NCBI GenBank assembly: GCA_021413705.1
Contig: JAIOPX010000105.1
Coordinates: 1-64,000, forward strand
Origin: Planctomycetota bacterium
GTDB lineage: Bacteria > Planctomycetota > Planctomycetia > Pirellulales > UBA7805
DNA: 64,000 nucleotides
Direction of reading: 5' to 3'
The position numbers were made by a program, and so were the translations under genes. Of this stretch, positions 1 through 64,000 are shown piece after piece. How positions within the stretch are numbered: position 1 is the stretch's first letter; every line of letters begins with the position of its first letter. Under the pieces are notes generated by a model. The model searched no databases, had not been told where the DNA came from, and was given only the letters and a program-made list of their open reading frames with translations.

Positions 1-66
1 CGCGGCTGGTTCATGCGGTCATGGAGCGGTAACGCATGCGGTAACCGGCCAAAGCTATCTCTGATT

Positions 67-549
67 TCAGTTTCCGGCCGATTCGTCGCCTAGGTTCACC
101 GATTTGTTGGCGATTTCCAAGTACCAGTGCTCAAATTCGCCATACTCGTCGACCTGCCAGCCGCGATCTTCCCAGCCATTTTCGGGACTGAGCATAAGGT
201 AGCGGAAGGCATAGTCATACTTCGGTTTGCCGTCCTGCATTCTTGCCAAGCACACTCGATTACCGCCGATAAGTGGGAAGAGATGCGCACCGTACACTAG
301 AATGCCGTCATCACGGTAGGTAGATGACCCAATAAACCCTTGCCAAGTCATGGCAAAAGTTGTGGCCTGCGCTGCAATTGTGCAAACGTCGGTGCAATGG
401 ATTGCCTGGTTCGCACCGCTGAGTTGCAGTGGAATCTCTGTGGCCTGTCGTAGACTGTCGAGAAGATAGGCGCGAGCCTTATCTAGTTCATTTCCTGCGA
501 GTCTGTCAGCGATCTGCGCATCAAAGACCTGCTTCATAATTTGGTCCAT
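67..549 (-). CDS. hypothetical protein
   Basis: An intact 160-residue ORF reads from an ATG at 549. The protein looks soluble: I see no signal peptide or membrane segment. The central part is hydrophobic and glycine-rich around TWQGFIGSS, and the C-terminal third is acidic and aromatic (WEDRGWQVDEYGEFEHWY). I do not recognise a family. It is isolated at the window edge, transcribed away from nusA, and followed upstream by more than 1 kb of non-coding DNA. The ordered amino-acid composition and lack of a competing longer ORF argue that it is real. Function unknown. Confidence 0.6.
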   Translation of the reverse strand: MDQIMKQVFDAQIADRLAGNELDKARAYLLDSLRQATEIPLQLSGANQAIHCTDVCTIAAQATTFAMTWQGFIGSSTYRDDGILVYGAHLFPLIGGNRVCLARMQDGKPKYDYAFRYLMLSPENGWEDRGWQVDEYGEFEHWYLEIANKSVNLGDESAGN

Positions 550-946
550 GCCAAGGCTATCGCAGATTGTAAGTCGCCGAATCGCAAATCACAATCACGA
601 TTTAGGCCTCATCTCCCCTAGTCTGCGTGAAACTCTCATCCCATAAGTGAAAACCCCTTCGACATGGAGGCCAAAGGGCTTCTTGTCTCATCAAGTCGAG
701 GTAACAGGATTTGAACTTTACCCATCAATAATTCGTTATCCAGCATAGATCTTAAGAAGTCATCGTAGACAATACTCAAGGGGGGTGGCCGATTCTGCTA
801 CTTGATTTTTGGAGCAAATCGGATATGGTGATATTGTGTCAAATGGCGGTATTCATCCCTCGATGGATGAAACGCCTGGCATGTGCGAGGTATCCTATCA
901 GAGCTTGGGCTGAAGCCTAAAAAACTTCAGGATCAGGTATCAGAAG
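550..946. other. non-coding stretch with a tRNA-like 3'-end remnant and imperfect hairpin
   Basis: No convincing protein gene is seen here. On the minus strand, 693-720 reads like the end of a tRNA (GTTCAAATCC T-loop consensus, then a CCTCGA acceptor-like end), but the T stem does not pair and no cloverleaf can be drawn. Just beyond it, 651-681 forms an imperfect hairpin (AAGCCCTTTG against CGAAGGGGTT on the minus strand) followed by a short T run. This could be a decayed tRNA or an attachment-site remnant. The plus strand at 911-930 holds a small CTGAAG/CTTCAG hairpin just before the terminator at 947. Confidence 0.25.
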
Positions 947-990
947 AGCCCGCCCCAAAACGCTTCATCGCGTCGTGGGGCGGGCTTTTT
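947..990 (+). terminator. rho-independent terminator-like hairpin
   Basis: AGCCCGCCCC (947-956) pairs perfectly with GGGGCGGGCT (977-986), and an inner ACGC/GCGT stem extends the structure. It is followed by a T run on the plus strand. No plus-strand ORF precedes it, so it ends either an unannotated transcript from 550-946 or nothing at present. Confidence 0.65.
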
Positions 991-1754
991 GCGTTTGGGC
1001 GGTTGATTTTCGACGCCAGGCGCGAAGGGGCAAAGACCCCGGCACGCCGGGACATACTGCGCGCAAAGAGTAAGAACGACGATCACGAAAATGCGAAAGG
1101 GGTGAAAGCACGAAAACTAAAAACAAAACAACCAAACTTTTGGCGTGAGCCAGGGAAACGGCCGGCACTTTGAAATATTCCGATTAAGGACTGCGCTGAT
1201 GGTGCGCGCGTTGGAGTACAGCCTCCAGTCTGTGTTCTCCAAGCAACCAAGGCACCTCAAACAACCCTGAAAACTTTGGGAGAACAAACCGGAGAACAAA
1301 CCGGAGAACAAGCGGAGAACAAGCGGAGAACAAGCGGAGAACAAAATCAGCAACTTGTTGCTCCGCAACAGGTTGCGGCGGCGAACACGAGGAGTACCCA
1401 GAATTCTGCGAAACACGCAAGCTGCGTCGGCGGTCAACGGGATGGTGATGACGATTCTGTTGACGAGTTGTGGAATGGCTCCGACCATTTCACTGCTACG
1501 ACCATAGGTCTCCCTGCGTTTCCTGGAGAACATCCCCAGAGTCTTTAGGGAGACCTGCGGTCGGTGCGATGAGACGGTCGGGAGACCGCCCCATAACTGG
1601 AGGCGCACTGGGTTGCGTGTCAAAAATGCATTCCCAAAACTTATCCAGGCTGCCGATTCTGGTGAACGGCAGCGGCGAAACGCAGTCGAGAAGCGGCTGC
1701 TGATTTCTCTCGGAAAGCAGACGGTTTCTGCCCGGCTACGGTGCTTGTGTACGC
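991..1754. other. repeat-derived intergenic region upstream of nusA
   Basis: The ORFs drawn here are low-complexity or cross the terminator, and I reject them. The stretch holds purine-rich simple sequence around 1080-1135, the tandem repeat at 1279-1344, and inverted motifs at 1507-1555 (GGTCTCCCT against AGGGAGACC) and 1575-1588 (CGGTC-GGGA-GACCG). It looks like accumulated mobile repeat debris rather than coding sequence. Confidence 0.4.
1279..1344. repeat. short tandem repeat, GGAGAACAAACC/GGAGAACAAGC units
   Basis: Two 12-bp units are followed by three 11-bp units and a degenerate last unit, directly repeated with no spacers. The unit-length change from 12 to 11 bp breaks any reading frame, so the ORFs through it are not credible. 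Confidence 0.85.
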
Positions 1755-1783
1755 TTGACAGCACCCCCAAAGACGGGTAGATT
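1755..1783 (+). promoter_or_regulatory. sigma-70-type promoter for nusA
   Basis: A perfect TTGACA (1755-1760) is followed after 17 nt by TAGATT (1778-1783). It lies about 190 nt before the nusA ATG, leaving a long leader that contains four copies of an ACGCGAC-like motif at 1884-1965. The spacing is ideal; the -10 hexamer is a moderate match. Confidence 0.5.
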
Positions 1784-1972
1784 TAACCGATTACAAACCG
1801 GCTTAAGTTCGGTCCTAAAAACGAGTTTCGCGTGGTGAGCGACCCCCCGTCGCAGGATTTTGGTGACGGGCAGGCCGGTCGGTCCACGGAGCTATGCGAC
1901 CCTAGCTTACAGCTACGCGACCCTAGGTTACGTAGTCACGCGACAAATTTTGAGCCACGCGACGGAATCGAC

Positions 1973-3409
1973 ATGAATCCAAATGAAGTGCTGCGGATCG
2001 TGGACGCGATCCACCGCGATAAAAATATCGACAAAGAGGTCGTCTTTCAGGCGATCGAGCAGGCGCTCATCTCGGCAGCCAAACGGCATTATGGCGAGGA
2101 AGAGGATATTGTGGTCGTCATCGACCGCCAGTCCGGGGCCATCACCGGCACGCACAACGGCACGGTGTTGGACTCCGAGGAAACCGTCGGTCGCATCGGG
2201 GCTCAAACGGCCAAGCAGGTCATTATTCAGAAGATCCGCGAGGCCGAGCGGGACGCCCTGCATGACGAATATGTGGCCCTGTCCGGTCAGATGGTGACGG
2301 GGGTCGTTCAGCGTTATGAAGGAGGAGCCGCCACGGTGACTCTTCCCAACACCGAGGCTATTCTCCCCCGCAGCGAGCAGATTCCCGGCGAGACGCACCA
2401 TAACAATGAACGCGTGCGGGCCACCGTCTTCGAGGTCAAGAAGGTCGGCAGCCGCGTGAAGATTATTTTGAGCCGTATCCGGCCGCAACTGGTCCAGAGG
2501 CTGTTTGAGCAGGAGATTCCCGAGATTGCTGAAGGAGTGATCGAGATCCGGGCGATGGCCCGCGAACCGGGCTTCCGCAGCAAGGTGGCTGTGAGCAGCT
2601 ATGACCAACGGGTGGACTGTGTCGGAGCCTGCGTCGGTGTGCGCGGCAACCGGATCAAGAATATCGTCGATGAACTGGCGGGCGAGCGGATCGACATTGT
2701 CCGCTGGAACGAAGACTTAATGGTGATGATTCCGAACGCTTTGCAGCCGGCGGAAGTGGAGGACGTCATCCTCTGTCAGATGCTGGGCCGGGCGATCGTG
2801 CTGGTTCGCGAAGATCAGCTTTCACTGGCTATTGGCCGGCGTGGGCAGAATGTTCGGCTGGCGAGCAAGCTCTGCGGCTGGGACATTGAAATCATGACCC
2901 AGGAGGAGTTGGACGAACAGATCGACCGGGCCGTGACAGGGTTTTCGGCGATTGAAGGAATCGAGCCCGAATTGGCCACGAAACTGGTCGAGCAGGGCTT
3001 TATGTCGTACGACGATTTGTCGATCATCGAGCCGGATGCCTTGATGGAAATGGGGGGGCTGACGGCCGAGCAGGTGGATGCGATCGTGGCTCAAGCGGAG
3101 GAGAAGGCAGCAGCGGCAGAGCAGCTTGCCGCCGAAGCCCGTCGCCGTCAGCGAGAGCAGGACCGGGTGGATGCAGCCACCAAAGCCGCGGAGGCCGCCG
3201 AGGAGGCTGCTGCCGCTGCCGCGGGTAAGTCCGCCACGAAGGAGCCAGCCGCTGAGGCAATATCCCCAGAAGCGGAATCGACCGAAGCAGAGTCCGCCGA
3301 AGTTGAAGCCGAGGCCGAAGTTGAGGAAGAGGGGGTAGGGTCGGCTGAGTCGGCAGAAGCTGGCGGCGCGAGTGATGTTGGCGATGCCATTTCGGAGACC
3401 AAGACGTAA
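1973..3409 (+). CDS. nusA: transcription termination/antitermination factor NusA
   Basis: NusA binds RNA polymerase and nascent RNA and modulates pausing, termination and antitermination. The 478-residue product has the NusA N-terminal domain (residues 1-125, beginning [17 protein letters not shown]), an S1 domain (about 130-200), and tandem KH domains with GVRGNRI and [14 protein letters not shown] helix-hairpin-helix segment then precedes an Ala/Glu-rich tail (about 385-478) typical of planctomycetes. I prefer the ATG at 1973 over the tracked GTG at 1832, because family homology begins there and the extra 47 codons are repeat-like. It is followed by infB and rbfA, but no rimP precedes it. 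Confidence 0.95.
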
Positions 3410-3502
3410 CTGCGCCTGGCGGCCGATATTGGCCGCGCGCGGTTGTGCTGCTCCGATTTGAGCTTGCTGCTTTCGGAATGGCCACAAGCGATTGTCTTTT
3501 AC

Positions 3503-3525
3503 AGGAGAACGGGACCATGCAGTGA
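3503..3525 (+). promoter_or_regulatory. Shine-Dalgarno plus two-codon mini-ORF (ATG-CAG-TGA)
   Basis: In the nusA-infB gap, AGGAG (3503-3507) lies 9 nt before ATG-CAG-TGA (3517-3525). The spacing is textbook for initiation but the frame closes at once. This is the position where ylxR usually lies, so it may be a leftover start or a leader that affects infB translation. A GCGGCC/GGCCGC hairpin at 3419-3436 lies just upstream. Confidence 0.3.
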
Positions 3526-3619
3526 GTAGCCAGAGGCCTTCCGGCCCAGCGCTCTTGTCGGTCCGCACCAGGGCCGGCAGCCTGGCTGTCCGGTGGGGCG
3601 ATAACAGGAGAGTACAGAC

Positions 3620-6238
3620 TTGGCAGTGCGCATTTATACCTTGGCGAAGGAATTGAAGCTGGACAGCGGCGAGCTGTCGGAGATCTGCACCAAAGCAGGC
3701 ATCACCGGCAAAGGCTCTGCTCTGGCCAATCTGACGGACGAAGAAGTCGCCAAAATCAAAGAGTTCGTCTCTGGCGGCGGGCGCACAGCCGCTCGGCCTC
3801 CCTCCGTGGCTGCGGCCGGTTCAACGGCGCGGCAGATCGAAGCTCAGGGTGGCACGGGCACGGCACTGCGTCGCGAGGACTACGTTCCTCCCACGGGGGC
3901 TCCGGAACGGCCCCGCAGTGGTACGACGGCAACGGTTGATCCCCCCGAGACGAAGCGCAAGCCACCGTCCGAAGGATCGCGCCCCACGACGCCCAGGAAT
4001 CCGGGCAGCATCAAGTTGGCCCCCATGCCGCTTACGGCCGGGCCCACGGAGCCCGTCGTTGACACCGGCCCCGCACCGCAAAAACCCGATTTGAAATTGC
4101 CGATCGACGTGATGCGTGGTGCCTCGAAGCCAGGCGCCAAGCCCCTTTCCGAGCACCTGCGCAAGCACGAGAAGAAGCGCGACGGCGCCCCGGCTGCCCC
4201 TCCCGCCGGCCCTGCCGCTCGAGGTGCAGCAGCAACGGCAGCCCCGGCGACGGAAGCGGGTCGCGAGCGCGTTCGCCGTGGCGGTCCTGTCGGCCGCAAA
4301 GATGCGCCGGCCGAAGAAGACCGCACCCTGATGGGGAGTCGCGAACAGCGTCAGGCGGCCCGCAAACGAGCGGCTACCAAGACCGTTTCTCTGACGGACG
4401 ACGACGAATCGTCGCGTTCGCGCCGTAAGAAGCGCGTGGTTCGCCAGAATGCGATTACGGCTCCGCGCAAGGAGCACGTCACGGTGGAAATGCCCTGCAC
4501 GGTTCGTTCGTTCTCGGCCGCCGTGGGCGTCCCCTACACCACCATTCAGCGCCAACTCATGTCGATGGAGAAGATGGTCACCATCAATTCACAGCTCGAC
4601 GTGGATACCGTGGAAATGTTGGCCCTGGAATTGGGGGTTGAAGTGAATCTACGTCAGGCCGTGAGCCTGGAGGATCAGTTGCGAGACCGCTTCACTCATT
4701 CGGTCGAGGACTCGGAAAATCTTGTTCCGCGTCCGCCGGTGGTGACGTTCCTGGGTCACGTCGATCACGGCAAGACGTCGCTGTTGGATGCCATCCTCGG
4801 GATCAATGTAGTCAAGGGTGAAGCTGGCGGCATCACACAGCATATTCGCGCCTACTCGGTGGAGAAGGACGGACGGCGGATTGCGTTCGTCGATACGCCA
4901 GGCCACGAGGCATTTACCGAAATGCGTGCCCGTGGCGCCAATGTCACGGACATTGCCGTGCTGGTGGTGGCTGCCGACGACGGCGTCATGCCGCAGACGG
5001 AAGAGGCCATCAGCCACGCCAGAGCGGCGGGTGTGCCGATCGTCGTAGCGCTCAATAAGATCGACTTGCCCGGCGTGAATGTGGATCGCATCTTGCAGCA
5101 ACTTTCCACCAACGAGTTGCAGCCGCGCGAATGGGGTGGCGACGTCGAAGTGATCCGCACCAGCGCCACGAAGAAGACAGGGCTGGACGACCTATTGGAA
5201 ATGTTGCTGTTCATCGCCGACGACAAGCAGCTTTCGGCCAATCCGAATCGGCCGGCTTACGGCACCTGCCTGGAATCGCGGCTTCATGAGGGGCTCGGCG
5301 TCGTCTCGAAGTTCATCGTGCAAAACGGCACGCTCCGCGTCGGCGATTCGCTGATCTGCGGCAGCTCGTATGGCCGCGTCAAGGCGATGTACGACACACT
5401 CGATCCCAGCAAGCAGTTGACCGAGGCTGGACCCTCGATGCCTGTTGACCTGACGGGGTTGGATTCGGCCCCCGCGGCCGGGCGGCGGTTCTATGTGCTT
5501 TCCGATGTGGCCGAGGCGCGCGATTTTGCCTTGCAACGCGGAGTGGAAGAACGCCGCAATGTGCTGACGCCGCCGGTTCATGTGACTCTGGAGGGGCTCT
5601 TCGAGCGGCTCGGTCAGAGCGATGTTCAGTCGCTCAACCTCATCCTCCGGGCCGATGTGCGAGGCTCGATCGAAGCGATCCTTCAGGAGCTGGCTAAGCT
5701 GGAACATCCCGAAGTGAAGATCAAGGTGTTGCAAGCCACGGTCGGCGGCATCAGCGAGGCCGACGTACATCTGGCCGACGCCTCGGATGCGATCATCTGT
5801 GGGTTCAACGTCGTGCCCGACGAAAAAGCCCGCGAGCTGGCGGACAAGCGCGGCGTTCAGATTCGCCGCTACGACGTGATCTACAACCTCACCGACGACC
5901 TGAAGAAGGCCTTGGAGGGGATGCTCACGCCGGAGAAACGCGAGACCGACATCGGCCGTGCTTTGGTGCAGCAGGCCTTCAAGATCAGCCGCGTGGGCAT
6001 GGTGGCCGGCTGCCGGGTGCTTTCGGGCGTCATTCAGCGCGGAGCCAAGGCCCGCATCGTTCGAGACAACACCATCATCGGCGAGTACACGGTCGAAGCT
6101 CTGAAACGGGTGAAAGACGATGCCCGTGAAGTGCGCGAAGGCTTGGAATGCGGCATCAAACTGGCCGGTTTCAACGACTTCAAGACAGGTGACGTGCTCG
6201 ACGTATTCAAGATCGAGGAGGTCGCCCGCTCGTTGTGA
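3620..6238 (+). CDS. infB: translation initiation factor IF-2
   Basis: IF-2 is the GTPase that brings fMet-tRNA to the ribosome. The 872-residue protein has an IF2_N domain at residues 1-55 (VRIYTLAKEL), a long Pro/Arg/Ala-rich linker, and a second IF2_N-like domain at about 285-350. The G domain follows, with GHVDHGKT starting at residue 379, DTPGHE near 425 and NKID near 479, and then the C-terminal domains. The start is TTG at 3620: AGGAG lies 9 nt upstream and the conserved VRIY begins two residues later. Confidence 0.97.
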   Translation: MAVRIYTLAKELKLDSGELSEICTKAGITGKGSALANLTDEEVAKIKEFVSGGGRTAARPPSVAAAGSTARQIEAQGGTGTALRREDYVPPTGAPERPRSGTTATVDPPETKRKPPSEGSRPTTPRNPGSIKLAPMPLTAGPTEPVVDTGPAPQKPDLKLPIDVMRGASKPGAKPLSEHLRKHEKKRDGAPAAPPAGPAARGAAATAAPATEAGRERVRRGGPVGRKDAPAEEDRTLMGSREQRQAARKRAATKTVSLTDDDESSRSRRKKRVVRQNAITAPRKEHVTVEMPCTVRSFSAAVGVPYTTIQRQLMSMEKMVTINSQLDVDTVEMLALELGVEVNLRQAVSLEDQLRDRFTHSVEDSENLVPRPPVVTFLGHVDHGKTSLLDAILGINVVKGEAGGITQHIRAYSVEKDGRRIAFVDTPGHEAFTEMRARGANVTDIAVLVVAADDGVMPQTEEAISHARAAGVPIVVALNKIDLPGVNVDRILQQLSTNELQPREWGGDVEVIRTSATKKTGLDDLLEMLLFIADDKQLSANPNRPAYGTCLESRLHEGLGVVSKFIVQNGTLRVGDSLICGSSYGRVKAMYDTLDPSKQLTEAGPSMPVDLTGLDSAPAAGRRFYVLSDVAEARDFALQRGVEERRNVLTPPVHVTLEGLFERLGQSDVQSLNLILRADVRGSIEAILQELAKLEHPEVKIKVLQATVGGISEADVHLADASDAIICGFNVVPDEKARELADKRGVQIRRYDVIYNLTDDLKKALEGMLTPEKRETDIGRALVQQAFKISRVGMVAGCRVLSGVIQRGAKARIVRDNTIIGEYTVEALKRVKDDAREVREGLECGIKLAGFNDFKTGDVLDVFKIEEVARSL

Positions 6239-6278
6239 GTTGCGTGCTGAACTTCCGGCTATGACTTCCCAGAACCCC

Positions 6279-6326
6279 AAGGGGACAGTCCCATTTTTGC
6301 TGAGACAAAAATTGGGACAGTCCCCG
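6279..6326. repeat. palindromic GGGGACAGTCCC element
   Basis: AAGGGGACAGTCCC and its inverted counterpart GGGACAGTCCCC flank a short ATTTTTG/CAAAAAT arm pair. The element is about 48 bp and lies between infB and rbfA. Two related copies bracket thiS at 35042 and 35393. Confidence 0.85.
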
Positions 6327-6340
6327 ACATTTCTTCTGCC

Positions 6341-6778
6341 ATGACTTCACGACGATTGCTCAAAGCCGCCGAGGCCATTCGCGAAGTCGTCAGTATGGCG
6401 ATTCTGACGGAACTGCGCGATCCGCGGATTGCCAACGTCACCGTGACGCACGTCGAGATGTCGCCCGACATGCGAGCCGCCAAAGTGCATGTCTCCGTGA
6501 TGGGGTCCGATTCCGCCCAGCAGCTTTGCCTGCACGGACTGGCGAGCGCCGCCGGATACTTGCAGTCGCAGCTCGGCAAGCGGATCGATGCCCGGTACAC
6601 GCCGCGCCTGTCCTTTGAACTCGATATGGGTATCAAGCGATCGATTGAGATCAGCCGCATCCTTCGAGAAGTGCTTCCGCCGGCTGCGGAAATGCCTGCC
6701 GATGAGGAGCCGGCGGCGGAGGAGGATCCTGGTGACGAAGTCCTCGAAACGGATACGGAAAAAGAGAACGTCGAATAG
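6341..6778 (+). CDS. rbfA: 30S ribosome-binding factor RbfA
   Basis: RbfA is a KH-fold factor that matures the 5' end of 16S rRNA and helps cold adaptation. The 145-residue product has the family signatures LRDPRI near the N-terminus, VTHVEMSPDMRAAKVHVSV in the middle and TPRLSFELD toward the end, followed by an acidic tail. It is the third gene of the nusA-infB-rbfA block, about 100 bp after infB with a palindromic repeat in between. Its TAG stop sits immediately before a second repeat pair. truB, the usual next gene, is missing. Confidence 0.93.
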   Translation: MTSRRLLKAAEAIREVVSMAILTELRDPRIANVTVTHVEMSPDMRAAKVHVSVMGSDSAQQLCLHGLASAAGYLQSQLGKRIDARYTPRLSFELDMGIKRSIEISRILREVLPPAAEMPADEEPAAEEDPGDEVLETDTEKENVE

Positions 6779-6913
6779 GTAGGTCAGGCTATTGCCTGAC
6801 GCTATAAGTTCCAAGAGAAATAAGGATTTCAGGTCGTTTTTGCCGTGAATTGCGAGGCAAAAGCCTGACCTGCGTCGAAATGGCACGTTTCGTCAGGCAA
6901 TAGCCTGACCTAC
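6779..6913. repeat. REPIN-like pair, GTAGGTCAGGC family
   Basis: GTAGGTCAGGCTATTGCCTGACG (6779-6801) and its reverse complement (6891-6913) face each other about 90 bp apart, with a degenerate third copy at 6854-6874. Each copy is itself a hairpin (TCAGGC/GCCTGA) with a GTAG foot. Related copies occur at 33032 and 36339. Confidence 0.9.
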
Positions 6914-6958
6914 AATAGTAGAGATACTCCCCGCCTGACTTCGCTGAGACTCCCACCG

Positions 6959-8029
6959 ATGGCCGCTCTGAATCGTACCGCCCAGTTGACTAAGCTGCAT
7001 AAGACTCTGAAGAAGCTCTATCAGCCGATTCTGCCGAACCTGAAGATGTCGTTGATGGAGCAGTTGCTGTATGCCTGCTGTCTGGAGGACGCTACGGCGG
7101 CGGCGGCCAATAAAGCCTTTGCCACACTCAGCGAGCAATACTTCGACTGGAACGAAGTGCGCGTCAGCACGGTTACCGAACTGAGTGAAACCATCTCGAT
7201 GCTGCCGGAACCGGTGGCGGCGGCCTCGCGGGTCAAACGGGTGTTGCAGAGCGTCTTTGAATCGGCCTATTCGTTCGATCTGGAATCTCTGAAGAAACAA
7301 AACATCGGCGTGGCGCAAAAGCGGCTGGCCAAGTATGACGGGGTCAGCGCTTTTGGCGTTGCGTTCGCCACGCAGACGGGATTGGGGGGGCACTCCGTTC
7401 CACTGGGCCACGGCGCTCTCGACATTCTCTACATCGTGGGCGTGATCAATGAGAAGGAGCGTGCTACCGGTGAGGTGCCCGGGATGGAACGGGCGATTCC
7501 CAAGAACAAGGGAATCGAGTTCGGCTCATTGCTGAATCAATTGGGTGTCGAATACGCGCGCAGCCCCAACGCGCCCGCGATGCGCAAGCTGTTGTTATCC
7601 ATTGCGCCGGATGCCAAAGACCGATTCCCCAAGCGGGGCGCCAAGCCGGTCGCTGTCGAACCTGAGCCTGCGCCAACTCCGCCTATGGATGGCAAAGCCA
7701 AGCCAGACGCCAAGTCGTCCGCGACCGGAACGCCGCAAGGCAAGGGCAAAGCAGAGCCGGCGCCCGTCGGGAAGAAAGGCGCGCCTCCGGCGAAGCCCCA
7801 GATTGCAGTCAAGCCCCAGGTTGCGGGAAAGCCCCCGGGGACCGCCAAGCCGATGCCTGCCGCCAAGCAGCCGACGCCTCCCGCGAAGACTCCGCCTGCC
7901 AAAGTGCATCCACCTGCGAAAGCACAGCCCGCTCCGGCAAGTAAGAAGCCCCCGATGAAACCGGCGAAGGCACCTCCTCCACACGCCAAAGGGGCGGCAG
8001 GGCGCGGCGCACCGCGCAAACCACGTTAA
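6959..8029 (+). CDS. endonuclease III-like (HhH-GPD fold) protein, probably non-catalytic
   Basis: Residues 15-210 of this 356-residue protein resemble the helical HhH-GPD fold of endonuclease III-type glycosylases, including a hairpin-like KYDGVSAFGVAFA and the following PLGHGALDIL. The lysine expected in the hairpin and the aspartate of the usual VDTH motif are not at the canonical places, and no 4Fe-4S cysteine loop follows. Residues 215-356 are a Pro/Lys/Ala-rich basic tail. I infer a DNA- or nucleic-acid-binding relative that has lost glycosylase chemistry. It is framed by repeats upstream and the TPR gene 20 bp downstream, probably in one operon. Confidence 0.6.
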   Translation: MAALNRTAQLTKLHKTLKKLYQPILPNLKMSLMEQLLYACCLEDATAAAANKAFATLSEQYFDWNEVRVSTVTELSETISMLPEPVAAASRVKRVLQSVFESAYSFDLESLKKQNIGVAQKRLAKYDGVSAFGVAFATQTGLGGHSVPLGHGALDILYIVGVINEKERATGEVPGMERAIPKNKGIEFGSLLNQLGVEYARSPNAPAMRKLLLSIAPDAKDRFPKRGAKPVAVEPEPAPTPPMDGKAKPDAKSSATGTPQGKGKAEPAPVGKKGAPPAKPQIAVKPQVAGKPPGTAKPMPAAKQPTPPAKTPPAKVHPPAKAQPAPASKKPPMKPAKAPPPHAKGAAGRGAPRKPR

Positions 8030-8049
8030 AGGAGGGTACATCCCCCGCC

Positions 8050-10293
8050 ATGACGCGCCGTGTAATGAATACCTTTGGCCGTTGGTTGGGGATAGGCATC
8101 TCTGTTGCCTTTGGGGTGCTCACGACCTTCTTGACGGCTGTGGTCTCCGCCGCCAATGCGCCCCCTTCGTCCGCACCCGGGTTGCTGATTCCTTCCACGC
8201 AACCGGCCGATGATGAAACCACAAGGCTCAATCCGCGCCGCCCGCGCACGGAGCAGCAGCAAGACAAACTGCACGGCATGTCCCTCTACGCCGCCGCCCG
8301 GATGGCGGATCGGGCGAGCAACCATGCCGTGGCTGTGAATCTCTACAGTCGCGCGTTTCGCTACGATCCGCAGAATGTCGATGCGCTGAAGCGGGCTGTG
8401 CTGCTGTCCCGCGTGTTGGGCCGGCATACCGTCGCCGCCCGCTATGCCAGCGAACTAGTGCAGCAGACCACCGTCGAGCCTCTCGATCTGTTGCGAGGCA
8501 TCATCTATCTCCGCCAGGAAGGACGCCTGGCAGACGCGCTCACTGCCTATGAGAAGGGACTGGCCGATCGACGCGGCGTCACCGCCAGTCCCGCCTGGGT
8601 GGAACTGCACAAGCAAGCCGGCGAGATGTATTTGCGGGAAAAGAAATTCGCACAGTCCGCGGACGCCTTCGATCGCGTCAACAAGGCCATGAAGCAGCCC
8701 GAGGCGCACGGGCTCGATCCGCAAACGCTGCGGCTCATTCAGGGGGACGCTGAAGCTCTGTGGGCCGAAATGGCCGAGGCCTATCTCAAGGCCGCTAGAT
8801 TCGAGCCAGCCTCGGAAGTCATCGAGCGCTCGGTCAAATCGAGCGGCGATGAAGGTCTTGCGCTCTATGCCCGGGCTCGCCTGGCAGCCGCGCAGCAGAA
8901 ATATGACGAGGCATTGCCGCTGCTGGATTCGTATCTGGAGAAGCGGCTCACCAGCCAGGATGAAGCCCCCTACGTGCTGCTGGGTGAAGTTCTCGCAGCC
9001 CAGAAACAACCTGAGCAGTTCAAGATCAAGCTTCAGCGGGCGCTGGCTTTGGATGGAGAGAATCTGCCGCTTTCCTTTTTCTTGGCGGCAAAGTATCAGC
9101 GAGACGGCCAACTGGCCGAAGCCCGCGCGCTCTACGACAAGCTCCTGGCGCGGAAGCCAAGCACGGCCGGTTTTCGCGGATTGATCGACGTATTGCGACG
9201 TGCCGACCAAGTTGGCCCCCTGCTGACCACGCTGGGAAGCGCCGTCGGCAGCACCGGTGGCCTGAGCGTACTGGGTGACGCCAAGTCGATCAGTGGCGAC
9301 AAGGAATTACTGGCCAAGTTGATTGCCGAGGCCGATCGCCGCCTGAAGGAGAAGCCGGCCGATTTGAAACTGGGACCGCGATTGGCCCTGGCGCTGTTGG
9401 CGGCGGATGCCAGGCAGTTCGATGTTGCCGCCAGGTTCTTTGAGTTGGCCATTGCGGCCGAGCCGGAGCAGAAGGGGACGCTTTTATCCACCTGGGGCAT
9501 GACGCTGCTCGCCAGCGAGCAATATGCCGCTGCCGTGGACATCTTTCAGCGGGCACTGGACGAGCGGGCCGTGCCGTCGGACAACCCGGTGCTCAACTTC
9601 TATCTGGCAGGCGCGTTGTCGATGGTCAAACGGAACGAAGCGGCGCTTGTCGCCGCCCGCAAGGCCGTTGCTCCCGACGCATCTCCCGAAATGGCCTCCC
9701 GAGTGGCCTGGGTCCATTACCGCGCCAAGCAATATGAAGAAGCTCGCGAGGCATACAACGAGTTGCTCAAGAAGCTCGATCCGGTGCATGACGCACCCGG
9801 CGTGCGCGATGCCGTGCGTGAAGCCAGGCTGACTCTCTCACACATCTACGTTCTGCTTGGCGATATTCCGCAGGCCGAAGAATTGCTGGAGCAGGTGCTC
9901 GATGAGTTCCCTGACAACATCGGCGTCCGCAACGACCTGGGCTATCTGTGGGCCGACCAGAAAAAGCACTTGGAGCGTTCGCTGGCCATGATCCAGCAAG
10001 CGGTGGCCGCCGAGCCCGATAACGCCGCTTATCGCGATAGTCTTGGCTGGGTTCTCTACCGACTGGGCCGCTATGAAGAAGCCGTCCAACAACTCAAGCG
10101 AGCCTCGGCAACGGATGATCCCGATGGCGTGGTGCTGGACCACCTGGGGGATGCGCTGGAAAAGGCGGGAGATCATTCCGGGGCGATAGGCGCTTGGAAG
10201 CGAGCGCTGGTCGCACTGGAAAAAGAGCCGGACGACAAACGGCGCGATGCGCTGCGAGATAAGATCAGCGGGCTGGGGACAGTTGAGCCGTAA
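8050..10293 (+). CDS. exported tetratricopeptide-repeat protein
   Basis: This 747-residue protein starts with a signal-like stretch (basic MTRR, then a hydrophobic run ending near VVSAANA). Helical TPR units follow throughout, clearest at the end (LGDIPQAEELLEQVL, then YRDSLGWVLYRLGRYEEAVQQL). Proteins of this build act as periplasmic or outer-membrane scaffolds for protein or polysaccharide machinery, but no partner is evident here. GGAGGG lies 13 nt before the ATG at 8050; an ATG at 8065 is an alternative start. It directly follows the endonuclease III-like gene. Confidence 0.8.
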   Translation: MTRRVMNTFGRWLGIGISVAFGVLTTFLTAVVSAANAPPSSAPGLLIPSTQPADDETTRLNPRRPRTEQQQDKLHGMSLYAAARMADRASNHAVAVNLYSRAFRYDPQNVDALKRAVLLSRVLGRHTVAARYASELVQQTTVEPLDLLRGIIYLRQEGRLADALTAYEKGLADRRGVTASPAWVELHKQAGEMYLREKKFAQSADAFDRVNKAMKQPEAHGLDPQTLRLIQGDAEALWAEMAEAYLKAARFEPASEVIERSVKSSGDEGLALYARARLAAAQQKYDEALPLLDSYLEKRLTSQDEAPYVLLGEVLAAQKQPEQFKIKLQRALALDGENLPLSFFLAAKYQRDGQLAEARALYDKLLARKPSTAGFRGLIDVLRRADQVGPLLTTLGSAVGSTGGLSVLGDAKSISGDKELLAKLIAEADRRLKEKPADLKLGPRLALALLAADARQFDVAARFFELAIAAEPEQKGTLLSTWGMTLLASEQYAAAVDIFQRALDERAVPSDNPVLNFYLAGALSMVKRNEAALVAARKAVAPDASPEMASRVAWVHYRAKQYEEAREAYNELLKKLDPVHDAPGVRDAVREARLTLSHIYVLLGDIPQAEELLEQVLDEFPDNIGVRNDLGYLWADQKKHLERSLAMIQQAVAAEPDNAAYRDSLGWVLYRLGRYEEAVQQLKRASATDDPDGVVLDHLGDALEKAGDHSGAIGAWKRALVALEKEPDDKRRDALRDKISGLGTVEP

Positions 10294-10316
10294 TCGAAAT
10301 TTAAGGCATTAACAAC

Positions 10317-10343
10317 AGGTCCGCCTCGGCAAGGCGGACCTAC
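10317..10343. repeat. short palindrome GGTCCGCC/GGCGGACC with GTAG foot
   Basis: An 8-bp perfect stem with a 7-nt loop lies 24 nt after the TPR gene stop. Read on the minus strand it begins GTAGGTCCGCC, the same foot as the other families here. No T run follows, so it is not an ordinary terminator. Confidence 0.75.
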
Positions 10344-10459
10344 TATAAGGAGGCACTGCTGAGTAAGCCGGCAGTGGCAACCCGATTAGCGAAGCCAACA
10401 CGGGTACATCTACACCATCTCAACGACTGCTGTCGCTCGACGCTTACCGTGGCTTTGTC

Positions 10460-11548
10460 ATGCTCTCGCTGGTGGCGGGGGAAATGTTCGTGGGACACGC
10501 ATTGGGTGTCGGAGCGAAGGCTTCGGGGCATCCGGCCTGGTCCTGGATTCACAGCCTGTGGACGCACGCTGGTTGGGAAGGGGCATTTCCTTGGGACATG
10601 ATTCAGCCGGCATTCATGTTCATCGTTGGCGTGGCGGTTCCCTTTTCCTACGCCAAACGGAAGGCGATGGGCGAAAGTTATTCCTGGATGCTGGGGCACG
10701 CCATCTATCGGGCTATCGTGCTGGTGCTGTTGGGAGTAGTGATCCGCAGCCTGCATAACAAGCAGACTTATTGGACGTTTGAAGATGTCGTTTCGCAGAT
10801 TGGCCTGGGCTACGTGTTCTTGTTCCTCCTCTGGAACCGGCCTCGGTGGTTACAGGCTGCTACGGCGGCGGCGTTGTTGGTTGGTTACTGGGCGCTATGG
10901 CGATACTGGCCGCAGATCATGGGCCTGCCGGAAACCGCAGGGGTCGTCACGGCAGGCTGGCAACAAGCGGGAAACCCTGGCCAAGCATTTGATGTCTGGC
11001 TTCGCAATTTGCTGCCGCACGAAAAGCCGTTCGTTAACTGGCCGTACTACACGCTCAATTTCATTCCCTCGTTGGCCAATATGATTTTTGGGTTGATGGC
11101 GGGTGAGCTGCTGCAATCCAGCGCACTGCCCCGTCGCAAACTGCGAGTGCTCTGCGTGGCGGGCGTCGCGCTGTCGCTGGCGGGACTGGCGTTGACGTGG
11201 ATCGGTGTCTGCCCCATGGTCAAGAAAATCTGGACGCCTACATTCGCTCTCTACAGTGGCGGTTGGTGTGTGCTGCTGCTGGGATGGTTCTATTACGTGG
11301 TGGACGTGCTGCAGTGGAAGCGGTGGACCTTTCCCGCCGTGGTGTTGGGCGCCAATTCCATCGCCGTCTATATCGTGCTGGATGTGTGGAGCTACTCGAT
11401 CACGTCCACGCTCCACCGCCACTTTACTTGGTGGGTGCCGTCCCCCTGGGCCGATGTGGCCGCCATCGTACGCAATTTTGCGGGGCTGTTGATCTTCTGG
11501 GGGATCTTCTACTGGATGTATCGGAAGAAGATCTTCGTGCGGATTTGA
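10460..11548 (+). CDS. HGSNAT-like/DUF5009 membrane acyltransferase (N-terminus unresolved)
   Basis: This multi-pass membrane protein is of the heparan-alpha-glucosaminide N-acetyltransferase-like family (COG4299 type). Evidence includes IQPAFMFIVGVAVPFSY, the alternating hydrophobic helices and the conserved WVLG-less C-terminal end. The family's first motif, LDAYRGF, is encoded immediately upstream of this ATG in the same frame. That frame is open back to 10367 with no ATG, GTG or TTG. A good ribosome site (AAGGAGG, 10347-10353) serves a different frame. A frameshift near 10367-10425 or a non-standard start is likely. Predicted role: acyl transfer to a sugar on the cell surface. Confidence 0.75.
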   Translation: MLSLVAGEMFVGHALGVGAKASGHPAWSWIHSLWTHAGWEGAFPWDMIQPAFMFIVGVAVPFSYAKRKAMGESYSWMLGHAIYRAIVLVLLGVVIRSLHNKQTYWTFEDVVSQIGLGYVFLFLLWNRPRWLQAATAAALLVGYWALWRYWPQIMGLPETAGVVTAGWQQAGNPGQAFDVWLRNLLPHEKPFVNWPYYTLNFIPSLANMIFGLMAGELLQSSALPRRKLRVLCVAGVALSLAGLALTWIGVCPMVKKIWTPTFALYSGGWCVLLLGWFYYVVDVLQWKRWTFPAVVLGANSIAVYIVLDVWSYSITSTLHRHFTWWVPSPWADVAAIVRNFAGLLIFWGIFYWMYRKKIFVRI

Positions 11549-11551
11549 CTC

Positions 11552-11643
11552 GTAGGGTGGGTGCTTGCACCCACGCGGTCGTGAAGGTTGTCGTTTCATG
11601 GAAGCTCAAATAGCAATTGGTGGGTGCAAGCACCCACCCTACT
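11552..11643. repeat. REPIN-like pair, GTAGGGTGGGTGC family
   Basis: GTAGGGTGGGTGCTTGCACCCACG (11552-11575) and an inverted copy (11619-11643) flank about 43 bp. Each half folds on GGTGC/GCACC. It fills the convergent gap between the acyltransferase and glnE and ends 1 nt before the glnE stop codon. Confidence 0.9.
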
Positions 11644-11644
11644 A

Positions 11645-14600
11645 TTACTGCCGCACTGCAGTCGACATCTCGCAATACCGTTCCAGCAGCCGCCGATTGT
11701 TCTGCATCACTTGCTCGCACGTCGCAAGCAACTCCTCGGCCGACTCATAATCCAGCGTCTGAGCTAATTTCTTGAGTTCATTCGCATCCTCGGGCAGTTC
11801 GTCCCGAGCGTCGCTGTGCATCAGCCGCAGGCGTCCTTCGATGGTCCGCAGCAGGCGATAACTGTGATCGAGCGTTTGTTGATCTTCGCGCGCCAGGAAA
11901 CCGGCACTGGCCAGCGCCGCCAGGGCGCTGAGCGTGTTGGGGCCACGCACATCAGGGTGCTGTTGCCCGTAGCGCAGTTGAAGCATCTGCGTGAGAAACT
12001 CAATGTCCACGATCCCGCCGACGCCCCGTTTCAAATCCCCCTGGGCGGCCGACTCTTCCAGCCGCTTGCGCATGCGGAGGATTTCTTCCGCTTCGTCGCC
12101 GCGCCAGGGATGATCGAGCGCGGCACGCGTAATCACCTCCAAGGCTCGGCCGTGGATGGTTTCATTCCCCAGCACGATTCTTGCACGGCAAAGAGCCATC
12201 CGTTCCCAGAGTTGTCCTTCTCCCTCTGCGAAGTAGCGGGCCAATTCGGGTAGGGAGGTAGTCAGCGGGCCGTTGCGTCCTGTGGGGCGGAGCCGGGTAT
12301 CAACCTGGTAAAGCCGCCCAAACGGTCCAAGTTGGCTGGCGACCTTGATGAATCGCTGACCAAGCTCGCTGAAGAAGTGGCGGTTCGACGTGACTTCGCC
12401 GCTGCGCGAAGTGCGGCGATGTTGCGTGCCGCCGTCGGCCTCGTAAAGGAATACGATGTCGAGGTCACTGTGATAGTTCAGCTCTCGGCCGCCGAACTTG
12501 CCCAGGGCGACGACCACGAGTTCACAGATTTGGCCGTCGCGCGGACCCAATGCCACGACCGGCTCGCCAAGCCGGTGGGCCAGCCGCCGATATTCATTCT
12601 CCGTGATCTGACGCAGGCAGGCTTGTGCGATGTCGCTCAATGCCCCGGTGGTGGCCTGGATGTCTTCCTTGCCCAGGATATCTCGCACCCCGACGCGCAA
12701 TTGCTGCGCGTTTTTGAAACTGTGCAGGATCGGTTCTTGGTCTTCAGCCCCGTGACACAAATCGGCCAGCGTGGCGCCGAGTGTGGCCGTGCTGGGCAGC
12801 TTGTCGAGCACCAGACTGTCCATCAACTCGTCGATCATACCAGGATTGCTGACGAGGATGCCGGACAGAAAGGGGCTGGTGGCGCACAGTTCCACATAGA
12901 GTCGCAATGACGGCGGGTTGAAACTGAACAGTTCCCATAGCACACCCTTGCCTCCGAGTGAATCGCTCACTTTGCAGAGGCTGGTCAGGGTTGAATCGGG
13001 ATCGACGTGCTGGGCGATCTCGGTCAGCAGCCGCGGAGCGATGGCGGCCAAAAACATTCGGCACCGCCGCGTGGAGAGAAAGCGGATTTTCTCCGTGGCC
13101 AGGTCCATCAGGTTGCGATAAGCCTGATCGACGTCCTTGAACCCATAGCGCGAGAGTACCTCGGCAATCTGCTCGGGTGGCGGATCGGGATCGAGCACCA
13201 GGTCCACCTCCGGCTCGGAGCGGGCGTCGTCGCCAAACGCATCGTGCAGCAAGTGATCGAGGATTTTTCGGTTGAGTTCCGTTTTCTGCCGATAGTCGGA
13301 ATCGAAAGCTGCCTCTGCCTTGCGAACGGGCGTGTCGGCATAGCCCAGGCGGATGGCCAGCTTGCGCACTTCGTCCGGATCGCGTGGCAGCGCGTGCGTC
13401 TGCAAATCGAACATGATTTGCAACCGGTGCTCCAGCTTCCGCAGAAACACATAGTGCGCCTCAAGGAGGGCGCGTTCCTGGCTGGTCAGGCAGCCGACGT
13501 GTTCCAATCGACCCAGGGCCTCGATCGTATTGCCGACACGCAGCTCCGGCAGGTCGCCGCCGTTGAGCAATTGCAGAAACTGAATCACGAACTCGATATC
13601 GCGGATGCCGCCGTGGCCTGTTTTTACGTCGTGCTGCTCGGCGCCGGCGTGCCTGGTTTGTTGCTCGATGCGGCGTTTGAGCGCTTTGATACCCACGATG
13701 TCGGCCATGCCGAGGAAGCGGCGATAGATCCACGGTTCCAGCCGCTTGAGCAATTCACGACCGAGATCCAGGTCGCCGGCGGCCGGCCGGGCTTTCACAT
13801 AAGCCTGCCGTTCCCAGGTGCGCCCCATCACATCGTAGTAGCGTAGCGCGCTGTCGAGGCTGACGGCCACCGGCCCGCGGGCTCCTTCGGGGCGGAGCCG
13901 TAAATCGACCCGGTAGACCTGGCCCAATTCGGTCTGCTCGGTCAGCAGGCGGACGACGTCACGCACCAGCCGGTCAAAGAACTCCGCGTTGTTCTTGCCG
14001 CGCGAGCCGTCGGTGACGCCGTCGGCTTCATACAGTGCGATCAGGTCGATATCGCTGGAGTAGTTCAGTTCAACGCCGCCGAGCTTGCCCATGGCCAACA
14101 CGACGAAGCGGGCCGGCTGCTTCTCCGGGGTGCGCGGCACGCCAAGCTTGGCTTCAAGCTGTCGCCGCGCGAATCGCACGGCCGCTTCGACGCAGGCGTC
14201 GGCCAGATGCGAGATTTGCGCCGTGACCACTTCCAGCGGTAGTTCGCGAACGATGTCGCCATACGCGATCCTCAATGACTCGCGACGCTTGAAGCGCCGT
14301 AGGGCCGCCATGGCGATCCGTTCGTCGTGGATCCCCATCAGTTCCGCCACGATGTCACCCACGAGCGCCTCGCGAGCCACCGGCTGTCCCTCGGTCATCC
14401 GCAATAAGTCGTAGGATTCAGGGTCGGCCACCAGCAGGTCGCTAAGATGCTGGCTTGTGGAAAATATCTGCACCAGGATCGGCAATGCTTCTGGATCTCG
14501 TTCGAACAGCGAACCCAGGGCCAGAGGATTGCGGGCTGCGACGACGAAGCGGGCCAGATTGTTCAAGGCCATGTCTGGATCGCTGAGTTTGGGCAGCCGC

Positions 14601-14770
14601 GATTCAAGCTGGCTGCACATCACGGCCAAGAGATCGAGCGTGATCCCGGCGGTAGCGATAGCCAGCAGATTGGTTTGGCCGCGCTGCGTATCGCGGACGC
14701 CGGCATCGCGGAGCCAACGGGCTCCTGCGGCGGGATCATCGAGGCACGAGCGGAGTTGCGTAATGTCCAT
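11645..14770 (-). CDS. glnE: glutamine synthetase adenylyltransferase/deadenylase GlnE
   Basis: This bifunctional enzyme adenylylates and deadenylylates glutamine synthetase in response to nitrogen status. The 1041-residue product has both nucleotidyltransferase domains: GKLGGVELNYSSDIDL in the N-terminal half and GKFGGRELNYHSDLDI in the C-terminal half. Each is followed by the regulatory helical bundle (GGIRDIEF and GGIVDIEF). Length matches the family. No glnA, glnB or glnD lies nearby. The stop codon abuts a repeat pair. Confidence 0.96.
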   Translation of the reverse strand: MDITQLRSCLDDPAAGARWLRDAGVRDTQRGQTNLLAIATAGITLDLLAVMCSQLESRLPKLSDPDMALNNLARFVVAARNPLALGSLFERDPEALPILVQIFSTSQHLSDLLVADPESYDLLRMTEGQPVAREALVGDIVAELMGIHDERIAMAALRRFKRRESLRIAYGDIVRELPLEVVTAQISHLADACVEAAVRFARRQLEAKLGVPRTPEKQPARFVVLAMGKLGGVELNYSSDIDLIALYEADGVTDGSRGKNNAEFFDRLVRDVVRLLTEQTELGQVYRVDLRLRPEGARGPVAVSLDSALRYYDVMGRTWERQAYVKARPAAGDLDLGRELLKRLEPWIYRRFLGMADIVGIKALKRRIEQQTRHAGAEQHDVKTGHGGIRDIEFVIQFLQLLNGGDLPELRVGNTIEALGRLEHVGCLTSQERALLEAHYVFLRKLEHRLQIMFDLQTHALPRDPDEVRKLAIRLGYADTPVRKAEAAFDSDYRQKTELNRKILDHLLHDAFGDDARSEPEVDLVLDPDPPPEQIAEVLSRYGFKDVDQAYRNLMDLATEKIRFLSTRRCRMFLAAIAPRLLTEIAQHVDPDSTLTSLCKVSDSLGGKGVLWELFSFNPPSLRLYVELCATSPFLSGILVSNPGMIDELMDSLVLDKLPSTATLGATLADLCHGAEDQEPILHSFKNAQQLRVGVRDILGKEDIQATTGALSDIAQACLRQITENEYRRLAHRLGEPVVALGPRDGQICELVVVALGKFGGRELNYHSDLDIVFLYEADGGTQHRRTSRSGEVTSNRHFFSELGQRFIKVASQLGPFGRLYQVDTRLRPTGRNGPLTTSLPELARYFAEGEGQLWERMALCRARIVLGNETIHGRALEVITRAALDHPWRGDEAEEILRMRKRLEESAAQGDLKRGVGGIVDIEFLTQMLQLRYGQQHPDVRGPNTLSALAALASAGFLAREDQQTLDHSYRLLRTIEGRLRLMHSDARDELPEDANELKKLAQTLDYESAEELLATCEQVMQNNRRLLERYCEMSTAVRQ

Positions 14771-14954
14771 GCCCAGGGTTCAAAGATCGCAATGGGGCGG
14801 CGGCCAGGCCCCGAGTTGCGTATCCGGGAACTGACACCCTGCACGGCCCGCCGACCGGCAGCGTAGATGCTGCTATCTATGGTATTCGGCGGGGGGCAAA
14901 TGCTCAACAGGGAGCGCCGGCTGGGATGGGTGATTCAGGCCGATACTGGAGATT

Positions 14955-15164
14955 TTAGGCTCGATCTCGCAGCACCGACCAGGCGATCCCTTTGCTGTTC
15001 TCAGCCCAGCGACGATCCAGTTCTTCCAATAGTCCAGGCTCGTCCAGCGACAATCCTGGAGTTTCAGAGAGGAGCGTATCCATAAGTCGTGTGACCAGGC
15101 TCAGTCGTTCGTTGACGGGAAGCTTCAACGCGGCTTTCAGAATATCTCCAACAGCTTTGCTAAT
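14955..15164 (-). CDS. putative addiction-module antitoxin (orphan, start uncertain)
   Basis: This gene is absent from the ORF track. The minus strand encodes about 69 residues with the addiction-module component signature: ILKAALKLPVNERLSLVTRL, then DEPGLLEELDRRWAE, then GIAWSVLRDRA before TAA. That matches the helical antitoxin family usually paired with RelE-like toxins. The frame is open to a TGA at 15180-15182 but offers no ATG, GTG or TTG before the conserved region. ATT at 15162-15164, preceded by GAG, is the only reasonable start. No toxin gene lies downstream, so it may be a remnant or a solitary antitoxin. Confidence 0.6.
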   Translation of the reverse strand: MSKAVGDILKAALKLPVNERLSLVTRLMDTLLSETPGLSLDEPGLLEELDRRWAENSKGIAWSVLRDRA

Positions 15165-15203
15165 GGTACTCGGAGACGATCAAGTTTAACGTGGCTCAAT
15201 AAC

Positions 15204-15827
15204 TCATGAAGAACACTTTCGCATCTTTAGTAACCACCGAGCTGTGAACAAGACGGTCCAAGAGGCTGCAAACAGCGTCAGCGCGAGGGCGAACAGAGCC
15301 GTTATGGGAACGATGGAGGAAACATCGTGATGAAGCAAGGTGGAGAGTCTAAGGTAGGCAGGCACAACGCCCAGAAGAATTGCGACAACAAGCGTCCAGT
15401 TGAACATGGCACGCATCGAAAATTGTGGCGGCCAGCGAAAGCACCAGACGAGGCGACCCATGCCGATTCCTGCCCCGATTGTAAGCAGCACGCAGAGGAT
15501 AGTGTCAATGTATATGGCACCGTAATCGACCTTAATGCCATTTCCATTCAGGTTATTAACGTAATAGGTCACAGGCCAGCCAGCTTTGATAATGGTCCAA
15601 TAGGAATATTCGGGGGTATGCCTGTAACCTATGACTTCAGCATAAGTCGTCTTGGCAGGAACATGATTGAAGTCACTTGCTCCAAGTTTCTGTGATATAG
15701 CCAAAATCAATGCTGTCCACACAGTTGCTGCCAGGCCGGCAACAATCGCAACTCGCTTACGGGTGAAAGGTTTGCGCTGTGGTTCAGTGTATTTGGAAGT
15801 CGCCGCGCCCAATGGTTGTGATGTCAT
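15204..15827 (-). CDS. hypothetical membrane protein
   Basis: The 207-residue product has a short polar N-terminus and about four hydrophobic segments: VAIVAGLAATVWTALILAI, IDTILCVLLTIGAGIGM, NWTLVVAILLGVVPAYL and ITALFALALTLFAASWTVLF. Between helices 1 and 2 lies a 60-residue probably external loop with several aromatics. I recognise no family. It ends 10 bp from the cytochrome gene start side and reads in the same direction. Confidence 0.6.
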   Translation of the reverse strand: MTSQPLGAATSKYTEPQRKPFTRKRVAIVAGLAATVWTALILAISQKLGASDFNHVPAKTTYAEVIGYRHTPEYSYWTIIKAGWPVTYYVNNLNGNGIKVDYGAIYIDTILCVLLTIGAGIGMGRLVWCFRWPPQFSMRAMFNWTLVVAILLGVVPAYLRLSTLLHHDVSSIVPITALFALALTLFAASWTVLFTARWLLKMRKCSS

Positions 15828-15836
15828 TCTGCGCGC

Positions 15837-17519
15837 TCAATCCTTCCCCTTATGCTCCACATTTTGCCAATAATGCTGAAACCCTTTCTTGCCGAAATCG
15901 GGGCTGTTATCTATATCATGGCAGCGACGACAGCTGCGAGTGGAGTTGAGATTGTCCGCTTCTGCCAGTGTCAGCCGCATCTGCGCTTGGAGTTGCTTTT
16001 GTAATGCCTTGTTATCGCCGTTTTCGGCGGCCACATGCGCGCTGCCGGGACCGTGGCAATTTTCACACCCATTGCCGGCCAAGTGCGGCGTCTTCTGCTT
16101 GCTTTCGAATCCGGAAACAAACGGCACATAGGCTTTGGCGTCCCAGCCGGTTACATGGCAACTGAGGCATTCAGGATCGTGCATCCGGGGCGGAGTGGCT
16201 TTGTCCAAGGTGTCCAAGGCATGGGCGTGCGGTGTCTTTTCCCAGATGGCAAACGCCTTAGTGTGGCAATCGGCGCAGGCCTGGCTGCCTACGAACGTGG
16301 CCTTCTGCGAATGTTGCCTCGGTAAAACGCCCAAGCGAGCAAAACCTTCTTCGCGCAACTGATCTTGGTAGGTGACCATCAACTGCTTCATGTCGGTCGA
16401 TGCTTCGAACCGGGCATCCAACGGCACGCGCTGATAGCGCACCGGCCTTGCCTGATCGTCGTAGAAATTAACCACCCCGACGTACATGCTCTTGTGGCTC
16501 AGTTCCACAAGTTTGGTTGGCGTGCCGGCGACGGCTTTGAGATCCTTCGACGGCGGGTCTTCGTTGGTGGCGATGACCATCAGATTGAACTGGGGAAACT
16601 GCCGGGCGAGGTCTTCCGCTGCTTTCCTGGTTACGCTGTCCTCCAGCTCCCCCTGCCCCGCCGTGGCACAGGGAGCCACCAGCAGCACCAGTTGATCGCA
16701 CTTCTTTGCCACTAGCTGCGGGACAACTTTTTTGAGCCCTTCGGCAGGACTGACAACGGCCACATCGGCATTTTGGAGCGGTTGATCTTTCGGGGGCAGT
16801 GCGACCGACGTGACGCCGATCTTCATTCCACCTTCTTCGATTACGCGAAACGGCGCAGTGAAATCGTTGTCCAGGCCCATTAATCCAACATTGGCCGAAA
16901 CATAATGCGTTGCCCCGTCGCCGGGGAGCGTAGCCAGCAGATCGGACGCCATGAGTCGCAAGTCGGACGTACCGAGGCCGATCGTGCGATAGCCCATGGT
17001 GCGCAGGCCGTCGATGGTTCGCTGATACTTGATCGTCGCTTGCGGCCCTACACGATGGGTCAACTCACCCTGGTCGAGCAGCACCAGCGGCCAGCCGGCC
17101 TGTTTCAGTTCGTCGATCAATGTGTGACGGCGGCTCAATCCTCCCTTCATGTTTTCCAACCCGGCACAGCCGCAGGGCTCGATGTAACCTTGCATGGCGC
17201 CGGAGAGCAACAAAGCCAGCTTCGGTTTGGGCCAATCGACCAACTGGCCACCGACCTCGTCCACGAACAGCGGGCCGTCGGCGCCGATCACGTTGATCCG
17301 CTCTCCTTTGATCTTATAGGCGTGATTGTCCTTGGGCGTTTCAGGATTGCGATTCCACGGCTTGCGTCCCTCGTAGTTCGGCGGCCACTCCGGGACGGCC
17401 GTGGGCTGAGGAGTGTGAGTTGGCAATGCCTGCTTGGAGAGGGGCGCCATCTCGGAACAGCCAGTCAGCAGCGCAGCGGCCAAGGAGCAGGTGAAAAGTG
17501 CAGTCGAAAATCGGCTCAT
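15837..17519 (-). CDS. tetrahaem cytochrome c lipoprotein with metallophosphatase-like domain
   Basis: The 560-residue product begins with a lipoprotein signal ending LLTGC, so it should be anchored outside the cytoplasm. Residues about 90-340 resemble the 5'-nucleotidase/metallophosphatase fold (LALLLSGAMQGYIEPCGC, LDQGEL) but lack the DxH and GNHD metal motifs. The C-terminal part carries four CxxCH haem sites (CADCH, CLSCH, CENCH, CRRCH), like cytochrome c554. A role in periplasmic electron transfer is likely; the partner is unknown. I chose ATG 17519 because GGAG precedes it and the signal starts there. DUF1573 genes lie immediately upstream. Confidence 0.85.
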   Translation of the reverse strand: MSRFSTALFTCSLAAALLTGCSEMAPLSKQALPTHTPQPTAVPEWPPNYEGRKPWNRNPETPKDNHAYKIKGERINVIGADGPLFVDEVGGQLVDWPKPKLALLLSGAMQGYIEPCGCAGLENMKGGLSRRHTLIDELKQAGWPLVLLDQGELTHRVGPQATIKYQRTIDGLRTMGYRTIGLGTSDLRLMASDLLATLPGDGATHYVSANVGLMGLDNDFTAPFRVIEEGGMKIGVTSVALPPKDQPLQNADVAVVSPAEGLKKVVPQLVAKKCDQLVLLVAPCATAGQGELEDSVTRKAAEDLARQFPQFNLMVIATNEDPPSKDLKAVAGTPTKLVELSHKSMYVGVVNFYDDQARPVRYQRVPLDARFEASTDMKQLMVTYQDQLREEGFARLGVLPRQHSQKATFVGSQACADCHTKAFAIWEKTPHAHALDTLDKATPPRMHDPECLSCHVTGWDAKAYVPFVSGFESKQKTPHLAGNGCENCHGPGSAHVAAENGDNKALQKQLQAQMRLTLAEADNLNSTRSCRRCHDIDNSPDFGKKGFQHYWQNVEHKGKD

Positions 17520-17535
17520 GTAGGCTCCATCCATG

Positions 17536-18570
17536 TCAACATTTCACTACTTCTCCACGACCGCCATTCGCACCAGAACCTTCAACTCCTTGTAGCCCGG
17601 GTGCGTCGTCTCGATGATGATCTGGCCCAATTCTTGGGAATCGGCGCCCAACAGATTGACGGGTTTCGCGGTAGCCGGCAATACGACTTTCTTTTGCCGT
17701 CCCCCGGACCACGGTTCCCAGATCCAGCAGCCGTTTCTTGGGATCAAATTTGTTATAGCCGATAAAGGAAACCTCCTCGCTCACATCTCCTGCCAGCGGG
17801 ACCGGGATCGGTTCCTTCTGCAGCGTTGTATTGAGCGACAACCGTTGCATCAACGGTCCCACCGGCAAGCCCGGGCGGGCGACGCACTTCAAACGCACCC
17901 CCGCCTTGGGAGTCGGTTTGAGCTTGGCGAGTTCCTCCGCCGACATGGCCTGATAGGCGAAACCCAATTTATCGGCGAGCTTGCTGTTCTCCCAGGTGTG
18001 CCCTGTAATCTCACACTTGTCGCTTCGGTAGGCCAACAGGTTGGCGGTTACTTCTTTCGTTTCCGAAACGCCTACTTCCTGGAAATTCAAAAAAGGGGGA
18101 TCCATGCGCCACTCGCTCAGCACCATGCCTTCCACGCTCAGAACCAGCGATTGCCGGTTGGGGTCGTTGGTGGGGATGGTGTAGGTTTTTTTGAGTTCGC
18201 CAAAGGCTCCCACAGGACGCCACTCGACGGCTACCTCGGCCGACTCGCCGGGCGGAATCTCCTGCCGCGAGACATTGGCGATGGTGCAAGCACAACTAGC
18301 CAAACCCTGGCCGAGCTTGAGCGTGCCCGGGCCGGCGTTGCGCAGGATGAACGTATGGCGACCGACGTCGGAATTATACATTTCACCAAAATGGTGGACG
18401 GCGTCTTTGATCACGACGCGCGAGGCGGGGCCAATATTCGGCGACAGCGGCAGGGCGGAAACCGCCAGCGTGGGGGTCGTCTGGCTATAACCAAACTCGG
18501 CAATGGCGCTGGCCATGCTGACGGCTAAACCCAGAACAATCGCCAACAGGACTACGAATCCGATGCGCAT
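17536..18570 (-). CDS. DUF1573 protein, first tandem copy, with internal deletion and frameshift
   Basis: The start MRIGFVVLLAIVLGL at 18570 (AGAGG upstream) gives an exported protein with an Ig-like DUF1573 domain (HHFGEMYNSDVGRHTF, ASCACTIANVS, PPGESAEVAVEW). It aligns with the neighbouring copy until GTVVRGTAKE. The C-terminus then leaves frame, while the family end (VVLPATAKP to THPGYKELKVLVRMAVVEK) is encoded in the next frame at 17547-17747. Compared with the neighbour, about 46 residues are missing at the junction (about 17685-17697). Either the gene is damaged or the sequence has an error. Function of DUF1573 proteins is unknown; they often accompany extracytoplasmic redox genes. Confidence 0.75.
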   Translation of the reverse strand: MRIGFVVLLAIVLGLAVSMASAIAEFGYSQTTPTLAVSALPLSPNIGPASRVVIKDAVHHFGEMYNSDVGRHTFILRNAGPGTLKLGQGLASCACTIANVSRQEIPPGESAEVAVEWRPVGAFGELKKTYTIPTNDPNRQSLVLSVEGMVLSEWRMDPPFLNFQEVGVSETKEVTANLLAYRSDKCEITGHTWENSKLADKLGFAYQAMSAEELAKLKPTPKAGVRLKCVARPGLPVGPLMQRLSLNTTLQKEPIPVPLAGDVSEEVSFIGYNKFDPKKRLLDLGTVVRGTAKESRIAGYRETRQSVGRRFPRIGPDHHRDDAPGLQGVEGSGANGGRGEVVKC

Positions 18571-18583
18571 GGGATGAGACCTC

Positions 18584-19756
18584 TTATTTGTTCGGCGCCA
18601 CCACGGCCCCACGCACCAGGATGCGCAGCTCCTTATAGTCAGGATGTGTCGTTCCGATGACGATCTCCCCCATCTCTTCGGGAACGGAACTGAGCCAGGC
18701 TTGTTGCTTGGCGGTTTTCGGCAGCACGATCTTGATCGGAACGAGTGCCGAGTTGCCTCCATAGCCGGACTTGGGCTCACCAAACGTGACCTGCAATTCC
18801 TCGGGGACAACTTTGTTCACCGTGAACTTCGTCGTGTTCCGGTGGGATCCGACCAGGAGCATCGACATATCGATCTCCTTCGACGTTCCCTGCGGCACCG
18901 AGCCCAGATAGAGCAGGTTCATGTCCTGTTTGAAATCGCGAGGGCCCAGCAACGTGATGTCGGCCGTCACATGGCCGTAGATCGGCACGGTGAGCGGTTC
19001 CTTTTTCAGCGATGTTTGAATCGTCACCGTTTGCACCAGCGGCCCGGTGGGCATTCCCTTGCGGGCCACGAACGTCAGTTTGTAACCGGACTTGGGGGTG
19101 GGTTTAATTGCGGTCAATTCTTCGGGAGAGAGGGCTTCATAGATCAAGCCAAAATGCTCGGCCGTCTTCTTGGTTCCCCACTCGTGGCTCAAGATCTCGC
19201 ACTTGTCATTTTTGTAAACCAGCAGATTGGCGGTCGCCTCTTTCGTTTCTTTGGCGCTCATGCCATGGAAGCTGATGTTGGGCGGGTCGAGCCTCCAGGG
19301 CGCCAACACCTGGCCGTGAACGGTGAGCACCACTGATTGCTTGTTCGGATCATTGGTCGGAATGGTGACAGTCTTGGTCAATTCGCCGAAAAAATTGGCG
19401 GGACGCCATTCGACCGTGACTTCGGCGGATTCGCCGGGGGGAACCTGTTGCCGAGATACGCTTGAGATAGTGCAGGAGCAACTTGCGGTACCCTGGCCGA
19501 GAGACAAGGTGCCCGGCCCGGCGTTGGCCAGAATAAACTTGTGGCGGCCGACTTCGGACTGGTCCATTTCGCCGAACTCGTGGATCGGTTCTTTGACCAC
19601 GATCTTGGCCGGTGGACCGGCGTTGGCAGGCAGAGGTACGGCGACCGTCGCCAACGTCGGCAGGGAATTTTCATAACCGAACTCGGCAATCGCACTGGCC
19701 ATGCCGACCGCTAAGCCCAATACGATGGCAAACACGACGACAAATCCAATTCGCAT
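18584..19756 (-). CDS. DUF1573 domain protein, second tandem copy
   Basis: This 390-residue exported protein starts MRIGFVVVFAIVLGLAVGM with GGAGG 7 nt before ATG 19756. The tracked upstream start is not supported. The N-terminal half has the DUF1573 beta-sandwich (HEFGEMDQSEVGRHKF, ASCSCTISSVS, TIPTNDPNKQ). The C-terminal half repeats a related fold ending THPDYKELRILVRGAVV. It is about 70 percent alike in layout to the copy at 17536-18570 and reads into it after 13 bp, so the pair arose by tandem duplication. Likely periplasmic. Confidence 0.85.
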   Translation of the reverse strand: MRIGFVVVFAIVLGLAVGMASAIAEFGYENSLPTLATVAVPLPANAGPPAKIVVKEPIHEFGEMDQSEVGRHKFILANAGPGTLSLGQGTASCSCTISSVSRQQVPPGESAEVTVEWRPANFFGELTKTVTIPTNDPNKQSVVLTVHGQVLAPWRLDPPNISFHGMSAKETKEATANLLVYKNDKCEILSHEWGTKKTAEHFGLIYEALSPEELTAIKPTPKSGYKLTFVARKGMPTGPLVQTVTIQTSLKKEPLTVPIYGHVTADITLLGPRDFKQDMNLLYLGSVPQGTSKEIDMSMLLVGSHRNTTKFTVNKVVPEELQVTFGEPKSGYGGNSALVPIKIVLPKTAKQQAWLSSVPEEMGEIVIGTTHPDYKELRILVRGAVVAPNK

Positions 19757-19845
19757 GGTTTGCACCTCCGAAGGTATCGTGGCCGGCCCCCCTGGGCTGA
19801 TCGAGCGACGATGATGTTTATTGTAGCGGCGGCGGCTTGGGGCCG

Positions 19846-22197
19846 TCAATTCTTGGCCGAAATCAGTTGTTGCATCAATTCCGCCGGCGACTTGTCTTTC
19901 ACCTGCGGATCACCGCTAAGCCGCACATATTTGTAATTCAGCTTGCGATCTTCATATGGGTTGAGCCGGTCTAGACGAAGTGCTTCGGCCGCATTGCGGG
20001 CCGCCTGTTCGTCTTCGCCTGCCAGGTGTTCCGCCCAGGCCAGTTGAGCGCGAAGCAGGCTGCTGGCCGGAAAGCGGTTGACGGCTTCGAGATAGGCGTT
20101 CGCAGCGCGTTGAGCCAACTCGGGATTCTCAAACTTGCGATAGGCCAGCAGGAACCAATCGCCTGAAAGTTTGTGGGCGTCTGCTGAAGCATGGGCCAGC
20201 TTGAGCCAGTTTTCATGGGCCGATTCAAAAGCGTCCTCCCGATCCTCGCTCTGACTTTCCAGCCAGGCGAGCTGGCGCCGCTGCGCCGATTCGCGTTGTG
20301 CGAGGGCGTCCCAAGGGTCAGCCTGCACGGCCTCGTTGAGCCAATGCTGTCCGGTGGCGAGGTATTCCTTTTTCTGGGCGGAAGAATCTTGAGAGGTGGC
20401 GGCCAATCTGTATGCTTCCAACGCCATGTCGAGCGCCATTCGCGATCGAACGACAGGAGACAGGGCAGTCCACTGACAGGCGGCCGCCAGCGCCATTGCC
20501 ACCAGAAACGCCACACCTGCCGCGCCGCGGGAGACGGGGAGCTTCACACTATTGGACTCTGCTTGAGTCAGTCCCAAAGCCACAAGCAGCCACAAGCTGC
20601 CGGCCACTCCGGGATAACTGATGCCGCCAGCCCCCAACAGGTTCAACAACAGCACCGCCGCACCAATCGCCAACAGCTTGGCTGGCAGTCGTCCACGACA
20701 AACCCAGGGCCACAAGCACCAGACAAAAGCCGCACTAAGAACCAGGCCCACGATGATGGCTTCAGGGTCATAGAGTGTTTTGATCACAGGGTTGAAGTAT
20801 TTTGCCAGCAAGTAGGCCAGTGCCATGCCTAGCGCTGCGCCAAGAATTATTGCAAATGTTCCAGCATGGGTGCCTGGGGCAAGTGGGGCGCCGCCCCAGC
20901 CCTCCTGGGGCAGCCCTCCACTCGCCCCAGGCACCCGATCGTTTGCCCCAGGCACCCGATCAGGCCCAGGCACCCGATCGCTCTCTGCAACCATCTGCGA
21001 TTCTGTGTCACGCTTGGCGACACGCAGAAAAAATCCCGCCAGCGCTACGACCAGTGCCACTGTGGCGGGGATGCCGGCCGTGGACAGCATCTCCAAGAGA
21101 AAGTTGTGTGGATCGGAGATCGATTCGCGGTAGTGGGGCTGCATATGCTGCGTGTAGAGATCGCGAAAGTGGCCGGGGCCGCAGCCCAGCAGCCAGTGAT
21201 CGAGGAACAGCCGCCACGTCGCCTGCCAATATTCGAGCCGAACCACGACCGACAATCGCGGCCCGGCCAAGGATGGCCCATGGGTGGTGAGTACGAGCGT
21301 CAGCGCGGCGGCCAGCAGCAAGGCCAGCCCGCCGATCAACCAGCCGCCATACCGGCGCAAGCGCACGCCACCTCCCGTGGCGAGCAGCAGTACCAGCCCA
21401 ACAGCCGCGGCAAGTTGTGCAGTGCGCGAGTGCGTTTGATAGAGGCAGGCCGCCGCCGCCAGCAGCCCGATGGCCAGCGGTCCCACCACTCGCGCCCGCA
21501 ACCGCTCCGATCGAACCGCTCCGGCCGCCACGCCTGTTCCCACAACGAGCCAGGCCGCCAGGAAACCCGCCAATGAATTGGTCATCGCAAAGGACGCTGT
21601 CGGTTCTGAATTGTTGAACCGGGCCAGAAGCTCCTCTCGCACGGTGGCGCTGGCAAAACCCAGGCCTGGTAGCGGGATATTGGGATCGCGGATTTTCGCC
21701 TCGGAAAATTCCTGCCGGTCCCGGGGTAATTCGACCCCAACCTGCCAGCCTGCATAGACCGCTTGGAGGACACAGAGTGTGAGCATGATCGCGACGATGG
21801 CCCGGCACTCAACCGCGGTGCGAACAAGCTGCCGCGCTAGTAAAAAACCAACCCCCAAACCGGTCCATTGCCAGACCATGTTGATCGCCGGCCTCGCTCC
21901 GTAGTGCAGCGATGCAATCGCGGCGAGGGCATGGAAAACGATCAGCGTCACGACGGCCCACTCGACAAGCCCAAAGCGATGGGCGCTCACGCGTCCTGCG
22001 ACTGCCAGCCCGCAGAACGCCACGGCCAGCAACAGTGTCAGCGCCACCAGAGGCAAACCGGCTCCGTCAGGCGCGGCAATGGAATCGGCCGGCAGCAGGA
22101 CGCTTGCCACGATCAGCGCAGAGAGCATCCCCAGCAGCAATGTTCTGGCTCGCTCGGCAGCGGACTGGCTCGTTGGGTTCTTCTGCGTTCGCTTCAA
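19846..22197 (-). CDS. O-antigen ligase/polymerase-like membrane protein
   Basis: This is a multi-pass membrane protein of the O-antigen ligase (Wzy_C) type. Many hydrophobic helices are followed by the conserved large loop RLEYWQATWRLFLDHWLLGCGPGHF with SDPHNF, which join or polymerise lipid-linked glycans outside the membrane. The C-terminal 180 residues are soluble and TPR-like. A repeat-derived segment (three DRVPG units and a Gly/Pro palindrome) is inserted in frame between helices. I place the start at TTG 22197 (GAGG 5 nt upstream), because the tracked ATG 22245 lies inside a REP element. The next gene upstream makes lipid-linked sugar. Confidence 0.85.
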   Translation of the reverse strand: MKRTQKNPTSQSAAERARTLLLGMLSALIVASVLLPADSIAAPDGAGLPLVALTLLLAVAFCGLAVAGRVSAHRFGLVEWAVVTLIVFHALAAIASLHYGARPAINMVWQWTGLGVGFLLARQLVRTAVECRAIVAIMLTLCVLQAVYAGWQVGVELPRDRQEFSEAKIRDPNIPLPGLGFASATVREELLARFNNSEPTASFAMTNSLAGFLAAWLVVGTGVAAGAVRSERLRARVVGPLAIGLLAAAACLYQTHSRTAQLAAAVGLVLLLATGGGVRLRRYGGWLIGGLALLLAAALTLVLTTHGPSLAGPRLSVVVRLEYWQATWRLFLDHWLLGCGPGHFRDLYTQHMQPHYRESISDPHNFLLEMLSTAGIPATVALVVALAGFFLRVAKRDTESQMVAESDRVPGPDRVPGANDRVPGASGGLPQEGWGGAPLAPGTHAGTFAIILGAALGMALAYLLAKYFNPVIKTLYDPEAIIVGLVLSAAFVWCLWPWVCRGRLPAKLLAIGAAVLLLNLLGAGGISYPGVAGSLWLLVALGLTQAESNSVKLPVSRGAAGVAFLVAMALAAACQWTALSPVVRSRMALDMALEAYRLAATSQDSSAQKKEYLATGQHWLNEAVQADPWDALAQRESAQRRQLAWLESQSEDREDAFESAHENWLKLAHASADAHKLSGDWFLLAYRKFENPELAQRAANAYLEAVNRFPASSLLRAQLAWAEHLAGEDEQAARNAAEALRLDRLNPYEDRKLNYKYVRLSGDPQVKDKSPAELMQQLISAKN
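20867..20982. repeat. palindromic/tandem GTGCCTGGGGC element inside a coding region
   Basis: GGGTGCCTGGGGC at 20868 is answered by GCCCCAGGCACCC ending near 20936, with GGGGCGCCGCCCC-type pairing inside. Two further CCCAGGCACCCGATC units follow to 20982. The whole insertion keeps the reading frame of the O-antigen-ligase-like gene. Confidence 0.85.
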
Positions 22198-22214
22198 GTT
22201 GGCCTCGCCGATTC

Positions 22215-22273
22215 GTAGGATGGGCTTCCAGCCCGTCCATTGCATTGAAGCACGGGCTGGAAGCCCATGCTAC
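22215..22273. repeat. REPIN-like pair, GTAGGATGGGC family
   Basis: GTAGGATGGGCTTCCAGCCCGTCC and the inverted AGCACGGGCTGGAAGCCCATGCTAC face each other across 10 bp. The pair fills the gap between the O-antigen-ligase-like and WecA-like genes. A single copy recurs at 40883. Confidence 0.9.
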
Positions 22274-22283
22274 AAATCCTCAG

Positions 22284-23417
22284 TTACTTTTGCCTCCGCC
22301 GACTCTTCAAATCCACCAGGGCTATCGACCCCAACACTGCCGCCACCACCGAGAGCACCACGAATGCGCCTCTGCGATCGACTCGATGCAGCATCAGCGC
22401 CCCCAGTCCGCAGATGAGCGTCGCCACCCAGATCACCACCACGGCCATGGTGCGCGAGAGTCCCAGATCGGTCAGCCGGTGCGAGACGTGGCACCGATCA
22501 GCGCTAAACGGACTGCGCCCCTCGCGTAGCCTTAGTGCGATGACTGTCAGCATATCGTAGAACGGAACGGCCAGCACACACAACGGAGCTAGAATGGCAT
22601 GGTCTGGCAGTCCTGGCCCGGCAAATGTCGCAGAGATCGTTGCCGTTGCCATCAGGAAGCCGACAAAATAGCTTCCTGCGTCCCCCATGAACAACCGTGC
22701 CGGCGGCGCATTGTGCCACAAAAAGCCCAGCAGGGATCCGAGCAGCACCAGCAGCAGCCCACCGACAAATAGTTGTGGCCCATGCGTGACTGGATTCGGC
22801 GCGGTGAGAATCACCGTGGCCAGGATGCCGGCCGCGATGGCCGCGACTCCGGCCGAGAGGCCGTCCATATTGTCGAGCATGTTAAAGGCATTGATGAGCC
22901 CCACGATCCAGATGACGCTCAGAGCGCCGGTGAGCCAGGGGGCGTCAATGAACAGGCTCAACCGCCAGTCCGCGATGACCATGGCTGTGGCCACAATCGT
23001 CTGCACGAGAAGTCGGAACCGCCAGTCGAGCCGTACACGATCGTCCCATAGACCAAGCATGACCAGCACCGCCCCGCCGGCCATAAGCATCCACAGCTTG
23101 CTGGTTTGCCGCAATAGGCCCGACAGGTGGGGCGCTACGAACTGGCGAAGTGCGCCGCTGCCGAGCCAAGCCTCCAGTCGTTGTGGACTTGGATCAGCCG
23201 TGAGGTACCAAAGAACCATTTGCCCGGCAGCCAGCGGGAGCAGCACGCCGAGCCAGATGGCAAGTCCTCCCCCGAGCGGCGTGGGTGATTTGTGTGTCGA
23301 GTGTCCCCCGGGCACGGCTACCAGTCCCCAGCGGACGGCATTGGCGCGAACCACATAGCCGCCGAGCAAGGCTACCAGAAATGCGGGAAGTGCCGAGCCG
23401 ACGATGAGCCAGATCAA
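22284..23417 (-). CDS. WecA/MraY-like undecaprenyl-phosphate sugar-1-phosphate transferase
   Basis: A polytopic enzyme of the glycosyltransferase-4 (MraY/WecA/TagO) superfamily, it loads the first sugar phosphate onto undecaprenyl phosphate in the inner membrane. Motifs seen are STHKSPTPLGGGLA, the DD in LGLWDDRVRLDWR, NAFNMLDNMDGLS, and RLFMGDAGSYFVGF with a later HVSHRL. About 377 residues result from TTG 23417 (AGGA 9 nt upstream). The tracked start at 23609 adds 64 residues translated from a repeat element and is not credible. It lies in tandem with the ligase-like gene, consistent with one surface-glycan pathway. Confidence 0.9.
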   Translation of the reverse strand: MIWLIVGSALPAFLVALLGGYVVRANAVRWGLVAVPGGHSTHKSPTPLGGGLAIWLGVLLPLAAGQMVLWYLTADPSPQRLEAWLGSGALRQFVAPHLSGLLRQTSKLWMLMAGGAVLVMLGLWDDRVRLDWRFRLLVQTIVATAMVIADWRLSLFIDAPWLTGALSVIWIVGLINAFNMLDNMDGLSAGVAAIAAGILATVILTAPNPVTHGPQLFVGGLLLVLLGSLLGFLWHNAPPARLFMGDAGSYFVGFLMATATISATFAGPGLPDHAILAPLCVLAVPFYDMLTVIALRLREGRSPFSADRCHVSHRLTDLGLSRTMAVVVIWVATLICGLGALMLHRVDRRGAFVVLSVVAAVLGSIALVDLKSRRRQK

Positions 23418-23440
23418 GGTTCGTTGTCCTAGTGTCTTCG

Positions 23441-23570
23441 ACCGCTCGCCTTTGGCGAGCGGGGGGCGTAAGCCCCCTGTTTCTTCCCGCTCCGAAGTCA
23501 GCCCCACATTGTCTGGCAGCACGACGCCAACGGCCGGCTTCCGCCGGCGGCTCACACCGACCGCTCGGCT
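23441..23570. repeat. composite element, GCGAGCGGGGGGC...CGACCGCTCG family
   Basis: It begins with CCGCTCGCC-TTT-GGCGAGCGG, then GGGGGC-GTAA-GCCCCC, and ends with the GCCAACGGCCGGCTTCCGCCGG hairpin and GACCGCTCG. The same order recurs at 26848-26955. Half-elements occur at 31733 and 42999. Confidence 0.85.
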
Positions 23571-24109
23571 TTTGCGATTGCCAATTTTCTTTTCAAAGTC
23601 GCTCGACACTCCTCAAAGAATGCCTGGTAATCGTCCCGGCGGTAGTCGGCAAAAGTCCACTCGCGCTGCTGCCAACGTCCGTCTTTGTAATACAGCGTAA
23701 CCTCGGCATAGATTCCCTGTCCAAGGTAGATGCGATGGGCATGGTCCTTGGTCGAGGCCAGCACGAGTTTTCCCAAGCCAATGTAGCCGGGGTCCAGGTT
23801 CAACGGCCGCGGTTCATTGTGACCTGAGACAGCTGCGTACTCCGCCTCCCAGGCATTGGTTTGTCGTTTGATCTCGGCCAGCATGCCCGGATCGACTAGC
23901 CTCTCAAAGGCCCAAAAGGGTTTGAGCAGTTCCGGGCCCATGGAAGGTGTGTAGTACTCGGTCTCGCGGAATTCGAACCGGGGGCTTTCCAGCGCCAGCG
24001 GGCCGAACAAGGCGACAGATCGATCGAGAGCCCATTCGAGGGCTTTTTCGTATCGGCTGAAGGCTGCCAAGAGTAGAAGGACTGATTGTGAGGTATTGAT
24101 GTCGCCCAT
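23552..24109 (-). CDS. DUF4416 family protein
   Basis: The 185-residue product from ATG 24109 has the DUF4416 layout: an N-terminal VLLLLAAFSRYEKALEWAL, ETEYYTPSMGPELLKPFWAF, then GYIGLGKLVLASTKDHAHRIYLGQGIYAEVTLYYKDGRWQ. Family members are cytosolic proteins of unknown function found across Planctomycetes and Deltaproteobacteria. The tracked start 78 bp upstream adds non-conserved residues. The last few codons and stop lie within the composite repeat, so the C-terminus may have been altered by its insertion. Confidence 0.85.
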   Translation of the reverse strand: MGDINTSQSVLLLLAAFSRYEKALEWALDRSVALFGPLALESPRFEFRETEYYTPSMGPELLKPFWAFERLVDPGMLAEIKRQTNAWEAEYAAVSGHNEPRPLNLDPGYIGLGKLVLASTKDHAHRIYLGQGIYAEVTLYYKDGRWQQREWTFADYRRDDYQAFFEECRATLKRKLAIAKAERSV

Positions 24110-24240
24110 GAACGTGGCAACATACCAGATCGGCGTGTGGCACGGAACAATCGCCCCGCTTGATTGCTGCCGCTGCCGAAGCCACAATAACCTCTCCCCT
24201 GCCCCACTCTTTCCCGCCCAAAGTTTCCGAGGATTACAGC

Positions 24241-25638
24241 ATGTCTCGCCTGCCAGTCGCTTGCGTCGTCGTTGGCCTGCTTATTTTTTCCACGCTGACC
24301 CAGGCCGCCGAATTGCGTCGCTCTCCCTACCTCCTGGAAATGAAACCCGATGGCGTGACCATTCGCTGGCGAACTGATCGTTCCAGCCCGCCTCCAGCCC
24401 TGGTGCGCTATGGGTCGGATCCCAACAAACTCGATCAAGCCCTGATGGCCACCGAGCTGCCTGCCGCTTCCAACAATGCCTACGACTGGACCGCCAAGCT
24501 GACCGGGTTGAAGCCCAACACGAAGTATTATTATGCCCTGGACATGGCCGGCGTGACGCTGTGTGGCGGTGACGAGGATTGTTCCTTCATCACGTCGCCG
24601 CCGGTGGGAGAAAAAGCCCCGCTCCGGTTCTGGTGCCTGGGTGATAGCGGTTCGAATCGCCCGCGCGGCCCTAACACAGACGCGGCGCTGAAGGCTCCGG
24701 GGCCAGGCAATCCGTTTCTTGTTCGTAACGGGTTCCTGAAGTTCAATGGAGACAAGCCGATTCGTGGCGGCATCATTCTGCTGGGGGACAACGGCAATCC
24801 CCAGGGAACCGATGTTCAATACCAGACGGCGTTCTTTCAGACGTATCCCAAGATTCTCTCCAAAACGGCCCTCTGGCCCTGTGTAGGCAATCACGACATG
24901 GAGCGGAACGTCTATGGCCGCACTTTCGCCACGGCCAAAGACAGCGCCACTTCGGAATCGACCAACGAAGGCCCCCACTTTCCGTTCTACTACAGCGCCG
25001 ACATCGGCAACGTCCACCTAGTGATCCTCGATCCGTGGTGGACCTGGTGGACGCGCAACACTGACCTGAACCACCGCCCCTGGCGGCAGCAGATGGAATG
25101 GCTCGACAAGGATCTGGCCGCTACCAAACAAGAATGGATCATCCTGGGCGACCATTTTCCCTGCTATGCCGATGGCAACTACAATTCCGACGGCGAAGGC
25201 GGGATGCTCTCGATGCTGCGCAAGGAACTGGTGCCGCTCTGCGATAAGCACGGCGTGGACATGTTTCTGGCAGGGCACGACCATAGCTACCAACGGTCCT
25301 TTCTGATTTCCAAGCATCTTGGAGACGGCAAGACATTCGACCCCAAGCAGCATTTGAAGTTTGCTGGCGATGGTCGCAAGGAGCCAATTGTCAAGCGTTT
25401 TGGACCCGAGAGCGGAACGATCTATGTGGTCCACGGAGCTGGCGGCGGCGGACGGCCGGGTGGCAACTATGCCCTGCCGGCGATGGTGCCGATGCCTGAA
25501 AAGGATGGCAAGGTGCTCCGTGGAATCCAGGGCGCCGGTAGTTTCGTGATTGACGTCGATGGCCTTACGCTCACCTCCTACGCGCTCGATGCCGCGGGCA
25601 ATGTGCTGGATCAGTTCTCGATGCAAAAACAGCGTTGA
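24241..25638 (+). CDS. secreted purple-acid-phosphatase-like metallophosphoesterase
   Basis: The ATG at 24241 (GAGGA 8 nt upstream) gives 465 residues with a signal peptide (VACVVVGLLIFSTLTQAAE). A fibronectin-like purple-acid-phosphatase N-domain follows (RSPYLLEMKPDGVTIRW, LTGLKPNTKYYY). The catalytic domain has LLGDNG, CVGNHDME, GDHFP and FLAGHDHSYQRS, which supply the dinuclear metal ligands. Likely a periplasmic or secreted phosphatase that frees phosphate from organic esters. It is divergent from the DUF4416 gene, with 131 bp between the starts. Confidence 0.9.
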   Translation: MSRLPVACVVVGLLIFSTLTQAAELRRSPYLLEMKPDGVTIRWRTDRSSPPPALVRYGSDPNKLDQALMATELPAASNNAYDWTAKLTGLKPNTKYYYALDMAGVTLCGGDEDCSFITSPPVGEKAPLRFWCLGDSGSNRPRGPNTDAALKAPGPGNPFLVRNGFLKFNGDKPIRGGIILLGDNGNPQGTDVQYQTAFFQTYPKILSKTALWPCVGNHDMERNVYGRTFATAKDSATSESTNEGPHFPFYYSADIGNVHLVILDPWWTWWTRNTDLNHRPWRQQMEWLDKDLAATKQEWIILGDHFPCYADGNYNSDGEGGMLSMLRKELVPLCDKHGVDMFLAGHDHSYQRSFLISKHLGDGKTFDPKQHLKFAGDGRKEPIVKRFGPESGTIYVVHGAGGGGRPGGNYALPAMVPMPEKDGKVLRGIQGAGSFVIDVDGLTLTSYALDAAGNVLDQFSMQKQR

Positions 25639-25743
25639 GCAGAAACTGCGCAGAGCGGATGGCGCGAGCCACCGGTGGCAGTATGCACTGTTTGCGTTGA
25701 ATGATTGAATCGACAAATTCCACTTATCCGCTGCCGTAGTTTA

Positions 25744-25760
25744 CCCTAGAATATCTAGGG
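25744..25760. promoter_or_regulatory. perfect inverted repeat CCCTAGA-ATA-TCTAGGG
   Basis: A 7-bp perfect dyad with a 3-nt centre lies 33 bp before the PAS gene start. Its size and place suit a dimeric regulator's operator. There is no T run for a terminator. Confidence 0.4.
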
Positions 25761-25793
25761 CGAGAGCCTTCCTTCGGCAAGGTATACGAAAGC

Positions 25794-26420
25794 ATGGAAT
25801 GCGTCGATCCAGAATTTGCGACTTTCTTGAGTCCGTTTGTAGAAGCACTAGACCAACATGCCTCCGCGGCCTATGGGCTCTGGCCCGATTTGAGGTTGGC
25901 CTATTTCAATCCAAGTTGGTTCGCGTTTGCGGCGGCGAATGACGGGGAGCCGGACATTTCTTCCCGCTGGCCGTTGGGGGCTTCAATTGCCGATCTGCCC
26001 GCGCCACCCTTGAGCAACTTCTATCGAATATTGTTCGGACGTTGTTTAGCGACGAACTCGCGGCGGGAGTTCGAGTATGACTGCTCCAGTGCCGATGTCG
26101 ATCGCCGATTCCACATGGTCATACGACCTTTGGGGAAGGCTGCCGGACTCTTGATCATCAATACGCTCCGATTGGAGCATCCTCACGATGAGTCGCTGCG
26201 TCCCAAGCACGACGCGATTGAACAGCAATATCGCGATCGCAACGGAATCATTCGCATGTGCATGAACTGCCGCGGCATCAATCGACTCAGCAATCCCGCC
26301 GCCTGGGACTGGGTTCCCGCCTGGGTGCGCGTACTTCCCGACAATGTCAGCCACGGGTTATGTCCCGTGTGCGCCAGTTTCTACATGGCCCAACTCAATG
26401 ATTCCACTGTGAGCATCTGA
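25794..26420 (+). CDS. PAS-like sensory protein with C-terminal Cys-pair motif
   Basis: This 208-residue soluble protein has a PAS-like N-terminal region (residues 20-130, YGLWPDLRLAYFNPSWFAFA through FHMVIRPLGKAAGLLIINTL). Its C-terminal tail carries CMNCRG and, 40 residues on, HGLCPVCASFY. That Cys-pair tail is commonly seen after PAS or kinase modules and may bind metal. No kinase, HTH or enzymatic output domain is present, so it may be a stand-alone sensor or adaptor. The ribosome site is weak (GAAAG). Confidence 0.65.
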   Translation: MECVDPEFATFLSPFVEALDQHASAAYGLWPDLRLAYFNPSWFAFAAANDGEPDISSRWPLGASIADLPAPPLSNFYRILFGRCLATNSRREFEYDCSSADVDRRFHMVIRPLGKAAGLLIINTLRLEHPHDESLRPKHDAIEQQYRDRNGIIRMCMNCRGINRLSNPAAWDWVPAWVRVLPDNVSHGLCPVCASFYMAQLNDSTVSI

Positions 26421-26499
26421 GGGTGCGCGTTATTGGCCTCTCGTTGACATTTTGCTACACTCGGTTGTTTGCTTCCTGTCCAAAAAATGGAGAACTACC

Positions 26500-26841
26500 G
26501 TGACTCAGCCCACTGAAGGTTCCGGCAAGAACGGTCCGGCCGCCGATAGCCGAAATACGCCTCCACCCGTTGCCATGGAGGCCGATGACAGCCAGGTGAC
26601 AGCCGCCTATGCCAACTTCTGCCGCGTGATGACCAGGCCGGAAGAATTGATCGTTGATTTTGGGTTGGACACTCAAGCCGGACCCACGCAGGCCCATCCG
26701 GTCAAGTTGACCCAGCGCGTCATCATGAACTACTACACGGCCAAGCGGCTGTTGGGTTTGTTGCAGATGACCGTCCAACGCCACGAAGCGACGTTCGGCG
26801 TGTTGGAGACGAACATCCAGAAGCGGGTGACGCAGCGCTAA
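26500..26841 (+). CDS. DUF3467 family protein
   Basis: GTG 26500 with GGAG 8 nt upstream gives 113 residues. The C-terminal two thirds match DUF3467: YANFCRVMTRPEELIVDFGLDTQ, then VKLTQRVIMNYYTAKRLLGLL. These small proteins are widespread and functionally undefined; they probably form a compact beta-alpha fold. The tracked start at 26452 adds unconserved residues across the upstream spacer. A composite repeat starts 7 nt after the stop. Confidence 0.85.
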   Translation: MTQPTEGSGKNGPAADSRNTPPPVAMEADDSQVTAAYANFCRVMTRPEELIVDFGLDTQAGPTQAHPVKLTQRVIMNYYTAKRLLGLLQMTVQRHEATFGVLETNIQKRVTQR

Positions 26842-26847
26842 TTAAAT

Positions 26848-26955
26848 GGCGAGCGGGCCCCCTGTTTCATCCTGCGACATTTGCCATCCAACTTTACGAG
26901 CTAGCACGAAGCCAACGGCCGGCTTCCGCCGGTGGCTCACAGCGACCGCTCGCCT
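26848..26955. repeat. composite element, second copy of the CGAGCGG...CGACCGCTCG family
   Basis: GGCGAGCGGGCCCCCTGTTTC, a spacer, then GCACGAAGCCAACGGCCGGCTTCCGCCGG and GACCGCTCGCC. The order and ends match 23441-23570, in the same orientation, but the middle differs. Confidence 0.85.
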
Positions 26956-26962
26956 TTCGTGC

Positions 26963-27514
26963 TCAACCCTCCGACAACGATATTGGTTCGGCTCCGGCTT
27001 CCGTGAAAATCCGCTCGGCTATTGCCAGTTGTTCTGCGTGATTTGTTTCATGGGATTCAGCCGCCACCAGGATGCGTCCTTTGGCCACAGCCTGGTCATA
27101 GTAATTGGCCAGTTCCTTTTCCACGCCGCGCGTCATCATCGCGCCGATCAAACCCCCAGACGCAAAGCCGCCCCACATCGCAATCGGGGCAGTGGCCAGC
27201 AGCGCCAAGCCTCCTGTCGCGACCGCTCCGGCGGCCACCGAGAGCCCTCCCAATACGGCGCCGATCGTTCCTCCGATGAGCGTTGCCGCGGGGGCGTGCA
27301 TCCCTGCCGGATCCTGGTGCTCGAACGCCTTGAAATGCTGTTCAATGGCCTGATTGGAGCAGATTACCGAGATCGAATCCTTGGTGAATCCCGCTCCCAG
27401 CAATTGCTCCACGGCCCGGTCGGCGGCCGCGATCGAGGCAAAAATTCCAACCCGGATTGGCCGCTGCCTCTCTGCGATTCTGTCGGTGGCCTCTTTTCTC
27501 TGAAGGTCGTCCAT
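26963..27514 (-). CDS. general-stress-type glycine-zipper protein
   Basis: ATG 27514 (AAGGA upstream) gives 183 residues. The N-terminal part (IRVGIFASIAAADRAVEQLLGAGFTKDSISVIC) matches the YflT/general-stress domain. A long Gly/Ala-rich segment follows (IGGTIGAVLGGLSVAAGAVATGG) that could insert in or lie on membranes, then a charged end. Such proteins are usually stress-induced; nothing here shows regulation. It is divergent from the sigma-factor gene. Confidence 0.8.
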   Translation of the reverse strand: MDDLQRKEATDRIAERQRPIRVGIFASIAAADRAVEQLLGAGFTKDSISVICSNQAIEQHFKAFEHQDPAGMHAPAATLIGGTIGAVLGGLSVAAGAVATGGLALLATAPIAMWGGFASGGLIGAMMTRGVEKELANYYDQAVAKGRILVAAESHETNHAEQLAIAERIFTEAGAEPISLSEG

Positions 27515-27858
27515 GGTTTTTCCTTCCGTCGAGTGCGGGCTTTCCAATGAGTGCCGTAAGTTCCCCATTACACCCAGATAATTGGGGCAGCGAGTCTCGG
27601 GGTCAAGGTTCACGGATTGAGAGGCCTGTTCCCCAGGGAATCAGTCAGCCAGTGAAGACGCCTATTTTACAAACTATTTTGTTGGCCACAACTCTGTACA
27701 CCTGAATGCTTTAGGCGATTGGCCAAAGAATTTCGAAAATTACGGAGTGTCGCTTTGTCTGTCAGGGACGTTATCTAGTTGACATTGCGCCTTACAATCG
27801 TGACGCGGATGCAGGATTTGTGGACGGCACGCTTGTGACAGGTAAGAACGAGCCAGCG
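27515..27858. other. divergent intergenic region before the sigma-factor gene
   Basis: This 344-bp gap separates the stress protein and the ECF sigma gene. A TTGACA at 27779-27784 has no good -10 hexamer 16-18 nt downstream, while TACAAT at 27793 pairs only with a weak TTATCT at 27771. I see no RNA gene or repeat in it. Confidence 0.3.
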
Positions 27859-28404
27859 ATGAGCGACCTCCCTCAGTCTGATACCCAGCACGAAGATGTT
27901 CCCTTCATGGAGCTGCTGACGCTCCATCAAACCCAGATTTATGGGTATATCCGGGCGTTGGTTCACGATGCCGAGGACGCGAAGGACATTTTCCAATCGA
28001 CCAGCATTATCTTGTGGCGCAAATTCGACCAATTTCAGGCCGGCAGCAGTTTCAATCGCTGGGCGTGCAGCGTGGCCCAGTTTGAGGTCCGCAATTTCCT
28101 CCGCTCCAAGCGATCGTCCAGGGTCACATTCAGCGATGTGTTGGTGGAGAGCCTGGCGGCCAGCGCTCCTGAAGAGAACACGGCGGTTGCCGAAGCCCGG
28201 CAGGCTGCTCTGAAGATCTGCCTCACCAAGCTGACGCGTCCCGACCGAGAGCTGATCGAGACTTTCTATCGAGGCAATCAGCGTGCGGCCGAGATAGCTC
28301 ATGATACGGGTCGCACCCGACAGAGCATCGGCAATTCGTTGCGAAGAATTCGCCGCGCGCTGTTTGAGTGCATACGCCGCCAATTAGCCACAGAGGGTCT
28401 CTAG
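27859..28404 (+). CDS. ECF RNA polymerase sigma factor (Rhodopirellula/Verrucomicrobium type)
   Basis: The 181-residue product has sigma region 2 (FMELLTLHQTQIYGYIRALVHDAEDAKDIFQSTSIILWRKFDQF, with FNRWACSVAQFEVRNFLRSK). It also has region 4 (LTRPDRELIETFYRGNQRAAEIAHDTGRTRQSIGNSLRRIRRAL). It would redirect RNA polymerase to a small regulon. The gene is followed 42 bp on by a FecR-like membrane protein, its likely anti-sigma partner, and then a prepilin-like LamG protein, a gene order common in planctomycetes. ATG 27859 is preferred; GTG 27820 is an in-frame alternative. Confidence 0.9.
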   Translation: MSDLPQSDTQHEDVPFMELLTLHQTQIYGYIRALVHDAEDAKDIFQSTSIILWRKFDQFQAGSSFNRWACSVAQFEVRNFLRSKRSSRVTFSDVLVESLAASAPEENTAVAEARQAALKICLTKLTRPDRELIETFYRGNQRAAEIAHDTGRTRQSIGNSLRRIRRALFECIRRQLATEGL

Positions 28405-28446
28405 CCCCGGGCTCCGCCCAGGAGCCTGCCCGGAGCCGCCATCACC

Positions 28447-30177
28447 ATGAACAACAACCCCACGACCCACGACGCGGACAGCAACCAGGGCCGATTCTGG
28501 TATCTGATCGACGCCGCCATCAGCGGCAGCCTGGCTGACGCCGAGTTGCGTGAATTGGAAGCGTTGCTGTTGGCTGACCACAATTTGCGTCAACAGTATC
28601 TCGAATATGCGCAGCTGCACTACGAGTTGGAGTTCTTGCACTTGGCGCAGCAAGCGGTCGAAGCGGTCAGGAGTCAGGGGTCAGGAGTCAGGGGTCAGGA
28701 ATCAGGGGTCAGGGGTCAGGGGTCAGAGGCAGGGGCAGGAATCAGGGGGCAGAGCCAGAAGAGAGATTTGCGTCGAGTGCTGCGGGTCGTGCTCGCCTTG
28801 GCGCTTTCGCTGCTGGTCCTGGTCGGAGTGGCGGGCTTTGCGATCTGGGGACGTGTTGGGCGTGAGCAGCCGTCCGTCGTCCAAGCGCCGGCGGCCATCG
28901 TAGCCACGCTGGTCCGCGACAATGGCGCCCAGTGGGATCCGGCATTTGCTCCGGCGGGAAAGGACTTAACTGCCGCGCAACGGCTGAAACTCACCAGTGG
29001 CCTGGTGGAGATTGCTTTTGTAAGCCAGGCCAGGATTATTCTCGAAGGCCCCGCGGACCTCACGGTAGGTCAGCTCAAATCCGAAGACCGAACTCGCAAA
29101 TCCGGCATCGAGAACTCCTGTTTCCTCGCTTCTGGAATGCTGACCGCCTTCATTCCAGCGGCAGCGCACGGATTTACGGTACACACTTCCCATGGCACGG
29201 CGACCGACCTTGGAACAGAGTTTGGCGTCCTTGTAAAGTCGGAAGTCGGAAATCGGAGGTCGGATAGTGAAAAGCCGACCTCCGACCCCCGATCTCCGAC
29301 CTCGACAGAAGTTCACGTCTTCCGAGGACGCGTCGAAGTCGCTGAAGGATATAATCTCCCTCCCTCAGAAATCAAAAGTCATCAATCAGAAATTCTCACC
29401 TCGGGCCAAGCCGTGATGATCGACCACTCCGGCTTGGAACGCCTGCCGGCCGCCGATGCGTTTCGGTTTCGAACTGATGTTTTCGAGGGCCAGTCACGGC
29501 AGTTGTTGTTGACGGAAGATTTTGAGTCGATGAACGTCGGCGATAGCGGCCATTCGATCGGTCCTTGGAGAGCTGCATATATCGCGGATCCTCACCAAGT
29601 GATACGTGTCGTCGATCCCAGCACGGCCGCCGCTGGCCTCTCCCCCGTGCTTCCCTCCACCAGCCACCGAGCAATGGAGTTCGCCAACACCGGCAAAGTG
29701 ATTGGCAAACAGCGGCGACAACTCAATGCGATCTTGTCGCGCGATCTCGATTCGAACCAGCTTCCCGCGAGGGGCAAATTGCTGCTGGAATGCGACATCT
29801 CGCCACGGACGTCAATCGTTGAGCCGTCGATCTCCATCACGGCGGACCATCCGCTCCGCCTGTCGCCCGGTTTGGCGCTTTCGGAAGAGGCTGACCCGGC
29901 TGCGGAGAAAATCCCGTGGGAGACCGACCACTGGTACCGGCTCCGCGTCGTGTGGGACTTGGATGGCGGCGCACCGCGCGGCGCGACCGTCGAGCGGTTT
30001 AAGTGGCGAGCTTCTGGCGGCTGGATGCGCGACTTATCGGTCCAACTCCCCGCGCCGAAGCTCGTCGACGCTCCGCTGGGCCAAGTGTGCTTCGGCTTCC
30101 CCGCGCCGATCATGGGCAAAGCAGGGGGCAGGTTCTGGCTGGACAATGTGCGCATTGAGGTGATCGCCGAGAAGTGA
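28447..30177 (+). CDS. FecR-like transmembrane regulator (putative anti-sigma partner)
   Basis: The 576-residue protein has a cytosolic anti-sigma-like N-terminus (WYLIDAAISGSLADAELRELEALL, QQYLEYAQLHYELEF), one membrane helix (VLRVVLALALSLLVLVGVAGFAIW) and a periplasmic FecR domain (LKLTSGLVEIAF, TVHTSHGTATDLGTEFGV, TEVHVFRGRVEV, LTSGQAVMI). A C-terminal beta-rich region resembles concanavalin-like folds. Two repeat-derived insertions are translated in frame: Gly/Ser/Gln units before the helix and Ser/Pro/Arg units within the FecR domain. Together with the sigma gene it should transmit a surface signal. Confidence 0.8.
   Translation: MNNNPTTHDADSNQGRFWYLIDAAISGSLADAELRELEALLLADHNLRQQYLEYAQLHYELEFLHLAQQAVEAVRSQGSGVRGQESGVRGQGSEAGAGIRGQSQKRDLRRVLRVVLALALSLLVLVGVAGFAIWGRVGREQPSVVQAPAAIVATLVRDNGAQWDPAFAPAGKDLTAAQRLKLTSGLVEIAFVSQARIILEGPADLTVGQLKSEDRTRKSGIENSCFLASGMLTAFIPAAAHGFTVHTSHGTATDLGTEFGVLVKSEVGNRRSDSEKPTSDPRSPTSTEVHVFRGRVEVAEGYNLPPSEIKSHQSEILTSGQAVMIDHSGLERLPAADAFRFRTDVFEGQSRQLLLTEDFESMNVGDSGHSIGPWRAAYIADPHQVIRVVDPSTAAAGLSPVLPSTSHRAMEFANTGKVIGKQRRQLNAILSRDLDSNQLPARGKLLLECDISPRTSIVEPSISITADHPLRLSPGLALSEEADPAAEKIPWETDHWYRLRVVWDLDGGAPRGATVERFKWRASGGWMRDLSVQLPAPKLVDAPLGQVCFGFPAPIMGKAGGRFWLDNVRIEVIAEK
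28666..28752. repeat. tandem GTCAGGG/GTCAGGA repeat inside the FecR-like gene
   Basis: About ten 7-8-bp units of the form (G)GTCAGGR run without spacers. They encode alternating SGVRGQE-like residues between the anti-sigma-like region and the membrane helix. Confidence 0.9.
29236..29304. repeat. AAGTCGG / CCGACCTC simple inverted repeat inside the FecR domain
   Basis: Units of RRTCGGA on one side and TCCGACC on the other form a long imperfect palindrome translated as a Ser/Arg/Pro-rich insert between two conserved FecR strands. Confidence 0.8.
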
Positions 30178-30210
30178 AGTCACAATGCTTAAGGCCGCTC
30201 CTAGGGAGTC

Positions 30211-31710
30211 ATGATGATGCTGAGGACACCCAATCGTATCGCGTTTACGCTTATTGAGCTGCTGGTGGTCATTGCGATCATCGTAATCCTCATCGCCCTG
30301 TTGCTGCCGGCGGTCAGCGCCTCGCGGGCGTCGGCCCGGGCGACGCAATGTGCGGAGCAACTTGCCCAGATCGGAGCCTCACTGACCAAGGCCGACATGG
30401 CCCGCATGACCGCAGTCCCTTCCCAGTGGACAACGAAGCTGGCTCCCTATCTCGATGACGCGGGCAAGGTGTTGCGTTGTCCAGACGATTTATCGGCAGG
30501 TTCAACCACCCCGGTGATCAGCTACGGACTCAATAGCCGCGCGTTTCGCTTTAGCGGCGGCGACAGTCACAAGCTCGTGGCGCTGGATTACAAGGTAGGC
30601 GTGGCCAATGTTGTCGGACCCCAGGGGACCGACGACTTCAATGCCACCTCTGCGCCCCGGCATCGGGGGCAGATGAACATTCTGCAAGCCGACGGCAGCA
30701 CCCAACGCCTGCGGCCCGATCAGCTCGATCCGCGCGTCTGTGAGATTCACGATCGTCTCTGGCGCCCCACACGCGACTTTAACTTGCTCAAGTCCGGCTG
30801 CACGGCTGATGCGGCCCTTTCTCCAACGCCTGCCCCCACGAGCACCACCACCGCAGGAGCTACTACAACCACCGGCGGCTCAACATCCACCACAACTACG
30901 GGAGGAAGTGCAACCACCGGCGGGACAACTACCGGTGGTACGACCACCGGCGGCACTACCACGGGAGGTGCACCGCAGGGGCCGGAGTGCGATAGTCTCA
31001 ACAAGGCCATGCTGGCCTACTACTCCTTCGACGATGCGACCGATTACGGCAAAGATTCGTCGGGCAATGGGCGGCATGTGACGGGATTCAATGGTAGCCC
31101 GGCGCCGACGGCAATCGCCACAGCGGGGGGCGGGTTTGCGATGCAGTTTAATCGAGCCAATTACTTGGATGTGCCTTATTCTGCTTCGTTGCAAACTTCG
31201 TGTCAGACGGTAATGTGTTGGTACAAGCCCTATACCTGGGCGGTGGTCGGCGGCACGACCAACCATGGAGGCATGGTTTGCAATCGAGCCGTCTCACCCA
31301 CAGCAAGCGGCTGGATTCTCTATCGCACCCCTGAAAACGAGGGAAGCCGAATCAAAATTCAATCGGGCCGTAACGGGCAGGGAGCATTTTGGGACAATCT
31401 TTATGGAAGTCCGTTTGTGTTGGAACAATGGCGGCACGCGGCGGCGACAATCAAAGTGACCAATCTGGGCGGCGGTCAGTGGACTGTCGAGAAGCAGATT
31501 TACTCTGGAGGCACCCTGGTCGCGACCAACTCCAACATTCCCTATGCGCCCAATCCCGACATGCCGCTACGGATGGGATCGGCCACAGAAGGGGGCGCGG
31601 CACCCTCATTTTTCTATCTCGGTGCGCTCGATGAAGTTCGCATCTACAACTATGTGCTGACGCAGGCTGAGATTCAGCAGGCGATGAATCAGTGGACTGG
31701 GGGGCCGTGA
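30211..31710 (+). CDS. prepilin-like protein with Thr/Gly linker and LamG domain
   Basis: The N-terminus is a type IV prepilin/pseudopilin signal ([25 protein letters not shown]) of the DUF1559-related planctomycete kind. Alanine, not glycine, stands at -1. Residues 40-195 have the pseudopilin-like head ([13 protein letters not shown]). A Thr/Gly/Ser-only linker (about 208-255) leads to a LamG/concanavalin-like domain ([22 protein letters not shown], then [19 protein letters not shown]). Three consecutive ATGs start it; the third (30217) has the best distance from GGGAG. It is probably exported and surface-attached and a likely regulon member of the upstream sigma factor. Confidence 0.85.
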
Positions 31711-31732
31711 GAACGGTCGGGCGAACGTGAAG

Positions 31733-31762
31733 TAGGCGAGCGGGGGGCGTAAGCCCCCTGGT
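31733..31762. repeat. GCGAGCGGGGGGC half-element
   Basis: GGCGAGCGGGGGGCGTAAGCCCCCTGG folds on GGGGGC/GCCCCC. It matches the first half of the composite elements at 23441 and 26848. Confidence 0.8.
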
Positions 31763-31781
31763 GACCGAATGCAGTATACCA

Positions 31782-31845
31782 GTAGCCGAAGTCGTGAGAC
31801 TTCGGTTTTCCCGGACCTCCCGAACTCTTACGAGTTCGGCTACGG
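31782..31845. repeat. REPIN-like pair, GTAGCCGAAGTC family
   Basis: GTAGCCGAAGTCGTGAGACTTCGG is followed by the inverted CCGAACTCTTACGAGTTCGGCTAC. Each half is a hairpin with a GTAG/CTAC foot. Confidence 0.88.
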
Positions 31846-31855
31846 GTAGATCATT

Positions 31856-32011
31856 TTATGCCGAAGGCATTACATCGCCCAGCCCAGCGGTAAGCCGCCG
31901 CGAGTAACACGAGCGCCGGTGCCACCCTGGGAAACAATGGAAAAAAACGTCTCCTCCCCTGAGCGTCGGGGGGGGGGCTGGGCTGGGAGATTTAACGCCT
32001 TCGGCGTAAGG
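31856..32011. repeat. 156-bp repeat with ATGCCGAAGGCAT / ACGCCTTCGGCGT ends
   Basis: The ends are small palindromes. Inside, GCCCAGCCCAGC is answered by GCTGGGCTGGG, with CCCTGGGAAACAATGG in the middle. The lipoprotein ORF in the track runs through it in frame, but conservation starts only after it. Together with the two elements before it, it fills the 370-bp gap. Confidence 0.7.
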
Positions 32012-32083
32012 CACGCGATCGACACAAATCCAACAATGACAACTCCCTCGATAAACGGCCTTCGCCCCGTTCCAAACTCCAAA

Positions 32084-32797
32084 ATGCACTCCATGTTTTT
32101 GCGGCACGCTCATTGGTTGAACTTGTTCGTACTATTGCTCCTGCTGCCGGGTTGCCGGCGCAGCGATCATGAGATTTCCTCTGCGCCTGGCGCGGAGGAA
32201 GGCTGGGCTCGTCTGCCCGACCAGCCGGCTTTGGAAGTCCAGCGAGATAGCACCCGTGTACTTGCGGCGCGGGTCAGCGGCGGGGCGGCAGTGTCGCTTG
32301 TCAAAGGAATGGCCGCGGTCGAAGACAAGATGGTTCTGGAAGTTGCCCCCGGCCAAGTGGTGGTGGTCCGCCAGCCCTCGGCGATTGCGAAAGAAGTTTC
32401 ATCGCTGGCCCACGTTTACATCCGCGACGGCGAAGAAACGCTCGTGACCACGGAAGGTTTTAAAGGGGAACCTTATGTTGATCCGAAGGATCGGAAGCTT
32501 TGCTGGAGTGCCCGGACTTGCGTGAACCCGGCCTGTCCCGGGCAAAAACTGGCCACAGCACAGCGACCGTTTTTATATAGCGTGCGCGTGCCGCAGTTTC
32601 TCGTGAATGAAAAAGGGGAAGTCACTACCGACGGCTCGGAATTTTCGTGGCCTTCCGTGGCCTGCCCTCAGTGCGGGCAAGTCAATTCGACGAAGAACTA
32701 TTGCTCCGACGAAGTAAGTCGTCGGCGCGAGGAGTTGGCAGCCGAGTTGCAAAAGGCAAGGGAGTTACGCGACCAGGCGCAACGGGCATCGCCGTAA
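32084..32797 (+). CDS. lipoprotein with zinc-ribbon-like Cys motifs
   Basis: ATG 32084 (or 32093) gives about 237 residues starting with a lipoprotein signal ending LLLPGC. The body has a beta-rich region (VSLVKGMAAVEDKMVLEVAPGQVVVV). Then come CVNPACPGQ and, 50 residues on, CPQCGQVN plus CS, spaced like a zinc ribbon, and a charged helical C-terminus. No family is recognised, and zinc ribbons on exported lipoproteins are uncommon. The tracked N-terminal 55 residues are translated from a repeat element and rejected. Confidence 0.65.
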   Translation: MHSMFLRHAHWLNLFVLLLLLPGCRRSDHEISSAPGAEEGWARLPDQPALEVQRDSTRVLAARVSGGAAVSLVKGMAAVEDKMVLEVAPGQVVVVRQPSAIAKEVSSLAHVYIRDGEETLVTTEGFKGEPYVDPKDRKLCWSARTCVNPACPGQKLATAQRPFLYSVRVPQFLVNEKGEVTTDGSEFSWPSVACPQCGQVNSTKNYCSDEVSRRREELAAELQKARELRDQAQRASP

Positions 32798-32802
32798 GGG
32801 CT

Positions 32803-33053
32803 GGGTGGCATGCCCACGTTTGAGGGAGGTAGTTGATTGGTGTCCGCCGAATTCAACCAGTAATCCGCGGGACTCTCCTCACGTGGGCATGATTTGCAGG
32901 TGACAATTGTCCGGCAGCTTCCATGCCCATGCGATCGGGCTCATAGAACCTTCGTAGGTCTGATGCGATCCGTGTAACGACACCGAATCAGGCATGGGCA
33001 TGGCACCCGGCGTCAACCTAAATCGTTTTGAGTCAGGCAATAGCTTGACCTAC
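32803..33053. repeat. nested GGTGGCATGCCCACG element followed by a single GTAGGTCAAGC copy
   Basis: The outer arms GGGTGGCATGCCCACG (32803) and GCATGGGCATGGCACCC (to 33008) enclose the inner arms CGTGGGCATG (32882) and CCATGCCCATGCG (32921). Beyond it at 33032-33053 is one copy of the TCAGGC family, touching the 3' end of the oxidoreductase gene. Confidence 0.8.
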
Positions 33054-34246
33054 CGTCTGGCCTTCGGATGCTTCAGCGGCAGCCAAGCTCCACCCTCGCG
33101 GCTGCTGGCTACCGATTGCTCGATGAACAGCATTCCCTCCACGCCGTCGTACACGTTCGGGTAGATCGTGTTGACCCGTTCGATCTTGCCGCCGGTGGAG
33201 AGTGTGACCATGTCGTCGTAAGCACTGCGGTAGACGTTGGCAAACGCTTCCAAATAGGCTTCCGGATGGCCGCTGGGGAGCCGCGAGGCGCCTTGCATCG
33301 ATCCTAGTGCGTACGGTGCGTTTGGGTCGCGCGTGTAGATGGCATGGGGCTGGCCGTTGCGGCGGACGATCATCTTGTTCGGTTCTTCTTGCCGCCACAA
33401 GAGCGACGCCTTCGTGCCGTCAATCTCGATTTCCAGATCGTTCTCCCGGCCGTGGCTGATCTGCGAAGCCGTAACCGTGCCCAGGGCGCCGTTCTCGAAA
33501 CGGATCACGGCGTTGCCATAGTCGTCCAGCGCCCGTCCCTGCTCGAAGATACGAAGCTGAGCGCTGATGTCGGTCGGCAGAACGCCGGTCATATAGCGGG
33601 CCAGGTTGTAAGCATGGGTGGCGATATCGCCGAAGCAACCGGCCGCACCGCTGCGCTTGGGGTCGGTCCTCCAGGCGGCCTGTTTCTGGTCCGATAGTTC
33701 CAGCCGCGTGCGGAGCCAACCCTGGATGTACCGTGTACGGATGGCGTTGATCTCACCAAACTCGCCCCCGAGGATCATTTCGCGGGCCTGCCGCACGAGC
33801 GGGTAGCCGGTGTAGTTGTGGGTGACAGCGAACACGACGTTCGATTTTTCGACCAGTGCCATCAACTCTTCGGCTTCCTTGAGATCCAAGGCCAACGGCT
33901 TGTCGCAGACCACGTTGAAGCCAGCCGCGATGGCCGCCTTGGCCACCGGCACATGCATGTGGTTAGGCGTGGTGATCGAGACAAAGTCGATCCGCTTGTC
34001 CGCCGGCAGCTTTTTCTCGGCGTCGAACAGTTCCTGATAGGAGCCATAGGCGCGGTCGGGCGCAATGTCATAGTCCGGCGCGGAAGCCTTCGATTTGGCG
34101 GCATCGCTCGACAGCGCGCCGGCCACCAGGACGGCCCGGTTGTCCATCACCGCCGCAATCGAGTGGACGCGTCCGATAAAAGAGCCCTGACCGCCGCCGA
34201 CCAAACCCATGCGAAGTTTGCGATTGAGCGCTCCATTGGTAGCCAT
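33050..34246 (-). CDS. Gfo/Idh/MocA family oxidoreductase
   Basis: This 398-residue NAD(P)-dependent sugar/inositol dehydrogenase-type protein is probably cytosolic. The Rossmann N-domain has GLVGGGQGSFIGRVH near residue 14, ITTPNHMHVPVAKAAIAAGFNVVCDKPLALDLKEAEEL with the catalytic-region DKP, then the C-terminal alpha/beta domain with GCFGDIATHAYNLA. Substrate cannot be read from sequence. It has no Tat signal, unlike many planctomycete paralogues. The TAG-repeat at the 3' end abuts the stop. Confidence 0.92.
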   Translation of the reverse strand: MATNGALNRKLRMGLVGGGQGSFIGRVHSIAAVMDNRAVLVAGALSSDAAKSKASAPDYDIAPDRAYGSYQELFDAEKKLPADKRIDFVSITTPNHMHVPVAKAAIAAGFNVVCDKPLALDLKEAEELMALVEKSNVVFAVTHNYTGYPLVRQAREMILGGEFGEINAIRTRYIQGWLRTRLELSDQKQAAWRTDPKRSGAAGCFGDIATHAYNLARYMTGVLPTDISAQLRIFEQGRALDDYGNAVIRFENGALGTVTASQISHGRENDLEIEIDGTKASLLWRQEEPNKMIVRRNGQPHAIYTRDPNAPYALGSMQGASRLPSGHPEAYLEAFANVYRSAYDDMVTLSTGGKIERVNTIYPNVYDGVEGMLFIEQSVASSREGGAWLPLKHPKARR

Positions 34247-34488
34247 GTTCTACTGTCACTCCTGAAAAGGTTGTCGATTAGGCAAACTGCGAACCCTCTT
34301 TTTTAGCAGAATCTGGGCCAACGTCCAGGGTTTGCCAAGCAAATGAAAGCCGAAGAATGGGGCGCGATCTAGAATCCTCGGCGGCAGCGCGGTACGATAT
34401 CCAACGACCGCTCCCCGGTAGGCCAGTGTTCAAGCTGTACTCGCGCCGACCGCGAAGCATGGGCAATCAATCCAAGGAGAACTGGAAC

Positions 34489-35043
34489 ATGAAACGGCGT
34501 TTCCGTAGAGGGAGTGCCGCACCCTGGGCGATGGGCTTGGCGGCGGCCTCCGTTTCGTTGGCGATTGGGGTGTTGATTGGGGTGCTGGCTATCGGGCGAC
34601 AGGAGCAACCTCCCCTGCCGGTCTTCGCCACGGCCACGCACGGCCAGGACAACTTTGCCATCTGCACCGGTCAATTGGAGGAGGGAATCGACGCCATCTT
34701 TTTCCTGGACTATTTGACTGGGGATTTGCGGGCGGCGGCGCTCAACATTCGCAGCCATCGCTTTCAAGCTTTCTATCAGCGGTCGATCCTTCAGGATCTG
34801 GGGGTCAAGGATGTGAAGAACCCACGCTATCTGATGGTCAGCGGCATTGCCGATTTGCAACGCGGCGCCGGCAACCAGCGGTTGAGCCGGGCGGTGGTCT
34901 ACGTGGCCGAATTGAACTCGGGAATCTGCGTGGCCTACGGGGTGCCGTCGGTCCAAACCAAAACAGCGTTGGGTTTTCAGTCGGCCGCTCCGTTGTTGCC
35001 GGTCGATCGAGTGGAGTTTAGAACCGTGAAGGTACGCGATTGA
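34489..35043 (+). CDS. hypothetical membrane-anchored protein
   Basis: ATG 34489 has AAGGAG 10 nt upstream and gives 184 residues. A basic start (MKRRFRRG) precedes one membrane helix (MGLAAASVSLAIGVLIGVLA). The external part (FAICTGQLEEGIDAIFFLDYLTGDLRAAALN, YLMVSGIADLQ, SRAVVYVAELNSGICVAYGVP) looks like a compact beta-rich domain conserved in planctomycetes, but I cannot name it. It precedes thiS by 60 bp across a palindromic repeat. Confidence 0.7.
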   Translation: MKRRFRRGSAAPWAMGLAAASVSLAIGVLIGVLAIGRQEQPPLPVFATATHGQDNFAICTGQLEEGIDAIFFLDYLTGDLRAAALNIRSHRFQAFYQRSILQDLGVKDVKNPRYLMVSGIADLQRGAGNQRLSRAVVYVAELNSGICVAYGVPSVQTKTALGFQSAAPLLPVDRVEFRTVKVRD

Positions 35044-35090
35044 CGGGACTGTCCCAGTTTTTGGGAACCAAAAATGGGGCTGTCCCCTTG
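35042..35090. repeat. palindromic GGGACTGTCCC element, second copy
   Basis: GGGACTGTCCCAGTTTTTGG and CCAAAAATGGGGCTGTCCCC face each other. It overlaps the stop codon of the preceding gene by 2 nt and precedes thiS. Confidence 0.85.
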
Positions 35091-35102
35091 AGTGAGCGAA
35101 CC

Positions 35103-35372
35103 ATGCCCAATGTCGAAATCCGAATGACGAAAGAAATCCGAAGTTCGAATAACGAAGTCCGAGGTCAAGAACTAGCCATCGAACTCAATGGCCGGTCGCG
35201 CCAGGTTGCCGCAGGCACCACGATTGCGGACCTGTTAGCCGAACTAGGGGTTGAACCACGGCATGTGGCCGTGGAACGAAACCTCGACGTTGTCCCGCGA
35301 GCCAGACATGCAGAACAATCCGTGTCGGCGGGCGATCGGATTGAAATTGTTACCTTGGTCGGCGGTGGGTGA
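35103..35372 (+). CDS. thiS: sulfur carrier protein ThiS
   Basis: ThiS carries sulfur as a C-terminal thiocarboxylate for thiazole synthesis by ThiG. The ubiquitin-like domain runs from ELAIELNGRSRQVAAGTTIADLL to DRIEIVTLVGGG, ending in the required Gly-Gly. The conserved part is about 66 residues, but the nearest ATGs (35103, 35124) add 15-22 residues encoded by a simple repeat (ATCCGAA/GTTCGAA units). ThiG follows after 108 bp. The extended N-terminus is probably recent and repeat-derived. Confidence 0.88.
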   Translation: MPNVEIRMTKEIRSSNNEVRGQELAIELNGRSRQVAAGTTIADLLAELGVEPRHVAVERNLDVVPRARHAEQSVSAGDRIEIVTLVGGG

Positions 35373-35392
35373 GTAATTCCAACACACAACCC

Positions 35393-35465
35393 AAAGGGGA
35401 CAGTCCCACTTTTTTGCTCTGCAAAACAATATTACTGCGGCTGGGGCAAAATTGCGACAGTGCTC
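35393..35465. repeat. palindromic GGGGACAGTCCC element, third (degenerate) copy
   Basis: AAAGGGGACAGTCCCAC opens the element and a decayed GGGGC...GCGACAGTGC closes it. It lies between thiS and thiG and leaves only 15 nt before the thiG start. Confidence 0.75.
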
Positions 35466-35480
35466 GAAGCGAAAATCCAC

Positions 35481-36341
35481 ATGTCTCAAGCGACTTTACC
35501 CGACGCTGAACCCACCTTGCCGCCGGCAGCGCCTTTGAAAATTGGCACCCACGTGCTGCGCAGCCGGCTGATTGTCGGCACCGGCAAATATGCCGACTAC
35601 GACGTGATGCGGCAGTCGTTGGAACTGTCCGGTGCCGATTGCATCACCGTGGCGGTTCGTCGCGAACGATTGGTGGACGAACAGGGGCGAAATCTGTTGG
35701 ACTTCATCGATACGCGCCGCTATACGCTGTTGCCCAATACGGCTGGCTGCTTTACGGCGGAGGATGCCGTGCGGACGGCCCGTTTGGGGCGAGAGATTCT
35801 CGATGGCCTGGAAAACCCCGGCGCAGACTGGGTGAAGCTCGAAGTGTTGGCCGATACCAAGACGTTGCTCCCCGATCCGGTGGCCACGCTGGAAGCCACG
35901 CGGTTGCTGGTGGCCGACGGCTTTCAAGTGTTGTGCTATACGTCCGACGATCCGATCATTGCCCGCCGACTCAAGGAAGCGGGAGCCGCCAGCGTCATGC
36001 CAGCCGGCAGCCCGATCGGCTCCGGCCAGGGTGTGCTGAACCCGAACAACATCCGTATTACGCTCGAGTATCTCAAAGAGGGTGATCCCGACTATCCCGT
36101 GATCGTCGATGCGGGCGTCGGCACGGCCAGCGATGTGACGATCGCCATGGAGCTTGGGGTCGATGGCGTGCTTCTGAACACCGGCATTGCCCATGCACGC
36201 GATCCGCTGAAGATGGCGGTCGCCATGCGGTCCGCGTTGGAGGCCGGCCGCCTGGCCTACGAAGCCGGCCGCATCCCGCGCCGCCCATATGCCACCGCCA
36301 GCAGTCCCGACGAAGGGCTGTTCACCGTGCGGCCTCGGTAG
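35481..36341 (+). CDS. thiG: thiazole synthase ThiG
   Basis: ThiG makes the thiazole phosphate of thiamine from deoxyxylulose phosphate, dehydroglycine and ThiS thiocarboxylate. The 286-residue TIM barrel shows [41 protein letters not shown] (the Schiff-base lysine region), [10 protein letters not shown] and [11 protein letters not shown] with [12 protein letters not shown] 35481 is preferred over 35460, which lies in a repeat. The TAG stop is part of the GTAGG foot of the following repeat pair. thiS is immediately upstream. Confidence 0.95.
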
Positions 36342-36447
36342 GTCAGGCTATTCCCTGACGATTACGTTTTGTTGTCGCGGGGCAGCGTTGGTAAAAAGTG
36401 TTGCAGTGAGGGTGCGCCGTTTCTCGTCAGGCAATAGCCTGACCTAC
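36339..36447. repeat. REPIN-like pair, GTAGGTCAGGC family, second pair
   Basis: GTAGGTCAGGCTATTCCCTGACG (36339-36361) faces CGTCAGGCAATAGCCTGACCTAC (36425-36447). The thiG stop codon TAG is nucleotides 2-4 of the first copy. Confidence 0.9.
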
Positions 36448-36508
36448 GGCAAATGAGTGTGGCATTGACGGCAGTTGAATTCTATGGACATGCTTTCGGC
36501 CTTTTATG

Positions 36509-37519
36509 TTATGCCATTTGCGTTTGCGAACTACGGGCCATGATGGTGTACATCACCGCGAGGGCCAGGATGGAGAATGGCATGGTTGCCATGACCCCGA
36601 TGCAGCACGCCGCCAGCCCGCCCAGGTTGATAAGCATCAACATCAAGTAGACAAGGAAAATTGCCAGCTTATTTCCCTGGGTGATTTGCCAGGATCCTCG
36701 CAGGGAATCCATAACTCCCACATTGCGGTCAATCATCAGATACGCCGCTTGAGAGAAGGCGAACGTCAGGTAAGCAAACACTATCAAGCCCACTACAGCC
36801 CCAAGTATCACGCCGACCAGAGCCCCCCCTCCCGGCTCACCCAACGCCGCACCCAGGGCCACTCCTACGCCGGCGGGGATTCCGATGCAGATCCAGAGCG
36901 TGACATTCAGTAACAAGGACAGAAGCAACCACAAGCCGACCATGCGCAATATCCACGGCGCGCCGCGAAACATGATGCCGATTTCCGGCGCTTCGCCTTG
37001 AGCGACTCGGAGCATGAACAGCATTTGCCCCACGTTGAGCCAGACCATCAGCGGTATGGCTATCAGGACAGCCAAAAACAGGATGATGACGGCAAGAATC
37101 GGATCGATTTGCGCAGCGACGCCGATGAAGACCTGCAATACCATACTCACCAACTGTTGGACGCCGCCGGGGATGAGGGCGGCAACCAAGCAGAGTCCCC
37201 AATGAATCTTGAAAATCTCCCAGGTTCGCGAAAGAACATAGCCAGCCTCAAGCGGCCCACCGACCATGTCAGGGATGGATGAGGTTGGAACGGTGGAAGG
37301 CACGGGAGACGCATAGGGATTCTCTTCGGCGCCATGAGGTATCGCAGATGGAGGTGGAGGAACTACTGAGAAAGGTGACGGTGTCGGCGGCTGAAGGCCA
37401 TCGCCATTTGGCGCAGTGACAACAGCCGAACACTTGGGACAGCGCACGGATTTGCCTGCCGCTGCCTCTGGCACGCGCAACATGGTCTGACATTGAGAAC
37501 AATTAAATTCAATGGACAT
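36509..37519 (-). CDS. zinc-ribbon multi-pass membrane protein, copy 1
   Basis: ATG 37519 with GAGGG upstream gives 336 residues. The N-terminus is a zinc ribbon (CSQC, then CPKC 19 residues on) of the MJ0042 type. A Pro/Ser-rich linker with ENPYASP follows, then about six hydrophobic helices with a WEIFKIHWGLCLVAALIPGG segment and an internal repeat. This looks like the planctomycete relatives of glycerophosphodiesterase membrane domains or DUF975. Function unknown. It is paralogous to the next gene (37583-38629), with which it lies in tandem. Confidence 0.75.
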   Translation of the reverse strand: MSIEFNCSQCQTMLRVPEAAAGKSVRCPKCSAVVTAPNGDGLQPPTPSPFSVVPPPPSAIPHGAEENPYASPVPSTVPTSSIPDMVGGPLEAGYVLSRTWEIFKIHWGLCLVAALIPGGVQQLVSMVLQVFIGVAAQIDPILAVIILFLAVLIAIPLMVWLNVGQMLFMLRVAQGEAPEIGIMFRGAPWILRMVGLWLLLSLLLNVTLWICIGIPAGVGVALGAALGEPGGGALVGVILGAVVGLIVFAYLTFAFSQAAYLMIDRNVGVMDSLRGSWQITQGNKLAIFLVYLMLMLINLGGLAACCIGVMATMPFSILALAVMYTIMARSSQTQMA

Positions 37520-37582
37520 GGCTTGGCCCTCAGTGCCAGATGGAGATGACCTCGATTCCTGCTCCGTGCGCAAGACTCGATG

Positions 37583-38629
37583 TTAAAGGATCTGATTCTC
37601 CGAGGAAGTCCCTTCGGATACCAGATGCAGATAGGTTACCGCAAAACCGAGAACACCAAATGGAATCGTAAACAGCAATCCAATACCGCAAGCAAAGACG
37701 CCCGAAAGCATTGCCAATCCCATAACAAAATAGATGAGAAACAGCATCAGCATGTTGCCGCGGGTCAGCCGGAACGACTCTTTGAACGCTTCCAGGAAAC
37801 CAGCATTGCGATCGACGAATAGATACATCACTTGAGACACTGCGAGGCCCAGATAGAAAATGGGGATGATTATCAAAATCATGCCAACCCACATTCCGAT
37901 ATCCGGCTTGCCAACAATCATGCTGGCCACAGCCGCGGGTATGCCGAAGAGGATGAGCGCCAAGCCAAAAAACACGAGATAGATTACCAAAATGAAAGCC
38001 ACTCCGCGCAATACGTAGGGACCGCCACGGAATAAGTCTGCGATGTCCGCTTTGCCTTCCCGAGCAATGCGAAAAATAAAAATAATCAATCCAAAGTTGA
38101 GCCACTGCTGAAAAGCCAACTGAGCGACCAATGTGATGATGATAGTGCCGATGATTAAGGACGGAGCCCGGGTGACAGAGGCCAGCATCGGCATGATTTG
38201 CCCGGCCACAAAACTGAATCCTTGTTGCAACAACCCGGCAATCAAGACTCCCAGGATGCACCAACCTAAGAGCTGCCTGGTAATGTACAAGTTCCAGGTG
38301 TGGGAAAACACTCGGCCGAAATCCAACACACCCGGACGCAAGGGAGCAAACGATTCTGGTGGATGCGCCGCCATGGCAGGAGATGCATAAGGATTAATCT
38401 CGGCGGAAGCCCGCGGAGAATGGTTCGTTTCATAAGCGAGCCAAGGCGTGGATGAAAGAGGAGAAGGGTTGTTGGGTGCGGGAGTCGGACTTGGCTGGGA
38501 CGCGTTTGGGGTGGCCTGAGGCACGGTGACCGTCATGGAGCATTTTGGACAGCGAGCCTCTCGTCCAGCGACATCATCGGCCACGCGGAGACGGGTTTGA
38601 CATTGCGGACACGCAAATTCGATTGGCAT
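37583..38629 (-). CDS. zinc-ribbon multi-pass membrane protein, copy 2
   Basis: Starting at ATG 38629, the 348-residue product has the same plan as its neighbour: CPQC and CPKC ribbon, a Pro/Asn-rich linker containing INPYASP, then membrane helices beginning VFSHTWNLYITRQLLGW and ending with a hydrophobic C-terminus. Sequence identity between the two is moderate, so the duplication is not recent. Both read in the same direction 63 bp apart and are probably co-transcribed. They may act together in sensing or moving a ligand, but that is inference. Confidence 0.75.
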   Translation of the reverse strand: MPIEFACPQCQTRLRVADDVAGREARCPKCSMTVTVPQATPNASQPSPTPAPNNPSPLSSTPWLAYETNHSPRASAEINPYASPAMAAHPPESFAPLRPGVLDFGRVFSHTWNLYITRQLLGWCILGVLIAGLLQQGFSFVAGQIMPMLASVTRAPSLIIGTIIITLVAQLAFQQWLNFGLIIFIFRIAREGKADIADLFRGGPYVLRGVAFILVIYLVFFGLALILFGIPAAVASMIVGKPDIGMWVGMILIIIPIFYLGLAVSQVMYLFVDRNAGFLEAFKESFRLTRGNMLMLFLIYFVMGLAMLSGVFACGIGLLFTIPFGVLGFAVTYLHLVSEGTSSENQIL

Positions 38630-38867
38630 GGTGATTAGCCCCGGAGGTGGAGTGGTTGATCCATGAGGAAAGGAATCGTTCAGCAGATTATCACACGTTT
38701 TGGCTGTCCGCCAGCGTATCGTTAAAATTTCGTAGATCATGCTTGGGGTCTACGAGGCACCATCTATTGGCAGCCTGTGGGAACCTTGAGTTCCGGTCGC
38801 GGCTTTTTGTTCTCCGGCTATGCTGTTAGGCTGAGGGTGGTATTCTTCATCCAGTGCTACGGCTCTC

Positions 38868-40886
38868 ATGCTCAACTCCTCCGATATCTTGGGCCCGCAG
38901 GGGCGGATTGCAGCTCAGTTGCCGCATTACGAATCCCGGCCGGAGCAGTTGGCCATGGCGGACGCGGTGGGCAAGGCCATTCGCGATCGCCGGCACCTGA
39001 TCGTCGAGGCGGGCACTGGCGTGGGTAAGAGCTTCGGCTATCTCGTGCCCGCCATCCTGGCCGCCACGGAAGAAGCCGAGGGCCAACCACGCAGGTTAAC
39101 CGACGACGATGAAGACGACACACCACGGCGGCGCGTCATCGTGTCGACCCACACCATCAGCCTCCAGGAACAATTAATCGCCAAAGATTTGCCGCTCCTG
39201 AAACAAGCCATCCCGCGCGAGTTCACGGCGGTGCTGGCCAAGGGGCGGTCGAACTATTTGAGTCTGCGTCGCTTGGAGGCGGCACGCGAGCGCTCTACCT
39301 CTTTGTTCAACGATCCCGCTGAGTTTGAAGCGCTCCGTGCATTGACCCAATGGACGCAAACCACCAGCGACGGCTCGTTGGCCGACTTGCCCTACCGCCC
39401 CGTTTCCACCGTCTGGGACGAAGCCCGCAGCGACAGCGGCAATTGTCTGGGCCGGAAGTGCCCCCAATATGGCAGGTGTTTCTACTTCAAGGCCCGCAAG
39501 CGCATTGAAGGGGCCGAGGTGCTGGTGGTCAACCACGCGCTGTTCTTCAGCGATCTGGCGCTACGCCGCGCGGGAGTCAGCCTGCTTCCCGATTACGATG
39601 TGGTGATTTTCGACGAAGCCCACACTCTGGAAAGCGTGGCCAGTGACCACCTGGGTTTGGGCATCTCCTCCGCCCAGGTGGAATATGCACTGAATAAGCT
39701 CTACAACGACCAGACCAACAAGGGGCTACTGGTTCCTTTTAAGCTCAAGGAGGCCGAGGAGCAAGTTGTGAATGTGCGGTACGCGGCCAGCGAGTTTTTC
39801 GATAGCGTGCTGGATTGGCGACAATCGTATGCGGCGGAGAATGGCCGCGTCGCTCTGCCCGATTGTGTGCCGAACGACTTGAGCCCGGCGCTGAGCATGT
39901 TGGCTGGGATGCTCAAGCAGGCAGCCGCCAGGATCGAGGACGAAGTCAAGCGGCAGGATCTCAAATCTGCTCAGGAGCGTCTCAATGGGTTGGCCGGCGA
40001 GATTGAGCAGTGGCGGAAACAGGTGGTCAAGGGGGCCGTATATTGGATCGACGTGGCGCGGTCAAGGCGCGGACGGCCCAAGGTGTCTCTCTCCGCCGCG
40101 CCGATCGACGTGGCCCCGGCGCTGCGTGAAGAGTTGTTTTCCAAAGTACCCACCGTGGTGTTGACCAGCGCCACGTTGGCGGTGGGCAAGCAGCGCTCGT
40201 TCGAGCATTTGCAAACGCGAGTCGGCCTGGATGAGTGTGATACCCTGCAAGTGGGCAGTCCGTTCGACTATCCCAATCAGGCCGAACTCATACTGCTCCA
40301 AGGCGCGCCCGATCCGACCGCCGACAAAGCCGGCTTCGAGCGTCTGGTGCCCAAGCTGGTCCGCCGCTATGTGGAGCGAACCGACGGCCGAGCATTCGTG
40401 CTCTTCACCAGCTACGACCTTCTCCGCCGCACGGCCACGGCCCTGGCCGATTGGCTGGCCGAAAGCGGCTTGAATCTCTTGAGCCAGGCGGAGGGGCTAC
40501 CGCGCAGCCAGATGATCGAGCAGTTCAAGGAAAACCCGCGCAGCGTGTTGTTTGGCACCGACAGTTTCTGGCAGGGTGTGGACGTGCCAGGCGACGCGTT
40601 GGTCAACGTGATCATCACCAAGCTCCCCTTCGCCGTGCCGACCGAGCCGCTGGTCGAAGCCCGACTGGAAGCAATCCGCGCTACCGGCGGCAGCCCCTTC
40701 AATGAATATCAATTGCCCGAGGCAGTGCTAAAACTTAAGCAAGGTTTCGGCCGCCTGATCCGCACTCGCCGCGATCGGGGGATCGTGGTTGTTCTCGACC
40801 CTCGGATCAGCACGAAGCCCTACGGTCGCGTATTCCTCGATTCCCTGCCGCCGTGCAAAATCACGCGAGAGAAGGCCGAACCGTAG
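38868..40886 (+). CDS. DinG/XPD-type ATP-dependent DNA helicase
   Basis: This superfamily-2 helicase of 672 residues belongs to the Rad3/DinG group with an iron-sulfur cluster. It shows Walker [10 protein letters not shown] (residues 47-55), DEAH near 249, and four cysteines ([16 protein letters not shown] plus a later NHALFF) where the 4Fe-4S domain should be. The C-terminal motifs are [29 protein letters not shown] and the arginine-rich [15 protein letters not shown]. Likely unwinds DNA 5' to 3' during repair. The TAG stop lies in a GTAGG repeat. Confidence 0.92.
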
Positions 40887-40906
40887 GATGGGCTTCCCAG
40901 CCCGTC
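40883..40906. repeat. single GTAGGATGGGC repeat providing a stop codon
   Basis: GTAGGATGGGCTTCCCAGCCCGTC matches the pair at 22215. Its nucleotides 2-4 are the TAG stop of the helicase gene. Confidence 0.85.
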
Positions 40907-40993
40907 ACTAGGGGATCCAGTTGGTGCCACCCACCTCCGCTGCTAAAATAGACCCATCCCCACAACTCCGCTATCTCACCACCCTCCTGCCCC

Positions 40994-42991
40994 ATGCCCC
41001 GTCGCCAGCCAGTAGGCATTGATCTAGGAACCACCTACTCGGCCGTGGCGACGCTCGACGCCAACGGCCGCTCGGTGATGATCCGCAATGCCGAAGGGGA
41101 AGTCCTCACTCCCAGCGTCGTCCTGCTGGACGCGGACGAAGTCGTGGTCGGCAAGTTCGCCAAACGGGCGGTTGCCACCCAGCCCGATCGCGTGGCCGAA
41201 TGCGTGAAGCGCGATATGGGCCGGCCGCTCTTCTCGCGCACCGTGGCGGGCCGCCAGATGCCGCCGGAGGTGTTACAGGCGTTTATTCTCAAAAAACTGC
41301 GACACGATGCGGGGCCGGAACTGGGAACCGCCGGGGTCGTGATCACCGTGCCGGCCTACTTCGACGAACCTCGCCGCAAGGCCACGGCCGACGCCGCCGA
41401 AATGGCTGGGCTCGACGTGCTGGATATCGTCAACGAGCCGACGGCCGCCGCTTTGGCCTTCGGCGAGCAACTGGGCTACCTTTCGCCGCGCGGTGAGTTT
41501 CGCGAACCGATCACTGTGCTGGTTTACGATCTCGGTGGCGGAACATTTGATGTCACTTTGATCTCGCTGGCCCCGGGTGAGTTCCGCACCTTGGCAACCG
41601 ACGGCGACGTGGAATTGGGGGGCCGCGATTTCGATGAGCGATTGGCCGCCCACATTGCCACCGAGTTTCGACAGCGGAGTGGGTTCGATCTGCGTCAGGA
41701 ACCGGCCGCCTGGAACAGTCTCATGGCACTGGTCGAGCAGACCAAGCACACGCTCAGCAGCCGGGAGCGAGCCGTGATGCACGTCGAGCATGGCGGCAAA
41801 TCGGCCGAGGTTCCTGTGGTCCGCGAGCAATTTCAACAACTGACGGAAGATCTGCTGGAGCGCACCGCTTTCACCACCCGGCAGGTGATCGCCGCCGCTG
41901 GCGTTCAGTTCTCCGATATCAGCCGCATCCTGTTGGTCGGCGGCAGCACCCGGATGCCGATGGTTTCCGGGATGCTCAAACATTTGACAGGGATGACGCC
42001 CGATATTTCCCTCAACCCTGACGAAGCCGTCGCCCGGGGCGCGGCCATTTATGCCGGTTATCTTCTGGCTCAACAGAACGATGTGGGCACACCGCCGGCC
42101 ATGTTCAAGGTGACCGATGTCAACTCTCACAGTCTGGGCATCCAGGGCATCGATCAGGCTACCGGCATCAAGGAGAACGTGATCGTCATCCGCCGTAATA
42201 CGTCGCTGCCTGCGAAGGCCACGGAGCGCTTTGCCACGCAGACGGCTGGCCAGCGATCGATTGTGGTTCAAGTTCTGGAGGGAGAGAGCACCCAGGCGCA
42301 CCTTTGTTCGCGAATCGGTCGGAGCGTACTCCGCGACCTGCCGCCTGGACTGCCCCAGGGTTCTCCCATCGACGTAACATTCGAATATGGCATCAACGGC
42401 CGGCTCAACGTGCGTGCTGGTGTGCCGGGTTCGAACCATGGACTAGTGATCGAGCTGGAACGCGAGCGAGGGCTCGACGACCAGCGTCTCCATCGTTGGA
42501 AGCAGATTCTGGCCGGCAATGAAGATGGGGAAATGGACCTGGCCAAAATGCTGGCCGAGGCGTTGCAATTGACCCCGCAGAGCGATCCGGCTTCAGCAAC
42601 CGCCCCTGTTCTCGGAAACGTCGAGCCGTCCCAGCCCGCGGCAACTACCGCCATGCCGCTGCCGGCGCAGGAGAGGCCAATCCAAGCGGGCAAATTCGAC
42701 TCGCCGCAGACGTCAACCGCTTCCCTGCCGCTGGCTGGCGTTGGCACGCCCGGGGGGACGGCCGCCTGGAAAATGCCAGTGGAATCCGCTGCGGAATCCG
42801 CGCACCAGGAAGTATCGCAACGTGCGGACCGCGTGGTGACATCTCCGGGAAAAAAACGCGGCCAACGCCGGTTTCGCACGCTGCTGAACCTGGTCGGCCA
42901 TGTGGTGGCATCGACGATCGGTCTGCTGTTGGGTTACATTATTCTCTGTAAGATCCGTCCGGAAGCGGACTTTTTGGGCTGGTTTAAGTAG
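40994..42991 (+). CDS. Hsp70-like protein with C-terminal membrane anchor
   Basis: This DnaK-family chaperone-like protein of 665 residues has a full ATPase domain (GIDLGTTYSAVA, VPAYFDEPRRKATADAAEMAG, VNEPTAAALAFG, VYDLGGGTFDVT, LVGGSTRMPMV). A beta-sandwich substrate-domain segment follows (NSHSLGI, NTSLPA, VLEGES, IDVTFEYGINGRLNV). The usual helical lid is replaced by a Pro/Ala/Gln-rich linker and a terminal hydrophobic helix (VGHVVASTIGLLLGYIIL). It should be held at the inner membrane facing the cytosol. A second Hsp70-like gene follows, separated by a repeat. Confidence 0.9.
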   Translation: MPRRQPVGIDLGTTYSAVATLDANGRSVMIRNAEGEVLTPSVVLLDADEVVVGKFAKRAVATQPDRVAECVKRDMGRPLFSRTVAGRQMPPEVLQAFILKKLRHDAGPELGTAGVVITVPAYFDEPRRKATADAAEMAGLDVLDIVNEPTAAALAFGEQLGYLSPRGEFREPITVLVYDLGGGTFDVTLISLAPGEFRTLATDGDVELGGRDFDERLAAHIATEFRQRSGFDLRQEPAAWNSLMALVEQTKHTLSSRERAVMHVEHGGKSAEVPVVREQFQQLTEDLLERTAFTTRQVIAAAGVQFSDISRILLVGGSTRMPMVSGMLKHLTGMTPDISLNPDEAVARGAAIYAGYLLAQQNDVGTPPAMFKVTDVNSHSLGIQGIDQATGIKENVIVIRRNTSLPAKATERFATQTAGQRSIVVQVLEGESTQAHLCSRIGRSVLRDLPPGLPQGSPIDVTFEYGINGRLNVRAGVPGSNHGLVIELERERGLDDQRLHRWKQILAGNEDGEMDLAKMLAEALQLTPQSDPASATAPVLGNVEPSQPAATTAMPLPAQERPIQAGKFDSPQTSTASLPLAGVGTPGGTAAWKMPVESAAESAHQEVSQRADRVVTSPGKKRGQRRFRTLLNLVGHVVASTIGLLLGYIILCKIRPEADFLGWFK

Positions 42992-42998
42992 TAATCTC

Positions 42999-43070
42999 GG
43001 CGAGCGGGGGGCGTGAGCCCCCCGTTCTCCTCACGGCAAAGTAACAGGGGGCTTACACCCCCCGCTCGCC
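42999..43070. repeat. inverted pair of GGCGAGCGGGGGGC half-elements
   Basis: GGCGAGCGGGGGGCGTGAGCCCCCCG faces CAGGGGGCTTACACCCCCCGCTCGCC about 24 bp apart. It separates the two Hsp70-like genes. Confidence 0.9.
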
Positions 43071-43082
43071 AACGAGTACATC

Positions 43083-44750
43083 ATGAGCAAAACACCACGC
43101 AAAGCAGTTGGCATCGACCTAGGCACCACCTATTCGGCCGTCGCCCATCTGGACGACACGGGCCGACCGGTGACATTGGTCAACGCAGAGGGAGACTTGA
43201 TCACTCCCAGCGCGGTGCTGTTCGAGGGAAGCAATGTCGTCGTCGGCAAGGAGGCACTCAAGGCTTTGGCGACCGAAGCCGATCAGGTGGCCCAGTGCGC
43301 CAAGCGCGATCTTGGCCACCGCGCGTTCCACAAGACACTCGAAGGACGGCAGTATCCGCCCGAGGCCATCCAGGCCTGGATTCTCAACAAGCTCAAGGTA
43401 GACGCCCAGCGGCAGATTGGCGACTTCAAGCAAGTCGTGATCACGGTCCCTGCCTATTTCGACGAAGTCCGCCGCAAGGCTACGCAGGACGCCGGCCAGA
43501 TGGCTGGGCTGGAAGTTCTGGACATTATCAATGAGCCCACCGCGGCGGCTGTGGCCTTCGGGTATCAGCACGGCTTCATGAACGCGGACGGAGAAGGCCA
43601 GAAACAGCAACGCATTCTGGTCTACGATCTTGGCGGCGGCACGTTCGACGTTACCATCATGGAGATTGGCTCTCGAGAGTTCACGGCGCTGGCCACCGAT
43701 GGCGACGTGCTGTTGGGGGGCCACGATTGGGATCAGCGGATGGTCGATTTCGTAGCGGAAGAGTTCATTCGAACTCACCAGCTCGACCCGCGCGAAGATG
43801 CCTGCACGGCCGGCCGATTATGGCGCGAATGCGAAGACGCCAAGCGCACCCTCTCAGCCCGCATGAAGGCGGCCATTCCGTTCGACTACAAGGGTAAAGC
43901 CGTCCGCGTCGAGGTGACCCGAGAAATGTTCGAGGACTTCACCCGCGACCTGCTCGATCGAACCGAATTCACCACGCGGCAAACGCTGCAAGCGACCGGG
44001 TTAGGGTGGAAAGACATCGACCGCGTACTGTTGGTCGGCGGCAGCACGCGAATGCCGATGATTCGCGCAATGCTGGTGAAGCTCTCCGGCAAAGAGCCCG
44101 ACTCATCCGTCAGTGCCGATGAAGCAGTTGCTCACGGGGCGGCGCTGCGGGCGGGACTGATTCAAGCCAAGCACGACGGCAGCCCGCCGGCGTTCGCCAT
44201 CAAGAACGTCAACTCCCACAGCCTTGGCGTTGTCGCTACCGACGCCAAGACGGGGCGCCTCCGCAATGCCATCCTCATTCCGCGCAACACGGGCCTCCCC
44301 GTCAGCGCCCGCCGGGTTTTCAAAACACAGCGAGCCGGGCAGAAGTCGATCCTCGTGCAAATTGTCGAAGGGGAGAGCGCCTCGCCGGAAGACTGCTCGC
44401 AGATCGGCAAGTGTGTGGTGCGCGACCTGCCCGAGACGCTGCCGGCCCAGACGCCCATTGATGTTCGCTTTCGCTACCTGGAAAACGGCCGATTAACGAT
44501 TACGGTGAATGTGGAAGGAACCAGCAAGGAGCTGAAGCACGAGATCGCCCGGGAGAACAGCCTCAGCCAGGAGCAGATCGAAAGCTGGCGGCAGTACATC
44601 ACCGCCATCAGCGGCGGCGCCACGCCTGTGGTGGCGGACGGAGGCCTGGCGGTGAGTGACTCGAAGGTGCTGGGCGAAGCCCCCAGCCCCAGCGAATCGA
44701 GCACCTCGGGACTTAAAAGGGGTGACAGCGGCAGACAACGCTGGGCGTAA
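43083..44750 (+). CDS. soluble Hsp70-like protein without helical lid
   Basis: The 555-residue product carries the Hsp70 ATPase domain (GIDLGTTYSAVAHLDD, TVPAYFDEVRRKATQDAGQMAG, INEPTAAAVAFGY, VYDLGGGTFDVTIME, LVGGSTRMPMI). A short beta-sandwich follows (NSHSLGVVATD, NTGLPVSARR, IVEGES, IDVRFRYLENGRLTI) ending in a polar tail. It lacks both the lid and the membrane helix of its upstream paralogue. No DnaJ or GrpE gene is nearby. Paired lidless Hsp70s in planctomycetes may serve a dedicated client, but none can be named. Confidence 0.9.
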   Translation: MSKTPRKAVGIDLGTTYSAVAHLDDTGRPVTLVNAEGDLITPSAVLFEGSNVVVGKEALKALATEADQVAQCAKRDLGHRAFHKTLEGRQYPPEAIQAWILNKLKVDAQRQIGDFKQVVITVPAYFDEVRRKATQDAGQMAGLEVLDIINEPTAAAVAFGYQHGFMNADGEGQKQQRILVYDLGGGTFDVTIMEIGSREFTALATDGDVLLGGHDWDQRMVDFVAEEFIRTHQLDPREDACTAGRLWRECEDAKRTLSARMKAAIPFDYKGKAVRVEVTREMFEDFTRDLLDRTEFTTRQTLQATGLGWKDIDRVLLVGGSTRMPMIRAMLVKLSGKEPDSSVSADEAVAHGAALRAGLIQAKHDGSPPAFAIKNVNSHSLGVVATDAKTGRLRNAILIPRNTGLPVSARRVFKTQRAGQKSILVQIVEGESASPEDCSQIGKCVVRDLPETLPAQTPIDVRFRYLENGRLTITVNVEGTSKELKHEIARENSLSQEQIESWRQYITAISGGATPVVADGGLAVSDSKVLGEAPSPSESSTSGLKRGDSGRQRWA

Positions 44751-44859
44751 AGTATCCCATTACGCTCCGCGTGATGCTTCATTCATGTTGATGGTTTCGT
44801 TCAAATTCGGCTTCCGGCCGTGCCATCGATTCGATTTCAGATTTCCTTCTCCAGCATGC

Positions 44860-47187
44860 TCAGTAGTTTTTGAAGTAGTACTGAGCCACCTTCTGAGCAA
44901 TCGCTTGCCAACGAGTATCGCCCGTTGACTGGGCGCTGCAACTGAAAGTGGTAACGGCGTATTGCCAGTTGACGTTCTTAATGGTGCCGCTTGGCCCGGT
45001 CTCAACGCCGGTTCGAGTATTGCCGTCCGTCGAAATGAGTCCGCTGGAAAGAACTCGCGATTGTTCCCAGGCCAGCCCCTTGCTCAGCATGGTTTTGACT
45101 GCCGACGTCGTAACATCGTTGGGGAAGTAGGTGGCCCACAATTGAGCGTAGGTAAGGCCGACCGCTTGGTAACTACTGTCATATCCGCCTGCTTCAGGAT
45201 TCACTCCATTGGTCCATTGCCATGAAACGCCCTCTTTGATCTGAGATCGCGCCAGGCTCGACAAGAGAGTATTGCCTCCCACCAGCCGACTCGTTAATCC
45301 CATTGCCGTGGCAACCAGGTAGCGACGGTGCGTATACGGACTGTTGTTGGAAATACCTCGGCTCCACACCTCCGGCCGGGCCATCCAGAGCGCCGCCTTG
45401 TAGATTCGGTTTTTATAGATGTCGATCTTGGCTTGATACTGATCGGCATAGGGAGATTGTTTGAGCAGGAGACAGGACCGGGCCACGGCCTGAACAAAAA
45501 ACGAGGTGCTGTGAAATGGGTCTTGAGTGCCTGTGAAACTGCCGTCGGCCGCCTGTTGTTTGAAACCCCAATCGAAAGCCTTGAGGCCAGCCGCTATCTT
45601 CGCTGGATCGTTGTGGAGGAGTCCGTCGATGATCAGGCACTCTCCGTATCGCTGTTGCTCAATATACCACTTGGAGGATGTGCCCTGCTCCCACTTGGCA
45701 TTCACTCCCCAAGCTCCGCTAGAAACCATCTCGTCCCAGGTCAAATCACCGTAGACGGTGTTCGCCAGGAGGTTTGCGGACAGAAGTTGGAGATCATTGA
45801 GCGAGCTCGCCGAAGTTGCCGCGGAAATCTTGGCAGTGGTCTTCGAGATCAGGGAATCGCCGTTCCTTCCCGTGACCTTCAGTGTGACGGTATAGGTTCC
45901 CGGGGCAGCATATTTGTGGCTCGTCGTGGCACCGGAAGCCGTGCCGCCATCCCCAAAATTCCAAGCGTAAGTGAACCCGGCATTGGAATCGAGCATCCCA
46001 TTGTCGCGGGCCAAGGCGGCAAAGGATACGGACTTGCCAGCGGCCCCTTGGTAGGGACCAAGAATGTTCACGCGCAACGGCGAGTCCACGGCCGTGATCG
46101 TGACGGCGCTGGTCAAGCTTTTAGCGCCATCCTTGTCGGCGACGGTCAGCCTGGCGACATACGTCCCCTCGTCGTCCGGCTTGAAAGTGAACTTTGTTGA
46201 ACCGCCGGTTGAGGAGGCAAACGGACTTCCATTTTTGGTGACCGACCAGGATGCCTGAAACCCGGCGGTGACGTCGGCCGCGCTGGGGTCGCTCACGCTG
46301 CTCGACAAGGTAATGCTGGATCCCTCGCTGATTTCTCCGACAGGAGCGCCTTTGAGGCCGATGCGCGGCGCCACGTTCTTCACGATGACGGTCGAGACGG
46401 CCCGGCCAACTCGGCCCTGGGAATCTGTTGCGGTCAACGTGACAAGATAGGCGCCATCGTCGGCATATCGATGTTTCGTGACTAAGGTTCCTGTGGCAGT
46501 TTTACCGTCTCCAAAATCCCACACATACGATAAGCCTGTCGGATCGATAGCCGATCCTTTGAAGGTCAACTCGGAACCTTCGGAGCCAACTTGATCAGGG
46601 CTGATGGCGACGCTCGGCGCCTGTGAGGTCGTGCTCACGACATCCAGGGCACTGATCGCCCAACGCACGGTGACCCCCCCGCGATCTACGAGCCTCATCG
46701 CCAGCTTGCCATCGGTCACTTCCACGCGGTACGTGGGACGGTAAGGGCGCCCCGCTTCAACGGTGATGTTGGAGGCCACCTGCTTGCCATTGAGATAGAT
46801 ATCCATGTGGTCCCGCAACATTGCGTTATCCCCCATGGTGGGAGTCACCAGATAGTCGCCGTTGGGAAGGTCCAAGCGAAAGGTACGGTCTTTCCCGGCG
46901 TGTAAATCGCTCGTCAGCGAGGTTCCGCTGCTGCGAAGGACTTCCCGCACGCTGCTCGGGTCTGTCCAGCCGTATCCAGTCGCCAGGCTGTAGCGGGTTA
47001 CGGGGACGCTCACATAACCGCTACCCACCGAGGACGAACTGGTACCGAAATCGAGATGGTATGCCGCCATCATCCTCCGCGGCTCCAACTCATCCAACTG
47101 GAGCCGCTGTGAAAATGGGCGATTTCGGGGGCGCAGCGGTTTGCGACACCTCTTGAGAAGCTGAAAGATGCCAGTAAGCCAAGCCAC
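44860..47187 (-). CDS. secreted PKD-domain protein with C-terminal helical toroid-like region
   Basis: The N-terminus has a basic stretch and LDELEPRRMMAA, the LEPR-type export signal of planctomycetes. A malectin/CBM-like domain follows (YHLDFGTSSSSVGSGYVSV, DIYLNGKQV), then three PKD-like domains (YVWDFGDGKT, a middle one with DEGTYVARLTV, and YAWNFGDGGT). About 300 residues of paired helices come last (WYIEQQRYGECLIIDGLL, SPYTHRRYLVATAMGL), suggesting an alpha/alpha toroid of the polysaccharide-lyase/hydrolase type. Catalytic residues cannot be assigned. It is divergent from a glycan-assembly gene run, so it may act on that glycan. Confidence 0.75.
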   Translation of the reverse strand: MAWLTGIFQLLKRCRKPLRPRNRPFSQRLQLDELEPRRMMAAYHLDFGTSSSSVGSGYVSVPVTRYSLATGYGWTDPSSVREVLRSSGTSLTSDLHAGKDRTFRLDLPNGDYLVTPTMGDNAMLRDHMDIYLNGKQVASNITVEAGRPYRPTYRVEVTDGKLAMRLVDRGGVTVRWAISALDVVSTTSQAPSVAISPDQVGSEGSELTFKGSAIDPTGLSYVWDFGDGKTATGTLVTKHRYADDGAYLVTLTATDSQGRVGRAVSTVIVKNVAPRIGLKGAPVGEISEGSSITLSSSVSDPSAADVTAGFQASWSVTKNGSPFASSTGGSTKFTFKPDDEGTYVARLTVADKDGAKSLTSAVTITAVDSPLRVNILGPYQGAAGKSVSFAALARDNGMLDSNAGFTYAWNFGDGGTASGATTSHKYAAPGTYTVTLKVTGRNGDSLISKTTAKISAATSASSLNDLQLLSANLLANTVYGDLTWDEMVSSGAWGVNAKWEQGTSSKWYIEQQRYGECLIIDGLLHNDPAKIAAGLKAFDWGFKQQAADGSFTGTQDPFHSTSFFVQAVARSCLLLKQSPYADQYQAKIDIYKNRIYKAALWMARPEVWSRGISNNSPYTHRRYLVATAMGLTSRLVGGNTLLSSLARSQIKEGVSWQWTNGVNPEAGGYDSSYQAVGLTYAQLWATYFPNDVTTSAVKTMLSKGLAWEQSRVLSSGLISTDGNTRTGVETGPSGTIKNVNWQYAVTTFSCSAQSTGDTRWQAIAQKVAQYYFKNY

Positions 47188-47860
47188 AGTGACAGAATCC
47201 TCGCGAAATAGGTTGAAAGTCGCGGTGAGCCCACTGGAGGTGCGTCAGCAAGGATGAGAACTCGGGGGAGCCAATCGGCAAGTTTGCAGATTTCGCTGCG
47301 ACCAAGGAGAAGTGAATCGGTGCGATAGCGCTGAGAGAAGTACGACCTGAGTTCGCCGAGCCCGTTTCGGCGGGGGCGAAGTGTAGGGAGGAGCATCTGG
47401 AAATCGCAAGAGCAACTGCACGCTCCAAACCGAGCGCCAGCAGGGACGGTCTCCCCGACTTTTTGGGGGCATTAGCGCGCACGCAAGCACGAGACATCGA
47501 GACAGCACGGCATCCATTGATGCGTGTATGACTATGCTCCACTCTGTACGATTTGCGTCACGATGATTGAACAGTGAATGAAGATTGTCAGTGATTTACG
47601 CTGCAGCGTGAGTCCGAAAATCAGCGGCACACCTTGCCCAGTCGTAACGCAGAGGTTGCTGCCAATACTAGCTGTGATGTGAAACACATCAGCGAACGAG
47701 TGACGTTTTGGAAACCGAACCGGTTTCTCGGAGATCAATTCCTGCAACAAGAAAAGAAAAATTTTGTGGATTTGTTGATGTTACGACAGTTGGCATGTAA
47801 TTCGCCTTGCAGGGTGGACCAATCCCGCAAGGGGGCTGCACTCAACGGAACGGAAAATCC
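47188..47860. other. large divergent regulatory region between the PKD protein and the glycan cluster
   Basis: This 670-bp spacer has no convincing ORF. The tracked minus-strand frames at 47090-47542 show no conserved features, and three frames overlap over the same bases. It holds the sigma-54-like site at 47790. AT content rises sharply after about 47680, as expected for a promoter region. I see no repeats of the families found elsewhere. Confidence 0.35.
47790..47806 (+). promoter_or_regulatory. sigma-54-like -24/-12 site before the glycan cluster
   Basis: TTGGCATG-TAAT-TCGCC has GG and GC exactly 12 nt apart and differs from the TTGGCACG-N4-TTGCW consensus at three positions. The predicted start of transcription would be near 47817, about 44 nt before ATG 47861. 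Single-site matches can be chance. Confidence 0.35.
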
Positions 47861-48922
47861 ATGACTCCTCCATCAGTCTTATCGCCAGCGCCGAAAGCAT
47901 CGCCTGTCGCTGTCAGTGCTACGCAACAGGGAAAGAGAGAGTTCGATGCAATTCGTCGTCGGACCGATGACGCCCCAGTCGTCAGCAGGATGTTGAGTTT
48001 TGTGATCCCCATCAAGGATGAGCAAGACTCGATTGTGGACCTCTACTGCCTGATCGAACGCGAGGTCGAAGCCAACTCCGCGTTTGAGGTGATCTTCGTG
48101 GACGATGGCAGCCGCGACGGCTCCTGGGAGATGATCTCGGAGCTGGCTCTGGCCAAGCCGGACCATGTGCGGGGAATTCGGTTTCGCCGCAATGCCGGAA
48201 AAGCGGCTGCTTTGAGCGCCGGTTTTCAGTCGGCCCGGGGGAGCGTCGTGTTCACGCTCGACGGCGATCTTCAGGACGATCCTCACGAAATTCGCCGCTT
48301 TTTAGCCAAGTTGGACGAGGGCTACGACCTCGTCTCTGGCTGGAAAAAAGTGCGCCACGACCCCTGGCACAAGGTCTGGCCAAGCCGCGTTTTCAACCGC
48401 ATGATCAGCCACCTCGGCGGGGTTCCGTTGCACGACCACAACTGTGGATTCAAGTGCTACCGGGCGGAAGTGGCCAAGAATTTGGCGGTCTACGGCGATT
48501 TGCACCGGATGATACCCAGCCTCGCCGCCATGCAGGGATATCGTTCGACAGAAATCGAGGTTTTGCACCATCCGCGACTCCATGGCACCAGTAAATACGG
48601 TGTCGGCCGGTTTCTGCGCGGATTTTTTGACATGCTCACGATCTATTTCTTGCGGCATTTCAGCGAACGCCCTGCACATTTCTGTGGGGGGGTGGGAGCC
48701 GTCATGCTGCTTATGGGAATTATTTTGTTTTGCGGTGTGCCACTGGCGGGAGCGGAATCGCCCCGCCTGGCAGCCGTGGGAATGGGAGCGGCGCTGCTCG
48801 CCGCCACTCCCGTCATCTGGACCTTGGGTTTTATCGCGGAACTTCTCAATAGGAGCACGTTGCACCGGCAACGAAAGCTGCCGATCTGCGAAGACACCGA
48901 TGAGCCCATTTCGTCCATCTGA
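47861..48922 (+). CDS. family 2 glycosyltransferase, polyprenyl-phosphate sugar synthase type
   Basis: The catalytic domain (FVIPIKDEQDSI, FEVIFVDDGSRDGSWEMI, GIRFRRNAGKAAALSAGFQSARG, TLDGDLQDDP, DHNCGFKCYRAEV) is of the DPM1/GtrB type that makes polyprenyl-phosphate sugars. Two C-terminal membrane helices follow (VGAVMLLMGIILFCG, LAATPVIWTLGFIAELL). It could supply the lipid-linked donor needed by the GT39-like enzyme encoded 5 kb downstream. ATG 47861 gives 353 residues; the tracked start at 47807 is a TTG inside the promoter zone. First gene of the plus-strand cluster. Confidence 0.9.
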   Translation: MTPPSVLSPAPKASPVAVSATQQGKREFDAIRRRTDDAPVVSRMLSFVIPIKDEQDSIVDLYCLIEREVEANSAFEVIFVDDGSRDGSWEMISELALAKPDHVRGIRFRRNAGKAAALSAGFQSARGSVVFTLDGDLQDDPHEIRRFLAKLDEGYDLVSGWKKVRHDPWHKVWPSRVFNRMISHLGGVPLHDHNCGFKCYRAEVAKNLAVYGDLHRMIPSLAAMQGYRSTEIEVLHHPRLHGTSKYGVGRFLRGFFDMLTIYFLRHFSERPAHFCGGVGAVMLLMGIILFCGVPLAGAESPRLAAVGMGAALLAATPVIWTLGFIAELLNRSTLHRQRKLPICEDTDEPISSI

Positions 48923-48957
48923 CATTCCTATGTATCACACGCACATGCGAGACAATC

Positions 48958-50328
48958 ATGTATTCTCCTGTTGGAAGCACTCAGGCTGTTCGTTCGCTGC
49001 GCATTTTGGTCATCGCCTCCACTTATCCGCGCCACGAGGATGACTACGCAGTACCCTGGCTACGCACCTCGGTTCAACACCTGGTCGAGCGAGGTCATCG
49101 GGTGTCGGTGTTGGCGCCATCCTATAAGGGACTTGGCAGTCACCAGATTGATGGAGTGATGGTCCACCGTTTCAGGTATGGCCCGGCGTGTTGGGAGCAG
49201 TTGACCCACGAAGAAGGTGCGCCGAGCCGGATTCGCAATCATCCTCTCTACCAATTGATGGGACTGCCGTATGTTTGCCTGGGTTTGCGGGCCGGGTTTC
49301 GCCTTGCTCGCCGAGAACCCTTCGACATCGTCCACGTTCACTGGCCGTTTCCTCACGGCCCGATCGGACTTGCGGCTGCCCGCGCATGCGGGGCCAAAGT
49401 AGTCATGACCTGCCACGGGGCAGAGTTCGCGATGGCCCGCCGAAAGCGTTGGACGCGCCCGCTGCTGCGACACTCGTTGCGGCGTGCCGATCTTCTCTTG
49501 GCCAATAGCACAGACACGGCCAAGCATATCGAGAGTCTAAGCGGATGCAAGGCGGCTGTTCTCCCCTTTGGATCGACGGTCGCAGCGGCTCCGATTCTCC
49601 CGCCTGAGAATGAAACGCCAGCCCTCGTCGCATCCGAGCACCGGATCTCGCGAGTTCTCTTCACGGGACGGTTGATCCAGCGCAAAGGGGTGGAATATCT
49701 TCTCCGAGCTGTCCCGTTGATACTGGCCCGGCGACAGGCCGAGTTCATCATTACCGGCGACGGTGATCAACGGGCGAGCTTGGAGTCTCTTTCCCACGCG
49801 CTGCACTTGGACGACTCCGTGCGATTTCTGGGGTTCGTCACCAACAAACAACTCGAAGCCCAATATGCGAGGTGCGATGTCTGGGTTAATCCATCCATTA
49901 TCGACGACAACGGCGATACCGAAGGCTTGGGAGTGGGAGCCATCGAAGCGTATGCTCACCGCAAACCGGTGGTGGCTTCGGCCGTAGGCGGAATCCCAGA
50001 TGCGGTCCGGCACGGGATCACCGGGCTCTTGGTTCGCGAGAAAGACTCGCGCCAGTTGGCAGATGCGATCGTCACGATTCTGGACGATCCCGAGCGTGCG
50101 ACGCAGATGGCGGACGCAGGTTTTCGGTTTGCGCAAGAAACTTTCGACTGGTCCAACCTGACGCGACGGTTGGAAGATATGTATTACGAAACGCTCGCAG
50201 AAAAGCAGCCTGCCGAGCGGCCTGTGCGTTCGCGTTTTTCTCTGTTACGCAAGCCGTTTCTCTATCCCTCATCGCGGGGCAATCTGGCTTGTGAAACGTC
50301 CGAAACCCTAGAGGCCATCGACCCATGA
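48958..50328 (+). CDS. family 4 glycosyltransferase
   Basis: This GT-B fold retaining glycosyltransferase of 456 residues is probably cytosolic and uses a nucleotide sugar. The N-domain has RILVIASTYPRHEDDYAVPWL and DIVHVHWPFPHGPIGLAAA. The C-domain has VLFTGRLIQRKGVEYLLRAVPLI, FIITGDGDQ and the donor-site DTEGLGVGAIEAYAHRKPVVASAVGGIP. Sugar specificity cannot be told. Its last four bases overlap the start of the next gene (ATGA), so translation is coupled. Confidence 0.9.
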   Translation: MYSPVGSTQAVRSLRILVIASTYPRHEDDYAVPWLRTSVQHLVERGHRVSVLAPSYKGLGSHQIDGVMVHRFRYGPACWEQLTHEEGAPSRIRNHPLYQLMGLPYVCLGLRAGFRLARREPFDIVHVHWPFPHGPIGLAAARACGAKVVMTCHGAEFAMARRKRWTRPLLRHSLRRADLLLANSTDTAKHIESLSGCKAAVLPFGSTVAAAPILPPENETPALVASEHRISRVLFTGRLIQRKGVEYLLRAVPLILARRQAEFIITGDGDQRASLESLSHALHLDDSVRFLGFVTNKQLEAQYARCDVWVNPSIIDDNGDTEGLGVGAIEAYAHRKPVVASAVGGIPDAVRHGITGLLVREKDSRQLADAIVTILDDPERATQMADAGFRFAQETFDWSNLTRRLEDMYYETLAEKQPAERPVRSRFSLLRKPFLYPSSRGNLACETSETLEAIDP

Positions 50329-51347
50329 AGCCACAACACGCGCGCATCGTGAAAATAGCAACTGCAGTCGCCATTGTTGCCAGTGTCGCGGTATTTTTGC
50401 TGCCGGCAGCGATGACGCTGATGGAGCAGTTATCGGGGCGTTTTGCCGACTTCCGCTGGATGTCGCTGGGAATTGCTATTGGGTTAGCTCTTATCTACTG
50501 GCCGGCCAGCGCCTACGGCTGGAACTTGGTACTAGGGGCGCTTGGCCATGCATTGCCGACGCGAACGGCCATTCGCATCTGGGTTTCGACTCAAACCTGC
50601 CGTTGGTTGCCTGGCGGGGTGTGGCATTACAGTTCTCGCACGTTGCAGGCCATCAGTCAGGGAGTGCCTTCCACGGTGGCCGTGGCCAGCATGGGGCTGG
50701 AACTGCTCCTGACGATTGCCGCCTGGGGAGTCGTCGGCGTGATGGGAATGGCCTGGTATGGCAACCGTCAGTTTCAGGTGGAACGAATCTTTTCGGCAGG
50801 AACGATCGAGGTCATTCTCTCGGGCGTCCTGTTGCTGATTCTGTTTGGCGCAGCCGTTTGGCTCTCCGCGCGCTGGTTTCCTCAGAAGCTACTGGCCATG
50901 AGAGAACGATTGGTCTCGCTTCGAGCCGTCAGGCCGCGGGCGATTCCCACGATAATGAGCTTCCTGGTGTACATCGCACTCGCGATGCTCAACGGCCTGA
51001 CCTTTTATGCGGTCATCGATGCGGTATCTCCGGACCATCACGTTCCTTTATTGGCCGCTATCTCCATCAATGCACTGGCCTGGGTCGTGGGGCTTCTGGC
51101 CATCATGGCGCCGGGGGGACTCGTCGTGCGCGAAGCGGCCCTGGCATTGCAGTTGGGCTTGTGGATGCCCCCTGCGGAGGCCGTTTTGATCGCCGTGTTG
51201 TGGCGGCTGGTGCAAATGGCAGTGGAAGTGGTGTGTGTTACCGGCTCCTACGTTCCCCAATCCTTGGGAGCGCGGCTTGCACGTCGTCTTAGGCCAGCCG
51301 AGCCGTGGAATGGTCTTTCAACACTTGAAACCAAGTCAACCAAGTAA
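50325..51347 (+). CDS. UPF0104/LPG-synthase-TM-like membrane protein
   Basis: A 340-residue polytopic protein with eight or so helices resembles the transmembrane (flippase) part of lysylphosphatidylglycerol synthases and UPF0104 proteins: RIWVSTQTCRWLPGGVWHY, NALAWVVGLLAIMAPGGLVVREAALALQLG. In glycan clusters such proteins are often found next to glycosyltransferases and may move or modify lipid-linked intermediates. It overlaps the GT4 gene by 4 nt. No Wzx or ABC exporter is present in the cluster, so it is a candidate for that step (inference). Confidence 0.8.
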   Translation: MKPQHARIVKIATAVAIVASVAVFLLPAAMTLMEQLSGRFADFRWMSLGIAIGLALIYWPASAYGWNLVLGALGHALPTRTAIRIWVSTQTCRWLPGGVWHYSSRTLQAISQGVPSTVAVASMGLELLLTIAAWGVVGVMGMAWYGNRQFQVERIFSAGTIEVILSGVLLLILFGAAVWLSARWFPQKLLAMRERLVSLRAVRPRAIPTIMSFLVYIALAMLNGLTFYAVIDAVSPDHHVPLLAAISINALAWVVGLLAIMAPGGLVVREAALALQLGLWMPPAEAVLIAVLWRLVQMAVEVVCVTGSYVPQSLGARLARRLRPAEPWNGLSTLETKSTK

Positions 51348-51372
51348 CTTTGAGATGTGACAGGTGAAAACA

Positions 51373-52935
51373 ATGGTACCCCTTCAAAGCAACGATGACA
51401 GTGACTCCAAGAGCGCAGCCACGAAGGCGCGGAATCAATTGACGAATCGAGGCTGGGGAATCCTGCCGCTCCGCAATCACGCGGGAACCATGGTGGTGGT
51501 CTTCTTCACCCTGGCTGCGTCCGCTGCGATTGTCTGGTATGTCGTGCGGCCAACCTACATGCACCCCAGTAATCGCACCTATACCTCGGGAATGGGATAC
51601 CCAGCCATCTTGCGAGCGCAGGGAAAACCCTTTCCCGTGACAACCGGACACGCGACCGAGCGAGTGCTCAATCACCAGTTTCTGGGAGAAGGTATCATCG
51701 AGACGGAACCAGTGCGCGTGCCCATCGTGCCTGAGGGGCGTGTCGCCCGCGTGCTCGTCGAGGAGGGAGATCACGTTAAGCGAGGGCAGGTTCTGGCGGA
51801 ACTCGATACTTCGGTTCAGGAGAGCAAGATTGCCGAAGCCAAGAACGCCATTGATGCGGCAGCAGTCCAGGTAGAACGCGCACGGGTTGGTTCTGTATAC
51901 GGAATGCAGATGGAACGCCCCGAGATCGTGCGTGCTCAACTGGAACTGGCAAAAAAGCAGGTCAAGATTACCAGTCAACTCGTGGAAGCCTATGGCAAAT
52001 TGCAGAAGCAGAACGTCATTTCCGCCGAAGCGATGCTGCAACAGGAGCTTGCCGCCAATCAGGCTTTGGCAACGCTAAGCGAGGCGGAGCAGAACACCAA
52101 GATCTCGCAGGCCGGACGCCCCTTGAGCGTGCAGGCGGCAGAACTGGCTTTGCAAGAAGCTCGCTTGAAGCACAAAGTCTACACCCGTGAATTGGAGGAT
52201 TTCAAGATTCGCGCGATCGCCGATGGCATGGTAGCTCAGGTGCTGATTCACGAAGGTGAATACAACCGCAACATCGGAACCTCGGCCTTCGTGTTGGCTG
52301 TGGGACAATGGTTCGGCGGCAATTTCGACCAGACCACCATGGGCCGCTTTCCCGAGGGAGCCCCTGTACACGTCCGGCTGGAAGCCTTTCCCGGCAGGGT
52401 GTTTGAAGGTCGAGTTCGCAAAGTGAAGCCGATGGTCACCTATAACTCTGGCGGGCCTGAAGCTGCTCGACCGATTCGTCCTATGGGAACCGGCTCGCCC
52501 GAATGGCCCGCCACATTCACCACGCGGATCGAACTGGTCGCCGGGAGTGAGTTGCCAGGTATTGTCCCCGGCCTGACAGGATTTGCTGAAGTCAAAGTGG
52601 AGCGGCGCGGCACGGCCGTGCCCGATGGCAGCCTGACCTCGGTTGCAGCGGGGCGGGCGATTGCCTATGTGGTGGAAGGAGATAAGTTTCACGCGCAGCA
52701 AGTCGCGATTGCCCAGGCATCCGACGGCTGGATTGAGATTTTGTCCGGTCTGACGCCCGGCACTGAAATCATCGTCGACGGACACCAGATCCTTCGCCCC
52801 GGAGACCGCATTCTTGGTACACCTGCCAAGAGCGCATCGTCTCCGGCAAATGAGAAGATTGCTCGCCCTGCTGAGCAGCCCAATAAGGTTGCTCAGGGAA
52901 TTGAAGTTGTTACTCCAACACTGATGGGCAGGTAA
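51373..52935 (+). CDS. HlyD/RND-type membrane-fusion adaptor protein
   Basis: The 520-residue protein has one N-terminal membrane helix (TMVVVFFTLAASAAIVWYVV). A biotinyl-lipoyl half (GRVARVLVEEGDHVKRGQVLAELDTS) is followed by a long coiled-coil hairpin (residues 150-260, rich in Ala/Glu/Gln), the second lipoyl half (FKIRAIADGMVAQVLIHEGEY) and beta-barrel domains ending DGHQILRPGDRIL. Such adaptors connect inner-membrane pumps to an outer-membrane channel. No pump or channel gene is adjacent, which is unusual. ATG 51373 follows AGGTGA; GTG 51364 is the alternative. Confidence 0.88.
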   Translation: MVPLQSNDDSDSKSAATKARNQLTNRGWGILPLRNHAGTMVVVFFTLAASAAIVWYVVRPTYMHPSNRTYTSGMGYPAILRAQGKPFPVTTGHATERVLNHQFLGEGIIETEPVRVPIVPEGRVARVLVEEGDHVKRGQVLAELDTSVQESKIAEAKNAIDAAAVQVERARVGSVYGMQMERPEIVRAQLELAKKQVKITSQLVEAYGKLQKQNVISAEAMLQQELAANQALATLSEAEQNTKISQAGRPLSVQAAELALQEARLKHKVYTRELEDFKIRAIADGMVAQVLIHEGEYNRNIGTSAFVLAVGQWFGGNFDQTTMGRFPEGAPVHVRLEAFPGRVFEGRVRKVKPMVTYNSGGPEAARPIRPMGTGSPEWPATFTTRIELVAGSELPGIVPGLTGFAEVKVERRGTAVPDGSLTSVAAGRAIAYVVEGDKFHAQQVAIAQASDGWIEILSGLTPGTEIIVDGHQILRPGDRILGTPAKSASSPANEKIARPAEQPNKVAQGIEVVTPTLMGR

Positions 52936-52940
52936 CGAGC

Positions 52941-53825
52941 ATGCGCCGCTTATTGATCCAACTGTTGGCGATTGCCGGCGTGGCCGTCAGTGTGCTGAGT
53001 TGTGGACTGATGTGGTTTGCCATTCCGGTCGGTGCTGAACCGATGTTTGCATCGCCGGAAGCAATTCACACCGATCAGCCGCAGTTCACCATGACCTATC
53101 GCCTGGTCACGGTCGTCGCGTTGGCAATCATTGTCATTTGTTGGGCACTGGGAAAAGCCGGTTCATGGGGTCTGCTGGCAACCTGCCTGTGGCTCTCGGC
53201 ACTGCTCACCTTTCCCTACGCCGTCATGAATTGGGAGCCTAGGATCGCCGGCGATGCGGCCTGGCTCGAAGCTCAACACCGCAATCTGATTTGGTCTGGC
53301 GGCGATTTGAACATGAGTCTCGGTCACCGCATTGACGGTGTGATGGACAAGATCCTGCTGACCCAGACGCCGCGGAGCGTCAATCCCGTGGAGGTTAGCG
53401 AATGGCAGCCCAGTGAGTTGACTTTGGCGCGGTTGCCTAACTTGGTGGATCGACTCGGCTACTCCAACAAGTTTTTCGAATTCATTCGTCCTGGCTGGGT
53501 TGCCGCGCTGGCAGGAAGCATTCTGATTCTGGTGGCCATCGGGGCTCCTGTTGGCCATCTCGACATAGGGCGCTTCGTGAGGATGTCTGGCATCCTCTCG
53601 GCATCCATTCTTCTACTTGCCCTGGCCGCCTGGTGCTGGTCCTTTGCTGCGGCGTCGGACCTCACAGTAGCGGCCAATAGCACTGCCCGGGGTGACTATG
53701 AGATGGCTTTGGATGCCATGCAACGCGCGAAAGACAAACTTCCCTCGCTGGCAGAAGATAGCTATTTCATTGCTCAGCAGGGACTGCTGGAAGATGCATT
53801 AGGCAGGCGGACTGCCGCGGGCTGA
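52941..53825 (+). CDS. membrane protein, N-terminal part (frameshifted)
   Basis: The 294-residue frame encodes about five membrane helices (LLIQLLAIAGVAVSVLSCGLMWF, VTVVALAIIVICWALGKA, WVAALAGSILILVAIGAPVG and ASILLLALAAWCWSFAAA). A TPR-like start follows (GDYEMALDAMQRAKDKLPSLAEDSYFIAQQGLLEDALG) and then TGA. The TPR pattern continues at once in the +1 frame (53845-54210), so the two ORFs are most likely one gene broken near 53805-53825. It starts 5 bp after the adaptor gene. Role in the cluster unknown. Confidence 0.75.
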   Translation: MRRLLIQLLAIAGVAVSVLSCGLMWFAIPVGAEPMFASPEAIHTDQPQFTMTYRLVTVVALAIIVICWALGKAGSWGLLATCLWLSALLTFPYAVMNWEPRIAGDAAWLEAQHRNLIWSGGDLNMSLGHRIDGVMDKILLTQTPRSVNPVEVSEWQPSELTLARLPNLVDRLGYSNKFFEFIRPGWVAALAGSILILVAIGAPVGHLDIGRFVRMSGILSASILLLALAAWCWSFAAASDLTVAANSTARGDYEMALDAMQRAKDKLPSLAEDSYFIAQQGLLEDALGRRTAAG

Positions 53826-53844
53826 TGTTGCCTACGAGCGCCTC

Positions 53845-54210
53845 GTGGACGATGCCGAAACCCCGGCCGCTATTCGCCGTGAGGCCTGCCGAGCGATGCT
53901 CCGTTCGGCCATCGACGCGCTCAATGCCGGACGAACCAATGCGGCTGCGGAACTCTTGGAAAAGGTGCTAGCTACCGAGCCGTGCAATCTTAAGGCGAAC
54001 TACGCGCTGCAACTTGCCTGTCTGCGAGCGGGGCGCTATCAAGAGGTTCCTCAATTGGCTCTCCGGCTGGAAGCAGTTTATCGCTCTTTTCAATTTCCTT
54101 CCAAGTTGGCGGTTGTTTCCGCGTCTTATCAAAACGCCGTAGTGGCTGATGCCGCCGAGGGAAACACCAAGCTCGCCGTGGCCCACGGACGAAAGGTGGC
54201 AAAACCTTGA
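53845..54210 (+). CDS. TPR-like C-terminal part of the preceding gene
   Basis: The frame is open from just after the upstream TGA (encoding DVAYERLVDDAE) and carries helical repeats: MLRSAIDALNAGRTNAAAELLEKVLATEPCNLKANYALQLACLRAGRYQEV. GTG 53845 has no ribosome site. Continuation of the upstream helical repeat makes a single-nucleotide or two-nucleotide indel the simplest explanation. Its TGA overlaps the TTG start of the next gene (TTGA), indicating coupling. Confidence 0.65.
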   Translation: MDDAETPAAIRREACRAMLRSAIDALNAGRTNAAAELLEKVLATEPCNLKANYALQLACLRAGRYQEVPQLALRLEAVYRSFQFPSKLAVVSASYQNAVVADAAEGNTKLAVAHGRKVAKP

Positions 54211-57200
54211 AAATCTGGCGACTCCAAACTGTTACCCAGGGTGCAGAGCCGCTGGCCATCCAGCGAACGCTCCTGCCGGACGCTGCCGATGTGCAAACTC
54301 CCCAGCAGCGCACTGCAGATGGTTTAAAGACCAAGCTGCGAAAAACGAGTCGCCTGCCGGAAGCTCCCTCGCTTCGGCGTGCGTTGCCTCCCGATGAGAA
54401 GGCGCCATTATCGGACGACTCACAGCCTACTGCGCAACCTGGGGCGAGTCCTCCGCGAAGCAGGTGGCGGTTGCCGATCACTCCCAGGCAGACGATCGTC
54501 ATGGCGGGATTGATCGCAGCTGCGGCCTTCTGTGGAACCTATGCGGTGGCCAAGTGGAGAGAGTTCAGCGGTGAACCCGTGCGCCCCTACAGCGAGATGA
54601 AGGGCCAGTGGATTCAAGCGACTTCCGCCTCGGGCATGGACGTCTACACCGGCGTTTTTCGGCGCGAGCTCCGTCTCCCGGGCCATGTGCGCAATGCTTG
54701 GATTGCCGTGGCTGCTCGCGATGGGTTTGAAGTGACGGTGAACGGCCGGGCCATCGGGTGGCAGCACATGTGGCGACCCACGCGGCCTTTTCAAACGGGA
54801 CTGAGCGAGCGCGGGCAATGGTTGGAGTGGCCCAAAGTGGCTCTCTCGCTTAACTTCGCGAGGGAGTATCAATGGACGGATCATCAAAATTATCTCCTGC
54901 CCGTGTTTATCGATCTGTCTCCGTATCTTCACGTTGGAAAAAATGTGGTAGGCGTGAGCGTCGAATCCCGCCAGGCTCCGGCCAAGGTTCGCTTTGACGG
55001 CGCCGTTACGTTATTCAGCGGAGAAACGATTTCACTCGCCAGCGGCGTCGATTGGAAGGCGGAGGTCATTCCCCCGTATTATCAGAACATCGAATGGTGG
55101 AGCACCAACTACGCGGCGCTCAACTGGCGGCAGGCTGCGCTAACAGACGCGCCTCCCGGCCAGTCGCTCCGCGCGTTTCATCCGGGTTTGTTTTCCACGC
55201 CGTTTCGTGGCAATTGGATCCGCCATCCGCAAGCCAATGCCCAGGACTCAGTTTGGTTCCAGTGCGATTGGCAGATTGATCGACAGCCTGACGAGGCATG
55301 GTTGCGGCTGGCTGCGAATCGCAATTTCGAGCTCTACGTCAACGGCCGGCGGGGCTATCCCCAAACCCCGGACGACCATGGCCAAGACACGGGAGAATGG
55401 ATCTACGGCCATAAGAGGACGGGCGACCAGTGGCTCGACCCGGAGCAGATGTTTTCCCATGACGTGGGTGACGAGTTTATCGCCCATCAATACATCGGTC
55501 CGCCGAAGGAGCCGCTCGGTGTCGATAAGCATCAGTTTAAAACAATCGCCGACGACGCGACGCGTAAGAGCAAACTCCCTGACCCCAATTGGGCCATCGA
55601 AACGCGAACTCCGCTGATGCTGCGGCATGATGCTTCGGTAGGCGCTTATGTCGGTTACAACTTAACCGGCATGCTCCGCCAAGGCGCGAACACCATTGAG
55701 GTGCGACTGAACCGCCCTGCTACGGCAGATCCTGTCAATTGGCTTGGCCAGATTGCCGCGGACGGGGAAGTTACTTTTCGCGACGGTACTCGTCAGCCCC
55801 TGATCTCCGATGGCACCTGGAAATCCCGTAAGTCGGGCTCGAACTCGCTGCCGCCGGAACTGGTGGACGCGCAGCAGATAGGGCCGGCGCAGCAATCGGA
55901 TCAGCGACTGTCGAAGCTACAGTATCGCGGCTCTCCAACGCACATCGATTTCTTTCCCTCCTGGGTTGGCGTGGCCGGAGCAACGACGGGAGCAGGGTTG
56001 CTGGCTTTCACCGGTTTACTGTTCCTTGGAACAGCATGGCCCAGCCGGAAGTCGCAAACTGTAGTAACACCATCGCAGTCGATTGTGAGCCAAGGGATGA
56101 ACGTCGTTGGCGATGCGCTCTTGGCGTTTACCGCCGTCCTCGCTGGCGCCATAATCGTGCAAGCGGCGTTCGGCGAGCGCAGCGAACAAATGTGGTTTAT
56201 GCTGCCGACAACCTGGCAGTGGTGCATCGTTGCGGCAGTGGCTCTGGGCGTGCTGGCGGCCGTTGTGCGAGTGGCGCGACTGACCGGGAGTAGATATCTC
56301 AGCACCTCTCCGGCCATCGCGGGACAATGGCTCCGCGACCTTCCCAACACCCGCCTCTGGACGATTGCGGTAATCGCTTTCTGCCTGTTGACATTCTTCA
56401 CGCGGGCCTACCGCCAGGAGTTCCAGCCACTGGATTACGATGAAAATCCGTCGCTGCTGGCTCTGCAATCGGTGGCCCGCACTGGTATTCCCAGCTATGT
56501 GCCTGAAGCCGTCTGGTACACGCGCAGCCCTCTGTATCACTACATCACCGGCGCCTTCGTGTGGCTGCTAGGTGAGAACCTCTGGGCGGCACGGCTGCCG
56601 ACCGTTCTGTTCAGCGTCGCCACGGCTCTGCTGCTGTACATGTGCGGATCTCGCTTGCTGAAGCGTCCTTGGATCGGGATGGCGGCAATGATTCTCACGC
56701 TCATTCATCCGCAGATGTTCATGACCGGACACATGATCCGGTTTTATCAGCAACAACAATTCTTCGGCTTGTTGACCGCCTACTTTTTCTGCAAGGGGTT
56801 TGTGACAGACCAATCGCAAGGGTACCGCTACCTCACGGTCGTGGGATTCTTGGCAGCCACTTTAAGCCAAGAGATTACAGCCGTCTTAGCTGTGCCGCTG
56901 GCCGTTGGCTATTTGTTTTTCGCGGGTCAAAAAACCATCGCCGAGAATATCAAGTTGATAGTGGGAGCGGGATGTGCGCTGCTGGTCATCGTCATTGACT
57001 ATCTGTTGTATGCAACACACACGATGACCCGCCTGGAGGGCTTTTCAACCACGATGCAAGCCGACATCGGCCCCCATCTTTGGGATCCGTACAATCTAGT
57101 GACGGTCTTTCTGAGTTATTCGCGAATTCATCTGCCATTGACGTTCATGTTCCTGCTTGGCTTGCCAGCAGCTCTGTGGGAACGCAATCGCGTGGTGTTT

Positions 57201-58004
57201 GCCCTCCACATGCTTCTCTTCGGCAATATCATCATGCTCAACCTCATGGTCACGCAGGTGAGCGTTCGCTATGTGTATTGGCTCTTTCCCTTGCTGATGC
57301 TGCTGGCGTTGGACAACGGCCGCGCAGGACTTGCCTGGCTGATTGGCGCCATTCGGGGACAACATCGGCGATTGGCAGTCTCCGGTTTACAGCAGAAGAA
57401 TCACACTGCCTCCCTGCAGCTCAGCAGCCGAGTATGGGGCTTGGAGCGAATCGTCCCAGGGCGGCAGAACTTTGCCTCTATGACATGTTGGAGCGTCTTG
57501 TTTGTCGCGACGATCGTTTCCTGGTCGCCGTGGCGATTGCCGGGCACCTACAGCACGAAGCTTCTGGCCGATTCCAACGGAGCATTTCAATACATTCAAA
57601 GCCAACTTCGTCCGGGTGATTTGATCGTAGTGACTCAGCCGCATGCCAAAGGCGCGCTGATGGAAATTGGTCGCGTGAACTACGAACTGCACATACCCAT
57701 GGTTTACGACTTTGTGTTGCGACAGGACGGTCGATTGGTGGAGCGCGGCGCTGGGGCCGGAGTGATTTATTCCGTCGAGCAGTTTCAGAAACTATGTGCG
57801 GAGCACGAGCGGGTATGGATCGCTATTGATCGCGAACAATATCCGTTCCGTGGAGAGCGGATACGCTTTGCCCATGCGGGCGCGCGGATGGAACTCTTCC
57901 TGCGCAAGAACACCGAGGTCATGCATCGGACGCACATGTGGAATGTTTATCTTTGGGACACCAATCGGGGACTGTATCGCTCGTTCCGAAAGAATGGAAC
58001 TTGA
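54207..58004 (+). CDS. GT39-like membrane glycosyltransferase with N-terminal beta-sandwich regions
   Basis: A 1265-residue protein. A polar N-terminus and one membrane helix (about 98-115) lead to about 450 residues of beta-sandwich resembling the sugar-binding domains of GH2/rhamnosidase-type enzymes (AWIAVAARDGFEVTVNGRAIG, WLRLAANRNFELYVNGRRG, GYNLTGMLRQGANTIEVRLN). The second half is a GT-C enzyme of the GT39/ArnT type: LDYDENPSLLALQ for the acidic first loop, YTRSPLYHYITGAF, then about ten helices. It would transfer a sugar from a polyprenyl carrier outside the membrane. The start TTG overlaps the upstream stop. The domain combination is unusual. Confidence 0.8.
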   Translation: MKIWRLQTVTQGAEPLAIQRTLLPDAADVQTPQQRTADGLKTKLRKTSRLPEAPSLRRALPPDEKAPLSDDSQPTAQPGASPPRSRWRLPITPRQTIVMAGLIAAAAFCGTYAVAKWREFSGEPVRPYSEMKGQWIQATSASGMDVYTGVFRRELRLPGHVRNAWIAVAARDGFEVTVNGRAIGWQHMWRPTRPFQTGLSERGQWLEWPKVALSLNFAREYQWTDHQNYLLPVFIDLSPYLHVGKNVVGVSVESRQAPAKVRFDGAVTLFSGETISLASGVDWKAEVIPPYYQNIEWWSTNYAALNWRQAALTDAPPGQSLRAFHPGLFSTPFRGNWIRHPQANAQDSVWFQCDWQIDRQPDEAWLRLAANRNFELYVNGRRGYPQTPDDHGQDTGEWIYGHKRTGDQWLDPEQMFSHDVGDEFIAHQYIGPPKEPLGVDKHQFKTIADDATRKSKLPDPNWAIETRTPLMLRHDASVGAYVGYNLTGMLRQGANTIEVRLNRPATADPVNWLGQIAADGEVTFRDGTRQPLISDGTWKSRKSGSNSLPPELVDAQQIGPAQQSDQRLSKLQYRGSPTHIDFFPSWVGVAGATTGAGLLAFTGLLFLGTAWPSRKSQTVVTPSQSIVSQGMNVVGDALLAFTAVLAGAIIVQAAFGERSEQMWFMLPTTWQWCIVAAVALGVLAAVVRVARLTGSRYLSTSPAIAGQWLRDLPNTRLWTIAVIAFCLLTFFTRAYRQEFQPLDYDENPSLLALQSVARTGIPSYVPEAVWYTRSPLYHYITGAFVWLLGENLWAARLPTVLFSVATALLLYMCGSRLLKRPWIGMAAMILTLIHPQMFMTGHMIRFYQQQQFFGLLTAYFFCKGFVTDQSQGYRYLTVVGFLAATLSQEITAVLAVPLAVGYLFFAGQKTIAENIKLIVGAGCALLVIVIDYLLYATHTMTRLEGFSTTMQADIGPHLWDPYNLVTVFLSYSRIHLPLTFMFLLGLPAALWERNRVVFALHMLLFGNIIMLNLMVTQVSVRYVYWLFPLLMLLALDNGRAGLAWLIGAIRGQHRRLAVSGLQQKNHTASLQLSSRVWGLERIVPGRQNFASMTCWSVLFVATIVSWSPWRLPGTYSTKLLADSNGAFQYIQSQLRPGDLIVVTQPHAKGALMEIGRVNYELHIPMVYDFVLRQDGRLVERGAGAGVIYSVEQFQKLCAEHERVWIAIDREQYPFRGERIRFAHAGARMELFLRKNTEVMHRTHMWNVYLWDTNRGLYRSFRKNGT

Positions 58005-58022
58005 TTCGAGGGTCAGTGCAAC

Positions 58023-59912
58023 ATGGGCGGCCGGCTTTTCATCCTGGTAATGATAACGTCTGTACTGGCGGCATGGCCGGCGCTGGTAACGGCTCAATCG
58101 CCGCGAGACACCGTCCGCCTGGCAGAACTCGATCGCCAGCAGCGGCTCTGGGCTAATCTGGCAGAGTCGGACCCCAGCGAAGAAGTTGGCTGCCGCGAGA
58201 TCATGGGTCATGCGTTGGCGTTGGCCGAAGCCCGGCAAAATCCTGAGTGGCTGGGAAGGCTGTTTGAATTGTTGGCGCGGATGCAGGACCGCGATCGCCA
58301 AAGCAAGACCTTCGGCAATCTCAGATGGCGTTGGGGGGATACGGAAGTCAACGATCTGAACGCCGTGGAGTTTTGCTTGCACGATGCGCTGTTGCTCTGG
58401 AAAAGACATCGCGACTGGATTCCCGCGGAAGTCCGACCGCAAGTATCAATGTTCATTCGATACGCGATGGAAGGAGTTCGGCGGCATCGCGTCGCAGCGA
58501 CGTACACGAACATCGCCCTGACGCGCACCGCCAATTTGATCATCGTGGGTGAGGTGCTGCGCCGCCGGGATGTTGCGGAAGAGGGAGAGCAGCGGCTGGA
58601 TGAGCTGGTAAGCTGGACGGCAGCGCACGGCATCCGAGAATGTGTCAGTCCAACCTACTACGGGGTAGATATCAATGCCCTGATGCTCATTGCCACGTTG
58701 AGCGAGAGCGATCGTGTCCGGCGTCAGGCGGACGCGCTATTGAAGCTATTCTGGACCGATATTGCGCTCAACTGGTTTCCGCCGTCCGAGCGGCTGGGGG
58801 GAGCCAACAGCCGAACCTATGACTATCTCGCCGGTCGTGGCGCACTGGACTGGCATCTGTGGTCGAACGATTGGTTTCACTCGCCGACGCCTGGAAAATC
58901 CCATCGCGTCGAACCCTATTGGCATGAGTGGACTCCCCCGGCCGAGCTTCACGCCATGAGCTTGCAGCGCGTGCCGCGGCTGGTTCGTCAAAGCTGGGGC
59001 GACCGCTTGGGACAGTCGCGAACGTACATGCTCTACCGCGACATCGCCCTCTCCACGCTCAGCGCCGGCTATGGTCCCGAGGACGTTCCGCTCGCCATCG
59101 ACATCCTTGGGCCGCGCGGAACGCCGCGGGCATTCTTCCGCGCCGATGACCGACAGAATCCCTATGGAATGAAGAAGCACGCCAGCGGCCCGGGCGGCCA
59201 GATGAAAGCTACCCACCCAACGCCTTTCTGGATCGGCGCGCAGCGTTCCAGCGACGCATTAGTGATGGCCATCTACGATTCGAAAGCGGACAGCTTGGAG
59301 GAGCTTCAGAGCCACCTCGTCCTCCCCCGCAAGGCGCAGTCGATCACGATCGGCGGCGATCCGGTGGATATGTCCCTAGACGGAAACAAGAAGCGTTCCG
59401 TCCTTCCCGGCCAGGCAATTGTACTTCGTTACGGCACGGCGGCCGTGGGGCTGCGAGTGCTGACCGCCGCTACCCGACAGGGGCGCACAGCATCTCTAGC
59501 CCTGATTGACGACGACAATTCCTATAACTGCATTCGACTTACGGCCGAGCATGGTGCAGGCGAGCCGCTGCGCGAGATAAAGACTGGCGCTGCTGACGCC
59601 AACATCGCGCTCTGGGTGCGTGTGGGTACGAATCTCGCTGACGAAGCTTCGTTCCAAGCATGGCGCAAGATGTTTGAAGACTCACAACCGACGCGGATCG
59701 CGATCACTGCCGAAGGGGTCGCACTTGAAGTGCCGGGCCTTGAAGGCGCGGTAGCACTTTCGGCCAGATTCAACTCAGAGGGGCAGGCATCCGCAGACCG
59801 CATTATCCCTGAGCCTAGCCGCAGTGTGCTGGAACTCGACGGCCAGGACGTGGGCCGCACCCTGTTGGATGCGGCCATCGACTCACAAGCTCATCCCTCC
59901 AAATCCCCATGA
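58023..59912 (+). CDS. secreted helical-toroid/beta-sandwich protein (polysaccharide-lyase-like)
   Basis: This 629-residue exported protein has a signal ending LVTAQS. Residues 40-300 are helical with conserved aromatics and charged pairs (NALMLIATLSESDRVRRQADALL, EWTPPAELHAMSLQRVP). The C-terminal half is beta-rich (HLVLPRKAQSITIGGDP, QAIVLRYGTAAVGLRVL). That plan fits alpha/alpha-toroid plus beta-sandwich polysaccharide lyases such as heparinase II/III relatives, but I cannot point to the catalytic residues. It lies directly after the GT39-like gene and may trim or modify the cluster's glycan outside the cell. Confidence 0.65.
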   Translation: MGGRLFILVMITSVLAAWPALVTAQSPRDTVRLAELDRQQRLWANLAESDPSEEVGCREIMGHALALAEARQNPEWLGRLFELLARMQDRDRQSKTFGNLRWRWGDTEVNDLNAVEFCLHDALLLWKRHRDWIPAEVRPQVSMFIRYAMEGVRRHRVAATYTNIALTRTANLIIVGEVLRRRDVAEEGEQRLDELVSWTAAHGIRECVSPTYYGVDINALMLIATLSESDRVRRQADALLKLFWTDIALNWFPPSERLGGANSRTYDYLAGRGALDWHLWSNDWFHSPTPGKSHRVEPYWHEWTPPAELHAMSLQRVPRLVRQSWGDRLGQSRTYMLYRDIALSTLSAGYGPEDVPLAIDILGPRGTPRAFFRADDRQNPYGMKKHASGPGGQMKATHPTPFWIGAQRSSDALVMAIYDSKADSLEELQSHLVLPRKAQSITIGGDPVDMSLDGNKKRSVLPGQAIVLRYGTAAVGLRVLTAATRQGRTASLALIDDDNSYNCIRLTAEHGAGEPLREIKTGAADANIALWVRVGTNLADEASFQAWRKMFEDSQPTRIAITAEGVALEVPGLEGAVALSARFNSEGQASADRIIPEPSRSVLELDGQDVGRTLLDAAIDSQAHPSKSP

Positions 59913-59921
59913 GGTTTTACC

Positions 59922-60677
59922 ATGAAAGCTAATCTTCGAGAGTGGCTGACCCAGGTTCCCGGCATGTCGAGAATGTTGCAACGCGTGCTGATACCTTTTC
60001 ACGACTCGGCGCAGTATTGGGAGCGCCGCTATCGTGTCGGAGGCTCGTCTGGAGCCGGATCGTATGGCCGACTCGCCGAATTCAAAGCGGAGTTCCTCAA
60101 TGCGTTCGTGGCGGAACAGCGAGTGGAGTGTGTGATCGAATTCGGCTGCGGAGATGGCCATCAACTTTCGTTGGCCGAGTACCCCCATTACATCGGCCTC
60201 GACGTTTCCAAACAGGCGATTTCCTTGTGCCGCGAAACTTTTGGCAGCGATGATACCAAAAGCTTCTTCTTGTTTGATCCCGAATCGTTCGTGGACAATC
60301 AAGGCTTGCTTCGTGCCGATTTGGCGCTCTCTTTGGACGTGATCTATCATCTGGTCGAAGACCGAGTGTTTCACGCCTACATGACCTGCCTGTTTCAGCA
60401 AGCAAAGCAGTATGTGATTGTTTACTCATCCAACGACGGAAATGCCGCTGCGTCCTCACCCCACGTTCGGCACCGTCGCTTTACAAGCTGGGTTGAAGTT
60501 GCTGCCCCCCATTGGCGACTGAGCCGACACATTTCCAACAGGTATCCTTTTGATCCCAAGGATCCCCAGGAAACGTCCTTTAGCGACTTTTATGTATTCC
60601 AGCGAGTGGAAGTGACGGCCAAGAGTGATGCATTGTTGCCTCCGCAGTTCGGTGAAGAGCGTTGCAGCGTCTTGTGA
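59922..60677 (+). CDS. class I SAM-dependent methyltransferase
   Basis: The 251-residue cytosolic protein has the Rossmann SAM-binding motif (VIEFGCGDGHQL) and further strands YIGLDVSK and ADLALSLDVIYHLVED. A glycan cluster context suggests O-methylation of a sugar or capping of the chain. GAGG lies 8 nt before ATG 59922, and the preceding gene ends 9 bp upstream, so it is the last gene of the run. The acceptor is unknown. Confidence 0.85.
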   Translation: MKANLREWLTQVPGMSRMLQRVLIPFHDSAQYWERRYRVGGSSGAGSYGRLAEFKAEFLNAFVAEQRVECVIEFGCGDGHQLSLAEYPHYIGLDVSKQAISLCRETFGSDDTKSFFLFDPESFVDNQGLLRADLALSLDVIYHLVEDRVFHAYMTCLFQQAKQYVIVYSSNDGNAAASSPHVRHRRFTSWVEVAAPHWRLSRHISNRYPFDPKDPQETSFSDFYVFQRVEVTAKSDALLPPQFGEERCSVL

Positions 60678-61071
60678 GTTTCCGGTCAAACGGGACGCAT
60701 TGCCACGGAAATAGTGGCCTCGCTGGCCGGCTAGAATAACTCGCTAGCAAAGCCAATCTGATGCGGCAGGATCTCTCCGTGGTGTTCGTTCGGCCAGCGC
60801 GACCTCAACACATCCCGTGTTTACAACCGCGACTCTGACGGTTGCATAGCCTGCAAAATCTTCATTCTCCGCGCGCGGCGGGAGTTTTTGCCTGTTTTGC
60901 CGACTTACCCGGCGGCGCGGGTTTCGCGCGTTCGGCGCGTCGTTTGCTTTATCCTCAGCCGGCCGTGTGGTAGCGACTGGATTCTTGGCTTTTGGAATCT
61001 GCACTCACTGCCAGCATCGTCAGCATGGTTCAAGCGTTTTCCCACGGGGTTTATCACAGGAGTCTGTAACA
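60678..61071. other. intergenic region after the glycan cluster
   Basis: No gene or repeat of the families described elsewhere is seen in these 394 bp. The last 170 bp are richer in T and C (GGGAGTTTTTGCCTGTTTTGCC near 60881), consistent with a promoter for the next gene, but I find no convincing -35/-10 pair. Confidence 0.3.
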
Positions 61072-61515
61072 ATGTCTCTTGCAACGATGGTCTTGTCGGT
61101 TGTCCTTGCCGCTCCGCCGGTTTCATCGACGCCCGTGGCGAGCACGACGCCGGTGATGAGCATGGAACATCGTGGACTTCAACCCGGCCAGCGGTTTGAA
61201 ATCGTCACGAAGCACCATGTCATGCGTGGTGAGTTCATCGATCCTGACACGGGCGAATGCGTGGTCGCCAAATCTTCGCGAGGTCGGCCGTTTGGCCCGC
61301 CGCAGCGGCTATGGCTGCTCGGCGCCACGCAAGGCCGTCAGAGCGGCGCAGGCGGACTGCAAATGACGTTGATGCACCAGGTGCGCGTGGGGATGAAGAT
61401 GGAACTGGGACGGGGAGATCTCAGTCGAGAGAACCGCACCGTGACCGAGCCCGTCCAGTCGATCCTCCTCTTAGGGAAGTCATCCGTGGGGGTCGCGCAG
61501 ACGAGTGTGCGATAG
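61072..61515 (+). CDS. small secreted hypothetical protein
   Basis: ATG 61072 with AGGAG 9 nt upstream gives 147 residues. A short hydrophobic start (LATMVLSVVLAAPPVSS) suggests export. The body has beta-strand-like runs (QPGQRFEIVTKHHVMRGEFIDPDTGECVV, LMHQVRVGMKMELGRG) with Ser/Arg-rich loops. No family is recognised. It stands alone between the glycan cluster and the winged-helix operon. Confidence 0.6.
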   Translation: MSLATMVLSVVLAAPPVSSTPVASTTPVMSMEHRGLQPGQRFEIVTKHHVMRGEFIDPDTGECVVAKSSRGRPFGPPQRLWLLGATQGRQSGAGGLQMTLMHQVRVGMKMELGRGDLSRENRTVTEPVQSILLLGKSSVGVAQTSVR

Positions 61516-61771
61516 GGGTGAAAAGAGGAGGGCCACGGTCGAATACTTTTATTCCTCGATGGGTATGGCAGCTGGCTTCTCGTCCGGGGATTTTGAAAAT
61601 CATTGTGTCCTGATAGACTAGGTGAGGCTGGATGGCTTGATTCTCCATCCACCTTTCGACGATTGCCGCGGCCTGGTTTAACCTTGCAGGCAATTCCTCG
61701 AACGCCCTCATTACGAAAGCGGGATTGTCCGCGAGATTGCACTCATTCCGCTACCAACGTGATCGACGTCC

Positions 61772-62167
61772 ATGGCCGAGGAGAATATCACAACTCGCAC
61801 CGTCGATCAGTTTGTTCTCCAGCAGATCGACTCCGTCTCACATCTGGAAGCCCTGTTGTTGGTTTGGAACGGGCGTCCCAAAGTGTGGTCGATCCGGGAA
61901 ATGGCCCAATCGCTTTATGTATCAACCGAAGTGGCGGGGCAAATTCTCAATGACCTGGCGCGACGGGGGCTCGTGCAAGAACAGGATGCGTCGTCCGGGC
62001 ATTATGAGTGCCGTTTAACCTCGCCCGAGCTTGAAAAGTTCATGGCACATCTTGATCAGACGTACCGCCATGAACTCGTTAGAATTTCAAAATTAATCCA
62101 CTCGAAAGCCCCCTCCGCCGTCCGCGAGTTTGCCCGCGCTTTTCGCTTCACCAAGGAGAAAAAATGA
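61772..62167 (+). CDS. winged-helix DNA-binding regulator
   Basis: The 131-residue protein has a MarR/IclR-like winged helix (LEALLLVWNGRPKVWSIREMAQSLYVSTEVAGQILNDLARRGLVQEQD) followed by a helical C-terminus. Its last 4 bases overlap the next gene's ATG (ATGATG). It probably controls the two small membrane proteins that follow. Such wHTH-DUF5985-DUF5985 triplets recur in many bacteria. Confidence 0.8.
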   Translation: MAEENITTRTVDQFVLQQIDSVSHLEALLLVWNGRPKVWSIREMAQSLYVSTEVAGQILNDLARRGLVQEQDASSGHYECRLTSPELEKFMAHLDQTYRHELVRISKLIHSKAPSAVREFARAFRFTKEKK

Positions 62168-62427
62168 TGGGGCCAGCGGTATATATTCTAGGCACGCTTG
62201 TCACGCTGATGTGCAGCATATTGCTGCTCAGAGGCTATGTTCGCAGCCGCGCCCGGCTGCTTCTGTGGAGCGGTATTTGTTTCTTGGGGCTGGCTATTTC
62301 CAATTCATTAATTTTCGTTGATTTGGTGCTGTATCCGGAAGCGGACCTCTACTTCTTGCGCCTCAGCACGGCTGCCTTGGCCATGATGGTCCTTCTTTAT
62401 GGCCTCGTTTGGGAAAGCGAATCATGA
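62164..62427 (+). CDS. DUF5985-type small membrane protein, copy 1
   Basis: The 87-residue protein is almost entirely three hydrophobic helices (GPAVYILGTLVTLMCSILLLRGYVRSR, LLLWSGICFLGLAISNSLIFVDLVLYP, LRLSTAALAMMVLLYGLVW), the layout of the DUF5985 family. It overlaps the regulator gene by 4 bp and the next gene by 4 bp, so the three are one operon. Function unknown. Confidence 0.75.
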   Translation: MMGPAVYILGTLVTLMCSILLLRGYVRSRARLLLWSGICFLGLAISNSLIFVDLVLYPEADLYFLRLSTAALAMMVLLYGLVWESES

Positions 62428-62711
62428 ATTTCGAGCCATTTCTCTTAGGTGTCATTGCGACAGCGTCTATTACGGCCAGCCTCTTTTTCTTGAAGTTTTG
62501 GCGGCGGACGCGCGACTCGCTGTTTTTCGCCTTTGCCCTGGCGTTTTTCATCGAAGGCATAAATCGGACAGCGCTTCTCTTCGTGGCTCGGCCGAATGAA
62601 GGGAGCCCTTGGATCTATCTGGTTCGTCTGCTGGCTTTTCTTACTATTTTGGCCGCGATTCTGCATAAAAACTATGGGACGAATCAGCGACGTGAAACGC
62701 AAGAAAGTTGA
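62424..62711 (+). CDS. DUF5985-type small membrane protein, copy 2
   Basis: ATG 62424 overlaps the upstream TGA (ATGA) and gives 95 residues with three hydrophobic helices (FLLGVIATASITASLFFLKFWRRTRDS, LFFAFALAFFIEGINR, LVRLLAFLTILAAIL). It resembles the preceding protein and may form a heteromer with it. The tracked start at 62409 adds five residues within the previous gene. Confidence 0.75.
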   Translation: MNFEPFLLGVIATASITASLFFLKFWRRTRDSLFFAFALAFFIEGINRTALLFVARPNEGSPWIYLVRLLAFLTILAAILHKNYGTNQRRETQES

Positions 62712-62879
62712 GCCGGGAAAGTTTCTCCCGGGGTGAAAACTGCAACCGCGCATTCCATGATCTGGCCGCTACGGCGGCCGTTAGGAAGGGATAGAGAGAG
62801 AACAAGGGTGGCGAAGATCGTGAAATTCCTCTTCGCGCAAGGCGAGCTCGCAGTGGGCGGCGCACCATATCGTTTTGAA

Positions 62880-63590
62880 TCAGGCGGATTCCGACTCCAT
62901 TGCCGAAACAACCGCCAGCGGAACCGTCTTGACCTCGGTGACATCCTCCCACATGCGCAATCCGCCAAAGTAGGCATTGTGATTGCCTCCGCGGCGACAG
63001 TCGGGTGGGAGTTCCTTGACCTCGTCCGCATTGCCGCCGCCGATGACAATGTAGTCGGCAAAAAATGCGGACTTGATCATTTTAGCGGCGTCGCTCACCG
63101 CCTGACGCCACCGCTTTTTGCCATGTCGTTTCAAGCCTTCGCGGCTGAGATAATAGTCGAATGTTTCGTTCTCCCAGAGCTTGAGATGTCCCAGCGCCAG
63201 CGGCACGATCGTGCCGTCCATGATGAACGTCGTGCCCACACCCGTGCCGAGCCCCAAATAGAACATTTTGCCCCCCTCGTAGCTGCCGAGCGCCTGCATT
63301 GAGGCATCGTTCATCAAACGAACTGGACAGCCAAAGGCACCGGCAAAATCGAATCCGACCCAGCCGCCAGCGAGGTTAATCGGATCTACGATGGGATGGC
63401 CGTTTCGAATCTCACCAGGATAGCCGATCGAGATGCGTTCGATTTGCCAATCCTTCAAAGCTTCTCGTACGCCCTCCATCAAGTTTTGAGGGGTCAAGTC
63501 CTTGCCCGAGGGGAACTTAGTTTTCTCCGCCTCCTCACTTTTCCAGATCTTGACGTTGGTGCCGCCAATATCGATCACCAGGATGTTCAT
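62880..63590 (-). CDS. ROK-family sugar kinase (polyphosphate/ATP glucokinase-like)
   Basis: ATG 63590 with GAGGA 6 nt upstream gives 236 residues. The phosphate-binding start LVIDIGGTNVKIW, the sugar-site LMNDASMQALGSYEGG and the GLGTGVGTTFI motif match polyphosphate glucokinases and other ROK kinases. The ROK zinc site is absent, as in the polyphosphate glucokinase branch. It would phosphorylate glucose or a similar hexose in the cytosol. Stands alone between convergent and divergent neighbours. Confidence 0.85.
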   Translation of the reverse strand: MNILVIDIGGTNVKIWKSEEAEKTKFPSGKDLTPQNLMEGVREALKDWQIERISIGYPGEIRNGHPIVDPINLAGGWVGFDFAGAFGCPVRLMNDASMQALGSYEGGKMFYLGLGTGVGTTFIMDGTIVPLALGHLKLWENETFDYYLSREGLKRHGKKRWRQAVSDAAKMIKSAFFADYIVIGGGNADEVKELPPDCRRGGNHNAYFGGLRMWEDVTEVKTVPLAVVSAMESESA

Positions 63591-63789
63591 ACGAGTCCTC
63601 GGGATAGAGAAATGATCTCCTAGGCATAGCAGTATCGTACAGAGCGTCACGGGCCTGGGCCAGTCATTCAGACTCTTGGCTGTCCGACTAGGCTTCGCGG
63701 CCTACCTGTCGTCCGTGATGGCGGATAGTATGCAGTAGACCCCCGGACCACGGCATCCACCCTGGCTTTAGCACAAGGAGCCCACGAAC

Positions 63790-64000
63790 ATGCAGCCCAA
63801 GAACACCATCTGCATCTGGTACGACAAAGACGCGCTGGAGGCAGCACAGTTTTACGCCGCCACGTTTCCCGATAGTAAAGTGACCGCGGTTCACAAGGCT
63901 CCCAGTGACTACCCGAGCGGCAAGGAGGGGGATGTGCTGACGGTGGAGTTCACCGTGGTCGGCATTCCCTGCCTGGGTCTCAACGGCGGCCCGGCGTTCA
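63790..64000 (+). CDS. VOC/PhnB-like (3-demethylubiquinone methyltransferase-like) protein, partial
   Basis: The first 70 residues fit the PhnB-like VOC family: MQPKNTICIWYDKDALEAAQFYAATFPDS, then VLTVEFTVVGIPCLGLNGGPAF. AAGGAG lies 10 nt upstream of ATG 63790. The window cuts the gene. Members bind small molecules and some metals; the substrate is unknown. Confidence 0.85.
   Translation, partial: MQPKNTICIWYDKDALEAAQFYAATFPDSKVTAVHKAPSDYPSGKEGDVLTVEFTVVGIPCLGLNGGPAF

Follow-up and report, generated by a model that had tools for sequence, protein, structure and literature searches.

Glycans of Gram-negative bacteria are taken to reach their exit by three routes. Ducts composed of an adaptor and a TolC-like channel are taken to require an energised pump, and pump genes usually adjoin their adaptor gene. 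The Citrobacter ORF15-ORF14-ORF12/GT136 system provides a Gtr-type precedent for a donor enzyme, a flippase, and a GT-C glycosyltransferase with a CBM (PMC11127046). As for regulation, H-NOX acts on the syp exopolysaccharide genes of Vibrio fischeri (PMC8738867), and the syp regulator SypG is sigma-54-dependent according to the work listed as reference 51 in PMC12195369. In the open-licence literature, we found no published description of the gene set reported here, and no paper on point that joins HlyD, TolC, and glycan export in Planctomycetota or Verrucomicrobiota. Here, we report that the genes for a GT2, a GT4, a UPF0104 protein, a periplasmic adaptor, a membrane/TPR protein, and a GT-C enzyme constitute a conserved gene system.

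The window is a 64,000-nucleotide stretch from a planctomycete genome, a 6.58 Mb draft of 457 contigs that is 89% complete and 6% contaminated. Nine ORFs, all on the plus strand, are tightly packed within positions 47807–60677, with intergenic gaps of at most 35 bp and a 4-bp overlap at two junctions. ORF calls and family matches confirmed the presence, positions, and strand of the genes named in the initial annotation. As had also been claimed, none of the nine ORFs matched Wzx, Wzy, an ABC exporter, or a synthase: the window locus contains neither the flippase nor the polymerase of the Wzx/Wzy-dependent pathway, nor the exporter pair of ABC-dependent polysaccharide export, nor the processive membrane synthase of the synthase-dependent pathway. 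It also contains no initiating phosphoglycosyltransferase. A WecA-type glycosyltransferase gene adjoins an O-antigen-ligase/Wzy_C gene about 25 kb upstream on the opposite strand (19846–23609), possibly a separate glycan locus, and Wza-type genes reside on other contigs of the genome. Divergent from the GT2 gene lies a gene (44860–47187, minus strand) whose secreted product combines three PKD domains with a galactose-binding-like one, and which has an ortholog at the equivalent position in one relative (L016, 65.6% identity). Just ahead of it is a tandem pair of Hsp70-like genes (40994–44750, plus strand), the first of which encodes a C-terminal hydrophobic helix.

An adaptor-profile scan of the genome collection identified at least 25 homologous loci, all but one of them named as Planctomycetota or Verrucomicrobiota, the exception being labelled “uncultured bacterium”; this count is a lower bound because the scan picks up only sequences in which two short peptide patterns match exactly. 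A GT-C search of the phylum gave two relatives with the same neighbours. Conservation of gene order was the test set by the initial annotation, and the order adaptor, membrane/TPR, GT-C was found in all 23 readable loci (the 25 minus those cut by a contig end) across two phyla. GT2 and GT4 are both nearby in 17 of the 25 relatives, and UPF0104 is present in 21, including a fusion in L018. UPF0104 is absent from L027, the TPR gene of L028 has diverged, and L022 and L025 keep adaptor, TPR, and GT-C with no GT2, GT4, or UPF0104 in the sequence around the locus. In L027, a marine planctomycete locus on the same contig as L010, the GT2, GT4, adaptor, TPR, and GT-C genes overlap or nearly so. The gene set is rare, with 3 carriers among the 288 genomes from Planctomycetota and 3 among the 289 from Verrucomicrobiota, and the tree of adaptor and GT-C separates the two phyla with full support.

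The proposed composition of the locus held for the six-gene core and failed for its two last members. The gene for the secreted accessory protein (58023–59912) has an ortholog in L016 only, and that for the SAM methyltransferase (59922–60677), in the same direction as the core, has none in the 25 relatives. Their short spacing suggests that both are co-transcribed with the window locus. The description of the secreted protein as “toroid-like” found no support, with no match in Pfam or the PDB and a structure model at a pLDDT of 38.5; this model, built from two sequences only and showing helices first and then strands, was dropped.

Pairwise homologue identities of the adaptor, TPR, and GT-C proteins correlate at r values of 0.95–0.96, with 0.96 for adaptor versus GT-C. 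The UPF0104 protein follows the adaptor and the TPR protein at r = 0.94 and GT-C at 0.90, and the GT2 identities correlate with those of the other core genes at 0.63–0.81. Such correlated divergence supports common inheritance more than common function; shared ancestry alone would yield some correlation. Gene fusions are links independent of the identity correlations: GT4 is fused to UPF0104 in L018, and GT2 ends in a response-regulator receiver domain in L021 (899–2284), L023 (6154–7650), and L024 (6730–8109). The receiver domain suggests that the enzyme may be directly controlled by phosphorylation. A candidate adaptor-UPF0104 fusion in L023 was rejected, as BLAST found the adaptor alone in that ORF.

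On the donor side, the longest ORF of the GT2 gene (47807–48922) opens at a TTG (47807), and translation more likely begins with the ATG at 47861. The protein matches PF00535, and its closest NCBIfam models are ArnC (147 bits) and PgfS, both below their equivalog cut-offs; it is much closer to these than to PgaC. With ArnC and PgfS as its nearest families, GT2 is likely a polyprenyl-phosphate-sugar synthase. The GT4 glycosyltransferase (48958–50328), assigned by family match, precedes the UPF0104/LPG_synthase_TM membrane protein (50325–51347; PF03706, 62.6 bits), a predicted lipid-sugar flippase; the flippase role of the UPF0104 family is itself a prediction (PMC5898192).

The GT-C enzyme (54207–58004) is GT39/ArnT-like and is predicted to bear two N-terminal periplasmic jelly-roll domains. 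In our model (pLDDT 71.7, with much of the membrane core at 85–95), the chain runs from one TM helix through two jelly-roll regions into the GT-C core and ends in a small domain. A Foldseek search with the model matched the core to ArnT with TM-scores of 0.62–0.63 by target length, while the scores by query length are low because the matches cover parts alone. The jelly rolls matched sugar-binding domains of rhamnosidases and a fungal lectin. Searched by sequence against the PDB, the GT-C profile returned rhamnosidase-type and lectin domains and otherwise chance matches. In the QPLDxDE motif, where a GT-C has its catalytic acid, the acidic residues are invariant in 21 proteins. The PMT_2 match, the ArnT fold, and the invariant DxDE together identify the protein as a GT-C transferase.

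Between adaptor and GT-C, nearly all relatives encode a single protein of about 430–500 residues, with about five TM helices and, at the C-terminus, a TPR part that would be periplasmic. The membrane/TPR protein of the initial annotation is present in the window (52941–54210), although its gene is frameshifted into two ORFs (52941–53825 and 53845–54210), the break amounting to a net deletion of about 50 bp relative to L016. The frameshift may be real or an assembly fault, the latter because the genome is a draft of 457 contigs.

The adaptor (51364–52935), with one N-terminal TM helix, scores 100 bits with the TIGR01730 (RND_mfp) model, above the cut-off of 94.9, which places it among the HlyD/MexA-type periplasmic adaptors. 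Its family shares the motif GGPExxRPIRPxGTGxPEWPATF, and in the search of Verrucomicrobiota its members scored at least 570 bits, compared with about 100 bits for the next adaptors. Judged by its identities, which track those of the TPR and GT-C proteins, the adaptor is a dedicated member of the gene set. No energised inner-membrane pump (ABC, RND, or MFS) is encoded among the nine ORFs of the window locus, and no pump family recurs in the 61 other flanking proteins of the relatives, among the matches listed, in agreement with the initial description of an adaptor without a pump. In relatives, the locus does include an export part: nine of the 25 loci carry a TolC-like OEP (PF02321) gene, eight by Pfam and L031 by BLAST. 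The initial annotation had overlooked both this channel gene and the regulatory genes described below. The window locus and the sequence around the other 16 relatives contain no such gene, and several OEP genes are found on other contigs of the window genome. Export gains in likelihood from the TolC-like channel that accompanies the adaptor in nine relatives.

We searched for sigma-54-type sites with weights set by hand from the known consensus and a threshold of 13.5; we abandoned a threshold of 11, at which 440 bases contained 2–5 background sites. Within 150 bp upstream of GT2, a site is present in 12 of 17 loci, among them that of the window, against 0.94 expected, and the starts of the other five core genes have 0–1. 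The promoter-like site of the window, TGGCATGTAATTCGCC (47791–47806, plus strand), differs from TTGC at one base and lies 55–70 bp before the likely ATG of GT2. A sigma-54 activator domain or response regulator occurs at 15 of the 25 loci and an H-NOX-type (haem-NO-binding) sensor gene at 12, one of these confirmed by Pfam and the others called from BLAST matches at about 1e-16 or better. H-NOX genes lie, for example, at 1136–1693 in L015 and 4043–4621 in L022, with ten more relatives, often together with PAS histidine kinases and sigma-54 regulators; HDOD response regulators are near some of these loci. We found no H-NOX gene in the 89% complete window genome. A histidine kinase and a sigma-54 activator are encoded 10–14 kb downstream of the window locus (contig C67, 70765–74296; L011, 10766–14297). 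The core, the channel, H-NOX, and the sigma-54 regulator all occur together in Haloferula rosea KCTC 22201 (L032), a named strain record. By analogy, the control of syp is a parallel for the H-NOX and sigma-54 genes at these loci.

We propose that the six-gene core is one conserved machine whose product, a surface glycolipid or glycan, would be made in the periplasm and moved out, a proposal whose chances we consider evenly balanced. In mechanistic terms, a three-component glycosylation system (polyprenyl-phosphate-sugar synthase, flippase, and GT-C) would be joined to a dedicated, pump-less duct of adaptor and channel, which we deem just as probable as not. From the genes, we infer the biochemical steps, export, topology, cargo, gas response, and energy source as follows. 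Transcription would begin at the sigma-54-type promoter, in many relatives probably under the control of the H-NOX sensor, a histidine kinase, and a sigma-54 response regulator. GT2 would put a sugar on polyprenyl phosphate, and UPF0104 would bring the loaded lipid to the outer leaflet of the inner membrane. There, the ArnT-fold GT-C would grip the acceptor by its jelly-roll domains and then transfer or polymerise the sugar, with GT4 probably making this acceptor or else a second sugar. Together with the TPR protein, the HlyD/MexA-type adaptor would bridge the periplasm to a TolC-like channel, which for the window locus is presumably encoded elsewhere in the genome. With no conserved pump, transport would run on synthesis or on an unlinked pump. 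Of the alternative export system put forward initially, the gene order and the logic of lipid donor, flippase, and outer-face transferase are retained, and export itself is what we infer from the sequences. Single steps could fail and leave the finding of a conserved gene system intact.

An ordinary GT2/UPF0104/GT-C system might instead only decorate a glycan exported otherwise, with the adaptor and the TPR protein as a scaffold. The system of PMC11127046 indeed has the three activities predicted here, including a GT-C with a carbohydrate-binding domain, and the window genome holds other polysaccharide export genes. However, such systems come without a dedicated adaptor, which every locus here has, or a TolC-like channel, present in nine. 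Furthermore, the adaptor tracks GT-C (r = 0.96), and L022 and L025 retain adaptor, TPR, and GT-C where the surrounding sequence has no GT2 or UPF0104. We regard decoration alone as unlikely.

We find it similarly improbable that the adaptor works with an ABC or RND pump encoded away from the locus, since pumps usually adjoin their adaptors and no pump gene recurs near the loci among the matches listed. The cargo would then be a glycolipid, as with DevBCA-HgdD; this idea draws on an adaptor sequence nearest to MexA/MacA/EmrA-type adaptors and on the DevBCA and MacAB precedents (PMC8277102). Far less probable is secretion-coupled protein O-glycosylation, in which the GT39-like enzyme would modify a secreted surface protein. 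Its PMT_2 match and the large SdrD_B surface proteins beside L018 and L033 point in this direction, but the SdrD_B proteins are not conserved neighbours and were rejected as cargo, the fold of GT-C is closer to ArnT than to protein O-mannosyltransferase, and a T1SS ATPase is absent. Beyond the conserved machine that we favour, a further route of glycan export, with a periplasmic GT-C assembling the glycan from polyprenyl-phosphate sugars and feeding it directly to an adaptor-TolC duct driven by synthesis and switched by an NO sensor via sigma-54, would be a possible but doubtful extension.

Both views given at the outset, on the three exit routes and on the energised pump, are at stake. A conserved, co-diverging gene set in which a lipid-sugar GT-C is joined to an adaptor and a channel, without a pump gene, calls both into question, and Haloferula rosea KCTC 22201 makes the question testable by carrying the full combination.

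Compared with the DevBCA-HgdD heterocyst glycolipid exporter, the loci share an adaptor, a TolC-type channel, and a surface-glycolipid context, whereas the DevCA ABC transporter is without counterpart here (PMC8277102). Tripartite efflux and type 1 secretion systems likewise have a HlyD/MexA-type adaptor and a TolC-like outer-membrane factor, the latter in nine of our loci, but the place of their ABC, RND, or MFS pump is taken here by a glycosyltransferase and a TPR protein (PMC8277102). The syp locus of Vibrio fischeri has unrelated biosynthesis genes, the window genome is without H-NOX, and the gas response is a prediction here; in both cases, nonetheless, H-NOX, a kinase, and a sigma-54 response regulator are on or beside a glycan locus. 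From the Gtr type, our gene set differs in its predicted UPF0104 flippase instead of MATE/SMR, its N-terminal jelly rolls, its additional GT4, adaptor, TPR membrane protein, and often TolC-like channel, and the lack of a neighbouring backbone locus. Nevertheless, both combine a polyprenyl-phosphate-sugar synthase and a flippase, each of them predicted in our set, with a GT-C that has an extra carbohydrate-binding domain, and ArnT is the nearest solved GT-C for both (PMC11127046).

Follow-up and report, generated by a model that had tools for sequence, protein, structure and literature searches.

A GT-C glycosyltransferase with tandem rhamnosidase-type β-sandwiches at the end of an operon conserved in Planctomycetota and Verrucomicrobiota

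The enzyme described here is the product of a single continuous gene, 1,265 amino acids long with a TTG start, at positions 54207-58004 of the forward strand of the window (the whole stretch of planctomycete DNA analysed, 64,000 nucleotides). It is the last gene of an operon in which the order GT2, GT4, flippase, HlyD, TPR and GT-C is conserved in two phyla. In the window, the operon reads as follows:

47807-48922 (+): GT2 glycosyltransferase, ArnC/PgfS-like, a probable polyprenyl-phosphate-sugar synthase (NF007986, 5.4e-43, below the equivalog cut-off; Pfam)
48958-50328 (+): GT4 glycosyltransferase (Pfam)
50325-51347 (+): membrane protein of the LPG_synthase_TM family (PF03706, 5.5e-17), putatively flippase-like
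51364-52935 (+): HlyD/RND-type periplasmic adaptor (Pfam, NCBIfam, neighbourhood)
52941-54210 (+): membrane and TPR protein, broken here into 52941-53825 and 53845-54210
54207-58004 (+): GT-C enzyme with N-terminal tandem β-sandwiches (ORF and Pfam)

The position of the enzyme at the end of this operon had been missed by the sequence-only reading, which had correctly called its reading frame open. The TTG start shares bases with the stop of the preceding gene (TTGA), and a 4-base stop/start overlap is also present in the loci of relatives (L010-L014, L054, L073 and L074). Operon conservation and co-occurrence were computed here. Of 392 genomes of the phylum, three have the TPR protein, and these are the three that have the GT-C enzyme; the TPR protein was also found in every enzyme-bearing genome searched for it (7 of 7). 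Three observations on the neighbourhood count against the mechanism proposed below: the TPR gene, a single ORF of about 440 amino acids in relatives, is disrupted in the window; the flippase-like gene is absent beside the enzyme in several loci (L012, L073, L074 and L054); and genes of the UDP-glucose/GDP-mannose dehydrogenase family adjoin the cluster in L013, L068 and L069 only. No partner transporter for the HlyD adaptor is encoded in the operon. Large DUF4114 proteins adjoin the enzyme in L014 and L068. As for the flanks, the downstream gene (58023-59912) has no relatives in the PDB by profile search and no Pfam match; the C-terminal part of the product of 44860-47187 (-) likewise has no PDB relatives by profile search, and its Pfam matches are confined to accessory domains (PKD and the like).

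The enzyme consists, from N to C terminus, of one transmembrane (TM) helix, two sandwiches of the α-L-rhamnosidase (GH78) type, three helices, a GT-C core and a soluble C-terminal domain. Its architecture, fold and sidedness were computed here, and the features are:

54483-54572 (+): first TM helix, residues 93-122 (hydropathy peak 97-115, helix in the model, N terminus inside)
54603-55067 (+): β-sandwich 1, GH78/CBM67-like fold, residues 133-287 (family profile, structure model)
54762-54902 (+): insert of sandwich 1, residues 186-232 (alignment, models)
55212-55886 (+): β-sandwich 2, residues 336-560, with the Bac_rhamnosid_N match and a long insert (383-475) between strands
55938-56285 (+): three helices joining the sandwiches to the GT-C core, residues 578-693 (hydropathy, model, charges)
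56352-57521 (+): GT-C transmembrane core (PMT_2), ArnT-like fold, residues 716-1105 (Pfam, model, Foldseek)
56433-56444 (+): acidic motif within the first outer loop, residues 743-746, DYDE here (alignment)
56739-56765 (+): RFYQQQQFF, residues 845-853, a near-invariant GT-C motif of the enzyme family (alignment)
57522-58001 (+): soluble C-terminal domain, residues 1106-1265 (conservation equal to that of the core; model)

The sequence-only reading had proposed glycoside-hydrolase-type sandwiches ahead of the GT-C part from the motifs VTVNGRAIG, LYVNGRRG and ANTIEVRLN. All three are present in the ORF, and profile and structure searches agree on the fold. Bac_rhamnosid_N (Pfam) matches residues 480-544 (4.7e-6), scoring above the curated cut-off, and a profile built from the N-terminal part of the family retrieves the GH78 rhamnosidases 3w5m (6.7e-12) and 6i60 (1.4e-9) from the PDB. 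These PDB matches needed the family profile; phmmer with the single protein returned nothing useful. The AlphaFold structure of residues 118-600 shows rhamnosidase-type sandwiches, not the lack of a jelly-roll that would have spoken against the proposal, and Foldseek matches it to SaRha78A (1.5e-19), to the Pleurotus lectin (about 1e-15) and to other GH78/GH2 enzymes. By structure, the nearest relatives of the sandwiches all belong to carbohydrate-active enzymes or lectins. Conservation in this region peaks in the insert 186-232 (family consensus WRPTRPFQxGLSExGQ ... LNFPREYQWxxH), which is modelled with low confidence and has many Trp, Arg, Glu, Gln and His residues, all of them common in sugar contacts. 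Positive charges precede the first TM helix, and the charge distribution places the sandwiches on the same, outer face as the catalytic loop, as had been claimed.

The GT-C core is recognized by PMT_2 at residues 773-929 (2.4e-13; 51.1 bits against a curated cut-off of 26.1), a model that matches 18 of 20 family members at E ≤ 1. The core was modelled with a pTM of 0.78, and Foldseek retrieves ArnT (1.8e-9) and also OST/PglB, ALG9 and Pmt4. D743, D745 and E746 are near-invariant in the family; the DYDE motif that contains them is presumably catalytic, judging from GT-C enzymes in general. The enzyme is not covered by any NCBIfam model, and most of its weak whole-genome matches are GT-C proteins without sandwiches. 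The earlier label 'GT39' is narrower than the data allow: PF02366, the Pfam PMT model, matches only 5 of 20 members, weakly (best 7.6e-5), PMT_2 is preferred, and the nearest solved fold is ArnT. 'ArnT-like' fits the core better. The sugars are probably transferred on the far side of the inner membrane.

The fusion could in principle be an artefact of assembly or annotation. The source genome is a fragmented metagenome-assembled genome (MAG; 457 contigs, 6% contamination), and the adjoining TPR gene is broken. However, a survey found the full-length fusion in at least 15 other genomes, in independent assemblies and several times on contigs of 2-10 Mb, belonging to Planctomycetota, Verrucomicrobiota and two other MAG lineages; therefore the fusion is not an assembly artefact. 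Trees of the N-terminal and C-terminal parts share 10 of 13 splits, and because they are largely congruent the fusion is old. Together, independent assemblies and tree congruence refute an artefact, which retains next to no probability.

We infer the donor type, the nature of the acceptor, glycan binding and the scaffold or export role in the following scheme. The enzyme would be a GT-C glycosyltransferase of the inner membrane that acts at its periplasmic face. The ArnC-like GT2 would make a polyprenyl-phosphate sugar, a donor for which its presence in the operon provides indirect support. Turning this sugar lipid outward would fall to the flippase-like protein or to a flippase from another locus. 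The GT-C core would then transfer the sugar to an acceptor glycan held near the active site by the two sandwiches, which have a helix of their own as anchor on that side of the membrane. Finally, the HlyD and membrane-TPR proteins may form a periplasmic scaffold through which sugar transfer is coupled to the export of a polysaccharide, either secreted or destined for the cell surface. We give the scheme as a whole, from donor to export, an even chance of being right. The likely role of the gene set is to make or decorate a sugar polymer that is secreted. In some lineages the cluster has a UDP-glucose dehydrogenase-family gene next to it, so the product may contain a uronic acid.

The function of the sandwiches bears most directly on this scheme. 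In CBM67, which has the same GH78-type sandwich fold, an Asp-Asn/Asp-Asp pair binds Ca2+ and sugar (PMC11512411). No family member has the Ca2+-binding pair in either sandwich, so a sugar, if bound at all, must be held at a different site. Binding of the acceptor glycan, as the sequence-only reading had suggested, is nevertheless plausible: in GT136 ORF12 the CBM binds the polysaccharide that serves as acceptor, and the CBMs of EmbC and AftD interact with theirs, although the GT136 CBM was dispensable under the conditions tested, which counts against our scheme (PMC11127046). The sandwiches might instead be a protein-protein module docking onto the HlyD adaptor and the TPR protein, with the conserved insert as docking face. 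The loss of the CBM67 ligand residues from both sandwiches alongside strong conservation of an insert outside the core fold would suit such a role, as would the near-obligate proximity of HlyD and the TPR protein; the carbohydrate-active and lectin relatives of the sandwiches and the sugar-contacting character of the insert speak against it, and we consider docking unlikely.

Two further readings concern the reaction itself. The enzyme could itself be the polymerase, assembling the chain at the outer face with polyprenyl-phosphate sugars as building blocks, much as EmbC makes arabinan; HlyD and TPR would then be the export conduit. The conserved operon encodes no other polymerase or export permease, and EmbC is itself a CBM-bearing GT-C enzyme, in which mutation of the CBM lowers both the amount and the length of the arabinan (PMC11127046). 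Yet chain initiation or synthesis may be the task of the GT4 enzyme, a polymerase may be encoded outside the operon, and Pfam shows no sequence relation to Emb proteins. We regard polymerization as unlikely. The same low probability attaches to a polysaccharide machine of a new class, in which a GT-C enzyme with glycan-holding sandwiches built in polymerizes lipid-phosphate sugars outside, directly coupled to HlyD and TPR for passage through the envelope, without ABC transporter, Wzy/Wzx or cytoplasmic synthase. Protein O-glycosylation as by eukaryotic PMTs, with the sandwiches recognizing a secreted protein such as the DUF4114 proteins, is less likely still: it would accord with the PMT_2/PMT matches and with the DUF4114 genes of L014 and L068, but these neighbours occur in only two loci and the nearest fold, ArnT, is a lipid A glycosyltransferase. 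PMT_2 also takes in lipid and glycan transferases besides protein ones, which further disfavours this reading.

The enzyme family is not described in the open literature searched (GT39/HlyD and exopolysaccharide clusters in Planctomycetota; PMT_2 with Bac_rhamnosid_N; CBM or jelly-roll domains on GT-C enzymes), and the gene set, conserved in Planctomycetota and Verrucomicrobiota, is apparently undescribed. The finding connects a widespread enzyme fold with an operon that these phyla conserve. If correct, the acceptor-holding scheme would name concrete genes for the making or modification of their surface glycans, and would be a further independent case of a GT-C enzyme recruiting a carbohydrate-binding fold.

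Among known systems, ArnT (GT83; PDB 5ezm/5f15) has the most similar core (TM-score by target 0.60, 15% identity) and, like the enzyme, an active site on the outer face; the ArnC-type GT2 in the operon is as expected for a polyprenyl-phosphate sugar donor. ArnT, which acts on lipid A, lacks the β-sandwich domains and the extra linking helices. The sandwich fold is common to the enzyme, to the non-catalytic domains of the GH78 enzyme SaRha78A, to CBM67 and to the Pleurotus ostreatus lectin, which is also a tandem of two such sandwiches; the enzyme differs from these in lacking the (α/α)6 catalytic barrel and the Ca2+-binding Asp pair and in having family-specific inserts and a membrane anchor. 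The sequence-only reading had treated the N-terminal domains as an oddity, most GT-C enzymes having only helices and small loops. Large extracytoplasmic domains are found elsewhere, as CBM-like domains on EmbA/B/C, AftD and GT136 ORF12 (PMC11127046) and as the lumenal MIR domain of eukaryotic PMTs (GT39) (PMC7759382). The MIR domain is a β-trefoil, and the PMT model matches a minority of the enzyme family, weakly. With Pfam matches taken up to E = 1, the enzyme has no Emb or AftD domain. GT136 carries its CBM, of immunoglobulin type, at the C terminus (PMC11127046), in contrast to the N-terminal tandem GH78-type sandwiches here. GT136 three-component systems encode a lipid-phosphate donor synthase and a flippase together with the GT-C enzyme; in the present operon, the GT2 is of the ArnC type, not phosphoribosyl, and the putative flippase is LPG_synthase_TM, not MATE, and missing beside the enzyme in some loci. 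Finally, the HlyD and TPR partners set the enzyme apart from the EmbA/B/C, AftD and GT136 systems.

The enzyme is encoded by an uninterrupted frame of 1265 residues (window 54207-58004, + strand), whose TTG start codon shares four bases (TTGA) with the upstream gene's stop. Homologues in L010-L014, L054, L073 and L074 (loci from other genomes) show this four-base overlap at their starts too, which supports the TTG start and suggests translational coupling of the enzyme with the preceding gene. Pfam detects PMT_2 (2.4e-13) and, above the family cut-off, Bac_rhamnosid_N (4.7e-6), and the patterns quoted in the sequence-only reading are present in the protein, which is arranged as follows:

Residues 1-92: cytoplasmic tail, longer than in most relatives
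Residues 93-122: helix 1
Residues 133-287: beta-sandwich 1
Residues 336-560: beta-sandwich 2
Residues 578-693: three helices
Residues 716-1105: GT-C core
Residues 1106-1265: soluble C-terminal domain

Family-wide, the segment ahead of helix 1 and those joining helices 2 to 3 and 4 to 5 carry an excess of positive over negative charge, whereas the segment joining helices 3 and 4 does not. By this pattern both the sandwiches and the catalytic loop lie on the outer face, in agreement with the placement first proposed for the sandwiches and the GT-C part.

A sandwich-region profile matches GH78 rhamnosidases in the PDB (3w5m, 6.7e-12; 6i60, 1.4e-9) and a Pleurotus lectin (3e-4). Residues 118-600 were modelled with AlphaFold at a mean pLDDT of 68.8; the strand cores mostly exceed 80, while two inserts fall below 50. 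With this model, Foldseek retrieves SaRha78A (1.5e-19), the Pleurotus lectin (~1e-15) and further GH78 and GH2 enzymes. Global TM-scores are low (best 0.28 by query), as expected from the unfixed relative placement of the two domains and the long inserts, and the fold is called from the E-values of Foldseek and, independently, from the profile match. The proposed rhamnosidase-like sandwiches are thus borne out as GH78-type. The model of residues 88-1265 (pTM 0.78) again matches rhamnosidases through its sandwiches and, through its core, ArnT (1.8e-9; TM 0.60 by target), OST/PglB, ALG9 and Pmt4. This makes ArnT, rather than a GT39 enzyme, the nearest GT-C relative by fold; the GT39 label originally given to the enzyme is too narrow, the PMT model matching only 5 of 20 members.

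Genome-contig scans and whole-genome searches recovered both parts in one frame in at least 15 genomes besides the window's own, spread over several Planctomycetota orders and Verrucomicrobiota, plus one bacterium with no assignment and a MAG that bears the Cloacimonadota label (the L011 copy is cut by a contig end). Several copies sit in contigs 2 to 10 Mb long. The fused architecture first read from a single contig recurs, ruling out an assembly artefact. It is rare: counting the genome on which each search was centred, it occurs in 4 of 98 relatives, 4/388 genomes of a Verrucomicrobiota draw and 4/45 genomes from the family to which an Isosphaeraceae MAG belongs. In the loci retrieved, all complete family members among the ORFs have both parts, and the sole further match to the sandwich profile is in L027 (1.8e-11). 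Trees of the N- and C-parts share 10 of 13 splits. The fusion is thus an old one.

In the window and relatives, the enzyme gene is preceded by a membrane-TPR gene and, before that, an HlyD adaptor; further upstream there are usually a flippase-like protein, a GT4 and an ArnC-like GT2. Where the flanks could be read (18 loci), the TPR gene immediately precedes the enzyme gene in 16 and lies within about 15 kb of it in the other two, L068 and L069. In a draw of 392 genomes from the phylum, three have matches to the enzyme with E < 1e-50, and strict TPR-protein matches come from exactly these three. No partner transporter for HlyD is present in the conserved part of the operon. UDP-glucose/GDP-mannose dehydrogenase family genes adjoin the locus in L013, L068 and L069. 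The window TPR gene (52941-54210) is broken by a frame change near 53817, where it is also about 16 residues shorter than in the same-genus relative L009; this may be a real mutation or an assembly error.

Other genes were observed nearby. A secreted-type protein (44860-47187, - strand), with PKD repeats in the window copy, has relatives near the enzyme in L009, L015, L068 and L069. Its C-terminal part, marked by the conserved motifs HSTSFF and YTHRR, is found again close to the operon in two phyla (L015:12379-13485, L068:5627-7120, L069:7485-8792) and has no relative in Pfam or PDB; the protein is possibly a glycan-degrading enzyme. Large DUF4114-domain proteins directly adjoin the enzyme gene in two lineages that are far apart (L014:10822-13527, L068:7947-11801) and are possible acceptors or surface partners. 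Directly downstream of the enzyme, a 629-aa protein (58023-59912; 58% identity to its L009 counterpart) is without match in Pfam, NCBIfam or PDB. Elsewhere in the same genome, a 20-kb stretch of contig C404 (8954-28838) holds eight or more PMT_2 GT-C genes, all on the same strand, with open frames some 620-760 codons long.

If the enzyme works as ArnT and the three-component systems of PMC11127046 do, the GT2 would make a polyprenyl-phosphate sugar, the flippase-like protein would turn it over, and the enzyme would move the sugar onward outside the membrane to an acceptor held by the sandwiches, with HlyD and TPR linking transfer to the export of a polysaccharide, either secreted or displayed on the surface. 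CBM67-type domains bind sugar via a Ca2+ ion that is coordinated by paired acidic or amide residues (Asp-Asp in lectins, PMC11512411; Asp-Asn at the aligned position of SaRha78A); at that position the pair is found in neither sandwich of any family member. Conservation in the sandwich region instead peaks in an insert (186-232, WRPTRPFQxGLSExGQ ... LNFPREYQWxxH), whose mean divergence score of 0.64 resembles that of the GT-C core and exceeds the 0.46-0.56 of the other parts of this region; the insert, modelled at low confidence, may contact a glycan, the active site or a partner protein. The sandwiches may, rather than holding an acceptor, be a docking module, and the enzyme itself may be a polymerase or may glycosylate proteins.

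Within the open literature that was searched, the tight link of the enzyme to an operon with HlyD and TPR genes in Planctomycetota and Verrucomicrobiota is new. We found no description there of a tandem N-terminal GH78-type sandwich on a GT-C enzyme, and this too appears to be new within that literature. GT-C enzymes with carbohydrate-binding domains are already known (EmbA/B/C, AftD and GT136; PMC11127046); the present family resembles them in having outer domains of a carbohydrate-binding type, whereas its tandem N-terminal sandwiches are, as far as that literature goes, its own feature.
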